From the NCBI RefSeq assembly GCF_032854445.1, contig NC_088301.1:6432044-6496043 (forward strand): DNA of 64,000 bases, written 5' to 3'. This stretch comes from Liolophura sinensis. Taxonomy: Eukaryota > Mollusca > Polyplacophora > Chitonida > Chitonidae. The number at the start of each line of letters is the position of its first letter. Positions within the stretch are counted from its first letter, which is position 1. The position numbers were made by a program, and so were the translations under genes. Positions 1 to 64,000 of this stretch are shown piece by piece. Below the pieces are notes generated by a model. It saw nothing but the letters and a program-made list of their open reading frames with translations, was not told the DNA's origin and ran no database searches.

Positions 1-572
1 TGTCGTTATTGATGCATGACTTGATCGTCAAACCCTGTAATGTTTTATACCTGAATAACATTGCATCTGATGTTGCGCAGGTATGTTGCAAAAAGTATAC
101 ATGCATTGCAAAGTGATTGGCCTACAGTAATTGTGTCTACATTTAGCTGGCTTAGTGGTCCAAGGCCATCCCTAATGGAGACGCTTGTTATTTAGTATGA
201 AACCAGTGCAGGTCAATGTGATAAGCTAAATCAAAGTGAAATATATGTTGGTTTCGCCTGGCCCTTCTTGACTCTGAACAGCCATATACATATGGTCAGT
301 AATTATCCTCCGGTTCAGTTTTCTGAATAAGCTGTGTGTGAAAAAGAAATGAATAAAGCTATCACGTGCGTATTAATTAGGTCACTGGTGACGTACCTAT
401 CTTTGTAACACCAATTATCCATGTGGTAATCTGCTTTGTTTTGTTATTTGAAGAATTTACCAGGAAAATAAAATTTCAGACCACATGTTGATGTAACAAA
501 TTAACATCATTACATAAAACATTTTAGTGTTTATAATTAACACAATGCCGTTATACTAAAGTGACCATGTGT

Positions 573-690
573 TTCCATGACACTGCAGTGCTTTTCCATG
601 ACACTGCAGTTCTTTTCCATGACACTGCAGTGCTTCCATGACACTGCAGTGCTTTTCCATTACACTACAGAGATTTTCCATTACACAGTA
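573..690 (+). repeat. 22-bp minisatellite, about 5 copies
   Basis: The unit is close to ccatgacactgcagtgcttt, with copies near 574, 596, 618, 636 and 657 that decay toward the right. Confidence 0.85.
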
Positions 691-870
691 CATGGATTCA
701 TGGAAGTCCAAATTTTTACAACTGGAAACTCAAAATAGAGTTTCTTTCTGGTCCAATTTGAGTATATTTGTATTTTAAACACCAACTATAACCTGGTATT
801 GAGTTTAATTCCGCTTTAGCGACCGATGATGCTATGAACATGAAAGTATATATGATATGCCGGTGTACAT

Positions 871-878
871 AAATATAT

Positions 879-928
<50 letters not shown>

Positions 929-929
929 A
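871..929 (+). repeat. TA then GA microsatellite
   Basis: An alternating TA tract runs directly into a GA tract. Short open frames across it are compositional. Confidence 0.9.
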
Positions 930-3676
930 AGGTTAATTTCATGTGAGGTTCGTTCCCAATTATGGTTTTGTTGTTGATACATAAATATACCTTTACAGGT
1001 GTATTATCCAGATACATTGTATAATAAAACAGATATAACCATGGTGATGCATGTTCAGTTGCATGTATTATCTCCAAAGTAAACATGTGCAAAATACAGA
1101 GATAAGGCTTATCCTGCTCAGAGGTATTTAACAAAAGTTATAAGCCATGCATGTTCAGGTGTTATAATTATAAGAAGAAAGAAAGAAACCAGGCCTAACA
1201 AATATTACGTAAAAAATAAACATATATAGGCCTACAAACACAAAAGGCAAGGCTTATTCTGGTCAGAGGTATATACTGTATAGTAATTATTATTCTGGAA
1301 TTTAGATTTGCACATTTAGTTCAAAGATGGGTTCGTGGGATCAAGGAAATACTGAAAAAAAAAAATTATTAACTGTTTAATTTTGAGTTGTAATCTGGCT
1401 GAAATTACTCAAGAACGTCAAACAGGTATTATCAAGAGTTGCTACAATCCTCTTTTGTTTCCTGCGGTGTCACTCATCCTCGTAATCTGAATCGGAGATT
1501 AAAACGACGGTGGATGGATTGTCACTGAGTAAGAAGATCACATTCGCACATACTGACACTTAGCACTGAGCCTAAGAGGTGTCACTTGTTTTCACACTGG
1601 CCTTTGACTGGCAAGCAAGTACATGTAGTAGGCCTGCTTTTGATGAACTCGGAAAGTGACCTGTCACCTATTAAACAGTAAAACATATAAATTCAACATA
1701 ATCAGAGCAAGTAATTCATGCATTCAAGCAACATGATGAGTTTTGGGTTGTTTTCAGTTTTAATCATCCTCTGTGGCCAGTCAGAAACGGCTGACATTAT
1801 GCTGTGGTCAAACGGCCATTGCGTTGTTGTATACAGTTCATAATTTGTTGGAAGACCATTGGTCCACAGGAGAAGCACAGCCAATAGGAGAGCATGTACC
1901 AAAGCGACATTCATTTGAAGCCAGCAATTGTTGTTACTACTTTTCTTTCACTTTCCTGTCATACTAAATATTGATAAACTAAATACAAATGAACCCACTT
2001 TGTTTTATACACACTAAACCCTTATCACCATAGTTTGAAGGTATTTAAAGCCTAATTGTAATTTAATGACAGCCACTACACGCCTGACCTCTTTGGCTTG
2101 TCACGGATGCAGCCGTTGGCAATTGAAGTTGACCACTTATCCCTATGCATGTATTTTCTAATGCTTTTCAGTTTCTGTCCAAAAATTTGAGAATCTGTAC
2201 CAAAAAAACATAGAACTGAGTCTTTTTTTATTCCAATTTTCAGGTTTTAACAGAATTTTACAGCCGAATTCTGGGGTCTAAAATATCAGTTCTTGACAGT
2301 AGTGTGCTTCCTTACACCACAGTGTCATTCCATCACACAGCATCACAGTAGTGTATTTTGGTGGATTTTGAGAACTACAGGCTGATATTTATTTGTTTAG
2401 GATGAGTTTAATACAAAAAGTCTTACGTCCTTTAGTCTTTGATGTGAAAAGCTTTTATCAAATCACTGGGTATATGTGTCAACTTCAATCCCCCCAATCA
2501 CAACAACCTCCATTCCAACCCAACCCAACCCCACCCAGTATATTCCCAGCCTTTTCACACCATATTGCTGGCTGGCATGAAATGTTCTTATGTATGACAT
2601 TAAACACGCAGGAATAAATAAAATATACCGACATGTTAGGGTAAGATTTAGTTTGATGCATACGTTTTATCACTAATTGTTTACACTGACCTCCTGAAGA
2701 TGACAAATGGAACATCTAAAATGCGACTTTAGTCAGAGTTAATGCAGACTATCTCTGCTTTTGCATTGATGCTAAGCGTATTGGTCAGGATCAACAATTA
2801 AGACTTCATGATCTGCCTGGAGCATTCCTGATGGTGCCTAATTCCCCCTCCCCCAGCCACCAACCTTAACACACACACACCACCAGCTAAAGAATAAAGC
2901 ATTGCCACCAGTTCTCCACCATTATCATTAACATACAGAGATATTTGTTTCCCTAGATCTGCAGCCACAGGCCCTGTATTCTACACAGACGACAACATTT
3001 ACTCAAGTCCCTGTTTACTAATGTAGCCATTGTTAAAAGCCAAGGCACATAGGACACTTTTGTTTACCTTGGTTGCGGATCAGGGCTCCTGTTTATCTCA
3101 TTAGTGGAGCGTTGACATGTATATAGATAGAAGGCACTGGTCGATGGACATTGAGGCTATCTGCATCACAGATGTCCTCTGTCCATGCAATGTATATGTA
3201 CGTTTTCCACTGTATATCGTATATGTACATACATAGGTTATAAAACATGTTATGTAGGCCTACACATCAATGTGATCAGGCACTATATGCAGGATAATGC
3301 AAACTTTAGATGCATTTTGGTCCTGAAGTGAGATTTGTACAGACATAAAAATTCATTATTTGAGTCACCTAATGTTTCAGGTTAAAAAAATAGCAATTCC
3401 TCAACAGGAACTGTTTACTCTAACCTTTACAAACCAAGACCCAGGGATGTCCAATCAGGGCCATGTGCCTTAACTCCAGGTTTCCACCGGCATGACAGTA
3501 TACATACATCGACAACTGTCACGTCATTTTCCATTTACTCATCTGTTCTAATTGATTTAGGTTTGAATAGTGAAACATTCAGGAGTGTGACATACATGTA
3601 GATACTCTATTTGACCTCCGATTTCATCCATCACTATCTGTTACTCAGGTTGGCTGATTGTGAGAGTTCTATCTGT

Positions 3677-3850
3677 TTTGTTATTTATTTAATTGGTGTT
3701 TTACGCCATACTCAAGAATATTTTACTTATGCGACGACGGCCAGTATTATGGTGGGGGGATACCGGGCAGATTCTGTGGGAAACCCACGACCATCCGCAG
3801 TTTGCTGCAAGACCTTTCCACATACGCCTGGAAAGGAAGCCACCATCAGA
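3677..3850 (-). repeat. tRNA-derived SINE, truncated
   Basis: Read on +, it starts with the reverse-complemented tail (ttatttatttaattggtg) and continues ...acgccatactcaagaatatt to the grey-zone body near ccatcagagagttc. The tRNA-related head is missing. Confidence 0.8.
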
Positions 3851-4037
3851 GAGTTCTATTGAACTTAGAAAGATTTTGAGATTTGTTTGAAAGGCACTTG
3901 TACAGTGTCAGATGATACCCATCCCCAGAAGTAATGTTTGATAACAGTTAATGTTTGCCTCTAAAAATGTCTGTGTTGTGCTCAAATATTTACATTTAAA
4001 TACAGTAAATACAACTGATCTTGCCAGAGTTGACACC

Positions 4038-4237
4038 NNNNNNNNNNNNNNNNNNNNNNNNNNNNNNNNNNNNNNNNNNNNNNNNNNNNNNNNNNNNNNN
4101 NNNNNNNNNNNNNNNNNNNNNNNNNNNNNNNNNNNNNNNNNNNNNNNNNNNNNNNNNNNNNNNNNNNNNNNNNNNNNNNNNNNNNNNNNNNNNNNNNNNN
4201 NNNNNNNNNNNNNNNNNNNNNNNNNNNNNNNNNNNNN
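4038..4237. other. Assembly gap of exactly 200 N
   Basis: Exactly 200 Ns suggest a placeholder size. Both flanks carry the same word: cttgccagagttgacac on the left and cttgcagagttgacac on the right. This implies an unresolved tandem repeat. Confidence 0.95.
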
Positions 4238-4454
4238 TCTTGCAGAGTTGACACTTTGCATGTCACTGGATATTTCAATGAAATCAGAATTTTGATTTAT
4301 GTCATCTGTCATATCCTCAGATCCACAGAGAATCGAGATTAAGTTTTATACCCAGACCAGTTTATAATAACAAAATAACACACACTACTCCACTTATTCA
4401 GTGTTAAAATTAAGTGAAGTGATTTAAATTTGTTGCAAACCATGTATTAGGAAA

Positions 4455-4735
4455 ATAGGTAATATATCCCTCTTGTTGCTCTGCCATGTCACCATATAGT
4501 TATGGCTAAAGATTTTTTTGTTGGTGATTTTTTTTTTCTTTCTTTAGTGACCCTCTTGTTTGCTCTGCCATGTCACCATATAGTTATGGCTAAAGATTTT
4601 TTTGTTGGTGATTTTTTTTTTTTCTTTCTTTAGTGACCCTCTTATTGCTCTGCATGTCACCATATAGTTATGGCTAAAGATTTTTTTGTTGGTGATTTTT
4701 TTTTCTTTCTTTAGTGACATTTGATCAGACTAGCT
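4455..4735 (+). repeat. Three tandem copies of a roughly 90-bp unit ending in a pyrimidine tract and TAG
   Basis: Each unit has tgtcaccatatagttatggc, then ttggtga, a long T tract and ctttctttag before the next tgaccctctt. The third copy ends tttag|tgacattt. Confidence 0.9.
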
Positions 4736-5140
4736 CATAGTTCCTTTAGGACGTTTTGTACATATCATTCTGCACCCCCTCACTTCCTGCTTGGTACTAA
4801 GCTTTTAGGGAACCTCCATGCCAGTGCTTAAACCACCGGGCCTTTTGCAAGTACTTGATAAATCTTTTCACTTAAGGAACACTAAGTTTCTTAACTGAAA
4901 CACCAAGAGCTGGATTTGAACATACAGCCTCAAGTGCAGTTATCTCAGACTTTAATAATCGGAGCTAGAAAGGTCCCTATATATAGGTAGAGGTATTGAA
5001 TACAGATAAATTCTAACCTGTCTGTCGTCAACGATTTGGCTGAAACTTATATATTATATATATATAATATATTATATAATATATTCACAATCATCATTTA
5101 TTCAAAGCTATTTATAAATGTCCAAATTTTGAATTTTCAG

Positions 5141-5253
5141 AACGTGAACAAAAGTTGGTTGATGCAGTGAAAAGCCGATCCATCTCTGCGCCTGAATTCC
5201 TTGCGGCCTTGAAAAAGAAGAAAAAAGACAAGTATTTGAACATTGAAGTCCGA
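5141..5253 (+). CDS. PTP-like receptor, exon a (juxtamembrane)
   Basis: The acceptor is gaattttcag and the donor is CGA|gtaagta. It encodes about 37 residues ending ...KKKKKDKYLNIEVR. The Lys run suits the cytoplasmic side of a membrane segment encoded upstream. It enters with two bases of a split codon, so an upstream exon of phase 1 must exist. Confidence 0.8.
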
Positions 5254-8200
5254 GTAAGTAAGGGTTCTTGGTGTTACAAAGCTTTTTTTATTAAGGTCTA
5301 AGTCTTAATGGAACTTGCATTGTCTTGTTACAGCAACAATTTTCCACTTACATGTGTTTGTAGCTTGTTTTCTTACTGCATTGGAGACGATTGAAATCCC
5401 CATATACGACCACATGCACAGTTCTGTAAAGATACAGTCCTATATTAAATTTGCTTGCTATTGCTTTTGCTTGTTATGATGATCGGATTATTTGTGATGA
5501 GTACTTCACTGAAATAGGACTCTTGTCAAGTTTGTAAATTGACATCATGACCAGAATTAGAAATTACCTTTCAGGAGCCAATTCCAATGCTCGTAGGCAG
5601 CAATTGAATTGTAACCTCGAACAGTATAACCTTGTACACTCAGACAAAATAAGCAGGGCAATGGAGCCACCATTAGAGTTTGGCCTTGGTTAACCTGCAA
5701 GCCTGCTTCAATTATTATAGTACACTTAATACATGTATCTTTAGTGTGAAAAAGATGTAGGAAGTTCGTCATCTTCAAATGAGCAATATAAAATGCTCTC
5801 AGTGACACAGAAAAATGAATGCTATGACTGACACCTTGTGCAAATGCAGTTTGTGAACTTTGGGGTATTACTGTTGCAGAACAAGTCGTCTGCCTTGAGT
5901 GAGAAAGTACAATCTTGAGGGTCCCATGAAAGACTTAAACCCCAGTCTGAGTGAGACAGTACAATCTCTGCTGTCATCAGCGTCCATGTTTCATACTGAG
6001 AAACTAATACAGGCTTTTAAGTTGTGATGTAGTGACAGTGTCGCAACTTAATGCATTTCTTAACATGAGATAATTATGTACAAAAATCAATATTGTCCAT
6101 GTTTGATGAATCTTATTATGTGACATATTTATTTTAGGGCATTTGCAAGGTATATCATGTAACTAAAAGTTATGTTTTGTGGTGATAATTGTCATTGACA
6201 TGTATACAGTGTTAAAGTGTAGTAAACTGATTACATAACATCGCATTAAGGGAACGTCATCACAAGTTTAACGTCATAACTCCAAACCTCCGTATATAAA
6301 TCACTTATAAACTTTCAAGCCAAGAGTGAACAGTATTTACTCGTTAGTTTGATTGGTGTTTTACGCTGTTCTCAAGAATTTGCACTTTATATGATGGTGG
6401 CCAGCGGTGGGAGGAAACTGGGCAGAGCCTGACGAAACCCAAAACCATCTACAGTTGCTGACAGACTTCTCCATGTACGGCTGGAGAGAAGCCAGCATGA
6501 GCTGGACTTGAACTCACAGTGACCGCATTCGTGAAAGGCATCTGGGTCGGTGCGCTGCGCTGACGTGCTAACCCTCGCGGCCACGGAAGGCCCAAGTCAA
6601 CCGTAATAATTCAGCCATTATTAATGACAACTGATACCAGCTTTCATTTGTTCTGGAGAAAAATACTAATCAAAATATTATGTATGATTTTTGGTCAGAC
6701 AGTTAATATCATAGACACAAGAGTATTTGATGTAATGTATACAAAATACACTGCTCTTCCCAATACAGGTAACCGACACATCTTATGACTTATTGATGTC
6801 ATTGATGCGGCATCCAAAACAATTACGCAATATTAGTTCTGATGAACCATTGCATGGGCAGGTATTATGGGGAAAAAGAGATGAGTTTATGTGCTAGATG
6901 TAATTACTATACATCAGAACATGTGTGGCCTTGTACGTGGGAGGAATACATATAGAGGTGAAGTGTGATAAAACAATTCGTCTTTAGTTGTAAGAACCTG
7001 CATGAATGTAGACATGAATGCTGAATGAATTCTTTTCAGTGAATATTCCTTATTTGGACATCCATTTTTAATGAAGTATATTTTATAGTAATGGAATGAT
7101 GTTTAAGAATGTTGCACCGGCATTTTTTCTGAAATGATTATAAGATATATGTGTATATACATGATATGTGTAAATCCTCACCATTTTCAAATATGAAATA
7201 GCATAATTTGTGCATATTTCCAGTTTCATTTTGGAGGTAAAACTACATTGGTGGGATTAGCCAGATTTTGAGCTTCACAAAAAGTATTTTAAGTTAACAA
7301 GGAATGTTGCCTACAGAATATACTTGAATAAACAGCTTGAAAACAAGTGAACAAGAAAATTACAGTACTCATTATTTCTTTAACAGACACTGCATGAATT
7401 TAGGGTTCAATTTAAATTTCCCCTAAATTCTTGATTAAATTTTGCAGTGAAGATGTTCCAGATAACCTTTGTTGAATGTGCTGATAATAACGTGATCTCA
7501 TGATGGCCTGTATATATTGTCATGTGACATCTTTAACCGGTTACTCAGCGTATTTGTCACCATTGTAGGCCATTGTACAGAATCAGGAGGAATATGCTTG
7601 TACTGTTGCCTTCAAACCAGAGAATGTATCCCACAACAACCATCCAGACATCGTCACATGTGAGTATATAGTCTGCTACACTGATGTCCATCTGTCTGAT
7701 TGCCTGTCTGTCGATCTGCTTGTTCATTATGGGGTGCAGAGATACGTTTTCAGCTCTGAAACTAAATTTATTTATTTATTTATTTGACTGGTGTTTTACG
7801 CCGCACTCAAGAGTATTTCACTTATATGACATCGGTCATCATTATGGTGGGTGGAAACCGGGCAGAGCATGGGGGAAACCTACGACCATCCACAGGTTGC
7901 GTAAACTAAATGCAAGGAAAACACTTTAATGAAATGCATATTGAATTTATTTGGTTTTGGGGGCCTCCGTGGCTCAGTTGGTTAGCTTGCTAGCGCAGTG
8001 TAATAACGCAGGAACCTCTTACCAATGCGGTGAGTTCAAGTCCAGCCCATGCTGGCTTCCTCTCCGGCCGTACGTGAGAAGGTCTGCCAGCAACCTGCAG
8101 ATGGTCATGGGTTTCTCCCGGGCTCTGCCCGGTTTCTTCCCACCATAATGGAAATATTCTGGAGTATGGCGCAAAACACCAATCAGATAAATAAATAAAT

Positions 8201-11200
8201 AAATATTTGGTTTCAATTTTTTTTTCTTGTTTTGGAATTTTTCCAACCAATTAAAAGGGTTTTAAAACATCATATTTTAGTGACAAAAAGGTATCAGTGA
8301 TGTCACATTCATATTTTTTGCTTGAAATAGTTCCTTTTAAGCTCCATTCAGGATTATGCATTCATAAATCTACCATAAATCATTAAATTTGACCAGAAAA
8401 GTATGACTTTAAATCCAGTTTTAAAACATAACTCATAATATTTTCAAGAATGAAATGTGTTTTTTAGATAGGGGCACATATGAACTTCACCAATATTATA
8501 AAGAAAACACGTCCAACATTCACCAAACATGCCAAAACATGCTCTGGACTGGTGGACGAATTTGTTGAGGTTTTAGGGTACATGTATGAGCATGTTGAAT
8601 GCTGAAATCTGGCTGTCTGTGTGCGTTCAGTGGAATAAACATCATTGGTCCCAACTTGATCACAAGTCCACTGTAGATTCCAATTTCATTTCAAATTCAT
8701 TTTACGATGTTCAAAAAAATTTTAAAAAAATAAATAGAACTATTTTTATGGACAGTAATTAATGGTGTTCCTTTTACATAATGTACTTTGTGCTAATGTT
8801 TTCTTTTCTTATAAGATGAAGGTCCTGTATGTTTTCATGTTAAAATGCACTGATTGTTGTAAAGCTGTGTTGTCACTGTGCAAAGGAATGTCACTATGAT
8901 GTCATGGCATCAAAACTGAAACTTCCCATATTAAACATGCTCTCAAGCATATAAAAAAAGACCGATCTAAAGAATAAAATAATTCATATAACTCAAATTC
9001 TTTCTCAGGTTTCATGGTTTCCCAGATCAGGATATTAAACAGTCATGACAATAAATGAAGAAAATATTCTAATAAAGAAAAAGTCTGATTTTAGCTTGGA
9101 CTAATATAACATTATTGTTATTATTATATTAGTCCCAGATTTTAGTTTCTATTATACATGTAAGTTGCATCAACACGTAGATTTAATTTTACTCCTTTAC
9201 TGCACTAGTATATATCAGTATATCCTAACCAACAGAAACCAGTAATAGGTTTCTGGGAAAAGACTGGGAAAATGTACAAAATATCAAAAATGCCCAGATC
9301 AAGATGTTTCTTCGGCAACCCGGATGCATATTTGTGCATACATGTAACTGGATAGAACCAATGATTGACAACCTACATGCACATGTGACTGGATAGAACC
9401 AATGATTGACAACCTACATGTACACGTGACTGGATAGAACCAATGATTGACAACTTACATGTACATGTAACTGGATAGAACCAATGATTGACAACCTACA
9501 TGCACATGTGACTGGATAGAACCAATGATTGACAACCTACATGTACATGTGACTGGATAGAACCAATGGTTGACACCTACATGTACATGTGACTGGATAG
9601 AACCAATGATTGACAACCTACATGTACATGACATACATAGTGTATTATCTAACATGAGCTTTTGGTAATTATGTTGATGTGTAAGGTTCTCCAGAGATGT
9701 TCCAGATACATGTATTTACTAGAATATTTATTAGAACATATTCAGGGAAATGCGTTTTGAATTTAAAGGTACATATTATATCAGATCATTATCCTTTTCT
9801 GCCACCTAACCTGCTAGAAAACCCTCTTCCCTCCAAGCGCGCACCCCCCCACCCCCAGTGCACTAGAATTTGTAAATAACATTTTGTTGGGAATGTGTGT
9901 ATGCACGAGTGACTCAAGGAAGATTGGTTTTGTAACTAATTGAACTCTCTCAGAGAATTAAGTATTATTGTTACTGTTATTATTATTATTATTACATGTA
10001 GATGTATGCATTCATGAGAGAGGAGAAAATTAGCGAAAGACATATCAAAGCGGTTTCCAGCACTGATGGGGTACAAGTATTATGCACTAAGGATTTTGTT
10101 TGCCATTTTGATCGTTGTTGACATAGAGATAGTGAATACGTTAAGGATTGATAACCTGAGCAGGATCTTTAACCACAGCACTCGCTTGACATGCCTTCCT
10201 TCATCTGCCACCAACCTTACTCATCTTTCATTCTCAGCTATGAAATATTAAACTGGTCTATTGATTACTCCGGTAACTGAAGGTTTCCTGGGCAAGCCTA
10301 TATATCTGCGACGGCGATGACATAGGAATTAACACAGCTAGTACACACCCAGCCACAGACTGCGAGTTCTGTGAGAATTATGCTAGACACACTTACACAA
10401 ATTATAGCAGATTTAGTGTTACAACTCCCAGTTTACAGATGTAATGATGGGCTTCCTGTGAGACTCAGTGATCAGGTGTCATTTTCACAGCCAGTCTGTG
10501 AACATGTCAATTTAATAAGACCCATTGTAAGTGCGTGAACCACACAATACAGATCAGATTCCAAGAGCTTGTGTTGGTTGATAGAGGGAGTCACCAGCTA
10601 AGGTAGATGAACACTGTAGGCTGCTCAGATGGTAGTAAAAGCTCAAAGAGTGAATCCTGTGTATACAATCAGTATTCAATGTGCCTTATTTATTGTTTTG
10701 TTTATTTATTGTTGTTGATTGTTAAACTCAAGAATTTTTAGCTGACACCATCAGTCATTTTCATTGGTGGAAAAGAGCAGAATGCCAGGCATAAACCATT
10801 GCCCTTTGGCAAGTTAGTGATCAACATTTCCATACACGTGACATACATTTACACGTATCTATACTGTATTCGTGGATAGACATATACTTCAAATAACATG
10901 TGTACTTCAAATGTCATCAAATTTCTTTTGTGGTTGAGACTGTGACATTCAAAAGAACAAGATATTTGGCCAGAATCACTTACATTGAGTTTAAATATAC
11001 ACAGTTGTTTGTTGATCTTTTGGCCTTTTATGTCTATAGCTGAATGTGGTAATTACACTTGCATTTTTAACCCTAAATCTGAGTGCATGCATCTTACAAA
11101 TATTGTATTGTTGTTAAATTTATCCTATCCACGATAAAGTATACACAATAGAAAGCTTGTAACAACATTTTAAATTACATCTGTTTTATAGTAGAAGGTT

Positions 11201-14200
11201 ATATGGTGATAGTTATTACACTCACCTCTTACAAAACAAATCAGAAAAAAAAGAACTGTGTTTTTGATAGGCATAGATCAAATGATTTAGGTGGGGCAGC
11301 ACATTGCATGAATACATATATTGACATACATGTGTAAATCCCTACTCAAAGAATAAGCAACATCAAACTGTCAAGATGATGCCTGTCATCATTGACTATG
11401 CTAATAGTCAATATAACATCAGATGATCGTCACCATATGGCAACAATAACCTGGCGTTCGTTATTAAACCATAATTAGTCGTAAGATCTGAGACAAACTA
11501 ACATCATCTATTTTGTAACTTGAGCCTTTATTTATATGCTACATCTAGCTTAATGGAAATTGTAAAACTGCTCTGAACTTAAAGCTTGGACTTAATGCTA
11601 AATCATCTACATGCTGATCGACATATATACACCGTAAATAAGGAGTTACGAGTCTTTGAACCTGAAATCTTTAAAGATCTAGCTAGCTTTGTTAAATTTC
11701 AACATTTCTTTTTGTGTGATGTAACTTCCTTTGTCCTAATATCTTTCTTATATCCTGTATAAGAGATTGTACAGCTTTGATAATTAATATCTGATTAACT
11801 TATATATGGCCATTGCAGTAAATAATTCCTTTATAATCTACCTGACTTTTGAAATATTGATGTACACCTGAAATCTGAGAAGCAGTTACAGATGGAGCTG
11901 CATGTATACAGTCATAATTTGTAAGATACGATACCTGTATTAATTATGAGTTTTAGGAGACACTTTAATCTTTATAAATGCCGTTTTGCGAGATAACCAT
12001 ACGGTGGTTTACATTTCAGACACACTCAAAACCATTTGTTATACTGTAGGTTTATCTCATAATTCTACTTCATAATTAGAAGTTTTCTCAGGTTTAAGAG
12101 TAATTTATACATGTACTGGATCAGTGTGATATGTATTCATACAGATGAGTCCAATGGCCTAATTGTTTAATCAGGGTCACAAGTTTAAGCGAAAGGCCAA
12201 AATCGTTTGGTGAAACAAGCCTCAGCTTATATAATATTGTAGCACGTAGATCATGTGACAGCTACATATCCCAGAACTCCATTTACATGTATGTATGCAC
12301 AATTTACGTCTGAGTCATGATTAGAATAGGGTTTTCAATGCAATATCAGTTAAAGGTATAGCCAACGTTTGTCTGAAGGGAAACAAAAATATGCATACTA
12401 AATACAACTTTGCAGAATGGGACAATGAATTCAACTGCATCATGATGCATGTGGGAATTAGAGTATGAAGAAAGCACAGATGAATGAGGCAGAAAGTCGC
12501 TGAACTGGTCATTAGAAGCTGAATAGTTGAGCAGTCACTCACAGCAGCCCATTATGTGTATATACACCTGTGTATAACCCACCTGGTGTGAAGGAAGTTT
12601 ATTTGTGTAGATCGGAGGAGAAAGATACCTGCTAGAGCCAACTTCAACTTTCTCTTTGCCAGTGTCTGGACTTTTAACTACAGTAGGCCTACATACTAGA
12701 TTGATACACTTTAGTTAAGTATTTGACTGTTATTTAAGGCCTGATTAAAGATTTGTGTGTCACCTGACTTAGGGTGAAGGAAACTGATTTGTGTAGATCA
12801 GAACTGAGGAAAGGTAGATGCCGGAGCCAACTTCACCTTTCTGTTTACCATGTTTGATCGCGGACTTTATCTACACATACACATAAAGCCCCGAGATCAA
12901 TGACAATGTGCAGAGAGTGTTTGAACCCATGTGTTATGTAATCTAGTAGCTGAGAAGATGGCACCACCTTAACCACAAGGTTACAATTCAACTCATTAAT
13001 CTTACAGCAGACTTTTGAGATAGACGATACAGTATAATGAATGGTTTTGAGTCTGTCTGAAATGTAAACCACCGTAGTTGTCTGGCAGAATGGCACTTAA
13101 GGATCAAAGCGTCCCCTAGACAGTAAATCTCATAATCAATACGGATATCGTATCTTACAAATTATGACTAAATATCTCCATCTCAGATTTCAAGTGTACA
13201 TCAATATTTCAAAATTAGCTAGATTATGAAGGAATTATTTACTGCAATGGCTATATACAAATTTATAGGATGTTGATTATCAAAGCTGTACAATCTTGTA
13301 TACGGGATATAAGAAAGATATTAGGAGAAAGATGCTTGTGGGAAGTGTAATGTGCACTGAAGCCCTACACTTGTCTTCCACCAATATGGTGTGCACACAT
13401 GCAATCTGTATGTCACTAGCGAGGAAGTTTGTCAGTAACTTATGAACTACCAGAAGTACCAAAGGTTGATCGTTTTATCCCAGGCACTCAGGTTTCCTTG
13501 ACCCATACAATCGACCACCATTATACCTGTATAAATAAAAAAATTCTTGTATATGGCATTAGTAAACAACAACCAATTAAAGGAATAGACATTATCCTCC
13601 ATATACGTACATGTAAAATGAAGTTCTTTTATAGAATCCATGATTCATTAGCAGTCCTGTCCATTAAAGCATGTACCTGTAGGCTTATACATCATATACA
13701 GTATAGAGGCCTTTGATATATTTAGGCTAGCTATGATGCATATTAATTAGGGTATGTTCTTTATTATTAAGACAGTCTGGTTATGCAACTTCCTAGCTCC
13801 CTCTTTGATCTTGACATGCTCACATAAATCTCTTCGCAAGTCTTCACTGACACATCATCCACCTTGCATGGCAACTACAGCCTTGTTGGTCCATCATGAG
13901 AAATGTTTCAAGAATTATAACTGATGATTTTGCTGCCTATGTGTGCTGTTTGCTTGAGTTTATTGATTGACAGAAATTAGATTTGTACAATCTACAGAGC
14001 ACACATTGTATTTAATTTCGTTTTTGAGCTTTTTTGATTTTTATTACCATATTTGTTTATTGCTGTATAGACAGGTGTATGGAAAGGTCAAGTGTACAGT
14101 GTAGAGGCCTTCACTGAGGTGATCTTAGTGACCGATGACTACACACAGTGTAGAGGCCCTCACTGACGTGATCTTAGTGACTGATGACTACATACAGTGC

Positions 14201-17200
14201 AGAGGCCCTCACTGACGTGATCTTTGTGACTGATGACTACACGCAGTGTAGAGGCCCTCACTGACGTGATCTTTGTGACTGATGACTACATACAGTGTAG
14301 AGGCCCTCACTGACGTGATCTTAGTGACTGATGACTACATACAGTGTAGAGGCCTTCACTGACGTGATCTTTGTGACTGATGACTACACGCAGTGTAGAG
14401 GCCCTCACTGACGTGATCTTTGTGACCGATGACTACATGCAGTGCAGAGGCCCTCACTGACGTGATCTAAGTGACCGATGACTACACGCAGTGCAGAGGC
14501 CCTCACTGACGTGATCTTAGTGACCGATGACTACACGCAGTGCAGAGGCCCTCACTGACGTGATCTTTGTGACCGATGACTACACGCAGTGCAGAGGCCC
14601 TCACTGACGTGATCTTAGTGACCGATGACTACACGCAGTGCAGAGGCCCTCACTGACGTGATCTTTGTGACCGATGACTACACACAGTGTAGAGGCCCTC
14701 CTCACTGAGGTGATCTTTTTGACTGATGACTGCATACAGTGTACAGGCCCTCACTGAGGTGATCTTTGTGACCGATGACTACACACAGTGTACAGGCCCT
14801 CACTGAGGTGATCTTTTTGACTGATGACTGCATACAGTGTAGACATGATCTTTGACTGATGACTATGCAGAGGAAGCTCTTACTGTCAGTACTGTAAATG
14901 TTATTCACCTAAAGTTTAGCATCTTTCAAATGACACATTTTGCTTCATTGACCTTATTAAAGCAATTTTCAAGTCTGAGTAGTGGCATTAAAATTATCAC
15001 TGTAGAAGCCTTGATGTGCCTTTGAAAGTACATTTTTACGTACACCAAACTTTAGGTGAAATACCATATTACGTGATTACAGCTTTGCTGTAGCTATAGC
15101 CACTGTACACTAAGCTGTTCCATAGCCTGCAGGCTAGCCGCCTCAGCCAGCTTCACAGTGTCAGATCAAGCCACGGCCTCTCCATACAAGTGATCTGGAT
15201 TAATACGATGATCAATAGTCTCCCCAATTCCTGCTGAGATGTCAATTTATTAATTCCTTACCTCAGAAATGAATTACCCGACTAGGATGAGCTGGTGAAG
15301 CAGCCTTGTCAGCTGGTTTTTTTATATATTACATATTATTTTGGTGCTATAAGGCTTCAGTAAGCCTTGAGCGATATTCTACATTCTACAAATTTGTAGC
15401 GACTGATCAGTGAGCTGTGAAGATGTCTTTGATGAAAGCTTCTGTCTTACATATATGACATGTACAGTATGTACATATGTATCGAAAACATATTTATTAT
15501 ATAGATATATATATATCTGTATATGTGTTGTATACATACTCTGTGCAGTATATACTTGGAAGTTCTACATGTACATGTACTTGTATAGGCATATATGTAA
15601 GTGTGTTTACATCATAGCACTGGATTTTACCATGCATGGTTGCTTAATGTTTCTAGGGTTGGCTGAAGTTTCAAAGCTTAATATGAAGTCTATGCATGTT
15701 TATCCCACAGCCATTGTCTGGAAAACTGTGACTACCCATACATCCATCCATCCATCCATCCATCCATATATACATGATATACATGTAGTTAATAACATGT
15801 TTTTCAGCTGTTTTGATTTATTTTATTTATTTATTTGATTGGTGTTTTATGCCGTTCTCAAAAATATTTCACTAGTACAACGGCGGCCAGCATTATGGTG
15901 GGAGGAAACCTGGCAGAGTCCGGTGGGGAAACCCACGACCCACTCCACAGGCTGCTGACAGACCTTTTCACTTACGGCCGGAGAGGAAGCCAGCATGAGC
16001 TGGACTTAAACTCACAGCGAACAGCTGTGTTGATGCTTAACTCCAGCTTGGGATTATTGTCTGTTGCTGTTCAGAATATTTCTTCTGATGCTGTTATTGC
16101 AACAAAGATTGTGATATGAAGAATTCTTCAACTATGCAAAACATCAGTAGAAACATCCCAAGGGGCTCATGCTCTAACTAAGCTCTTTTAGGAAAATGTT
16201 TCTTTCTAATTCTAAAGTATGAATTTTTAATGCCACAATTTTCGCTGTGATCTTGTTTTTAGGTTTGGTTGTGTTATATAGCCTGTGCTCCTATGGTTTA
16301 CCTATACACAACTACACATGTACCTAGAACTATCCTAGAACTATCTTCTGGCTGCCCTAACATAAAGAAGGTACTCTATGGCCGTCTAGTCTAAATTCAT
16401 CACATGAGCTTAAGTCCAGCTCATGCTGGCTTCTAGCTCTCTGGGAAGTCTGCCAGCAACTTGTGGATGGTGGTGGGTTTCCCCGAGGCTCTGCCCGCTT
16501 TCTTCCCACCTTAATGCTGGCCACAGTTGTATAAGTGAAATATGTGTATTCTTCAGTGCAACGTAAATAAAACAAACAAATAAATTCATCACTTCCTCTT
16601 GATAATTTACAACCAGTCTCCAAGGTGGCCAACAAACCGTCTGTTTAAACCCTTTCTCCGTACTGCAGGCACTCAAGTTTTGTTGTCCTGTGGCTTAAAA
16701 ATTGCCTTTTGTCATATTAAGTCACAGTTCTGTCTTAGTCCCAGTGTCAAAAGGCTGTACAATATTAGCTGTACACATAGGGTTGATGTTCTGCACAGTG
16801 TGGCAAAATTTTATGATTTATCACGTATTAAATAACATAAATTTCTGCCCGAGAAAAGCTTTTAAGGGCCTGGAGTGGAATTTTGTGACATTTAACTGGA
16901 AAGACGAAGTCATGGAAAAATCATGAAAATTTCAGCAGCCTTTAAGTGTATGAACCCTGTAACTACGAAACAGCCATTGATTGCCTTGTGATTTGCTTAC
17001 TAACAGAGTTTTATGTTCAGTCGTGTCAAGTAACATTATCACAAAGTGATAAGTGACAGACATCAGTCATCTAGTTACATTTCACTTTTGTTGTTACATT
17101 TCTTTATTTCACACCCAGACACAATAACAAGAGTGAAATATTTTGTTTCATGACTTTCCAATTTGAGCCCAGCAGGAGAATGTCATATATTCCACAGATT

Positions 17201-20200
17201 TCGAAAACTGCCCCTTGGAGGGTTAGGGTTGTTGACGTATATTTAAGTTTTCACTTCTAGATCATCAGTTAATTTTGCTTTTAGCCATTATCAGTTTATG
17301 CTTGAAAATTTTTAAACATAACTGAACTTTTTAAGTACTTTTACCCTGTGTCAGAGTAATTATACATGTATAGTGTATTATTTTTAGTTTGACAATGTCA
17401 TGATTAAAACATCAATCAAATAAATACATTGACACAACATGCCCCGTCTGCTTATGGCCTGTAGCTTGATTAATACCTTGAAATAATATAACTTTACTTC
17501 AGAATGGCTCAAGGCTTGTCGCTTAATAGCTGTATTAATATATGTTTACCTGAAATACCTGTATTCCTCAGGCATAACAAAAAAATGAATCGCCTGGTCA
17601 AGGTAACGCTTGTCTGTCAAATACTCAGCGGATCTGACTTGACTAGCTCATATTAGTTTTACGTTCATTCCAAGATTTGATACCTAGCAACTGCATGTAG
17701 GGTTTTAGCGGGAAATGTATTTGATATTTATTACTGTGCTGCAATATAAGTTTTGATAAATTTATGTACAAATGTACGTCACAATTAAAACTCAAGTTCA
17801 ACTGCTCCTGGGTTTCTCCCTTGTCATATGTGGGAAAGTCTTAGATAAGTAAGTCAGTACAGGATGGTTTCCCCCCACCATATTAAGCTGGTCATTTAGG
17901 CTGAATGTTCATTTCTATATAGAACACGAATGCCCAATTCCAAAGAGCTAAGATCAGTAAGAGTCTGTACAAGACTGGTATATGCATTATAATTAAGACG
18001 TACAGCCTGGAGGGAAAACCCAGAGCAGCGATGTCAGTGTGATAGTTGGTGTATCATCATGGTCACAGGTAACAGGTGAAATATGGCCTCTTGTCGATTT
18101 ACCTCATTTAAGGTCTTATTCTGTCCATGTAAATGCATAAATACATGTAGTAGCAAGTTCCACGCCCCAAGCAACATGGCTTTAGCAGAATTAGGTTAAA
18201 AAAAATGCATTGATGTTAATTTCAATCGACGTCATGCACTGTTCTAGAATTCCTCAAAACGCTGTGTTGTCATCACATTTAACGTACAAACACATTAAAA
18301 TAAAATGTCCTACCATTTGCCAGATTAACAATTAACATCTGGACTTAAAGCTGCTGTGCGTAATTCCTCTGCGGCAGTACGTGGTAAGGTCTGCAGCAAC
18401 TTGAGGATGGTCGAGGGTTTCAGAGCTCGGTTTCCTCCCACCATAATGATGTCCGCCATCACATACCCTAATTCTTCACCTTTTCAACCATCTATGTGAC
18501 CAATATTTTGAAACATTCTGAGAGAACTATGAGGTGTAGAGAAATAATTTGCAGAGTTTTGTGAAGCTTGCTTCTTCTAATAGTGACACAAACTAATCAT
18601 TTTTGGCCTCATTTTTTAAACAATGGTTTGCATAAATTCCACTGAAAAAAGGGCTATGGAGGTTGAAAAGGTTGAAGATTTACAATAAGTGAAATATTCC
18701 TGAGTACAGCGTAAAACACCAATCAAATAATTAAATAAATGAAGCGGCAGGTGCATGAACAATTGAGAGTTACATGTAGACTTAAGCATGTGACTTTATT
18801 GGAATGTATTTGGGCATTGTTAGCTGCTTTGAATTTAGGGACTTGCTATCCAATGGAGGAAATGCCCAAAGGTTTTAGTCTGATAATATATGGTAAACAT
18901 TAGGCTATCATTAAAAACATGTTTGGTTGTGGTAACCAGAGGCTGAGCTTCCAAAAAATGTTCCTTATTTTTGTTGGGCTCTTGGTTGATTTGAATTGAT
19001 GTGATATTTTTGCCTTGTTAATTTCTTCTGTATCTTCTTTTTAGAAAAAGCTAGAATTTGCAAAAGATGTCTGTAAAAACCTATTTATTTCTTATTCAGG
19101 ATTGGGTTACCCGCAAGAAAGAATTGTTTAAGTATGACATTAAAATAAATATTTATGTTGGGTGTAACCCCCACCTACCCTTATTGTGTTTTTGCTAATT
19201 TTTTTTTTTTTTTAATGTTTTTCCATTCATGTTTATCTCCATGATAATTTCCTTAAATTCACCAATTTTTCATAAGCCAGTGTATATATAAAAAAAAATT
19301 CTTCACTGACTGTCCATTGTCTGATATGGTTGAATTGCTCACATCAAAGAATTATTTGAGAATAGCCTTTTGACTGGACAAACACATATTGCAAACCATG
19401 ACAAAAGCAGCCAGCCACTTGTGTTGTCAGTGTGGCCATGCACTCAGTAGATGTGTTGACGTGAGATCAGTTTCAGCTAGCGATTGACCTAATTTCTCAT
19501 TGGCTCATTTTCCAGATGATCACAGCAGGGTTTCGCTGCAGTCGCTTCCAGATGGCGTTGTCACAGATTACATCAATGCCAGCTTTATCGAGGTCAGTGA
19601 CCAAACAATAGGGTGAACTGAAATTCTATAGAATTTGCCTTCAAGTGCTGGTAGACCATTATTAGTTATCAGTGTGTAAACTGCCCTAATTTTTTTCTGC
19701 CTTAATTTTTGTCTGTAAATTATTTGAATATGGGGGAAAATGATCTTATCAAATTGCTTTATTTTGCTTTGACTTATTTAATTTAACATTGTTGATGCAT
19801 TTCACTGTGTTGTTATGCGTAAGTTATCAGTTGTGCCTCTGAAAAAAAAAGCCACTTTGTTCTTTGTCTTCTCAAGAAAACTGTTTATCTTGTAATTTAC
19901 ATCATATTTGTTTTATTTGATTGACACTGCATCTTCGTGAAAAATACTCATATAATTTATGAAATATGTTATTACAGAATAGACATGGATATGGAAAGTA
20001 TGAATAATAACAATTTTTTAACAGTGCCCTACATTCACTATAAAAAAAAATCTTGAATTGTTGACACAGATATCCTAGTTGTGTTGTTTTATGAAAATAT
20101 ATTATAGCATCAAACTGTAAATGGGAAATCTAGCAGGTTTACCAACAAAATTAAACCTTATGCAACGCGTTTAAAATTTTACCTAATGGCATGTCATTAA

Positions 20201-23200
20201 CCTGTTTCTTTGACAACAGTTTAACTGTTCCCTAGCTACTTTCTCCATAAAAAATTCTAAATTGTTGACACAGATATCTTATTTGTTGTTTTATGAAATA
20301 TATTACAGCATCAAACTTTAGATGAGACATTCAACGTGTTTACCAAATAAATCATACTTTATGCAATAAGTACAAAATTCTACCTAATGGCATGTCATTA
20401 ACATACTTTTTGACAGTGTAAAAAAACAAACATTAAGATACCCTCGCTAAAACTCCTGGTTACAAGTTGTAGAGATAAACATGTATATTAAAGGGCCGAG
20501 TAGGTAGCATATGCCAGTGCAGCTCATGCACTAACGCAAGAGCCTCTGAGCACCAATGTGTTTTCAGTTCAAGTCTAGCTTATGTTAACTTCCTCTCCAA
20601 TCATATGCGTGAATTAAGGTCTGTCAGCAACTACCAGCGGGTGGTCGTGGGTTTCTATGGGCCATGCCAGGTGTCCTCCCAGGATAATTCTGGCTGCCAT
20701 CGTATAAAATGAAATGTTCTTGAGTAAGGTTTGAAACACCAATCAAATAATTAAAGGAATTTGTTTTAAAGTGCAGTACATATTATACGTCCGTGGCTGT
20801 AATCCCAAACTAATAACTATACTAATCTGTATAGAAGACTTGTAGATGATAATCAGCTACCTAATACATGAATTTTATGTCGTCGGGCTGACTTTGGTAA
20901 ATTCAATTCAAATCTTAAAAAACAAGGGGAAATAATCAAAATTGATTTTAATCAAATCTGTAAATGATAATGTGAATAAGTCAGACTGTTTTGTGATAAG
21001 TGAATGAAATTATACAAGAACAGTGTGGTACGTGTAGATGTAATATAAATCAGCAGCCACATCTAGCAACATGTGCTCTTGGTGGTCTCTAAACCATCTT
21101 CCTCCTTCATTAATGGTATCCTTTGAGAATTATACATGTGCTAGAACCAGATGGTGCCTTGTCTTGTAGGTTGCCATGGTTATAGGCTAGAAACAGGTGC
21201 TTTTTTCTTCCTCTCTTCTGAATAATTACCTGTAACCTGTCATCTTAACTAATTACTTGTCCTTTAATTCCACAGGGTTGTGGTGGCATCCCAAATGAAT
21301 ACATCGCTGCCCAAGGTAATGGCCCTACAAATATCTTGTACATACAATTGTTAACCTATATATGTGACACAGGTTTTTGCTTTTTTTAATTTATTGGATC
21401 CCCTGATAAGTGGTTGATGATTCTCTTGCGGCCATTTATGTAATCATTGAAGCATTCATTGAAGGACACTTGTCTTCCACTAATATAGTGTGCATTCATG
21501 GAGGAAAGTGTGTCATTATCTTGCCAGTGGTTGATGGTTTACTCTGGACACTTGCTCTGGTTTCCTCCATCATAAAATGACTGCCACAAGTGAAAAATTT
21601 CTAAGAATAGTGGTTGAAACAACAATCAAATCAATTACATTGTTCGTACCACTAATTTATTTTGTACTCTAATTCTGAATCATAGAATGTACCTGTATAC
21701 AAGGTGTGTGAATTAAATTAATTGAATTATTTTAAATGTTGACAGCCTTTTTTTAACTTACTATTTATTGGATAAATGAATGGCTTTTTAGCAAATCACA
21801 GTTGGGTACAAACAATTGGTGTTTTTGTGCATGAAACTGATGGCTTGCATAATGCGTGTAATGAAATAATTTTGTGAATAACTATTTTTCTTATGACCAA
21901 TCAGAAAGTAATTCATTTGAACTTGATAATGGTTATATGCTTTCCAGCTTGATTGCAGTATTTTTTGTGTGTGTGCATTGCCAACTAGCTTTGTTTTATT
22001 ATTTTGGCTTTGGAAGCTTGTTGTGTATACAGTTTCGGCAATATGTACCGTAGCTAACTTTTGACCTGTGTCTGTGTGTGACATTGTGTCTAATCTTAAT
22101 CTTTCTGCAGGCCCAAACCACAAACACAAGGAATCGGTGATAGTATTCTGGCAGATGATCTGGGAACAAGGTGTCCACTGCATCGTTATGACATGCTCAC
22201 TATTTGAACACGCTGTGGTAAGACAGAATCATTTAGTTATCTGGCAGTTTGTAAACTGCTTTAAATGGTAAAGGATTAGAGTCCACATTCAGCATTTATT
22301 CATAATTAGCTGCCCCTGTATATATTATTAAATTGAATGCCATAAACTGTTGAAAAAGGGTACAATAATCTGAGTAACATGGCAATGAAAATCACTAGAT
22401 AAGTGATGAGACTGGTTTTATACATTTTTTCCAGCCTTTACAAGCTGTCAGAGTTTGCCATTAAGTACAGTGTTAAAAAGCCACACATTTGACAACAAAC
22501 ATATCGCATTTCTGCAAGAAATGGTTTGCTGTTCTGCATACAGCTGTAAAAACAGGTCGTCAAAGAACCCAAGAGTTATTTTTACGGCGCTCACATCGTA
22601 CATGTATTTACATTGTACACGACTAAAGGCCACTGTATGCATAGGCTGTTCGGAATGGCGACAATAACATATACTGGTAATTGTCATTGCATATGGGTAT
22701 GAATTCTTTGAGGGAATAGAATGATATTTATTGTGAAGCAAACAGAAAGAAAGAATAATAAACAAATATTAAATCTTAAGATAAACACACGACAGGTATA
22801 GTGTGACTCAGCTTACCAGTCCGTATTAATTGACAGTATGGTTAGAATTGCCTGGACAAAGATCAGATTCAACGTCAGAACGAGCCCACTGTGGCTTCAA
22901 ATTGATACAGCAGTATATTTGCTTCTGTGTAGCTAGAATCTCTCTCAAATATGACATCGTTTTGATATGAATTCCCAGGCTAGACTGGCTGGCCATCTTC
23001 GACGTTACCCGCTGAGCCGTACCGGGTCGGCTGGTTGGAAATTGGCTAGGGCCTGTAGATCTGTTGTTTAGGTGGATTTAAAGGCATTATTATGCTTCTC
23101 AGAAGCCCTCTCGGTAATATATGTGTAAACAGGTTATAATCTTTATAATAGGCCAGGAGTTAAATCTGGACACTGATCTGTTAAAATTAAATTGAATGGT

Positions 23201-26200
23201 GCTTGTATATGATTATAATTTGCCATTGTTTCCATTCCATAATAAGTTTGGGCCATATATGGCTGCCGTGTTCCTCCCACCATAATGCTGGCCGCTGTTG
23301 TATAAGAGGATATCCTTGAGCATGGCGTAAAACACCAGTAAGTTTGATTAACTGACATATCATTTTGCTATGGTTTTGTGCTACAGCAACAGTGTGCCAA
23401 ATACTGGGAGGACATGTTTGGAAAGCTGAAGAATGTGGTGTATGGAGACGTAGAGATCCAGCTAGAGGATACAGAGTGCTTCATGCATATGACTGTCAGA
23501 ACGCTGTCTGTTCAGAAGGTGAGATTACAGCCGGGAGGGGGACTTTCTTGTTAGATGAGGTTTGGAGTTGTTTGTAAGATGGGATGTGGGCTTGTTTGTA
23601 AGATGGGATGTGGTCTTGTTTGTGAGATGAGATGCGGGCTTGTTTGTAAGATAAGAAATGGACTTGTTTGTAAGATGAGATGTGGGCTTGTTTGTAAGAT
23701 GATATGTGGATTTGTTTATGAGATGTGGACTTGTTTGTAAGATAGGATGTGGGCTTGTTTTGTTAGATGGGATGTGGGGTTGTTTGTGAGATGGGATCTG
23801 GGCTTGTTTGTAAGATGAGATGCGGGCTTGTTTGTAAGATGATATGTGGATTTGTTTATGAGATGTGGACTTCTTTATAAGATGAGATGTGGGCTTTTAT
23901 GCAAGATAGTATGAGAACTTATTTGGAGTGTAGTATGTGAATGTGTTTGGAAGATGGTATGTGGACTTTCTTTCTGTTAACTTATTTGTAAGATGGGATA
24001 TCATGTGGACTTGTTTGTAAGACAGTATGTGAACCTGTTTGTAAGACAGTATGTGAACCTGTTTGTAAGACAGTATGTGAACCTGTTTGTAAGACAGTAT
24101 GTGAACCTGTTTGAAAGACGGTATGTGAACCTGTTTGTAAGACAGTGTGTAGACTTGTTTGTAATACACTGTGTGAAAATATAATGGTGGATTTGTTGGG
24201 ATGAGATAGGAATTTTGTAGGATTTATTTATACCAGAAGGGATGACCACTTAGCAAGATGACTGTTAGGTAGAGTGTTTCTGCGTCAGATAGACCAGCAT
24301 TAATATGGTTGCATTGCCATCACTATGTGCTTGTAACCTTTTGACCGTGCCATGTGTTATATGTGTCAACAGAAGGGTCATCCACCACGGACTGTCCGTC
24401 AGTTTGAGCTTTCTGGCTGGGGGGACCAGGACGAGCCTGATGCCGGCCTCATTGTGGAATACAGACGCAGAATTCGCCTCTTCACCGACTCCACAACAGG
24501 CCCCATGCTCGTTCACGGCAGGTAAACTCACCTGAATGCACCTGCATGGAAATGCTCCTGGTGACTACCAAAGCAAAAATAGTTTGCTTATTGTATGCGC
24601 TGTATTGTTGAGGAGTTAGGGTTTCCATACGTCTACAGAGTATTCTTCTTGCTACAAAATCTTCTCAAGATGGCTGTGGTGATCAAGCCCAATCATTCTA
24701 ACAATCTTTCCTCAAAACTTCTTACAATAGTAGTTAGTGGTTCAAGTGCTCTGTATATTTGGTGGTTGCTTATGTACATTGTGTGAAGATTAGTTCAGGT
24801 AGTAATTATACGACCATCACCCAGCCCAGATTGTGTTACAGGCTGATAGATGTTGCCTAACTTTAGCACTAGTGGAACAATTAAATGGCATTTATGTGTA
24901 ATGCTTTAACTTCAAATTAAAAGGGAGCGACTTTTTTGTTTTATTGTTTGGACACTCCAGTGTCCTCCACCTTTAAAGTAGAATGCTGTGAAATACATGA
25001 AAAAATCTTGAGTAAAGCTGATCATATCAATAAATATTGATCACAGTCTTCATCCCTTGAGATGTTCAGTTCATACTCGAGTGATGTTCAGTTAGTACTC
25101 TTGTGATGTTCAATTCATACTCCAGTGATGTTCAGTTCACACTCTAGTAATGTTCAGTTCATACTCTAGTGATGTTCATTTGAATGCTCTGATAAACATG
25201 CGGTAATCAATAAACAGTTTTGTTGATCTTAAAATTGTGTTCAGGGCCTAATGGGCCTAGAGGCTATTTCAGTGGCATAGTGCAGCGCAATGAATCAGGA
25301 GCCATTCACTAATGCGGTCATTGCGAGTTCAAGTCCAGCTCATGCTGACTTCCTCTGCAGACGTACTTGGAAAGGTCTGTCAGCAACCTGCAAATGGTTG
25401 TGGCTATCCCCATTGGCTCTGCCCGGCTTCCTCCCACCATAATGCTGGCCGCCGTCGTATAAGCAAAATATTCTTGAGTTCAGGGTCAGATAAATAAATA
25501 GGATGGTGTGCTGAGGTTTGTTTGAAAGGTAGAGTGATATCTGAGTGAATATTGCAAGTTTCTAGAAAAAAGTAATATTTTATGACATTTGTCTAGAAAT
25601 GGACTTGAAGGGACAAAATTTTAGGTAATTTACTGTTGGGTGTTTTATGAAAGTGTTTGAGAATAGCTGCTCTGTGGATGTCGTCCTGTCAATGCTACAT
25701 CTAGTGGTGTGTTTTTAAGGTACGGTGGAGGTAGAACAGCGGTGTTCATTGCTGTGGACTACTGCCTCAAACAGTTAGAAATGGACAACTCTGTGGACAT
25801 CTACAGCACAGTTCTTCACCTCAGAAAGTTCAGAAAAAACATGGTTCGCACTCTGGTGAGTTGTGCACCCAATGCAGTTTTACACCTTTCTGAAATCCTC
25901 ATTTTAGAACAGGGACAGATAGGCCTACAGTCAATTTTTAATTTCATGATGTTGAGATTACCATGAGCTGTGTACTCTTCACTCTACGTTATGTGCTGTG
26001 TTTATAATTGAAGTTGTGCCTCAGAGTCATGTCAGATTGTCTTTCCACACTTTGAAAGTCAAAACAGACACTATTAAACTATACATTCTTCAAACTATGG
26101 TGATGACAGATCATCTACATCTTCACCTTCCACAATTCCACCAATATCAGTCTGGGTAACCTAACTGGCTTAAATTGATAGATCACTGGCTCGTCGCATC

Positions 26201-29200
26201 TATCACACCCTTTACCAACGAGGTCACTTGTTCAAATTCAGCTCTGGCTATGACCGCAGCTTTGAGGGAACATGAATGTCATGTAGACATACGTCGTTGA
26301 TGTACTCTCTACAAACCGGGTTGCTTCACCCATAAAACTTACAGCTGTCATACAAGTCAAAAGATTTTGAGCATACCAATCAAATTAAAAAATATATCCG
26401 GAATCAGTCCCACAAAACTATTCTACTTTAATTTGTGGAATTAGGGTGCACTTTGCACTGTGTCCACGTAACTTGTAACCATGGCAACACAATAACTACA
26501 GAACTGGTCCCCTTGGAAGCTATGGGCACGTAACATGACATGCACATTGTGAAATGAGACCATAAGCATTGCTGTACTGATGAAGTATTAAGTGGTGGCA
26601 GTGATCATTGCAGGCCCAATACAGGACAATCTATGAGACGGTGGGGTCTTTCATCAACTCTGGCCACACAGTCATCCCATGTTCTCACTTGCCTGCTGTG
26701 GTACAGCGCCTCTCTATCAAGGACCCCCGGGTAAACATGACTGGCATAGAACAAGAGTACAAGGTGAGCACACACCCAGCCATGGTGTGATTTAAATTTA
26801 TATAGATTTGTTGGTTTGTTTGGTTACCACCAAATTAATGAAACAGTCTTGAGAATGGATTGATGGGCAGATGGATTTTGTCTAAAAGAAAATTTTTAGA
26901 GGCTAGTTTAAAGTATCGTAGAATTTTACTTTTGGTGCTGGAACACTCAGAATCAAGCAAAATGTGCAACTTTGTCTGGTTACATGTATATTGTCAGAAT
27001 CTGGAGAAGATCATCAAGAGGATAGAGTTAGGAGAGTGTGCGGCTGGCCATCAGGTACAGAACAGAAACAAAAGTAGAGACATCATGCTTCAGCCACGTG
27101 AGTATATGCGCAGCTCTCTTCAGTAACATACTGTAGCAGGAAGACATACATGCACTCATTGGAGCAGGTTCAGTATAACTCTGAATATCAAAGCCATTTT
27201 TTGTTCTATAGTGGATGTTAAGAGAGTATGGGGTTATACTGTAATTCTGTAACCTGTTTATGCGTTTGCAAGGTGTGTATTCAAATATATTCTAAATCAT
27301 TATTCAGTGTAGATTGACAAAATTATACTTTTTGTGAAGCCCTGAAAATGGTCAATCCAACAAATGTGGGGTTTTTGTCTCCTAAATCAGATTATAGATA
27401 TGCATAAATTGCTCTTTCATATGTACAAAAGGGTTGAGAAATTAGGATATATATGAGAGTAACAGTGGAAGACATCTATGAAGGTGAGGTCTTTGATGAT
27501 TAAGTAAAACTTTAGTGCTACACTACAAGACTACCAGATACTACAAGGTAGTAATCAATAAGATAAAACTAACTCACAGTGGCAGGGCCACATGTCTATA
27601 TCAGTGGGAATCCAGGCCTACCACATGGACTTCTTATAGGCAGATCTTTTTCCTCTTTTGGACGTGACTGAAAATTTTGGGCTATCTTTCAGATTCTAAG
27701 ACAAAAAAGCTTTAGTCGATAGCCAAAGATTTTCTTTGTGAAACAGACTAGATAAAATTGCTAATAGGCTAACAGAGTTAGCTGTCTAATTGTAGCCTTT
27801 TAGACTTTTGTAAAACAGGTCCCAGCTATCAGAAAAGGTTCTGATACACTTATGACAGTTATAAATGTTGAATCAGATTACCTTAATGCATGTATCATTT
27901 AAAACAGGTATGATTTTTTTTTTACTTGGACGTGCCTTACAGTGCAGACAGCTTTAATTGACCACAATTAACAGATTTGTGTTGACATTTCTCTGAATTA
28001 TTTTGGGGCATATTGGTAATTTCTTACAGCTCTTCTTAGTTTTTTCCTCTCCAAATTTGATGACTATCCTGTTAGTATGTCTACAGTAGTCTGAAGTATG
28101 ATATAGAAGTGCCAAACCAGCCTTGGACAGGCAATTTGCAATTCTTGTCTTAGTGACAATAAGTCATCATTTATGCGCGTGTGGGCGTTGCAAAGTTTGA
28201 GGTTGTTTGAAAACCACTTCTCTTCCACCAATAAGGTGTACATATATCTGTGCACCACATGTGGGAAAGTTTGTCAATATTAACATGGCAAAGGTCCCTG
28301 GTTCACCCTGGGCACTCCGATTTCTTCCACTCTTTATACTGACAGCCGTCGTATAACTGTAATACAACAATTAAATAAATAAATAAATATTGAATGTCAA
28401 AGAGATCATGAAAGGTAAATATGATGTGCTGATTGATCTGTGTCATTTTTGCCCTGACAGCTGAGAGATCACGACCTTGTCTTCAGACAGGAGAGAGTGT
28501 AGAGGACACGGATTATATCAACGCTGTCTATGTTGATGTAAGTGTAGAAAAGTCAACCATTCAGTCTCCGGATCCAAGCTCTCAAGCATATTAAAGAAAA
28601 TATCACACAGGCAAAATGCAGAATTAAGAGCACTACAAAAGTATTTGCCACAAGAGAAATTTGAAACTGGATCATATAGTCTGCTAGTTAGGCTCTATCA
28701 GAATAGTTGACAAAAATATATAGCAGCAAAATTTGTTTATATTTTGAAATTTGCACTTGAAACAGACACTGTTTGGGCTATTGAAACAGGAGTGATTTCA
28801 GTGGTATACCGGGTAACAGTCTGTGAATTTTTAACATAAAAATATATTTGTAAACCATGTATCTTAGCCTGACAAACGTATGTTGATTGATTGTTTTTTT
28901 TCTCAGGGTTATCAGACAGTGAACAGTTTTATCGTTACCCAGTGGCCATACAAAAACACAGTAAAGGACGTGTGGCGACTGTTGTATGATCAGCGTATTG
29001 ACACTCTTGTGGTGCTAAATGATGTCAAACATTGTCGGGTAAGTTATGCAGGTTATTTAAAAAGTGTACGTCTAAAAAAAAAAAAGAAAGACAAAAATAT
29101 AACCTTAATTATTTCGAAAAAAGAATGGAAACAGACCTAAAGCCCATTTTTTTCTGATGTTCTTGGTAATCTATGAATCAGAGTCCAGGGGATGCACCAT

Positions 29201-32200
29201 CGTAGAAAAATAGGAAACACAATGTCACGTTGTTTGTACATGATGTATATGAGGCTATTAAAAAGGCATCGTGAGATTTGCGTGACATCAGCGGAAACAG
29301 CCATGATCTCAAGAATCAGAAATAACTTGTTCCCGTTTGTCTAAAGCTTATAACATTGTGCCACATTCAGTTTTCTCTGTGCATAATTTTGCTTACTTTG
29401 TTACATGTATGCAGTGAAGTGTTCTTTTTAAACTCCATGTGGGATATTTTATTGATTCACAGATGTACATTTGCTTAAGTGTTCTTCGGCTTTGCTTGGT
29501 TTTTTTACTCATGTAAACTTCTTCCTTTGGTGTAGCACTTTGGTTGTTTGTCAGAAGGTTATGATATATATCGCAGTCTGAATTCTATGAACAAAGATCT
29601 GAAGGTAATATTCAGGAAAATGCAAGCGTTTTCACTTAGATCCCTTTTGAATAAACCAGACTTGTGTAATATATGTATTTATTTGTCAAATGTGCTTATG
29701 TACAGCTGTGACACTTCAAAGAAAAAAAATAAATATACATGGTTGTGGCCCCAGAAGTTTGTGGTGCTATACGAGTAGGGCCACATTATGATATGTGCGT
29801 GTGGTATGTGTTGTCCTAGTCTTAACACATCACTTTGGTCGATATGTGTACCAGTGTCATGATGGATTTTTATGATTTTGTACACCCTTTTGGCCCCAAA
29901 TGGTGGGTGCAACAATTGGGCAGAGGTTTGGCACATCACATCATACATGTAACATATCTTTATCTTAATGTATTTTTACAGTCTTATCCATCCTTTTGGC
30001 CCAAAAAAGTTGGTGGGTCAAGTGAGCAGAGGTTTGGCCCAATTGGAGTTCGCTACATCAACTGTATCAAGTATCCTCATGTTGTCATCAGAGTCTTCCA
30101 GATTAGAAAGGTAAAAAATGTTTACAAAAATACTCTGTAGAAGGAATCATCACATCACATTCTACATTCTGTGTCTCAATTTGATATCAAGCCTGTAGTA
30201 TCTTTCCCTTTGCAATGAGCACCATTTGTATTCTGTGATAAAGTAAAGGTTGACCAAAATATGAACTGAAAACAAAAAATTACATCATCAGTTTCAAAAA
30301 ATACTTCATACTAGATCTTAGTCAACCGTTTCGTGTGATTTGGGGAATACATGAATGCGTTTTACATCAGTGTTTGAACTACTTTTTGAAATTGGTGTTA
30401 CATTATATAAATTATGTTTGCGTATCCCCTTTCATTCCATACTAAATCATTCATGTCAACATTACGTGAATCATATCATGATTACTTTATCCTTACAGTT
30501 ACCCAGGCAAAAAATTACAAAATCACGAGACGTGGGTAATTTAATCCAAAATGCAGTGGTAAATACATGATCTGTCATATCTACCTGCTTCTAAGCTACG
30601 ATGTTACACCTGCATGGACGCTGCTTGCTGAATATAACTACATATTTGGGCTCTTGGATGCTATCTTATATTTCTATTTCTCATGCCTTAGTGAATATGT
30701 GATCTATTAAACCCAGATGTTTTCTAGGCTGTCATAATATTTATGCATCATGAAAATGCTTGCCGCTTGTAATTTTGCTTTCACTTTCACTTTGTCTGTA
30801 TTTGCCCCACACACCTCCTCCCCACCAACTTAACCTCAGATTATATCCTCAGTGCTTTGGTGAATGTCTCCTGCGTTAAAATCATTACTGTTTTAAGGTG
30901 ACAGAAATAATTTTGGTGCATTTTTTTAGATGCAGGATTACAAAATTGCATGTATGTGTCTTTCAGCATTATCTACAGAAGGCTTTGTTTCATTTCATCA
31001 TCGTCATAGAAGCCTAAATCCACCCATTTACCCATGTGTGGACTTCATGCATTATCCATTTAAAAATGACCATGATCATACCATTTTTTTTTTTTCATGC
31101 TTTTCATTTTATTTTCTGAGGTGAAAGGGTTAGTACAAATTAAATTAGTTTTGAATCTTTCCCACACCTATGATGATGTTAATTGGATGGGCCAGTAAGG
31201 GGGTTAATACCATGGCGGGCAATTAGGTGGTTAGTTGGGTGGAGGTTGAGGAGGCTAGTTGGGTGGAATAATGAGAAGGATAGTTGGGTGAGCCAGTGAG
31301 GAGGTCTGTTGAGTGGAAAAGCGAGCAGGTTAGTTGGGTTGGGCAGTGAGGAGGTTAGTTTGGTGGGCCAGTGAAGAGATCAGCAGGGTTGGTGGGGCAG
31401 TGAGGAGGCCCGTTAGATGAACTAGTGAGGAGATTAGTTGGGTGGGCCAGTAAGGTCAATAGAGTGGGTCATTGAGGAGGTCACTTGGGTGAGCCAGTAA
31501 GGAGGTGAATAGGAGGGTCAGTGAGGTCAGTTGGGTGGGCCAGTGAGGAGGTAAGTTAGATGGGCCAGCGAGGGGGGCAGTTGGGTGAACCAGTGAGGAG
31601 GTTAGTTGTGTGGGCCAGTGAGGAGTTCATTTGGGTGGGCCAGTGAGGAGGTAAGTTAGATGGGCCAGCAAGGAGGTCAGTTGGGTGAACCAGTGAGGAG
31701 GTTAGTTGTGTGAGCCAGTGAGGAGGTCAATTGGGCGGGCCAGTGAGGAGGTCAATTGGGTGGGCCAGTGAGGAGGTCAGTTGGGTGGGCCAGTGAGGAG
31801 GTCAGTTGGGTGGGCCCGTGAGGAAGTTAGTATGTGGGCAAGACAGGTCAGTTGGGTGGACCAGTGAAGTTAGTTGTTTGGTCCAATGAGGAGGTCAGTT
31901 GGGTGGGCAAGTGAGGAGGTTGATTGGCTGGGCCAGTGAGGGAGTTGATTGAGTGAGTCAGTGAGGAGGTCAGTTGAGTGGGCCAGTGAGGAGGTCAGTT
32001 GAGTGGACCAGTGAGGTCAGCTCATGAGACCAGTAAGAAGGTTAGTTGGGTGGGCCATTGAGGTCAGTAGAGGAAGTTAGTTAGGTGGGCAAGTGAGGAG
32101 TTTTCATTGACATGATTGATGAAGCTTTGACAGGAGAATATTCTTAGAAGAACCAGCCATGTGTGCATATTGATATGCCACAAAGACCACTGATGGCCAG

Positions 32201-35200
32201 ATCTGAGCAAAGTACTAACAGCTTGATTCAAGATCATGGTGTTTAGCATAGTTAATGTCCCAGGTTCTGTTTGGGCCAGTCTGTATGTGTATTGTTTGAT
32301 GACTTCAGGGAGGTAACTCTTGCTTTGCTTTATTGCTTTACAGTGTTGGTCAGTTACTGATATCATGATTCAGGATGCTATGCGTGTGATGACGGTATGT
32401 TAGCATAGGAGACGTAGTATATGTATGAGCTATTGTATCTGCGTGTGTGGTAACTAACCCTCGTTGTTGCTCAATGTAGCTCTACTCCGTACAAGTAATA
32501 ATTTTTGTTCACCTTTAAATTTGAAAGCAACTTTCCAGTGCACATTGACCTTCTTCTTCTGCTTATTTTTTTTGCTTAGGATTTTTTGTAGGAGTTCGAT
32601 GAGTCCATTTTAACGGTTTTGACAAAAAGAACATGTGTCTTAGACGCAGCATACTGTGATACTGTTAGTTTACAGTCAGCTGCCATGTCTGAGAGAAAAA
32701 TATTGATCCGTTGCATTTTTGTTGTACATGTATGCTCTATCCCAACCTGCATAGAGATCTTCAGATATTCCAAGCGTTGAACTATCTGTCTGCAAGTTGC
32801 AGTTCAACACAATGTGTACTTGTGACAAGTCCCCTGCAGAGTTACATATATTGCATAGCACATGTTTTGCCTTGGTGTGCTCACTTGGATTTCTACACAA
32901 AGTCAAATTTTGCATCATTACATCACAGTTCAGTCATTTGACATGAAGACATTTGGATATCCCTGTGACCCAAGCCTTTCTGGCATGGTCTCGTTCAAAA
33001 AGGTATTGAATTGTTGTTTGTGAACAGTTAATGGCAGTTTTTTTAAGGAAGCTTATGTTCTCATCAATGCTTGTGTGTACATGTAAGTATGGTGTAAGAT
33101 GAAGTGACGATAATATGCACTGATTAACTGATGTGTAAATTAACACTGAATTCTGTGATATGTAGTGTACTATAGCGTGTACATTAACATGAGGCACTGA
33201 ACATAGAAACTCATTTATTTATTTATTTGATTGGTGTTTCACGCCGTACTCAAGAATATTTCACTTATACGACGGCGGCCACATTATGGTGGGTGGAAAC
33301 CGGGCACGGCCCATGGGAAACCTACGACCATCCGCAGGTTCTTGGCAGACCTTCCCACTTTCGGCTAGAAAGGAAGCCAGCATGAGCTGGACTTGAACTC
33401 ACACCGACTGCATTGGTGAGAGGCTCCCGGGTCATTACGCTGCGCTAGCGCGCTAACCAACTGAGCAATGGAGGCCCTCCAACATACAAACTGATGTGTA
33501 GTGTATTGTTGGGTGTACATTAATATGATAGACTGATTATGTACAAGCTGATTGATGTGTATAGTGCATTGTAGTGTCTACATTAACACGAGGCACTAAG
33601 TTAAGAAAAGCTGATGTGTAGCGTAATGTTGTGTGCACATTAATATGATGCACAGAGCACATACAAACTGATGTGTTTAGGTGTATGTTGTGTTTACATT
33701 AACATTTAGCACTGAGTATATATAAGCTGATATGTAGTGTACTATAGTGTGTACATTAACATGATTCACTAAGTAAATGTGTAGTGTACCGCTGTGTACA
33801 TTAATGTGATTCACTGAGTATGTACAAGCTGATGTGTAGTGTACTGCTGTGTACATTAATGTGATTCACTGAGTATGTACAAGCTGATGTGTAGTGTACT
33901 GCTGTGTAGTGTACTGCTGTGTACATTAATGTGATTCACGGAGTATGTACAAGCTGATGTGTAGTGTACTGCTGTGTACATAATGTGATTCACTGAGTAT
34001 GTACAAGCTGATGTGTAGTGTACTGTTGTGTACATGTGATTCCACGAGTACACATCTGTAAAGCTGATGTGTAGTTTATCATTATGTACTGCCTAGGTAC
34101 ATAACATGCCATATTTTATGATGATCATTGACCAAAAAATTACCTCCCAACCATAGACACTATATTTGAATTGCCATATATCCATTTTAGTATGTATTAA
34201 TATATAGCTAACAGTTCAGAAAGTTTGCATGCAGAAAGTTTAAACTCATAGTTAATGTCTGTCAGGATTTGTGTTTATTTATTTGTAACTGTTGTGAGTG
34301 GGGTGCATGAAAACTTATTTGCTATGGTTGTATACAGTACCAATGTGCATGTTTTTATTAAGGACCAGATATGCATGATTTCTGAACAAATCTGTGCGTG
34401 CACTGAAATATATCAGCCTCCTTTTATGTGTTGAGATCTTTCTTGTAGGTATGTCTAAGATTTAAAAATTAGGTTTGAATCAGTGAACTGATACATAGAC
34501 TAACACATGCGTGAGATGTGATTCAAAGATGGAACGGACAGTTTTTGTATTGTGTTGTAAATTAACAAGCATACTTTGATGTAAATTAATACATTGTTAA
34601 AATCTTTTGGGTACATTAACTTGTATTTGTCACTGTATTTAAAATTTTGAGAGAGAAAATCTTTCCCTCAAGTCACTTATCCCCATATTTCTTAGTCATG
34701 TTAAAGTTGAACCAATAGCACACAAAAATGCAATGATAAGATCTTCACCAGGAGTTCAAACCGTTGCTGTGTATAATAATGCATGTTAACCAGGAAGTTT
34801 TCTGTTTAAAAATGAAACATTCCCTGTCATCCATTTGAATATACATACATGCTTATGAAGTATTTCTATCTCAAGTATGAAGGGGTTTTTTTCACCTGAA
34901 GTTGTGATGTGTTTCCATACAGAAATTAGCTGCAATGAGCCCAAAAGGTAACTCCAACCCCATCCAGTGGCGATATGTCAAGATGTTTCAGATTCGCTCT
35001 GATTCATGGCCATCAAAGGAAAAGGTTCCATCTGCCATAGACCCTTTGGTCTACCTGATGAACTTTGTGGAAGAATGGCAGGAAAACAACAGTGTTATGA
35101 AGAGTCCCATCTGCGTCATGTCCAAGTGAGTTCATAAGTCTATCTAGGCAAAGTCTCAGTTACTGGCTAATCCATAGCCAATCATATTTCCTCAATTTTT

Positions 35201-38200
35201 CAATTCTTTGCTCATTTGGAGGATACGGGACACATTTCATTTTCTTGGAGTAATGAAGAACTGCGGCTCATCAGCAATAACCTACTCACATAATAGCTTC
35301 CAACGAGAACTTTCCAAGGTGTAGAATTTGACTGTTTATTTTGCTTGTCATGTGTGCTTGTTTGTGGATGGAAATGTCATCCTGATTTCATACATAGAAT
35401 TTTTTTCAATATATACACTCATGGCTGTTTTTTCCTCTAAAAGGAATAGTTATACAGTGCAGGTATATGCTGTAATTTTGTGAATAGGCCTACATGGATC
35501 AAGAAGGGGATTTCCTTGTCACAGACACAAGACTGTATTTAATTTGTAGGTTATGCGTTAGTCAGTAACAATCACCTGACAACTGTGTGAACTCCTTTGA
35601 TTATGACCTTGACAACTGGGTAATCTCCCTTGATCCTGATTTTAACAGTTTGCATTATCTCCCTTGATCCTCACTTTGACAACTCTGTGATCTTTCTTGG
35701 TTCTGTTCTTGACAACTGTGTAAACTCCCTTTATTCTAATTTTCAGAGATGGAGTGAGCCGCTGTGGCCTGTACTGTGCACTAAGTGTAAACTGTAGTAA
35801 GCTTCAGAAAGAAGGCGATGTGGATGTCTACAACTCTGTCAGAATGATCAAAAGGAACCGACCACCTTTAGTCTCCTGTCCAGTAAGCTAAACAAATACT
35901 GTGGTTGACCTGAAAATTTCCCAAAAAATAGTGCATATTAGAGGAAAATAAAGGCTATAAAATATAACTTTTGTTGAAAGCAAACAAGCCTACCTTTATC
36001 CTTCCTTCGAAAATGCTTTTCTGCGATCGATAGAACTTCATGCGTCAGAAAAACATTAGTAACTTACTTTTGGAATAAATCTTAGCTCATTTGCAGTAAT
36101 TATAGTCAAAAATCATGCCTACAGTACATAAATGTCCTCTGTTTAGTGTTAGTATAGTTATCCATTGTCTTTGTATGTGTGATTGGGCCTCTGCAGCCGA
36201 GTGTGATTGGGCCTCTGCAGCCGAGTGGTTAACATGCCAGCGTGGCACAATGACTCGGGAGCATCTTGCCAATGCAGTCGAGTTCAAACCCAGCTCATGC
36301 TGGCTTCCAATCTGGTTGTACATGGGAAGGTCAGCCAGCAATCTGTGGATGGTTGTGGGTGTCCCCCGGCACTGCTCAGTTTCCTTCCACTGCCATTGTA
36401 TAAGGGAAATATTTTTGAGCGTGCTGTAAAAGTAAATAAAAGTAAATTTGGATTTTCATACAAGAAATGTGGAATCAATACCAATACCAAAAAAGAGGCC
36501 ACACAAGAGAATTTCTGTATCATAACTTGTATATATCTTGGATTATTTAAATACATATATTCAAGCTTTAGGCTTAAATATAAGTATTGAAGACTTTACT
36601 GCAAATCCACCTTTACATGTACATCCATATATGGCTATGCTCATTGACTTCTATGCATGAATTAACTTTTATTATTCGGGCCTAATTCAAAGGACCACAA
36701 ATTATTGCACAAAAATATCAAAATACCAGATGGCATGCTTTGAACATGTATAAGTTGGCTAATAAAGAAAAAAACAGAAAGGTCATTTTGAATTTCTTTA
36801 AACGTAAAATTTATGATAACTCTTTCGGATAGCCTCTTCAAGATTTTGGCAAAATGCCTGATGGATGATATATGTTTGCACTTTGCAATCTCTGTCAAAG
36901 AATGCATCATATAAAAATTGAAAGTCAATTAAATGAAGAAATGACTAGCTCAGCCTTACTATGAACGTTACTGGAATTTCGTTAGTCATATTTGTTGATA
37001 TATATCTATGAGTTCAAGTCCAGCTCATGCTGGCTTCCTCTCTGGGAAGGTCTGCAGCAACCTGCGAATGGTCGTGGGTTTCCGCCAGCCTCTGCCCGGT
37101 TTCCTCCCACCTGCTGGCCCCAGTAGTACAAGTGAAATATCAATCAAATAAATAAACAAAATAATATAAAGTTAACAAGTCTGTATGTAAGGGACTAAGT
37201 TAATTTAGTGACGCTGTCTGTCATACACTGAATTTGCTGATGTTAGGCAAAACTCTACACAGTTGACTCTATATTTGATTTATCGCAAGTTTTTCTGGTG
37301 ATCTTATCTGGTGATTAAGTTTTTGAGGGTTATTTCCCTGTAACACTGGCACATCCTTTTAATAATTGTATGCATTACTTCCACTGAAAAAAATGGTTAA
37401 GAGGTTGAAAGGTTGAAGATTTACAGTAAATATGCTTCACAATATCTGAAGTATTGCTGATGTGGCATTGCTTGCATTGAATAATCTTTCCACGATATGA
37501 CTGTAATATTGCTAGGTCATAATTATTCCTTCCATATTCTGACTGTTGGCTAATTGATTTGAATACGTTCATGTTTCAGGAGTATTCCTACTGTTACATG
37601 TTCCTGAGCCGGTTTGTGGAGCTGTTACAGGAGCACCCTCCCCAGATCATTGTATCAGGAGCCAGTCAGGTGTACATGAACTCTGCATTTGAGGCCCCCG
37701 AAATCGCCCAGGCTGAGGAGAATGAGGGGACAGGGCTGTTGTCACGCCGCTCCAGTGCCGCTAGCTTTAGAACTGCTGTTGAAGACGCCAATGAGTTGGC
37801 CAAAATATACTCTAGTAGTTCCCACGACAAATATTTCATGGTGAGTGCCGAGACAGCTTCCGTTGTGATAGAGGACGAAAGGGCGGAGCCTATGGCTCCT
37901 CCCCCTACGATTGTACCTTCAGATGATGAGGAAGAAGAGGAATTTGTGCCCCCTGAAACCTCCAGTGTCCTGACTCAAACTGCTGCTCTTCCTCATGCAA
38001 CGTACGGTAAGGCCACGGATCGCCAGGGTGCCAGTAGTTCTGCTTTGACCACCAGACCCCACCAATACACAGCCACCCCCTACCCGCACGGCTCCTCCCT
38101 CCCTTCTCTTCTGCTTCCCACAGGCACACAGGGGCTGCTTGGCTCTAGGGGTGGGGATGTTAACGGCAGTGGTAGCAATCTGGGAATAGCCCAGGGGACT

Positions 38201-38443
38201 GATAATGAGGATACAGATTCTGTGATTACCATGGTGAAGGGCAAGTCCCACGAGCCGTCATTGGCCAGCTCCTACACCACGGCTGTGCCCCGATTGGGTG
38301 CTGATAGGACCAAACTTGGGGGAAGCCGAATGTCATTAGAGTCAGAAGAGGACTTGACAGACAGGGTGGAAATGTCTAAACTGGTGGGCGTTAAGGCACC
38401 GCTTGCTGATGAGGAGCCAGATGAAATCATAACACCTTTCTGA
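5141..38443 (+). CDS. Receptor-type tyrosine phosphatase-like protein, cytoplasmic part, both PTP domains lacking the catalytic Cys (17 exons, 5' partial)
   Basis: Joining 17 GT-AG exons keeps one frame and gives about 894 residues. Numbering starts at the first full codon of the first exon. Residues 1-67 are juxtamembrane with a lysine run. D1 spans about 55-300 with YDHSRV, DYINASF, EYIAAQG and FWQMIWEQ. D2 spans about 345-625 with DTDYINA and FIVTQWP. Residues from about 627 on are a low-complexity acidic tail. The D1 P-loop reads HGRYGGGRTA (Gly235 for Cys) and the WPD loop reads WGD. The D2 P-loop reads MSKDGVSRCG (Ser561 for Cys) and the WPD loop reads WPS. Both keep the P-loop Arg (241, 567). 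The family normally dephosphorylates phosphotyrosine at the plasma membrane; without Cys this one should be a binding or scaffold pseudophosphatase (inference). D2 looks most like R5 (PTPRG/PTPRZ) or Ptp99A types, but I am not sure of the subfamily. Ectodomain and transmembrane exons were not found. Confidence 0.93.
5254..7568. other. Intron of the PTP-like gene
   Basis: No exon was seen. It contains one near full-length minus-strand SINE at 6345-6591; the rest is unremarkable AT-rich sequence. Confidence 0.6.
6345..6591 (-). repeat. tRNA-derived SINE, near full length
   Basis: It runs on + from gtttgattggtgttttacgc to ctcgcggccacggaaggccc, so both the tail and the tRNA-like head are present. 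Confidence 0.85.
7569..7659 (+). CDS. PTP-like receptor, exon b (start of D1)
   Basis: The acceptor is cattgtag and the donor is T|gtgagtat. It encodes the lead-in to D1, with PENVSHNNHPDIVT where active enzymes have PEN..KNRY.xIlp. The KNRY phosphotyrosine-recognition motif is therefore not preserved. Confidence 0.88.
7765..7900 (-). repeat. tRNA-derived SINE, truncated, inverted relative to the next copy
   Basis: The tail (ttatttatttatttgactgg) reads first on + and the body stops near cacaggttgcg. A plus-strand copy lies 58 bp away. Confidence 0.85.
7959..8204 (+). repeat. tRNA-derived SINE, full length, with target-site duplication
   Basis: The head ggcctccgtggctcagttgg has an A-box-like sequence and gagttcaagtcc a B-box-like one. 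The body ends gcaaaacaccaatcagataa then (ATAA)n. Flanks ATTTGGTTT at 7949-7957 and 8205-8213 form a 9-bp target-site duplication. It is perhaps related to molluscan V-SINEs (RUDI type); I cannot confirm the family. Confidence 0.9.
9347..9635 (+). repeat. 41-bp minisatellite, about 7 copies
   Basis: The unit is close to actggatagaaccaatgatt then gacaacctacatgtacatgt, with starts at 9347, 9388, 9429 and so on. Each unit carries the palindrome acatgtacatgt or a variant. Confidence 0.92.
11733..13325. repeat. Inverted repeat, arms of about 330 bp (11733-12058 and 12998-13325)
   Basis: The left arm reads taatatctttcttatatcct... and the reverse complement of the right arm reads taatatctttcttatatccc.... 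They stay alignable through ...gtcataatttgtaagatacg and ...acggtggtttacatttcaga. About 940 bp lie between the arms, including a direct repeat (about 12575-12680 and 12760-12860) around cctgctagagccaacttcaa. Confidence 0.85.
13360..13520 (+). repeat. Second SINE-like family, copy 1
   Basis: It contains cacttgtcttccaccaatat ggtgtgcacac, gtttgtcagtaactta and cactcaggtttcc. The same order of words recurs near 21455-21640 and 28205-28390. Confidence 0.6.
14099..14850 (+). repeat. 49-bp minisatellite, about 15 copies
   Basis: The unit is close to gtgtagaggccctcactgac then gtgatctttgtgactgatga and ctacacgca. tagaggcc starts at 14102, 14151 and onward at 49-bp steps. The last two or three units are more divergent. 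Confidence 0.95.
15820..16023 (-). repeat. tRNA-derived SINE, partial
   Basis: On + it runs from ttatttatttatttgattgg to gctggacttaaactcacagc. The head is missing. Confidence 0.85.
16401..16585 (+). repeat. tRNA-derived SINE, 5'-truncated
   Basis: It runs from acatgagcttaagtccagct to a tail near aacaaacaaataaatt. Confidence 0.8.
18367..18740 (+). repeat. tRNA-derived SINE interrupted by a MITE-like insertion
   Basis: The left part ends ataatgatgtccgccatcac ata at 18465. The right part resumes with ataagtgaaatattcctgag at 18685 and ends in the usual tail. The 219-bp insert is described separately. Confidence 0.85.
18466..18684 (+). mobile_element. MITE-like element, 219 bp, nested in a SINE
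   Basis: The insert begins ccctaattcttcacc...ttttcaacc and ends ggttgaaaaggttgaagatt taca, giving terminal inverted repeats around TCTTCA(A)CCTTTTCAACC. ATA flanks it on both sides as a 3-bp target duplication and restores the SINE when the insert is removed. No transposase is encoded. Confidence 0.75.
19516..19592 (+). CDS. PTP-like receptor, exon c (D1)
   Basis: The acceptor is ttttccag and the donor is GAG|gtcagtg; the exon is 77 bp. It encodes YDHSRVSLQ...DYINASFIE, a classical D1 motif. It follows an 11.9-kb intron. Confidence 0.93.
20039..20418 (+). repeat. Two diverged direct copies of a roughly 180-bp segment
   Basis: Both copies contain attgttgacacagatatc, then tttatgaaa, then ctacctaatggcatgtcatt or its near match. 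They start near 20039 and 20248. Confidence 0.85.
20492..20755 (+). repeat. tRNA-derived SINE, diverged full length
   Basis: A diverged head (ggccgagtaggtagcatatg), B-box-like cagttcaagtctagctta and tail aacaccaatcaaataatt are all present. Confidence 0.8.
21276..21315 (+). CDS. PTP-like receptor, exon d (D1, 40 bp)
   Basis: The acceptor is attccacag and the donor is CAAG|gtaatgg. This short exon encodes GCGGIPNEYIAAQ, equivalent to the ...YIATQGP strand of PTP domains. Phase agrees with both neighbours. Confidence 0.88.
21455..21640 (+). repeat. Second SINE-like family, copy 2
   Basis: acttgtcttccactaatata gtgtgcattcatg, then ctggtttcctcc and a tail aacaacaatcaaatcaatt are arranged as in the copies near 13360 and 28205. 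Confidence 0.6.
22111..22217 (+). CDS. PTP-like receptor, exon e (D1)
   Basis: The acceptor is ctttctgcag and the donor is GTG|gtaagac. It encodes GPNHKHKESVIVFWQMIWEQ and continues IVMTC, the conserved FWxMvWEQ..IVM block of PTP domains. Confidence 0.93.
22218..23386. other. Intron of the PTP-like gene
   Basis: No exon was seen. A GC-richer patch at 22980-23060 is unassigned, and a truncated SINE lies at 23262-23343. Confidence 0.55.
23262..23343 (+). repeat. tRNA-derived SINE, 3' fragment
   Basis: cctcccaccataatgctggc ... ggcgtaaaacaccagtaag is the last part of the SINE, close to the acceptor of exon f. Confidence 0.8.
23387..23518 (+). CDS. PTP-like receptor, exon f (D1)
   Basis: The acceptor is tgctacag and the donor is AAG|gtgagatt. 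It encodes QQCAKYWED..., matching the KCxxYWP region. A 24-bp minisatellite starts about 40 bp past the donor. Confidence 0.92.
23555..24175 (+). repeat. 24-bp minisatellite filling most of an intron, two variant blocks
   Basis: The first block (to about 23895) has units close to gatgggatgtgggcttgttt gtaa; the second (24000-24175) has gacagtatgtgaacctgttt gtaa. Both have a period of 24, so frames stay open on both strands. The intron is 854 bp (23519-24372). Confidence 0.93.
24373..24521 (+). CDS. PTP-like receptor, exon g (D1 WPD loop and start of P-loop)
   Basis: The acceptor is gtgtcaacag and the donor is GGCAG|gtaaac. It carries VRQFELSGWGDQDEP (WPD to WGD) and ends GPMLVHG plus two bases of the next codon. 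Codon 24517-24519 is GGC (Gly) where catalytic PTPs have TGC or TGT (Cys). Confidence 0.94.
25061..25190 (+). repeat. Short minisatellite, about 6 copies of 22-23 bp
   Basis: The unit is close to gatgttcagttcatactcta gt, repeated from 25061. Confidence 0.88.
25256..25500 (+). repeat. tRNA-derived SINE, near full length
   Basis: It runs from ggctatttcagtggcatagt through gcgagttcaagtccagctca to cagataaataaatag. The tRNA-like head is degraded. Confidence 0.85.
25720..25855 (+). CDS. PTP-like receptor, exon h (rest of D1 P-loop)
   Basis: The acceptor is gtttttaag and the donor is CTG|gtgagtt; the exon is 136 bp. It completes the split Arg codon, then encodes YGGGRTAVFIAVDYCL and ends KNMVRTL. 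The Q-loop Gln of the usual VQT is Arg. Confidence 0.93.
26165..26395 (+). repeat. Decayed SINE-like sequence
   Basis: A tRNA-like head with cttgttcaaattcagctctg and a tail gcataccaatcaaattaaaa suggest an old SINE. The body differs from the main family. Confidence 0.45.
26614..26763 (+). CDS. PTP-like receptor, exon i (end of D1 and linker)
   Basis: The acceptor is atcattgcag and the donor is AAG|gtgagca. It encodes AQYRTIYETV (the QY of the Q-loop is kept) and then the D1-D2 linker. Confidence 0.93.
26998..27097 (+). CDS. PTP-like receptor, exon j (linker and start of D2)
   Basis: The acceptor is tattgtcag and the donor is CCAC|gtgagta. It encodes NLEKIIKRIE... and then NRNKSRDIMLQP, the D2 counterpart of the KNR.xxIlP segment. 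Confidence 0.9.
27098..28460. other. Intron of the PTP-like gene
   Basis: No exon was seen. The only recognised element is the SINE-like copy at 28205-28390. Confidence 0.55.
28205..28390 (+). repeat. Second SINE-like family, copy 3
   Basis: acttctcttccaccaataag gtgtac, gtgggaaagtttgtcaata and agccgtcgtataactg are followed by an (AATA)n tail. The 3' part resembles the main SINE. Confidence 0.65.
28461..28537 (+). CDS. PTP-like receptor, exon k (D2)
   Basis: The acceptor is ccctgacag and the donor is GAT|gtaagtg. It encodes ERSRPCLQ...DTDYINAVYVD. At 77 bp and the same phase it matches D1 exon c. Confidence 0.93.
28907..29038 (+). CDS. PTP-like receptor, exon l (D2)
   Basis: The acceptor is ttttctcag and the donor is CGG|gtaagtt. 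It encodes GYQTVNSFIVTQWPYKNTVK and DVWRLLYDQ, the D2 form of the ...FIvTQ.P...FW.m.w block. Confidence 0.94.
29879..29945 (+). repeat. Decayed intronic copy of part of PTP-like exon m
   Basis: cacccttttggccccaaatg gtgggtgcaa..gggcagaggtttggcacatc resembles 29990-30048 of exon m (catccttttggcccaaaaaa gttggtgggtcaag..gagcagaggtttggcccaat). The reading frame is not kept. Confidence 0.75.
29982..30110 (+). CDS. PTP-like receptor, exon m (D2)
   Basis: The acceptor is tatttttacag and the donor is AAG|gtaaaaa. It encodes SYPSFWPKK...RFGPIGVRYI. A decayed copy of its first half lies upstream at about 29879-29945. Confidence 0.92.
30111..32343. other. Intron of the PTP-like gene
   Basis: 30111-31185 shows no recognised feature. 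31190-32105 is a 25-bp minisatellite. No exon was seen. Confidence 0.55.
31190..32105 (+). repeat. 25-bp G-rich minisatellite, about 35 copies
   Basis: The unit is close to gaggaggtcagttgggtggg ccagt. A period of 25 is seen clearly at 31741, 31766 and so on, with many variant and short units. The plus strand is strongly G-rich. Confidence 0.95.
32344..32394 (+). CDS. PTP-like receptor, exon n (D2, 51 bp)
   Basis: The acceptor is attgctttacag and the donor is ACG|gtatgtt. This small phase-0 exon encodes CWSVTDIMIQDAMRVMT. It follows a 25-bp minisatellite ending near 32105. Confidence 0.8.
33104..34080 (+). repeat. Roughly 55-bp minisatellite interrupted by a SINE
   Basis: The unit is close to gtgtagtgtactgctgtgta cattaatgtgattcactgag tatgtacaagctgat. 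It is diverged on the left and regular at about 33770-34050. A SINE sits inside at 33212-33480. Confidence 0.9.
33212..33480 (-). repeat. tRNA-derived SINE, full length, with target-site duplication
   Basis: It runs on + from catttatttatttatttgat to ctgagcaatggaggccctcc. Flanks aacatagaaact (33200-33211) and aacatacaaact (33481-33492) form a 12-bp target duplication with one mismatch. Confidence 0.9.
34923..35125 (+). CDS. PTP-like receptor, exon o (D2 WPD loop and start of P-loop)
   Basis: The acceptor is tttccatacag and the donor is TCCAA|gtgagtt. It encodes RYVKMFQIRSDSWPSKEKVP, where Asp of WPD is Ser, and ends PICVMS plus two bases. Codon 35121-35123 is TCC (Ser) at the nucleophile position. 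Confidence 0.93.
35747..35882 (+). CDS. PTP-like receptor, exon p (rest of D2 P-loop)
   Basis: The acceptor is aattttcag and the donor is CCA|gtaagct. It completes Lys562 and then encodes DGVSRCGLYCALSVNC. At 136 bp and the same phase it matches D1 exon h. Confidence 0.93.
36181..36445 (+). repeat. tRNA-derived SINE with a duplicated head
   Basis: gattgggcctctgcagccga gtgt appears twice in a row at 36181 and 36205, then the body continues to a degraded tail. Confidence 0.8.
37010..37156 (+). repeat. tRNA-derived SINE, 5'-truncated
   Basis: gagttcaagtccagctcatg ... caagtgaaatatcaatcaaa taaataaac; the penultimate segment is deleted. Confidence 0.83.
37360..37425 (+). mobile_element. MITE-like element, 3' fragment
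   Basis: ttccactgaaaaaaatggtt then gaggttgaaaggttgaagat ttaca matches the right end of the copy at 18466-18684. The left part was not found. Confidence 0.65.
37580..38443 (+). CDS. PTP-like receptor, terminal exon q (end of D2 and C-terminal tail)
   Basis: The acceptor is tcatgtttcag and the frame runs 287 codons to TGA at 38441-38443. It begins EYSYCYMFLSRFVELL, the last helix of D2. The tail of about 265 residues is rich in Ser, Thr, Pro and acidic residues, with a run near SDDEEEEEF, and has no recognised domain. The last residues, ITPF, fit a class I PDZ ligand (S/T-x-hydrophobic); that role is inference. Confidence 0.94.
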   Translation, partial: EYSYCYMFLSRFVELLQEHPPQIIVSGASQVYMNSAFEAPEIAQAEENEGTGLLSRRSSAASFRTAVEDANELAKIYSSSSHDKYFMVSAETASVVIEDERAEPMAPPPTIVPSDDEEEEEFVPPETSSVLTQTAALPHATYGKATDRQGASSSALTTRPHQYTATPYPHGSSLPSLLLPTGTQGLLGSRGGDVNGSGSNLGIAQGTDNEDTDSVITMVKGKSHEPSLASSYTTAVPRLGADRTKLGGSRMSLESEEDLTDRVEMSKLVGVKAPLADEEPDEIITPF

Positions 38444-41400
38444 AAATACATTCTAAACCGGGTTTTTAAAGCTATGCAAATGATAGCGTACACCCAGGCC
38501 TTTCCGTGGTAATGGGTAGCAGCACTCTTCTTGGCCCGTTAGTCAGCTGGGTTTTGTGACATTTGTTGTTGGAAGCTTGTGGAGCTTTAACTGAGCTTTT
38601 CGATTTTCTTCTCATTCAATCCTATGGATGTTTATGGATTTGATATATTACCAGGAAAGTTTGGGACTAATTCAAAATGCACATAAATGCAGTATTTATA
38701 CCTATATCCCAGTTATGTCATAATAAGAGTTTGAATGTCACATCAAATGTTAACAATTTTGCATGTATTGCATCCCAGAATTCTAAGTTTCTGCACGATC
38801 GCAAAGCCATTACCAGCACCTATTTTGATTCAGGAAAAAGCACTTAGCCACATTTACAAGATGTGATTTGTCATTTCGACCTGTCAAATCAAAATAGAAC
38901 AAGTCTTATTTCAAAAACCACATTCAGATGATGCCATCTGTCGAATACATACAATCACGTGGAATTGTGCGTGTCCTATTTGCATTTGACGAGTTGATTT
39001 TGACAGATTTCCTCGACACTGGCTCCATACGAATGAGGCTTTACAATGATGCATGTGACAAGATCTAATTCTGCTTGCTTTAAAAGTACGTAAAAGTAAT
39101 ATGCACTTAAACGTGATTAAACTTTGGATTAATATTTTTATTTATATTTTATTGAGTTTATATACCTTTCATGAACAAATGATTAGATTTAGTCTGGACC
39201 ATTTAGGAATGTTCTCAGTACCTGTAAGTCATAAGGTGGTAAGGTATGTGAAGAGATCAACATCAGATTGTCATAACCACTGCTAACTCACCCTCCAAAC
39301 AATCACAGGCTTTTACTGAACGCATCGCTTTGTAGTCCACATGTAAGTGTCACAAATTTGTTCTACTCAATTTTCTGACTTTATCACAATTTTGTGATTT
39401 TCTTGTTAATTAATCCCATCGATACTTTATTCAAATGTGATTCTCAAATTCCCTGTCTTTGTGTGATTAATATAACAGTCTCTATTTATGGTGGTTTTTA
39501 CACCAAAGTCGTATCATAATTTGGTACCAAGGACATTTCTGCCAGTGAAAAAACTTTTCCTGTATGATCAATTCCATCCCTGGGTGTTCTGCTACTTCTA
39601 GGCAGAAAAAACATATTAATTGACCTTCAAAACCTCACTTTTAATTTGATTTAAGGACTAAAAAGGTTCAAAAAGATACTGTTGAATTGGAGTCGTACAA
39701 GGATTACTTTGGATTAATCTTGGATTTATTCTACAGTTATAACTGAAATTAATTCAAATAAGTGGAGGATAAGTAAAGTGCATTTATTCTCTAAATTAAG
39801 AAAGCACAAGACCAAGTGCTTTTAACTGTCTCATCAAGAAAAGACATTTTCAAAATGATGTGGAACAATTTATGAAAGTCACAATTTAAGGTTTGATAAA
39901 TTTCCATGCCATATTTTTCAGCTGAAAGAGAAATCATCTTGTCAGTCCAAATAAAACCAGGTGACAGAAAACACAGGCAGTGGTAGGATCAGGGTTTGTT
40001 GTTCTCAGAGAAGTATTTTTTTTGTCTAAAGAGAACAAATTTTGTCTCGGCATTTGGATTGGACAATCTTTTTGCTGTATTTTTATGCTTGTAAATATAT
40101 GCATTCGTATGTTGTGTACATGTGTATATATTTTTATCCTTTGACTTCATATTATGCACAATCTATGTCTCACCAATTTTCATTACTACTTTTGAGGTTT
40201 TTTATAGTGACATTTGCAAGTTTGAAACCAGAAGAGTTGAATCTCTTGTTTTGTATTCACAGAATGTGAAATTTATGCTTTGAGAGAAATATTCATCACG
40301 CATACATCCGCGAGATTTGTTATAAAATACTGAAAGAACTAACTACTTTTTTTAACATGAACTTACGGTGAAAAGGGAAGATACTTCGTTTCTCAAGTCT
40401 TGTTGAAAAGATTTATTGAGAAAGCTGCAAGTTGTGATTTTTCTCTACTGTTTCTTGAAAAAGAACAGTTTTTTGTATATACCATTCACTGGGATAGAAG
40501 GTCCCACTTGTGAAGATATGATTTATGAACAAAACAAGATGACTGATGATTTGCAGTGACTGAGAAGCCAACTTAAAATGACATGCATGTTCCGCCCGAC
40601 TTGCTGATCATCATAGTGAGATTGGAGTGCAACGAACAAGTAATATCTGAAGATGTGAATGAAAACTGGGGCACAATCATTTGTGGACAAGAAATAGTGC
40701 TATGATTTACACTGTATTTTGGGGGTAATACTTTTAGCTTGTGTGTCAAGTCAGATTTTTGATCATTGTAGCACCAACCAATCACAGTGATTAGCACATG
40801 GTTTATTGTGACCAGGTGCAACTCAGTTTGACTTGTTCTAATTTGTATGTATATATACTATCTCATCTTTTTTCACTTCTAGAGATATCGTCGCAACCAT
40901 AAAGGAAGGGAATTGATTATGTGTATATAAGTTGATAAAGTATCTTTGTTATGGAACTGTAAAGGGTAATAATAAGAGGTTATTTCATGTTTTTTTTTGT
41001 TTTGTTCTACTATGGTGCTGATCAATGTTATGCTCAAAAGGCAGAAGGTAAAAACTTTCCCTATATCATCATTCTCTCAAGCACATGTCTACAGCCAACA
41101 ACATTTTCACAGCATGATTCAAGCTGGGTAACAACTTGCCTCTGGACAGTTTACTTTTTCCATCCCAGCTATAGAAATTTTTTGTTTTCAGTTCCTGTAT
41201 GAGATTGCCAGTTACCTCCCTTGAATGCAATGACTTTGGCAAAGAGGGAGCCACTAGTGCTTCAAAGTCCACGGATTTTTGCCACCTAAACAAGTCGGTT
41301 GAAAGCTGTGTAAAAACATTCTCTGCCATTATGTTGTAGAACTACAGTCTTTGCTTTACGAGCATAACTCTCTGAACAGTGAAGTATTACAGAGGACAAC

Positions 41401-43282
41401 AAAAGAATACACTGCTTGGACTGACATCTTTTGGGTGGATTACATTTCCAACTATAGTATTTCTGAATTTTAATGTGACTAGTGGAAACGGTAGCAAGGT
41501 TTTATTTTTATTGTGTACAAATGCGATTTCATGATTCTCAAATTCTTCATATCACAAATAATTCATATATATTTGACACTTCAATTGACCTAGGAGTTCG
41601 GAAGTATGCATATACAATAGTGTAGCTTCAAGTCTGCCTTCTCTTATGCATGCGTATGCATATTGTATTCTTTTCTGGTTGTCTAAAAATAATACACAGA
41701 CACTATTTCATGACATTGTTGGATCATTCATGGATAGAGGGAGTGGACTGGTTTTCTTGTTATTTATACACGTTATAAAATGTTGCATTAAATTACTAAC
41801 TTAAACTAACAATGTATTTTCATCAATTTTGAAAGTTAACCAATTGTGTACAATTTTTGTCCCAACTATGGCCTTGGGAAAATGTGTACAATTTAGCCCA
41901 AAGGAAGGTCTTGGGAATATATCTATAAATTTATCTTTGCCTAAATTTTGGTCTGGTGGCAAGTGTGTAGGCACATGTATCATTCCCTCACAATGGAAGC
42001 ATGTGAGGTTATGTACAGATTTATCTCTGCCTCGGCTTTGGTATAGGTTCAGAAATTTACCTCTGCCTCAACATTAAAATGTCTGCAAAGATTTGTCTCT
42101 GCCTCGCCATTGGGATGTCTGCAAAGATTTACCTTTGCCTAGGCACTGGAATGTCTGTAAAGATTGATCTCTGACTAGGCAATGGGATGTTTAAAAAGAT
42201 TTGTCTTGGCATTGGGATGTCTGCATCGATATATCTCTGCGTCGTCATTGGGATGTCTGCAAAGATATATCTCTGCATCAGCAATGGGATGTCTGCAAAG
42301 ATTTACTTTGCCTCGGCATTAGAATGTCTGCAAAGATTTATCTCAGCTCCAGCACTGGAATGTGTGCACAGATTCATCCTAAAGGTAGCTTTGAGTCATC
42401 TAGGTTTCTTGGGTTATGTGTACAGATTTTGTCCCAGTAATAGCCTTGGGATATGTGTACAGTGGTCTTGTGTTTGGGAACAAACCCATAACAAGTTTGT
42501 ACCAGTAACACTGGCAAACTGTGGCCATCTCTTTACATTGTCTTTCAATACGATACTTCCAACTTGGGACAGTTGTTGTTGTTGCCTTGCTTCCATAATT
42601 GGTCACATTCCTCTTCTCTTTGGCTCAATATTTCACACATCACAACAACGTTGTCTGTTGTTTTGTTATATTGTATTTCATGTTCTTTGGAAAGTGATCT
42701 GTCCCTTTATGTACCACTGTCTGTAACTACAGAAACACTCCCCGCTGGTATTGTAGAACTGGCTGGGAGTATCACTCCAACATGATGATTGGCTGTAGAA
42801 TCTAATTATACAAAAAAATACCAGCCACATGTACGTTACTCCTGTTGGGGTTCCACTCTTACAGTCTACCATCAAAAAATAATGACAATTTTTGGACAAA
42901 CGCACCGTCAAACCTAGTCAGACAAATTCCCTATGAATTTTATAAATTAGAATGAAAATATCAAAAATCTAAGACTGAATGCTAAATCATTTTTGGTGAT
43001 TAGACTTTAGATTAGAGCTGAGCCTCCACTCCCTAGAGAAGTTCGAGCCTATTTAACCATGGGGTGTGTTCACTATGAAGGTGCAGACAGTGTTACAGAC
43101 TGGGATGTTGTGTATCATCTCTGATCTCAATTTGTGGTCAAAAATGTGTTGTATTTTTATAAAGTGAACTTTTACATTAGGTTGAAATATTTTTGTATAA
43201 AATAAAAAAAAATTGATAAATCAGGTTTTGTTGAACACAGTTGTTTTTGGGAGATATCCTCCTGTTGAAAAATCACAATAAA
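38444..43282 (+). other. Probable long 3' UTR of the PTP-like receptor gene
   Basis: No coding exon is recognised. The stretch is AT-rich and free of the SINE seen elsewhere. Candidate poly(A) signals AATAAA lie at 43201-43206 and 43277-43282, and a SINE tail starts at 43569. A long UTR ending near 43.2-43.3 kb is plausible. Earlier polyadenylation, for example after an AATAAA near 39952, cannot be excluded. It contains a minisatellite at 42060-42370. Confidence 0.45.
42060..42370 (+). repeat. Roughly 33-bp minisatellite in the probable 3' UTR
   Basis: The unit is close to atgtctgcaaagatttatct ctgcctcggcattgg, about 9 variant copies. Related single words occur upstream from 41840. The open frame at 42187-42726 runs through it and is not credible coding. 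Confidence 0.88.
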
Positions 43283-43568
43283 TATAAACTACTATAGCAG
43301 AAACATGTGTTGTTTTTCTTTGACCAAACCCCAGCCATGTGGTTGAAATCATTCATTCTAAAACCAGACCAGGGAATAAGTGATTCACAGATGAAGCTGC
43401 AAAATGCATCCAGGGGTGAGGGTGTGGCTTCATATACAGTATTTCACTTCACCTAAGGTTTAGGATATTTCAGGACACACATTATGCTTGATTCTGGTTT
43501 ATTCACCTTATAGTGCCACTATAGTGCCACATAAGACATTTAAGAAGTTTCTTATCACTAAAGTATTT

Positions 43569-43666
43569 CCCCCGGGCTCTTCCTGAGTTCCTCCCACCAT
43601 AAAGCCCGTCGTATAAGAGAATTATTCTTGAGTAAGCCATAAAACACAAATCAAATAAATAAATAC
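43569..43666 (+). repeat. tRNA-derived SINE, 3' fragment
   Basis: ccccgggctcttcctgagtt cctcccaccata ... aacacaaatcaaataaataa is the last third of the SINE. It lies between the two convergent genes. Confidence 0.83.
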
Positions 43667-44253
43667 TATTAAAGCTAGAGTTTTGGCATCAATATCTCAT
43701 TTTAAAGGCCTTAATGTTCTAAAAGTGCATTTCTATGTGCCAAACTTTATTTGAATGTTGTTTTAAAAAAACTATACTTCGTTTTAAAAAGCACCAAGGA
43801 TTTTTCTCTTCTACTATGACAGTCAATTTTATGAGCGGAGCAAATGGGAGTATCCAGGGTAAGTTACTGAGGAACTTCCTATGTGTTACATACAGATACA
43901 AAGAAAGTTTTCAAAGAAAGTCGGCATCATCAACTTTGGCACCACAGTCCCATGAAAGTGGGACAACCATAATATTCCCTCTCCATGGATTGTATATTGT
44001 CTCTAGAAAGGCCCCTACAAATAACGAGCGAGCGAATCACTAGCTACATCTGGTCGTTCAAAATTGTTAAAACTTAATACCAGATTTAACTTGAAGCCAA
44101 GTCTTAGCCCAAACATAATTTCGCAACAGTATATTAAATACGAACTACATCTGCAGCTCTTGTACTCTGATTTTGGACAACTCCATTAGATAACCTTCGC
44201 TAAGGTCTGAAGTAAAGTCTTTTTCACCAAAGCACATTTAAGTTTTGAATTTG

Positions 44254-45224
44254 TTTATTCACAACATACTGATTCGTGACTGGGTGGCGATGACAATGCT
44301 ACATAATTCTATGTACAACAATGATAGAGGACATGTGTATTAAGTTTATGACAGGGTACATACACGTACCTACACGAATAAATACCAAATTGCAAAAATC
44401 CCACGAACAAGAATAAATGCAAAGTATGTAAAGAAACTGTCATATGACAAAAAATGATTCTACTTTGCAATATACTTTACAGAAGGATGCAGTTTAAAAG
44501 AAAAGTAAACATAAGAATGAAGTATGCATCAAAGAAACAATTTCAAATGGTATAAGAAAACTTTTTTTTTCTTTTTTTTTTGGTTATTTTTCTAACCAAG
44601 TTGAAAGCATTTAAAATAATGGATTTTACAGTGATCAGGGTACCAGAACAGGGTCCAGTGACATCACAGGACATGTTTTTGTTTTATACAGTTTCTGACA
44701 TGAACAATCGGAGTCATGAATCCATGGTCCTGAATGTAGGCCATACAGGTATTTAAAATGTAAAAATATCAGAATCGGACTGTGTATTTAATATGGCAAA
44801 CATTTCCTGTGACATCAGTGGACTTTGTTATGGTCCCAACAGGCCATCATAGACCTAAATATTTTAAATGCTTTCAAAAAAAATATAAAAAGGTGAAAAA
44901 GATATGCCTCAACACAACTCTCTGTCTTTCTGATAGAAAGTTAACAAAGTGTTTCTTGACAACACTCTTTTGTCTTTCTGATAGAAAGTCAACTAAGTGT
45001 TTCTTGGCATAACTCTCTCTTGTCTTTCTGATAGAAAGTTAACTAAGTGTTTCTTGACACAACTCTCTCTTGTCTTTCTTGTGCTTCGGTTTGAGTTAAC
45101 TTTTCCTTAAAGCTGAAAACTTCATGGAATTTTTTCCTAAAGTTAAATTGAATACAATAGCCATGATTAGGTTAATTGTGGCACTTTCTGATTCTCTGTT
45201 GCTGTTTCCCTCTCTCCCTATCTC
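44254..45224 (-). other. HMGXB4: Probable HMGXB4 3' UTR
   Basis: On the minus strand a candidate AATAAA lies at 44259-44254, about 970 nt past the stop. The UTR would include a roughly 50-bp tandem repeat at 44917-45080 with three perfect small hairpins. Its end is not established. Confidence 0.4.
44917..45080 (-). repeat. Roughly 50-bp tandem repeat with perfect small hairpins
   Basis: CTTTCTGATAGAAAG occurs at 44926-44940, 44974-44988 and 45024-45038. Each is a 6-bp perfect stem with a 3-nt loop, embedded in repeats of aactaagtgtttcttgacac aactctctcttgt. Confidence 0.9.
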
Positions 45225-45392
45225 TCACAAGCCTGGCATGATATAGGCCACATTGTCCAATGTTTTGGCATGAACCTGACTAGAGCATCCATTCAGTTCG
45301 GGTAGCTGCTGGGTAAGGCACATCAAAGGTCCACAGGCACACAACATTGAATCCAGTAACACTGACAAACTGCCCTGTACTGCTATCAGACC
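45225..45392 (-). CDS. HMGXB4: HMGXB4 terminal exon 8
   Basis: The acceptor is atgtgtttcag and TGA is at 45227-45225. Its 55 residues include [17 protein letters not shown] and QLPELNGC and end IMPGL, as in vertebrate HMGXB4. The 3' UTR follows toward lower coordinates. Confidence 0.96.
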
Positions 45393-48300
45393 CTGAAACA
45401 CATAATGTCATCAGAATTCATTCGCTTTTCTTCCTGAAGTTATATATGCACTTCTCCTCTTTCTGGTATTCAGATACATTTTCATAAAGTACATAAAATG
45501 CATGTGTCTGCATTCAGTACTGTTAAATCAGATAATAGTCTTGTTATTAAATGATGAACAACAAATGCAAAACAGCAAAAACATACTTTTAAACTTTCAA
45601 CCTTTTCCACCACTGTTGACTAAAGCATTTGAATGGCAAATGGCACATGTACATAGGCTGATAAAATCTGATCACGTAAGCACTTTGCACTCCTTGTAAG
45701 AGTGGGGCCAAAAACATCCTTATCTCCAACAGCGGAAACCTCTAGTCCTCAGTTTGCTGTTATGAACATGATGTCAAATACTTCAAAATGATCCACCAGA
45801 TGTTTAAGTGCTTTCACTAAACAAAGTTTTTCATTGGCTGATCTAAAATTTTCTGCTTGCATAAATCCTGTGCAAACCTGAGCATGTAAGTATCTTCCTG
45901 GATAACAAATGACAGCATGTTACATTCCGGTAGGAAGACTTTCACACATCTGTCAGATGCAGGCAACTAACAGAGAGATATAAAAGCTGTGAAATATACA
46001 CAGCGTCTGGCAAGATTTACTGAAGCTGTGGAAGCAAGCACTCCTCATAATGTATCAGACCTATAGCCTGACCCAAAGCTACAGCCAAACCAGCAGAAGT
46101 GTATATCATGTTTTGTGATATGTCAGTTATCACAGTTTTCAATAACCCAAGAGATTTATTTGTTTATTTATTTGACTGGTGTTTTATGCCGTACTCAAGA
46201 ATATTTCACTTGTATGACGGGGGAGACAGCTTTATGGTTTGAGGAAACACGGCAACCAATGACCATCCATAGCTTGCTGGCAGACTCAGCCCAAGACAAT
46301 TTTACAGTGCTAAGAGCCCCCATCAAGTACAATGTTGTATATGGACATACCCTATGCTCCTGTAATCGCACTCCAATAATACACAGAGATTCCCCAACAA
46401 GTTTAAGATGAGCTGCCACATCTACTGGCTCAGTGCCAAAACCCTGAAACACAAATCATGCACACGTTCAGTACAGGCCAAAATTTGCAGTGCAATATAC
46501 AATATTTCATCAAAGTTAAAGGGATAAAGAATCAACACTGATTGGTTGACAGTGGAGATAGGGTTTTCTGGGCTAAATCTTGCACTCTTGGTTACACTTG
46601 AATAAATGTACCATACCTAACAGTAAGCTTAAGCAAGGCATAAGCTTACACCTGAACCTAAATGCCCAATACATCGAGCAACATGAAGTAAATTATGAAC
46701 AAGACCCATACATTCATGGATCAATATGTTAATCTCAGTATATCAAAACTGAAAGTGAAACTAAATGTCTAATAGGCAAAACATAGTACACTCTAAATAA
46801 AACATATATACATGTTTTTTATTTCAGGTAAAATAAAGTGAAGGAATATGACCATGTCAGTAAATCAAAACTGAAAGTGAATGTAAATTTCTATGAACTA
46901 CTGTACCTTTACAGAGCCGAGTGAATCATCCTGTGTTGGGCGTGGCTTACTGACGACGGGAGTGTGTGTCTTGACGGCAGTGCTGGAGGTGGAGCTCTGA
47001 GCATGCGAGGTAACCTGTGGAGGCGGGCCTGTCCGGCTCCCGCCACTCTTACCTGTACTTATCAGAGTAGATCCCTTCCCAGCACTCTTCCTGGCCTTGT
47101 TTTTCCAAGCCTAAAAGTTTCAAATGAAATACATGCGATGAAGACCAGGTGTTGCTAAGGAAGAAACAATATTATCAATTTTTCAAAAATTTGAGTAAAA
47201 AAAAAAGTATATTAAGAGATGAAAGTTCACACAAAACTGGTTCAACTATTAAATGTTCTTTGAAAACTACTGGTACTTTGTGAATGCAATGTTTCATGAC
47301 AAAGCATTAACACTGAAAATTTCAGATAAACTGGAAACATGCAAGCAGAGAAATGAAGTGGAAAAGATAACTATGATGTGGCTATCCATGTTTGTACAAA
47401 TACAACTTACAAGCTTCTCCTCACCAGAGCTTGTCACAACTCCCCTGATGTGACCGTGTTACAAGGACAACTTACCAGCTTCTCCTCATCTGACTAAGCT
47501 TGCCACAACTCACATAATGTGACCGTGTTACAAGGACAACTTACCAGCTTTTCCTTATCAGACAACTTACCAGCTTCTCCTCATCTGACTAAGCTTGCCA
47601 CAACTCACATAATGTGACCATGTTACAAGGACAACTTACCAGCTTTTCCTTATCAGACAACTTACCAGCTTCTCCTCATCTGACTAAGTTTGCCACAACT
47701 CACATAATGTGACTGTGTTACAAGGACAACTTACCAGCTTCTCCTCATCTGACTAAGCTTGCCACAACTCACATAATGTGACCGTGTTACAAAGACAACT
47801 TACCAGCTTTTCCTTATCAGACAACCTACCAGCTTCTCCTCATCTCCTCATCTGACCACGCTTGCCACAACTCACATAATGTGACCATGTTACAAAGACA
47901 ACTTACCAGCTTTTCCTTATCAGACAACTTACCAGCTTCTCCTCATCTGACTAAGCTTGCTACAACTCATATAATGTGACCGTGTTACAAGGACAATTTA
48001 CCAGCTTTTCCTTATCAGACAACTTACCAGCTTCTCCTCATCTGACTAAGCTTGCCACAACTCACATAATGTGACCGTGTTACAAGGACAACTTACCAGC
48101 TTTTCCTTATCAGACAACTTACCAGCTTCTCCTCACCTGACCACGCTTGCCACAACTCACACAATGTGACCGTGTTACAAGGACAACTTACCAGCTTTTC
48201 CTTATCAGACAACCTACCAGCTTCTCCTCATCTGACTAAGCTTGCCACAACTCACATAATGTGACCGTGTTACAAGGACAATTTACCAGCTTTTCCTTAT

Positions 48301-51300
48301 CAGACAACTTACCAGCTTCTCCTCATCTGACTAAGCTTGCCACAACTCACATAATGTGACCGTGTTACAAGGACAACTTACCAGCTTTTCCTTATCAGAC
48401 AACTTACCAGCTTCTCCTCATCTGACTAAGCTTGCCACAACTCACATAATGTGACCGTGTTACAAGGACAACTTACCAGCTTTTCCTTATCAGACAACTT
48501 ACCAGCTTCTCCTCATCTGACTAAGCTTGCCACAACTCACATAATGTGACCGTGTTACAAGGAAAACTTACCAGCTTTTCCTTATCAGACAACTTACCAG
48601 CTTCTCCTCATCTGACTTAGCTTGTTACAACTCACATAATGTGACCGTGTTACAAGGACAACTTACCAGCTTCTCCTCATCTGTCTAAGCTTGCCACAAC
48701 TCCCTTAACGTGACCCTGTTATAGAGACAACTTACCAGCTTTTCCTTATCAGACAGAGCTTGCCACAACTCCCCTAGCCTCCTACTGATCTGAACAAAGT
48801 CTGAAAATAAGAAAAGACTGTTTTTATTACCAGAAAAGAAAACTTACACAGTATTAAATACAACACAAAATAACATAATGGTCATTTATCTCTTTCACCA
48901 ACAGCAGGGTCCTTGTTGTTTCACCATATATAGTTCAGGTCCAGTTTTGTGAAATTAGCCCTTGAGGGGAAAAAACAATGTTCAGGCCCCTGGATCATGA
49001 CATTTACATGACATTAACACAGTATTGGAGCAGATGAAGAAGGCTTATTTCTGTCCCCAGAGTGTGGGTTGTCATACCACTATGGTTCAACAGATTTGGG
49101 CTCAGCGCACATTGCTTTTTTCACTGAATTCCTTTCATTTATTTACTTATTTATTGTTTATTGCCATACTCTAGGCTTTTTCACTTATACAATGGCAGTC
49201 AGTTTTATGAGTGGAAGAAACTGAAGTAAAAAGCAACATCAATCTTCAGCAATTGACAAACTTTCTCACATCCCAGTCCTAGATTTCCCTTTAAAAGTTG
49301 ACTGACTGCTTGGTGCTCACTGCTATAGTGAGCAGTGTGATTAATGGAGGTAACCAAGCTTTTCTGAGTAAAACAGATGCCTTTGGCAGACAACTGACAA
49401 ACTTTCTCACATCCCAGTCCTAGATTTCCCTTTAAAAGTTGACTGACTGCTTGGTGCTCACTGCTATAGTGAGCAGTGTGATTAATGGAGGTAACCAAGC
49501 TTTTCTGAGTAAAACAGATGCCTTTGGCAGACAACTGACAAACTTTCTCACATCCCAGTCCTAGATTTCCCTTTAAAAGTTGACTGACTGCTTGGTGCTC
49601 ACTGCTATAGTGAGCAGTGTGATTAATGGAGGTAACCAAGCTTTTCTGAGTAAAACAGATGCCTTTGGCAGACAACTGACAAACTTTCTCACATCCCAGT
49701 CCTAGATTTCCCTTTAAAAGTTGACTGACTGCTTGGTGCTCACTGCTATAGTGAGCAGTGTGATTAATGGAGGTAACCAAGCTTTTCTGAGTAAAACAGA
49801 TGCCTTTGGCAGACAACTGACAAACTTTCTCACATCCCAGTCCTAGATTTCCCTTTAAAAGTTGACTGACTGCTTGGTGCTCACTGCTATAGTGAGCAGT
49901 GTGATTAATGGAGGTAACCAAGCTTTTCTGAGTAAAACAGATGCCTTTGGCAGACAACTGACAAACTTTCTCACATCCCAGTCCTAGATTTCCCTTTAAA
50001 AGTTGACTGACTGCTTGGTGCTCACTGCTATAGTGAGCAGTGTGATTAATGGAGGTAACCAAGCTTTTCTGAGTAAAACAGATGCCTTTGGCAGACAACT
50101 GACAAACTTTTACACAGATGATGAGCAGTGTGCATTTCCATTGAATTTCAACTACTGAGCTGACCTGAAACATTTAGCAAAAGAAAGATGCTGGATAGAA
50201 ACCAGCTTCATAAAGTTTCATATCTTATAGCACAAGGTGTAAAATACTACCATCACAAGATTATCATTGAAGACGCGATACTTTTTTCGAAAAAAATCCA
50301 TATTGACTCATGAAATTAAATTTTCTCTTTTACCAAAAATAACTCAAACTATTGCCTTTCATACTATTTACCTGTACCTCTGCTATTTACCTGTACCATT
50401 TATAGTGGTAAAATGATTCTAAAGTTTGATTTATTTATTTATCTGACTGGTGTTTTATGCTGATGGCGGCCAGCATTATAATGGGAGGAAACCGGGCAGA
50501 CCCTGGGAAGCCCACAACCATCTGCAGGTTACTGGCAGACCTTCCGACTGACGGCCAGAGGGGAAACCAGCATGAGTTGGACTTGAATTCACAGCAGTCA
50601 CATTAGTGAGAGGTTTAATAAGGCACCCTGAATTATGAATTTTATGAGATTAATTACTAAGATTTGAGCAATACCATGTGCACACACAAGGCTGAAAGGT
50701 GATTATTTGGGACATTCTAAAATATTACCAAAAACCATGTATTTGTACTAATTGATTTCCTGCCAAAAACTTCTAGCATAACCTCTTTAATGCCTCAGTG
50801 TGGAAAACCATGGTAGGGATACTTCTGCTTTGTTGTGTATATGAGAGCAGTCCTCCATGTATGATCACACAGTACCTGCCCGAGGGATTTCAGCCACAAC
50901 CTTATGTCTGTAGGAGTTACACCACAACATATACGCTGTGGGAGGACGCTTCTTCTTCTCTTTCTGCTACAAGACAAAAAACATGAAAAGGCAGATGAAC
51001 AGCATTTTTGTTACAAACACAAATACAAAATATAAAGGCTGAGTTGTAAAGGCTTTCTGCTATAAATACACATACAGAGGCTGAGTTGTAAAGGCTTTCT
51101 GCTATAAATACACATACAGAGGCTGAGTTGTAAAGGCTTTCTGCTATAAATACACATACAGTGGCTGAGCTGTATAGGCCTTCTGCTACAAACACAAATA
51201 CAGTAGCTGAGTTGTACAGACTCTGCTACAAACACAAATACAGTAGCTGAGATGTATAGGCCTTCTGCTACAAACACAAATACAGTACCTGAATTGTACA

Positions 51301-54300
51301 GGCTTCTGCTACTTTACAAACACAAATTTACACAATAGCTGAGTTAACTAATGAAGACTTTCTGCTACAAACACAAATACAGTAGCCGAGTTGTACAGGT
51401 TTCCTGCTACATACACAAATACATAGCTGTGGTGTACAGACTTCTGCTAATTTACAAACACAAAAACAGCAGCTAAACTGTACAGCCCTTTTGCTAGAAA
51501 CACAAGCAAAGTTGAACAGTCTTTCTGCTGCAAACATAAGTACACTATCAGAGTTGTACAGCCCTTCTGTCACAAATACAGAACCCATAGCTGAATTGTA
51601 CAGCATTTCTGCTACAAACACAAGCAGAGAAGCCAAGTTGTACATCATTTCTGCAGCAATCACAAAAACAAAAACACAAGTCTATGATCTGTGTTACACA
51701 GATAAATACGATGGCTTAGCTGTACAGGATTTTGCTGATGTCAACACAGCAGTTTAGTTTTCCACAATCAGGACAATATACAGTGACTAAGATGAATACA
51801 CTGAAACTTTTCTCAATGCAGGCAGCTTAGTTTTTGGAGGGTGTTTTTAAGGCTTTCAAATTCAAACATAAACACAACTATAATGCTTAAATTTTTCACA
51901 GAATTATGATTTGAAATAAAACTGCATAAATTATATCAGGAAAACTGAAGCACATAAGAAACAATGAGAGATAAACTATTGGTCTGAAGTTACTACAGTA
52001 CTTGGACAAGATATATGTAAGAAAACCCTAATCAAACTCCAGGTCCCACTTACCAGTCCATCACCTTCCTTTTCAGGCTTGCCCTTTTTCACCCTCTTGT
52101 TCATTTTCTTTTCAGCAGCAGATTTGACACGTTTAGCAAGTTCTGCTACATCACTGCTGGCCAGCTGAGAATCTGACGAAATCAACAGATGAATTAAATG
52201 TAAAAACATACTTTACATCTTCTTCACTGGTACCTGCACACACTGGATTCACTGGTGCTCAATATCTGGGTAGATCTACAAGTTATACATAATACAACAT
52301 GCTGGTAAAAAAAAATTCTGTGTCTACAATGACCTTGTATCTTAATAAAAATGCTTGAAAAATTGCAAACATTTTATTTATTTATTTATTTGATTGGTGT
52401 CTTACACCATATTCGAGAATATTTCACTTAGATGTCGGCAGCCTGCTTTATGGTGGGAGGAAACCCGGCACAGCCCACGAGAAACCCATGATCATCCACA
52501 GGTTGCTTGCAGACCCATGTACAGGCGGAGAGGAATCCAGCATGAGCTGGACTTGAAATCACAGCAAATACATTGATGAGAGGCTGGGTTACTACGCTGC
52601 GATAGCGCACTAAACAACTGAGCCACGGAGATCTCGCAAATATTTTAGTAAATTTTTTTAACAGTTTCGTCTACTCACTTCAGTACCTAACTAGTTTGTA
52701 ACACCACGCAGGCATCTGGCTTTAGGGACCATAATGGCGGACCTCTGTTACTGCTGCCAGTGCTAATCTGAGCCTTCAACATGGCTGAAGCACCCCAGTT
52801 AACTTACACACAAACTGAGGAATGATTACTAAAAAATTCTGAGATCTGTTTCATTCCTCCCAGTTTAGCTTTCAGAATTATGGAGATCTGTACTCTTCAA
52901 TTTATTAATCTGGAATTCGTCTTTTCGAGTGTAATGTTTTCAACATACCAAAACTGTACTCTACAAAAACATGTTTTAATCTACAGAAATTCTGACTTCA
53001 TATCATCTAGTTATTTGTGCATAATAGAAACTATAACATCACATGAATTCATACAAATGTACCTGGCAAATCGTCAGAAAGCTGTACTCTGCTAGCCAGC
53101 ATTTTCAATTCGAGTCATCATCTCAGCATCATCCACACAATGATAAAGATGGAACATCTGACAATTTGATGGGGACATTTGACTTCAATTTTTGTTTTCA
53201 AAATGAAGCAAAGTAATTTCAAGCAACCACTGTGAAAAAAGATGATCTTAGTTTTGGGAAGAACAACCCAGTCCAGGATTCAAATACACAGATAACCAAA
53301 TTCGTAACACATTTGGGCAGATGCATCGGTTGTATCTGTGATGACTGCCACATTATCGTCTTTATTATCACTGCTTAATGAGATGATTATATGGATTTAG
53401 AAACATCTCAAGATCAAAGGAAACCTACTTAGACACACTGAGAAGACAGGTGGCAAGACAAAATTCCAGGTTAATGACTGTTACAGTTCAGAGTCATTAC
53501 TGTGGAAGCAGAGTGAACCCATCTCAGAGCTAGAGGGTAACCCAACCCAGTTAGAAAAAATACTGTCAGTTGTTAGAGAACTTGTTTTTTCATTCTAGCT
53601 AATGAAAGAGAAATAGACTTTAAAGAAATTAACACTGACAGAAAAGCACCAAAAAGAAATTTCATCAAAAGCCCCCAAAAACCTTTAGAATATTGACCTT
53701 TTGGGAGGGTAGGTCAGGTTACCCACCGTGAACATATGACAGTGATAGTATTGAGCAGTTACTACTGACTGTCTATTTCTTACCATCCAATGAAAATTCA
53801 TTTTCATTCAGGGCTGTAGAGGAAGATGCTGATCCCCCTGGTGGGGTCTTCGCTTTCTTCGGAGACTTGCTTCCAGTTTTCTTCTGCAGTTTCTTTGTTT
53901 TGTTTTCATCAGCTATAACTAATTCTCCATCATCGTCAAAGTCAAATGAGGATAAGTCCATGTACTCCAGACTGTGATCAGCCGGAAGTGAGTATTCCAC
54001 AGAACTTGACAGGTTGGTTTTCACCACAACCGTCTGCTCTAACTTCCTCTTGACTCCAGTCTGCTTTGATCCTTTATCCACAGCTCCTGTTGAGCCAGTG
54101 TCTGGCAACTTTGAGGGTGATTTTACGTCACTTCCTGCGGCCACCACAACCTCCCCACTGCCAGTCTGTTTTGCTTTCTTTCCCTTTTTATTAGCACTAG
54201 CTGCAGACGCCCCTTTGAGAATGGACAGAAGACCTTGGTTACTGGCTTTCTCCACACTCACAGATTTCTTCCCAGAGGTAACAGGTGTTGTTGTCTCACT

Positions 54301-55522
54301 CTTTTCTTTTGGGGAGAGAATGAATTTCATTTTCAGACTTCCCTCTTCGCCGATGGCTTCAGACTGGAACGTTGTGTCCACGGACAATGGAGCGACTTTC
54401 TCCACACCCTTCCCTTTTTTCTCTGGTCCTCCCTGAACAGGGGGGCTAGACCCGAGCTGCAACTTTAACTTAACATTTTTCTCCTCGGTGTCACCAGAAC
54501 CAGTTTTCTTAACTTTGGCGGCTTTCTTTCCTGAAGCCAGCACAGGTGAGACATCTTCAACAGGTTCGTTAGTGCCTTTTTTTCCAGTTTTACCTGCAGG
54601 AGTGCTTTGCTGCACAGGTGAGCTTAACAGTAGCTTAATGACACTGCCTCTGGCCTGTGGATCATTCCCAGGACTTGTAGGGACTGGGGGTGAACCAAAC
54701 GCTGAAGGCTTTCCCCCAACTGCGTCAGTCTTTCCGATCAGTTTGGCTTTCTTCATGGGAGGAGACAAAATTCCCACTGCTCCCTCTGTGGTTTTGGTGT
54801 CAGAGACTTTCTTCCCACCATGCTTTCTCTCTTCTTCTTCAAATTCTTCCATCTCTCGCAATTTGGCCGATTTCTTTCTCACCTACACATACAAAAATTT
54901 TATACTTCTAAATGGGTACTCTACAAATCCCTTCAAGAATACATGCATTTATATGCCTTAAGGATACTATTTTTTCATTATTTCACATTTCAAATCTGTA
55001 TTCTCATATAAAGATGAAACTCAAACTATAAATATTCTGCCTACAATTTGGCCTGTAAAAATGCATTTTTAACAAGCCGAAATATGATATCTTAGACACA
55101 AACACTCTTTTCGGATAATACATATAACGTTTCACAACAAAATCACAAGTGGCTCTATACGGTGGATAAATCAATCAAATTCAAGCAAAATGTGTCAAAT
55201 GAAACAGGCATATGTTTGAAAACACATATAATTTTCTCTCAACAAGGGCAGTTGTGTTTTCTTTAATAGTTCCCAGAGATTACAGATATAAACTCACTAA
55301 GGATGATTACTAGCTTTGAATACACTGGTCTCTGCTAAACTTTTATTGATTTAGCAAAAGTGTTTGTCTATAACTTGTAAACCACTGCATGTGCAGACTA
55401 CTTCCAAGGCAGCAATGTAGACCTTATATAAATGTAAGGATGCCCTCAGCTGTGGAAGTCTGCATTAAAAGCCGAAAATTACGTACCCGTCCCCGTTTTG
55501 GATCTGATCCATCGGAATCCAT
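45225..55522 (-). CDS. HMGXB4: HMG box-containing protein 4 (HMGXB4/HMG2L1), complete, 8 coding exons
   Basis: The eight exons sum to 1875 bp, giving 624 residues plus a stop; human HMGXB4 is about 600. Residues 1-35 are basic then acidic. A long low-complexity Lys/Ser/Pro region follows, with [12 protein letters not shown] near 195-206, close to LKMKLILSPKEK in vertebrate HMGXB4. A single HMG box at about 425-480 runs from [12 protein letters not shown] through [20 protein letters not shown]. The conserved C-terminus has [25 protein letters not shown] and ends [11 protein letters not shown]. In vertebrates this nuclear DNA-binding protein is linked to chromatin remodelling and Wnt regulation (family knowledge). 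It is convergent with the PTP-like gene and divergent from PLAA. Both introns around the HMG box carry splice-site-bearing minisatellites. Confidence 0.96.
46153..46290 (-). repeat. tRNA-derived SINE, truncated
   Basis: On + it runs gatttatttgtttatttatt tgactggtg ... agcttgctggcagactc. It lies just past the donor of HMGXB4 exon 7. Confidence 0.8.
46351..46443 (-). CDS. HMGXB4: HMGXB4 exon 7 (conserved C-terminal region)
   Basis: The acceptor is ttgtgtttcag and the donor is CATAGG|gtatgt. It encodes [20 protein letters not shown] then VRLQEHR, a near match to the vertebrate EPIDVAAHLQLLGESL block. A truncated SINE at 46153-46290 lies just past the donor. Confidence 0.95.
46907..47110 (-). CDS. 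HMGXB4: HMGXB4 exon 6
   Basis: The acceptor is aaacttttag and the donor is GTAAAG|gtacag. Its 68 codons start AWKNKARK (end of the HMG box) and continue as a Ser/Thr/Pro/Gly-rich linker. Confidence 0.93.
47400..48735 (-). repeat. 95-bp minisatellite made of HMGXB4 exon-5 end plus donor, about 14-15 copies
   Basis: On the minus strand units read gagttgtggcaagcttagtc agatgaggagaagctg|gtaagttgtc tgataaggaaaagctg|gtaagttgtc and then a spacer. The real exon ends gagttgtggcaagctctgtc tgataaggaaaagctg|gtaagttgtc. A period of 95 is clear at 48261, 48356, 48451, 48546. Copies carry a TAG where the exon has CTG. Confidence 0.93.
48736..48800 (-). CDS. HMGXB4: HMGXB4 exon 5 (second half of the HMG box)
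   Basis: The acceptor is ttattttcag and the donor is AAGCTG|gtaagttg. It encodes [20 protein letters not shown] plus L. The last ~40 bp of this exon plus its donor are repeated about 15 times in the next intron. Confidence 0.94.
49136..49225 (-). repeat. tRNA-derived SINE, degraded 3' fragment
   Basis: catttatttacttatttatt gtttattgccatactctagg ... ggaagaaactg resembles the SINE tail and adjoining body. It abuts the 141-bp array. Confidence 0.6.
49255..50100 (-). repeat. 141-bp tandem repeat, six essentially identical copies
   Basis: gacaaactttctcac starts at 49255, 49396, 49537, 49678 and so on, at exactly 141-bp steps, with a partial unit after 50101. I saw no differences between complete units. 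Each has a perfect hairpin TGCTCACT-gctat-AGTGAGCA. Since 141 = 47 codons, one minus frame stays open for 322 codons. Confidence 0.95.
50426..50615 (-). repeat. tRNA-derived SINE, partial
   Basis: On + it runs ttatttatttatctgactgg tgttttatgc ... cacattagtgagaggttta, with a deletion after the tail and no head. Confidence 0.82.
50876..50966 (-). CDS. HMGXB4: HMGXB4 exon 4 (first half of the HMG box)
   Basis: The acceptor is tgtcttgtag and the donor is GGGCAG|gtactg. It encodes [20 protein letters not shown], helix 1 of the HMG box. The acceptor sequence, including TTGTAGCAGAAAG, is repeated through the adjacent minisatellite. Confidence 0.93.
50959..51740 (-). repeat. 42-bp minisatellite carrying copies of the HMGXB4 exon-4 acceptor, about 15 copies
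   Basis: On the minus strand units read tgtgtttgtagcagaaagcc ttacaactcagcctctgta or close. The genuine acceptor reads tttttgtcttgtag|CAGAAAG. The period is 42 at 51037, 51079, 51121, then more variable. The array abuts the exon on its upstream side. Confidence 0.9.
52054..52172 (-). CDS. HMGXB4: HMGXB4 exon 3
   Basis: The acceptor is gatttcgtcag and the donor is CTG|gtaagtg. It encodes [20 protein letters not shown] then a lysine-rich stretch ahead of the HMG box. Phases agree with exons 2 and 4. Confidence 0.9.
52372..52635 (-). repeat. tRNA-derived SINE, full length
   Basis: On + it runs ttttatttatttatttattt gattggtgtc ... aacaactgagccacggagat, with tail, body and tRNA-like head. Confidence 0.87.
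52636..53783. other. HMGXB4: HMGXB4 intron sequence
   Basis: No repeat or exon was recognised in this part of the intron between exons 2 and 3. Confidence 0.5.
53784..54882 (-). CDS. HMGXB4: HMGXB4 large exon 2
   Basis: The acceptor is gtatgtgtag and the donor is GATG|gtaagaa. It encodes 366 full codons, very rich in Lys, Ser, Pro, Gly and Thr, with no folded domain apparent. Three related stretches occur: [23 protein letters not shown] and [14 protein letters not shown]. Only the third matches the vertebrate motif. An antisense open frame at 54488-54961 is a compositional shadow. Confidence 0.95.
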
Positions 55523-55541
55523 AATGGCAAAGAATGGCTCT
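55487..55541 (-). CDS. HMGXB4: HMGXB4 first coding exon with 19 bases of 5' UTR
   Basis: The acceptor is attttacag and the donor is CGG|gtacgtaa. ATG at 55522-55520 starts [12 protein letters not shown], which joins in frame to [10 protein letters not shown] of the next exon. The acceptor upstream of the ATG implies a noncoding first exon. Confidence 0.82.
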
Positions 55542-55601
55542 CTGTAAAATAAATTTAAAACATGTAAGACAGAGCATATATAATTCCATACCATCCCAGC
55601 A

Positions 55602-55677
55602 TGACACTGCATAGTTTGGCAGGCCATAATAAAGAATATTTATGGCCTGCCAAAACTATGTCATGTATGTAGTGTCA
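55602..55677. repeat. Long imperfect hairpin
   Basis: The arm atagtttggcaggccataa pairs with ttatggcctgccaaaactat across a roughly 10-nt AT loop with a single bulge. Outer words tgacact and agtgtca also pair. It lies about 60 bp upstream of the first coding exon of HMGXB4, inside its presumed 5' intron. Confidence 0.85.
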
Positions 55678-56239
55678 AAAGGAGCATACATGAACAATCA
55701 AGATCTAGTCTTAAACTATAATAATTAACAGCTGCAATAGGCCATCCCATAAGCTGGAATGGGAGACATATTTTGGGCATACTGTATACAAACTCAAATA
55801 TACCGTGTACACTATGACAAAGCATAGCTATGATAATCATATGACACTTATCCTCACCAATAATCTTGCCGAGGCCTACATGTGCACAAAATTATGTAGT
55901 CTTTTACTCATACCGGTACAAATTTCAGAAATTCTGCTTCTGATTACAGTGTGCTGATATATATAATTCACATGTAGATTTAGGTTTAACAGGACATATT
56001 CAAAGCCAGATCAGAGTGAGTCTCTGCCACCCATGGATACATGTACAACCAGCTATGGGTTGATAAAACGCTCCTGTGAAGTCACACCATAAGTGTAAAA
56101 CTGTCATCGATATCTCGATAACTTTTGTCTGTTCTGGCTTATACAGCCTTATTCCTGTGACCCAAGATTGTCATTCCGCTATGTTCTTTCCTAAACTGTA
56201 CTCGTGGCACCGCACAGTAATGAGATATGAGAATCTTAC

Positions 56240-56554
56240 CGAAAACAAATAAAACGAAGCACAGGTTATTTCCCTCGCCTTTCACTTTAAATTTACAAAC
56301 CTGAATCATGTAAAATCCGGACCTCAGAGTAGATACGAATAGCGGACTAGGCAAAAAAAAAGGAAAATTGTATTTGTGTTTATATTTCCATTATTTTGCA
56401 CTGATGATTTTTCTCCGAAAAACAGAGGTTTGTTTTTCTTCTGTATTGTGACTCAGATGAGGACATGCGCCTTAATAAACTTTGCACTTTCGGTCTTTAA
56501 GTAAGTTGTGGTTATGAATGACTGGTGAAAGCCACAACAACAACTTAAAATAAA
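56240..56554. promoter_or_regulatory. Probable bidirectional promoter region between HMGXB4 and PLAA
   Basis: The PLAA ATG is at 56555. On the minus strand a donor-like TTTTCG|gtaagattc ends at 56240, which could close a noncoding HMGXB4 exon 1; the first coding exon has an acceptor, so such an exon must exist. The two genes would then start within about 300 bp of each other. No TATA box or strong CpG cluster was recognised. Confidence 0.45.
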
Positions 56555-56694
56555 ATGGAAGCGTCCTACAAATTGCGATGTAATGTTGTTGGTCATGAAA
56601 AAGATGTACGTGCTCTTGCTCCCACAATCTTTCCACTCGGTGGATTTGTCTCGGGCTCACGTGACATAACTGCTCGAATCTGGACACCAAATGA
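56555..56694 (+). CDS. PLAA: PLAA exon 1
   Basis: The start is ATG at 56555 and the donor is AATGA|gtaagtc. It encodes the first WD repeat with [20 protein letters not shown] and [14 protein letters not shown]. Confidence 0.95.
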
Positions 56695-59600
56695 GTAAGT
56701 CATGGTTTAACTGTTTCTACCTACTTTGATTCGGATGTCGAAATATGGACGCCACTCAACCCTGAACCAGCATTGTTACCGTTATACACATACTAATACT
56801 ATCTGATGGTGCATGCCGGGCAGCCTTCAATTTTGCCTGTAGCACTGACAGGTAAGAGAAAAAAAAATACCGAAGAAACATTTCTGGCCGTAAAGTTCAG
56901 CCGATTTGAGTAACCGAAGCAGATGACAGGGGAGAGTGCTCAGCCCTCAGCTGTGCAGTAATCTCAGCTCTTCAGCTGTGCAGTGACAGTCTGGTTGCTG
57001 GCCCTCGCCACATGGGGTAAACTCCCCAGGCATGGACTCAGAGAATGGTGATTATACACCCACTAATCCATCTAGACTTTCAGTATAAACGTTGTTGGTT
57101 GCATATAACAAGACAGTAACTTGTTCTCAAGTTTGGGTCCGTCGGTCTCAAGTTTGGGAGCGTCGGTTGTGGAAAAAAAAAAATTTTTTTTGACCCGTGA
57201 AATAACTTACGGAAAATGATCTAAAGTTTTCCCTGTCATTTGCTTCCACACAGTCTGAGTTGAGGGTGGCATGACATATGAGATATGAGCACACCTCCCC
57301 CACCCCCACCTCCACCTCCACAATTAAACTTCATGAAGGATTATGTTGCTAATCCATACCGTATGGGGGTCAACTCCAATAATTGACTGTGCGGCTTAAA
57401 GATTTTCTGACTGGTCACTCCTTTGTTTTTACTCATAAAATACAGTGAATAAAGTGAACGAACCTGTGTATTCCAGAAATGTCGTCAGCGCTAAACAGGC
57501 TTAATTCACAGGTTGACAGGCTATATTTGCGGGTTACTCTTGCTGACCTCAGTTAAATGGGTGAATGCTTAATTGTTCAGGTTATGTGGAGGTCGCCCGA
57601 TGATAACATTTTTAGGGAAGCAGTGTTGTCTGTTCACAGCCCCGTAAATAAATTTAACAAATCCACATACAAAGGTATTTCAGTGATATAGGCCTGATTG
57701 GTAAATATCAGTCGTCAATCTCTCGCTCGCCACGGTATGGCTGAAATATTGCCGATGTGGCATTAAGCCATAATCATTCATTCAATCTCTCGCAAAATAG
57801 CAGTTGAGTATAACATGTCTCATGCATGTCTTATGTCATTACAATCGAAAAGTTCCTCCCATTTCAGAAGAATTTTATTTTCTCTCCTTATCAAATTGGG
57901 TACCTTCAATTCAACACAGAAAACACATTTCATCAGAGTTCCCGAAACTAGATATACCGCATGTTCTAACCTCGTTCTCGCATTGTTGTGACAGCCAGTT
58001 GCCATGCACAGAACTGAGAACTCAGAGCCACATGCGCATAAATGTCTACAGGTAACTGACAGCTTACCAATTTCAACACTGACCAATTAGATGTATTTAT
58101 TTTCATTGACCCACCCCTTGGGATAGTCACAATGGTGAAATCTTCCGCTGAATCTAGACCAGCAGACGGAGGTCCATTAATTTACATACATCCACGTGCC
58201 CAGTGAAATGCATGTATTTCAGTGGTTTATGCAATAATCTATTTACAGTAAGTAGAATTAAAAACAATTGACAAAACATCAGGTGGTCAAATTGGGTCTC
58301 TACTGTGATTGACGGGTCTCCTAAAGGTCAGTGTAACGTTTTGCATTTGTAAAGACTAGGTTTTCCCTTTTGTTAGTCAATGAACCCCCTCTCAGATACT
58401 CATTGTGAAAAGCTGGTTCTTCAATGAATTGAAATCACTTTACCATGTGACAGCAACCTTAACTTTCAAATTCCCATTTATGCCTCTGTGGCTAAAAGAA
58501 CATGCCTTTCAGGTGGCTTCAATTTGAAACAATCGGCACGGATAGCACAGTTGGTAGAGCGTCCTCTTCGGGATTGGTAGAGATCCAGGATCAATCCTTG
58601 ATTGAGTCACACCTAAGACTTTAAAAGAGGAAGTTGTAACTTCCTCGCTTGGCGTTCAGCATGAAGGGGATGGTGCAACGACTGGTTCACCTGTATCAGT
58701 ATAATGGCTCGGGCGGGGCGGCTCACTTGCCTTCGGTAAGTCGTCTCAGTGAAGCAGCACTAAATAAAAGAGCGGTGGAAATCCGTCCTGCAACAAGGAG
58801 GCACATTACACGTACATGCACCCTAAGGATTCCTTCGTTGTCATATGACTGAAAAATTCATGAGTACGATGTTAAACCCCAAGCACTCACTCACTCACTC
58901 AATTTGAAACATAATGTATTCATTCACGTGATGAATCAAATCCTTTTATTATCGGCTGTCAAGACACGAGTCTTCTTATCAATTTAAAACTGAAACCATA
59001 TAAATCCATAACACTGTGCATTAAATAAAAATGAAGGCATTCACAATATACAAAACATTTGTGGATATAATCAGAATTTTTATATATATATATAAACAGC
59101 AGATGTGGATTTTTTTTTCTTGTATACCAAGTGGCTGTTCATATAATCAGAATTTTTTCCTTATATACCCAGCGGCTGTGGATATAGCCTCAAGGTTTTT
59201 TTTTTATACCCAGCGACTGTAATTTTTACCTTAAATACATGTACCTGTACTCTCCGCTATGGATACAGCTTTACATTTGTTTTTATATACCGTGTGGCTG
59301 TGGACATCATGTGGATTTTATCCGTATATACCCACAGACATGCAGTATGCTGTGGTATAGTAGTTTGAGGCGCTTGTCTTTCAGCTGCTAGGACACAAGG
59401 CATGCTGGTTCAAACCCAGGCTAGGGCAGGGAGGTTGTATATTCCCCTGCTTTTTCTGCCTATGGGGCCTGAGGAACAATGTAAGCAGTCAACGACACAG
59501 ACGTTGTCATTTAGTTCATATGTAACTTGCAAAAAGTTGAAAGTTTATGCTCTCCACCCATGAAGAATTATATGTCAAAAATATATAGTGCCACCAGCTA

Positions 59601-62600
59601 AATATTATAATGTTTATCTACTTTATTGTAAACTACATATAACAGTGAAATACAAAAAGTTCCAAGGAGTCACAATTTATTATCCCTTTCAGGTTTTACA
59701 AGTATTATTTTCCTAGCTGAAGTGAACAAAACCTTTCTCCCACCAATCTTTAAAGTAATGGTCAAAATAAAGATTTCACAAAGTTTTGTATTTTGAATAA
59801 AGTAATCTACCTGTTCTGTAATTCACCTAAAGTTTTGGCATGTAAAAATGTACTTTAGCACATATGCACTTAAAAATGAACTTGAAATGAAAAATGCACT
59901 TAAACATTGGCCTTAAAATGATGCTTTTGATAGTTTCATATCGCTAATAATGTGAACTATCAACATGTTCAAAATATCTGAAAAACAAAAAACCTTAAGT
60001 TTAATGATCGGATGGAAGGTGTATTAGTACGCTTAAAGAGAAATCACTCATAGACAGTGCAAAGTCCTGCCTGTCAATATTGTATCAGTCAAGTGTATGT
60101 TTTTTATGTTTTCAGACATGACATTGATTTCATGGAGGCCCACCGTGTTAGTGGTCACTCCAACTTCATAGCAGCTGTGTGCGTCATGCCCCCTGATGAT
60201 ACCTACCCACACGGACTGATCTTCACAGGCAGTAATGACTCGACTATACTCGCCTTCAGTCTTGAATCCCCGGAGCCTGTACTTAAACTGGAAGGCCATA
60301 CTGGCACAGGTAAACGTGTGAAACATAAATACAGATTGCCAGTACATTTTACTATTTCAGTGGACTAGAACTTGTAGTTAGAGTGTCTAGCTCACAAGTC
60401 ATCATTCATGCTAATGATTCAGATAGGTACATCATGGCTTTTTCTCTTAATATGCCCATTTTAATAAAAAAAAAATTTTCTTTTTTTCTTTTTTCTGAGT
60501 TCAAGAATTTTCTTCACAGGTATAATGTATGAATTATGCTGTAATTGTTCAACCTTTCAACCTCCAGCGCTTTTTTTCAGTGAAATTTATGCATATAATT
60601 TTTCTAGAAATAGCACTGAAATGACTAGATTGTGTCAATAAAGATGTAAGCTGCATAAAACTGTGCAAATTATTTTTGTACGCTCTCTGTTCTCTCAGAA
60701 TGGTTCAAAATATTGATCGCAATAATTACATGCCAAATTTCCCTCACTTGTTAGTGAGATTTGTGACAGAATGCTAACATGTGGCCTATTTTTGTACCTA
60801 TAGTGTGCTCCCTAGCGACTGGAAAGTTTGGCACCCTTCTCAGTGGTTCCTGGGATACCACAGCAAAGATCTGGCTTAATGCAAAGTGTATGATGACACT
60901 CTCAGGTAAGATTTTACTACAGTATGTAAAATCAGTGTTTTTACACATCTGAGATGCTATATGTTTAGATGAATGTATACTATTTGAACAGTTAGATGAT
61001 ATTTTCCATTCTGTCACTGAAAAATTAGCTAATATCTTGGATGACCAGTCGATTTCAAATGAAGTCAGTCTGTTGACCAATGACATTTTACGGCTTATTT
61101 TGACCCCTCATCAAACACCAAATAAAATAAATAATTAAATTCTATAAATATGCACATATTCACAGATAGGATATTTTCGTAAAGGTTATCATTTTTCGTT
61201 CTTTCTTTTGCTGTACATGCAGGTCATTCTGCAGCAGTGTGGGCCGTGGCTATACTCCCTGAACAGGGCATACTTCTTACTGGCTCAGCTGACAAAACCA
61301 TCAAAATGTGGAAAGCTGGACGATGTGAAAAGACATTTAGTGGTAAGTTTTGATCAGGGCATACTGAGCTACACATGCAAGGCATTACATACTGACACCA
61401 TGTGTATATTACCATTTACCTACAATACATCCATATTGTAAAACTGTTAAGTGTTTTGGGATAAATTGATTGGAGATTATATTTTGTCATAAATATACTG
61501 GTATTTACAAATATTTCGCCGTAAATGCATTGAAAGGTTTTGATGCATTTTGTGCTGAAATTTATGTATTTATAACTGATATCAGATGTTGTGTTAAGAA
61601 GAGGTGGATCCGTTTTCCTTGAAAAACTTTCATTTGCCGTGAAATTAGATTACTTGCAGTATTGAATGATCAGGTATTTTAATCAATATTCTGGAAGTGA
61701 AAGATTTTGTTATCACTGGAACACAACGTTTCAGATAATACGTCTTCATTTTTCTCTACCAGGCCATGAGGACTGTGTTCGTGGCTTGGCTGTGCTCTCA
61801 GGGGCTGAGTTTCTCTCCTGCTCAAACGACGCGACAGTGCGACGATGGCTGGTCTCTGGGGAATGCGTACATACATACTATGGACACAGTAACTACATTT
61901 ACAGCATTGCCGTGTTGCCCAATGGGGAGGACTTTGTGACGGGGGGTGAGGATCGAACCCTGAAGGTGTGGAAATCTGGGGAGTGTGTGCAGACCATCGC
62001 ACACCCCACAGAGTCTGTCTGGGCCGTGTGCTGTCTGTCTAACGGAGATGTAGTGACAGGGGCCAGGTAAGGGAGACTACTCTGTACTCACTGAATACAG
62101 TACTTCATGATTTGTTCCTTTGTGATATAACAGAGTCAGCTACATACAGCTTTAGTATTAAATTGATCTTAATTACATCTTCACAAACATTGTAAAATTC
62201 TCCAGTGGTTTGTGATTGAAACGTGGAGCAGAGCACCCAATTCACCAAATACCAACATTGATTAGAACTTTTTTTCTCTTTTGTTTAGTGTCTGAGCTGT
62301 TTATTCATTCATTTTGTCACAGAATTAGTAATTTGTGATTTTGATACAGTAAGATGTAGGTGGCTACTGTTGTTAATGCTGATTTATTAGAAACCTTTAT
62401 TTAGAAGTTACAAGCTAAACTTGTAAGAACTTAATGTGTTACTTTCAGTGATGGAATCATCCGTGTGTTCAGCACGTGCCCAGACAGAGTTGCTGCCCCT
62501 GAAATCCAGGTGGCTTTTGAGGAGCAGGTGGCTGCTTCCACCATTCCCACTCAGATTGGTGATATCAAGGTTTCTGACTTACCCGGTCCAGAGGCACTGC

Positions 62601-62609
62601 TGAACCCAG
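56555..62609 (+). CDS. PLAA: Phospholipase A2-activating protein (PLAA, yeast Ufd3/Doa1), N-terminal 340 residues, 3' partial
   Basis: Six exons in one frame encode the N-terminal WD40 propeller and the start of the linker to the PFU domain. Visible blocks include [83 protein letters not shown] and SDGIIRVF, close to vertebrate PLAA throughout. PLAA binds ubiquitin through the propeller and PFU domain and p97/VCP through its C-terminal PUL domain, acting in ubiquitin recycling and endolysosomal sorting (family knowledge). The start was chosen as the first ATG of the exon (aaataaaATGG) because [15 protein letters not shown] aligns with the family N-terminus. PFU and PUL exons lie past the right edge. 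Intron 6 is filled by a 66-bp minisatellite beginning at the donor. Confidence 0.96.
58532..58900 (+). repeat. Second tRNA-derived SINE type with (CACT)n tail and target-site duplication
   Basis: The head ggcacggatagcacagttgg tagagcg is tRNA-like. The central part has ataatggctcgggcggggcg gctcacttgcc and the end is gtacgatgttaaaccccaag cactcactcactcactc. Flanks aatttgaaaca (58521-58531) and aatttgaaaca (58901-58911) are an 11-bp target duplication. Its intact duplication suggests recent insertion. Confidence 0.9.
59070..59345 (+). repeat. Roughly 55-bp degenerate minisatellite
   Basis: Units share tatacccagcggctgtggat followed by a T-rich stretch, about five diverged copies. Confidence 0.75.
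60116..60309 (+). CDS. PLAA: PLAA exon 2
   Basis: The acceptor is atgttttcag and the donor is CACAG|gtaaac. It encodes [17 protein letters not shown] and ...[18 protein letters not shown]. It follows a 3.4-kb intron. Confidence 0.95.
60540..60730 (-). mobile_element. MITE-like element, second copy (191 bp) in a PLAA intron
   Basis: Read on +, tgtaattgttcaacctttca acc ... ctcagaatggttcaaaatat ... aataattaca aligns along its length with the reverse complement of 18466-18684. Ends TGTAATT and AATTACA are inverted, and TGC flanks both sides. Confidence 0.78.
60804..60905 (+). CDS. PLAA: PLAA exon 3
   Basis: The acceptor is gtacctatag and the donor is CTCAG|gtaaga. It encodes [20 protein letters not shown] then [13 protein letters not shown]. 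Confidence 0.95.
61223..61342 (+). CDS. PLAA: PLAA exon 4
   Basis: The acceptor is tacatgcag and the donor is TTTAGTG|gtaagt. It encodes [20 protein letters not shown] and [19 protein letters not shown]. Confidence 0.95.
61763..62066 (+). CDS. PLAA: PLAA exon 5
   Basis: The acceptor is tctctaccag and the donor is GGCCAG|gtaagg. This 304-bp exon spans two to three WD repeats ([11 protein letters not shown]..., [20 protein letters not shown]...). Confidence 0.96.
62449..62609 (+). CDS. PLAA: PLAA exon 6
   Basis: The acceptor is ttactttcag and the donor is CCCAG|gtgggta. It encodes [15 protein letters not shown]... and [10 protein letters not shown], leading toward the PFU domain. Its donor sequence is the repeated core of the minisatellite that fills the next intron. 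Confidence 0.94.
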
Positions 62610-64000
62610 GTGGGTATAGCTGTAATCATAACAGTGACGTCAATACAGTATGTTAAATGAACTTGTAGTGGCCAGGTGGGGACAGCTGTAATCATAACAG
62701 TGACATCAATACAGTATGTTAACTGAACTTGTAGTGGCCAGGTGGGTACAGCTGTAATCATAACAATGACATCAATACAGTATGTTAAATGAACTCATAT
62801 TGGCCAGGTGGGTACAGCTGTAATCATAACAGTGATATCAATACAGTATGTTAAATGAACTCGTAGTGGCCAGGTGGGTACAGCTGTAATCATAACAGTG
62901 ACATCAATACAGTATGTTAAATGAACGAGAGTGGCCAGGTGGGTACAGCTGTAATCATAACAGTGACATCAATACAGTATGTTTAATGAACGAGAGTGGC
63001 CAGGTGGGTACAGCTGTAATCATAACAGTGACATCAATACAGTATGTTAAATGAACTCATAGTGGCCAGGTGGGTACAGCTGTAATCATAACAATGACAT
63101 CAATACAGTATGTTAAATGAACTTGTAGTGGCCAGGTGGGTACAGCTGTAATCATATCAGTGACGTTAATACAGTATGTTAAATGAACTCGTATTGGCCA
63201 GGTGGGTACAGCTGTAATCATAACAGTGACGTCATTACAGTATGTTAAATGAACGAGAGTGGCCAGGTGGGTACAGCTGTAATCATAACAGTGACATCAA
63301 TACAGTATGTTAAATGAACTCGTAGTGGCCAGGTGGGTACAGCTGTAATCATAACAGTGACATCAATACAGTGTGTTAAATGATCAAGAGTGGCCAGGTG
63401 GGTACAGCTGTAATCATAACAATGACGTCAATACAGTATGTTAAATGAACTCGTATTGGCCAGGTGGGTACAGCTGTAATCATAACAGTGACATCAATAC
63501 CGTGTGTTAAATGAACGAGAGTGGCCAGGTGGGTACAGCTGTAATCATACCAATGACGTCACTACAGTATGTTAAATGAACTCATAGTGGCCAGGTGGGT
63601 ACAGCTGTAATCATAACAATGACATCAATACAGTATGTTAAATGAACTCGTAGTGGCCAGGTGGGTACAGCTGTAATCATAACAGTGACATCAATACAGT
63701 ATGTTAAATGAACTCGTACTGGCCAGGTGGGTACAGCTGTAATCATAACAGTGACATCAATACAGTATGTTAAATGAACTCGTAGTGGCCAGGTGGGTAC
63801 AGCTGTAATCATAACAGTGACATCAATACAGTATGTTAAATGAACTCGTAGTGGCCAGGTGGGTACAGCTGTAATCATAACAGTGACATCAATACAGTAT
63901 GTTAAATGAACTCATAGTGGCCAGGTGGGTACAGCTGTAATCATAACAGTGACATCAATACAGTATGTTAAATGAACTCGTAGTGGCCAGGTGGGTACAG
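62606..64000 (+). repeat. 66-bp minisatellite starting at the PLAA exon-6 donor, about 21 copies, runs off the window
   Basis: The unit is close to ccaggtgggtacagctgtaa tcataacagtgacatcaata cagtatgttaaatgaactcg tagtgg. Donor-like cag|gtgggt falls at 62610, 62676, 62742, 62808 and so on. The first unit overlaps the last 4 bases of the exon. Some copies have TGACGTCA, most TGACATCA. Confidence 0.95.

Follow-up and report, generated by a model that had tools for sequence, protein, structure and literature searches.

Within the window, a 64,000-nucleotide stretch of the chiton Liolophura sinensis genome, a + strand gene at 5141-38443 comprises 18 exons and 917 codons. The frame contains no in-frame stop and every intron is GT-AG, in agreement with the long open exons described in an earlier, sequence-only reading of this DNA. 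The gene encodes two PTP domains in tandem (D1 and D2), both of which match PF00102 far above the Pfam curated cut-off of 20.9 (202.3 bits, E 1.1e-59 for D1; 128.5 bits, E 4.1e-37 for D2), so their identity as PTP domains is not a matter of chance. That reading had placed the receptor at 24517-35123; the P-loop codons do lie there, but the gene extends far past both ends and, by prediction, has two more exons that precede the window. A run of 200 Ns at 4038-4237 falls within one of its introns. The coding exons and the two codons at the catalytic Cys positions are as follows.

5141..5253, + strand, coding exon, juxtamembrane, REQKLVDAVKSRSISAPEFLAALK... (gene model; phase fits the two upstream exons predicted outside the window)
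7569..7659, + strand, coding exon, start of D1, with the altered pTyr loop HNNH at 7632-7643 (model, alignment)
19516..19592, + strand, coding exon, D1 (DHSRV...DYINASFIE) (gene model)
21276..21315, + strand, coding exon, D1 (GCGGIPNEYIAAQ) (gene model)
22111..22217, + strand, coding exon, D1 (FWQMIWEQ) (gene model)
23387..23518, + strand, coding exon, D1 (CAKYWED...YGDVEI) (gene model)
24373..24521, + strand, coding exon, D1, with the WGD loop at 24418-24426 and the 5' half of the P-loop (model, alignment)
24517..24519, + strand, D1 P-loop codon GGC (Gly) at the catalytic Cys position, in frame in exon 24373-24521 (alignment to solved PTPs)
25720..25855, + strand, coding exon, 3' half of the D1 P-loop (R/YGGGRTA, the slash marking the intron), with the first Q-loop Gln changed to Arg at 25847-25849 (model, alignment)
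26614..26763, + strand, coding exon, end of D1 and D1-D2 linker (model, alignment)
26998..27097, + strand, coding exon, start of D2, with the altered pTyr loop KSRD (model, alignment)
28461..28537, + strand, coding exon, D2 (ERSRPCL...DYINAVYVD) (gene model)
28907..29038, + strand, coding exon, D2 (GYQTVNSFIVTQWP...) (gene model)
29536..29604, + strand, coding exon, D2 insert (gene model)
29982..30110, + strand, coding exon, D2 (FWPKK...FGPIGV...IRVFQIRK) (gene model)
32344..32394, + strand, coding exon, D2 insert (gene model)
34923..35125, + strand, coding exon, D2, with the WPS loop at 35007-35015 and the 5' half of the P-loop (model, alignment)
35121..35123, + strand, D2 P-loop codon TCC (Ser) at the Cys position, in frame in exon 34923-35125 (alignment to solved PTPs)
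35747..35882, + strand, coding exon, 3' half of the D2 P-loop (K/DGVSRCG), with the first Q-loop Gln changed to Ser at 35874-35876 (model, alignment)
37580..38443, + strand, last coding exon, end of D2, 262-residue tail and stop codon at 38441-38443 (gene model)

The two upstream exons, predicted at C7:6401511-6401613 and 6404758-6404822 (27-31 kb upstream of the window), are phase-compatible with the model and supply a membrane helix, with a mean hydropathy of 2.26 across 19 residues, and a basic juxtamembrane stretch. These predicted transmembrane and juxtamembrane exons provide supporting evidence that the product is of the receptor type and, together with the two PTP domains, are in line with the tandem receptor-type PTP proposed earlier. 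In the ~70 kb that precede the transmembrane exon, neither an ectodomain nor the first exon was recognised by exon scoring (best 46 candidates), and no signal peptide by a signal-peptide scan (11 hits); nor was any MAM/Ig/FN3 ectodomain exon recognised upstream, as judged by exon scoring. An ATG exon at -31484 to -31373, in the correct phase, was excluded from the model; it is weak and has no signal peptide. The same ~70 kb holds frames resembling repeats or transposons and one gene that looks like a sulfotransferase. At the other end of the protein, the 262-residue tail following D2 is rich in Ser, Ala, Glu and Thr and gives no Pfam match at E 1. It contains YMNS at residue 662, an instance of the YxN pattern, a Grb2 SH2 motif.

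The P-loops read HGRYGGGRTA in D1 and MSKDGVSRCG in D2, and alignment to solved PTPs puts the Gly of D1 and the Ser of D2 in the Cys column. Each P-loop is cut by an intron that falls after the second base of the codon following the Cys position (HG-R/YGGGRTA and MS-K/DGVSRCG once spliced). The loss of the catalytic Cys from both domains, the central claim of the sequence-only reading, is thereby upheld in frame, and both codons are indeed a single base away from TGC. The HC-x5-R motif with its nucleophilic Cys, the hallmark of a competent classical PTP, is absent from D1 and D2, while the P-loop Arg is retained in both, as had been noted. The D1 P-loop carries the further changes Ser to Arg and Ala to Tyr and keeps two glycines, one of which is also kept in D2. 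The remaining loops were likewise correctly read as altered: D1 has HNNH in the pTyr loop, WGD in the WPD loop (Asp kept) and VRT in the Q-loop (first Gln to Arg), and D2 has KSRD, WPS and VSC (first Gln to Ser), respectively. D2 further has neither of the Q-loop glutamines, and the His preceding the Cys position is gone. Neither domain possesses an intact set of WPD general acid, KNRY and Q-loop Gln. The phosphocysteine intermediate of PTP chemistry requires the Cys thiolate; with the nucleophile gone, no such intermediate can form, and neither domain would therefore turn over phosphotyrosine by the mechanism of the family.

Missed alternative exons or assembly errors might conceal a catalytic isoform, given that each codon is one base off TGC and that the run of Ns lies in an intron. 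An alternative exon restoring HCSAG in D1 had been named as what would overturn the claim. The + strand of window 1-39000 was therefore scanned in three frames for a motif of the Cys-bearing P-loop half, a search that a half outside the motif would escape, and no exon resembling a PTP emerged. Its 14 Cys-motif hits include two, at 12036 and 35449, that are followed by GT in the correct phase, and by reading none of the 14 is PTP-like. The changes involve two independent domains and at least six further active-site positions, and no second copy of the gene was found among 33 genome matches (50 of 180 candidates scored). Taken together, these observations make a hidden catalytic isoform very improbable.

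Paralogues in the same genome present a different picture at the Cys column, as all 23 P-loops scored, from 18 of the 19 loci fetched, keep the Cys; the loci were picked from strong Pfam matches, and the sample is therefore biased towards conserved domains. The 23 remain from 26 rows at E <=0.05 after removal of three intron run-throughs (L012 5326, L023 4943 and L029 5427); locus L019 gave no row at E 0.05, its VIVHC standing at E 16. Among the loci fetched, D2 is nearest to the D2 of the paralogue C13 (31.2% and 34% identity in two comparisons) and is also near D2 exons of multicopy RPTP genes. Its identity to PTPRS D1 (29.0%) is close to that to PTPRS D2 (28.8%). RPTP exons are numerous in this genome, and the contig of the window carries one group of them ~105-600 kb upstream of position 1.

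Losses at invariant sites are spread over both domains. In D1, 5/15 such sites are lost inside the catalytic loops and 13/42 outside as judged against five references (Fisher p = 1.0), or 7/18 and 24/66 against three D1 references (p 1.0), and the corresponding figures for D2 are 7/15 and 16/42 (p 0.76). The Cys-bearing D2 of C13, used as a comparison, gave 7/15 and 18/42 (p 1.0). The test gave no sign of a catalysis-specific loss; because losses in D1 are as common outside the catalytic loops as inside and are spread alike in C13 D2, the pattern is one of general divergence, not of a clean catalysis-only loss. Divergence across the whole domain would also suit a former RPTP that has lost its function and is now drifting, against which stand the 917 codons free of stops and the uniformly GT-AG introns. 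Neutral drift at the level of the invariant catalytic columns (5/15) predicts ~18 nonsense changes where none is observed (P ~1e-8 under simple assumptions). At 0.05 replacements per codon, by comparison, the probability of zero stops is 0.07, so the open frame is compatible with a recent loss that left it open by chance. On balance, decay appears improbable, and the argument for constraint on the gene comes only from frame integrity.

Among solved single-domain structures, D1 scored highest against PTPRK (170.4 bits), PTPRM (162.2 bits) and PTPRT (155.7 bits), as compared with 159.2 bits for PTPRS D1 and 152.4 bits for PTPRA D1 among tandem entries and 130.6 bits for PTPRU D1. The R2B-like placement suggested by these scores reflects ranked similarity rather than a tree, and the lead of R2B over PTPRS and PTPRA is small. 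In the R2B receptors PTPRK, PTPRM and PTPRT, D1 has the HC, which is missing from D1 of the chiton gene. The earlier reading was correct that D1 usually stays active in receptor PTPs, yet a receptor with two dead domains has already been published, as passages of one report describe PTPRU, an R2B receptor PTP of vertebrates, as having pseudophosphatases for both domains and propose it as a decoy that shields substrates of active relatives from dephosphorylation (PMC7320164). By titles and abstract beginnings in the open-licence literature, PTPRU is the sole such receptor among the matches listed. As for two further candidates, catalysis is unmentioned in passages of two papers naming CG42327, and the word PtpRW has no occurrence among the matches listed. 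PTPRN and PTPRN2 (R8) have one PTP domain with the Cys retained, whereas the chiton gene has two without it. The likeness is that PTPRN and PTPRN2 (IA-2) are receptor PTPs reported as inactive in the passages cited (PMC7320164).

The chiton gene resembles PTPRU, as portrayed in those passages, in being a tandem receptor whose D1 and D2 are inactive or predicted inactive, with non-canonical pTyr, WPD and P-loops in D1 (PMC7320164). The two differ in that PTPRU D1 keeps its Cys, blocked and redox-sensitive, whereas the chiton D1 has Gly (GGC), and in that the chiton gene has lost both cysteines and carries the tail after D2. An equivalent of the MAM/Ig/FN3 ectodomain of PTPRU and other R2B receptors was not recognised among the best exon candidates upstream of the chiton gene. 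A receptor PTP with two dead domains is thus already known; what is different here, on the predicted protein, is the absence of both cysteines together with the 262-residue tail.

Our preferred reading, to which we assign a probability of roughly 0.6, is that the gene encodes a single-pass tandem receptor-type PTP with pseudophosphatases for both D1 and D2, a protein acting as a phosphorylation-independent scaffold or decoy. As in the model proposed for PTPRU, the receptor would retain substrates of active relatives at the membrane and so prevent their dephosphorylation, and the tail may contribute docking sites such as YMNS. The residues lining the pTyr pocket in PTP1B include the pTyr-loop Tyr, the P-loop Ala and the first Q-loop Gln. 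In D1 these are replaced by His, Tyr and Arg, respectively, and the pocket has probably been remodelled as a consequence. A precedent for a phosphorylation-independent scaffold is PTPRK D2, according to passages of its report (PMC9640194).

The sequence-only reading had offered a phosphotyrosine trap or a scaffold, and of the two the scaffold or decoy fits better because the pocket residues are changed too. In a trap, Ser for Cys in D2 and Gly for Cys in D1 would preserve pTyr binding without turnover and sequester phosphorylated ligands, as substrate-trapping mutants do. The P-loop Arg of both domains, the two P-loop glycines and WPD Asp of D1 and the one glycine of D2 are compatible with binding, and so is STYX, in which, according to passages of one report, Gly replaces the catalytic Cys, ERK1/2 is still bound and a single Gly-to-Cys change restores activity (PMC8622459). 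STYX thus parallels D1, its PTP-superfamily domain serving in binding with Gly where the catalytic Cys would be; however, it belongs to the dual-specificity phosphatases and is reactivated by one change, whereas the chiton gene is altered at several further active-site residues. The three pocket replacements in D1, and in D2 the missing His and Q-loop glutamines, render a trap unlikely. The Q-loop Arg taken alone is weak evidence against it, because the Cys-bearing D1 of C13 has the same Arg, along with WPE.

With both nucleophiles gone, any function of the protein must be non-catalytic, with no redox switch of those cysteines. If expressed and conserved, the gene would represent a counterpart of PTPRU taken further, would allow non-catalytic roles of receptor PTP domains to be tested directly in a natural protein and, given its non-vertebrate source, would indicate that doubly dead receptor PTPs are not peculiar to vertebrates. 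More speculatively, an RPTP lineage may have shed both cysteines to become a membrane scaffold rivalling active R2B-like paralogues for substrates, with a phosphorylatable tail (e.g. YMNS) that it cannot dephosphorylate, and so an adaptor receptor promoting tyrosine signalling. There is also a slim chance that the protein is a dead dimerisation or allosteric partner that forms heterodimers with active paralogues and regulates them rather than sequestering substrates. The richness of the genome in RPTP exons, including the upstream group on this contig, is consistent with such a partner, and a head-to-toe RPTP dimer with an inaccessible active site has been proposed in passages of a published report (PMC2638020).

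The phosphatase gene comprises 18 plus-strand exons (window 5141-38443) that in the gene model form a single open frame of 917 codons plus a terminal stop, with a GT donor and an AG acceptor in all introns. The frame encodes two tandem domains, each matching Pfam Y_phosphatase once (D1, 202.3 bits; D2, 128.5 bits). Both GGC (Gly, 24517-24519) and TCC (Ser, 35121-35123) are read in frame, and alignments to solved PTPs place them in the catalytic Cys column of D1 and D2, respectively, confirming the double cysteine loss proposed by the sequence-only reading. The D1 P-loop reads HGRYGGGRTA in place of HCSAGVGRTG, and that of D2 reads MSKDGVSRCG; in each, an intron falls after the second base of the codon that follows the Cys position (VHG-R then YGGGRTA; VMS-K then DGVSRCG). 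The alignments also bear out the other alterations that had been read: the WPD loop is WGD in D1 (Asp kept) and WPS in D2, the KNRY pTyr loop is HNNH and KSRD, and Arg replaces the first Q-loop Gln in D1, with VSC for VQT in D2. D1 resembles the references at DYINASFI, IAAQGP, FWQMIWEQ and YGDVEI, and D2 contains inserted stretches. A Ser/Ala/Glu/Thr-rich C-terminal tail of 262 residues follows D2; Pfam gives no match to the last exon at E 1, and among the 7 Tyr of the tail is YMNS at residue 662, which may be a Grb2-type site.

An exon scan based on codon usage and splice sites recovered 16/18 window exons exactly; of the other two, the exon at 29536 was given a different start, and the final, donor-less exon was recovered in part. 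The exons of the phosphatase gene had served to train the scan, so this agreement does not test the gene model independently. On the same contig (C7), upstream of the window, the scan predicted two exons whose phase fits:

Predicted upstream exons of the phosphatase gene
C7:6401511-6401613, predicted transmembrane exon, ARSITESEDFVVWVSICLAGTVFGFFLATCIYC
C7:6404758-6404822, predicted basic juxtamembrane exon, DQHALPENKRKRKEKTEKEKR

Joined, they read ...CIYCKDQHALPENKRKRKEKTEKEKREREQKLVDAVKS..., and exon scoring and a signal-peptide scan over about 70 kb upstream of the transmembrane exon brought up nothing recognisable as an ectodomain. A 200-N run (window 4038-4237), either a gap or sequence that was withheld, lies just 5' of the first phosphatase exon found in the window. 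The introns carry a 49-base minisatellite of 15.2 copies (14096-14843, between exons 7569-7659 and 19516-19592), 24-base arrays (23548-23907 and 24003-24177) and a 25-base array (31247-32063).

One sequencing error cannot explain the losses, because they affect two domains and are accompanied by at least six further active-site replacements. The genome search yielded no second copy among its matches (50/180 candidates scored), the best match outside the gene being a frame on contig C13 with 32% identity. An alternative exon restoring the cysteine, named beforehand as a counter-explanation, was not seen, as none of 14 Cys-motif hits on the plus strand of window 1-39000 is PTP-like by reading. 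In paralogues of the same genome, Cys is present in 23/23 scored P-loop 5' halves (18 of 19 loci, E 0.05 or better, after removal of 3 intron run-throughs; L019 gave none at E 0.05), a tally that leans towards conserved genes because the loci were chosen from strong Pfam matches.

Five reference domains share 15 invariant columns in the catalytic loops, and 5 of these are changed in D1. Spread neutrally over the coding sequence, this level of replacement would produce ~18 nonsense changes under a simple Poisson model assuming equal base changes and no indels, and 0 are observed. By the same argument, the probability of no stop is 0.07 at 0.05 replacements per codon, so the open frame by itself is compatible with recent loss of function. 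No excess of losses in the catalytic loops was found for D1 against the five references (13/42 outside versus 5/15 inside, Fisher p 1.0) or three D1 references (24/66 versus 7/18, p 1.0), or for D2 (16/42 versus 7/15, p 0.76); in the C13 gene, whose D2 keeps Cys, the D2 losses are spread alike (18/42 versus 7/15). By sequence, D1 and D2 are thus broadly divergent domains. The C13 D1 keeps its Cys, yet it carries WPE and its first Q-loop Gln is replaced by Arg, so neither kind of change is peculiar to the phosphatase gene. Degenerate D2 P-loops likewise occur in relatives: in L018 and L025, two loci of this genome, VHC precedes RDGVTKCG or RDGVTKSG, with Cys retained and Lys in place of the Arg, and the C13 D2 reads VHCSDGATQSG. 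Cys-to-Ser in D2 is therefore a small step, and Cys-to-Gly in D1, beside Ser-to-Arg and Ala-to-Tyr, is the remarkable change.

The family PTP reaction requires a nucleophilic thiol, without which it would be impossible in D1 and in D2. PTP1B holds the pTyr ring via Tyr46, Val49, Ala217, Ile219 and Gln262; the aligned D1 residues are His, Ile, Tyr, Gly and Arg, which suggests that the pTyr slot of D1 is probably filled or reshaped. PTPRU, a receptor with two pseudophosphatase domains that its authors term unique among RPTPs, is described as inactive, with an altered pTyr loop, WPE and an occluded P-loop, and as binding PTPRK substrates in a proposed decoy role (PMC7320164). Apart from PTPRU, the titles and abstract openings of the open-licence papers listed report no receptor inactive in two PTP domains. 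Afadin is reportedly bound by PTPRK D2 independently of phosphorylation (PMC9640194), and STYX, with Gly for Cys, is described as competing with MKP-2 for ERK1/2 (PMC8622459). Given the probable change of the D1 pTyr slot and these three precedents, we favour a scaffold or decoy; of the earlier suggestion of a trap or scaffold, the trap is thereby the less preferred part. Orthologues may already be annotated in protein databases.

Among single-domain solved structures, D1 scores best with PTPRK (170.4 bits), PTPRM (162.2) and PTPRT (155.7), compared with 130.6 for PTPRU and 120.8 for PTPRG. Tandem entries rank higher because the scores of two domains add up; their D1 parts alone give 159.2 (PTPRS) and 152.4 (PTPRA), which makes the lead a narrow one. 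D2 is closest among the fetched loci to the C13 D2 (31.2% over 260 columns; 34% in another comparison) and is also near D2 exons of multicopy RPTP genes, with PTPRS domains only slightly farther (29.0 and 28.8%). This similarity ranking, made without a tree, points with moderate confidence to an R2B-like intracellular region. In contrast to its multi-exon RPTP relatives, the C13 gene (L011, C13:7957500-7961500) is intronless, a single 891-codon stop-free frame that takes in a membrane helix, D1 and most of D2, and is possibly a retrocopy; FN3-like sequence is seen there by eye. The genome holds at least 151 PF00102 matches (150/397 candidates scored), many RPTP exons lying in repeated groups, which suggests an expanded receptor phosphatase family in Liolophura sinensis.

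RPTP exon groups (PF00102 matches)
C7, 5.83-6.33 Mb and 17-20 Mb
Contigs C15, C3 and C23

Other features of the window are as follows.

49250-50110, 141-base tandem repeat, 6.1 copies, 99% matches, within a 322-aa stop-free frame (minus strand, 49205-50173)
53773-54882, minus strand, 369-aa Lys/Ser/Glu-rich stop-free frame with no Pfam match at E 1; by eye it resembles part of the coding sequence, one exon, of a protein of the nucleus or nucleolus
60054-62070, plus strand, WD40-repeat frames (Pfam E 4.1e-21 in 61666-62070), probably a neighbouring gene, presumably PLAA-like
62606-64000, 66-base minisatellite, 21.2 copies, 93% matches, reaching the window end

Plus-strand exon candidates with a membrane-anchor start and an RTGST motif lie ~61-65.6 kb upstream of the window (L007, C7:6362044-6372043), between the phosphatase gene and the upstream RPTP group on C7; by eye they resemble a carbohydrate sulfotransferase gene.
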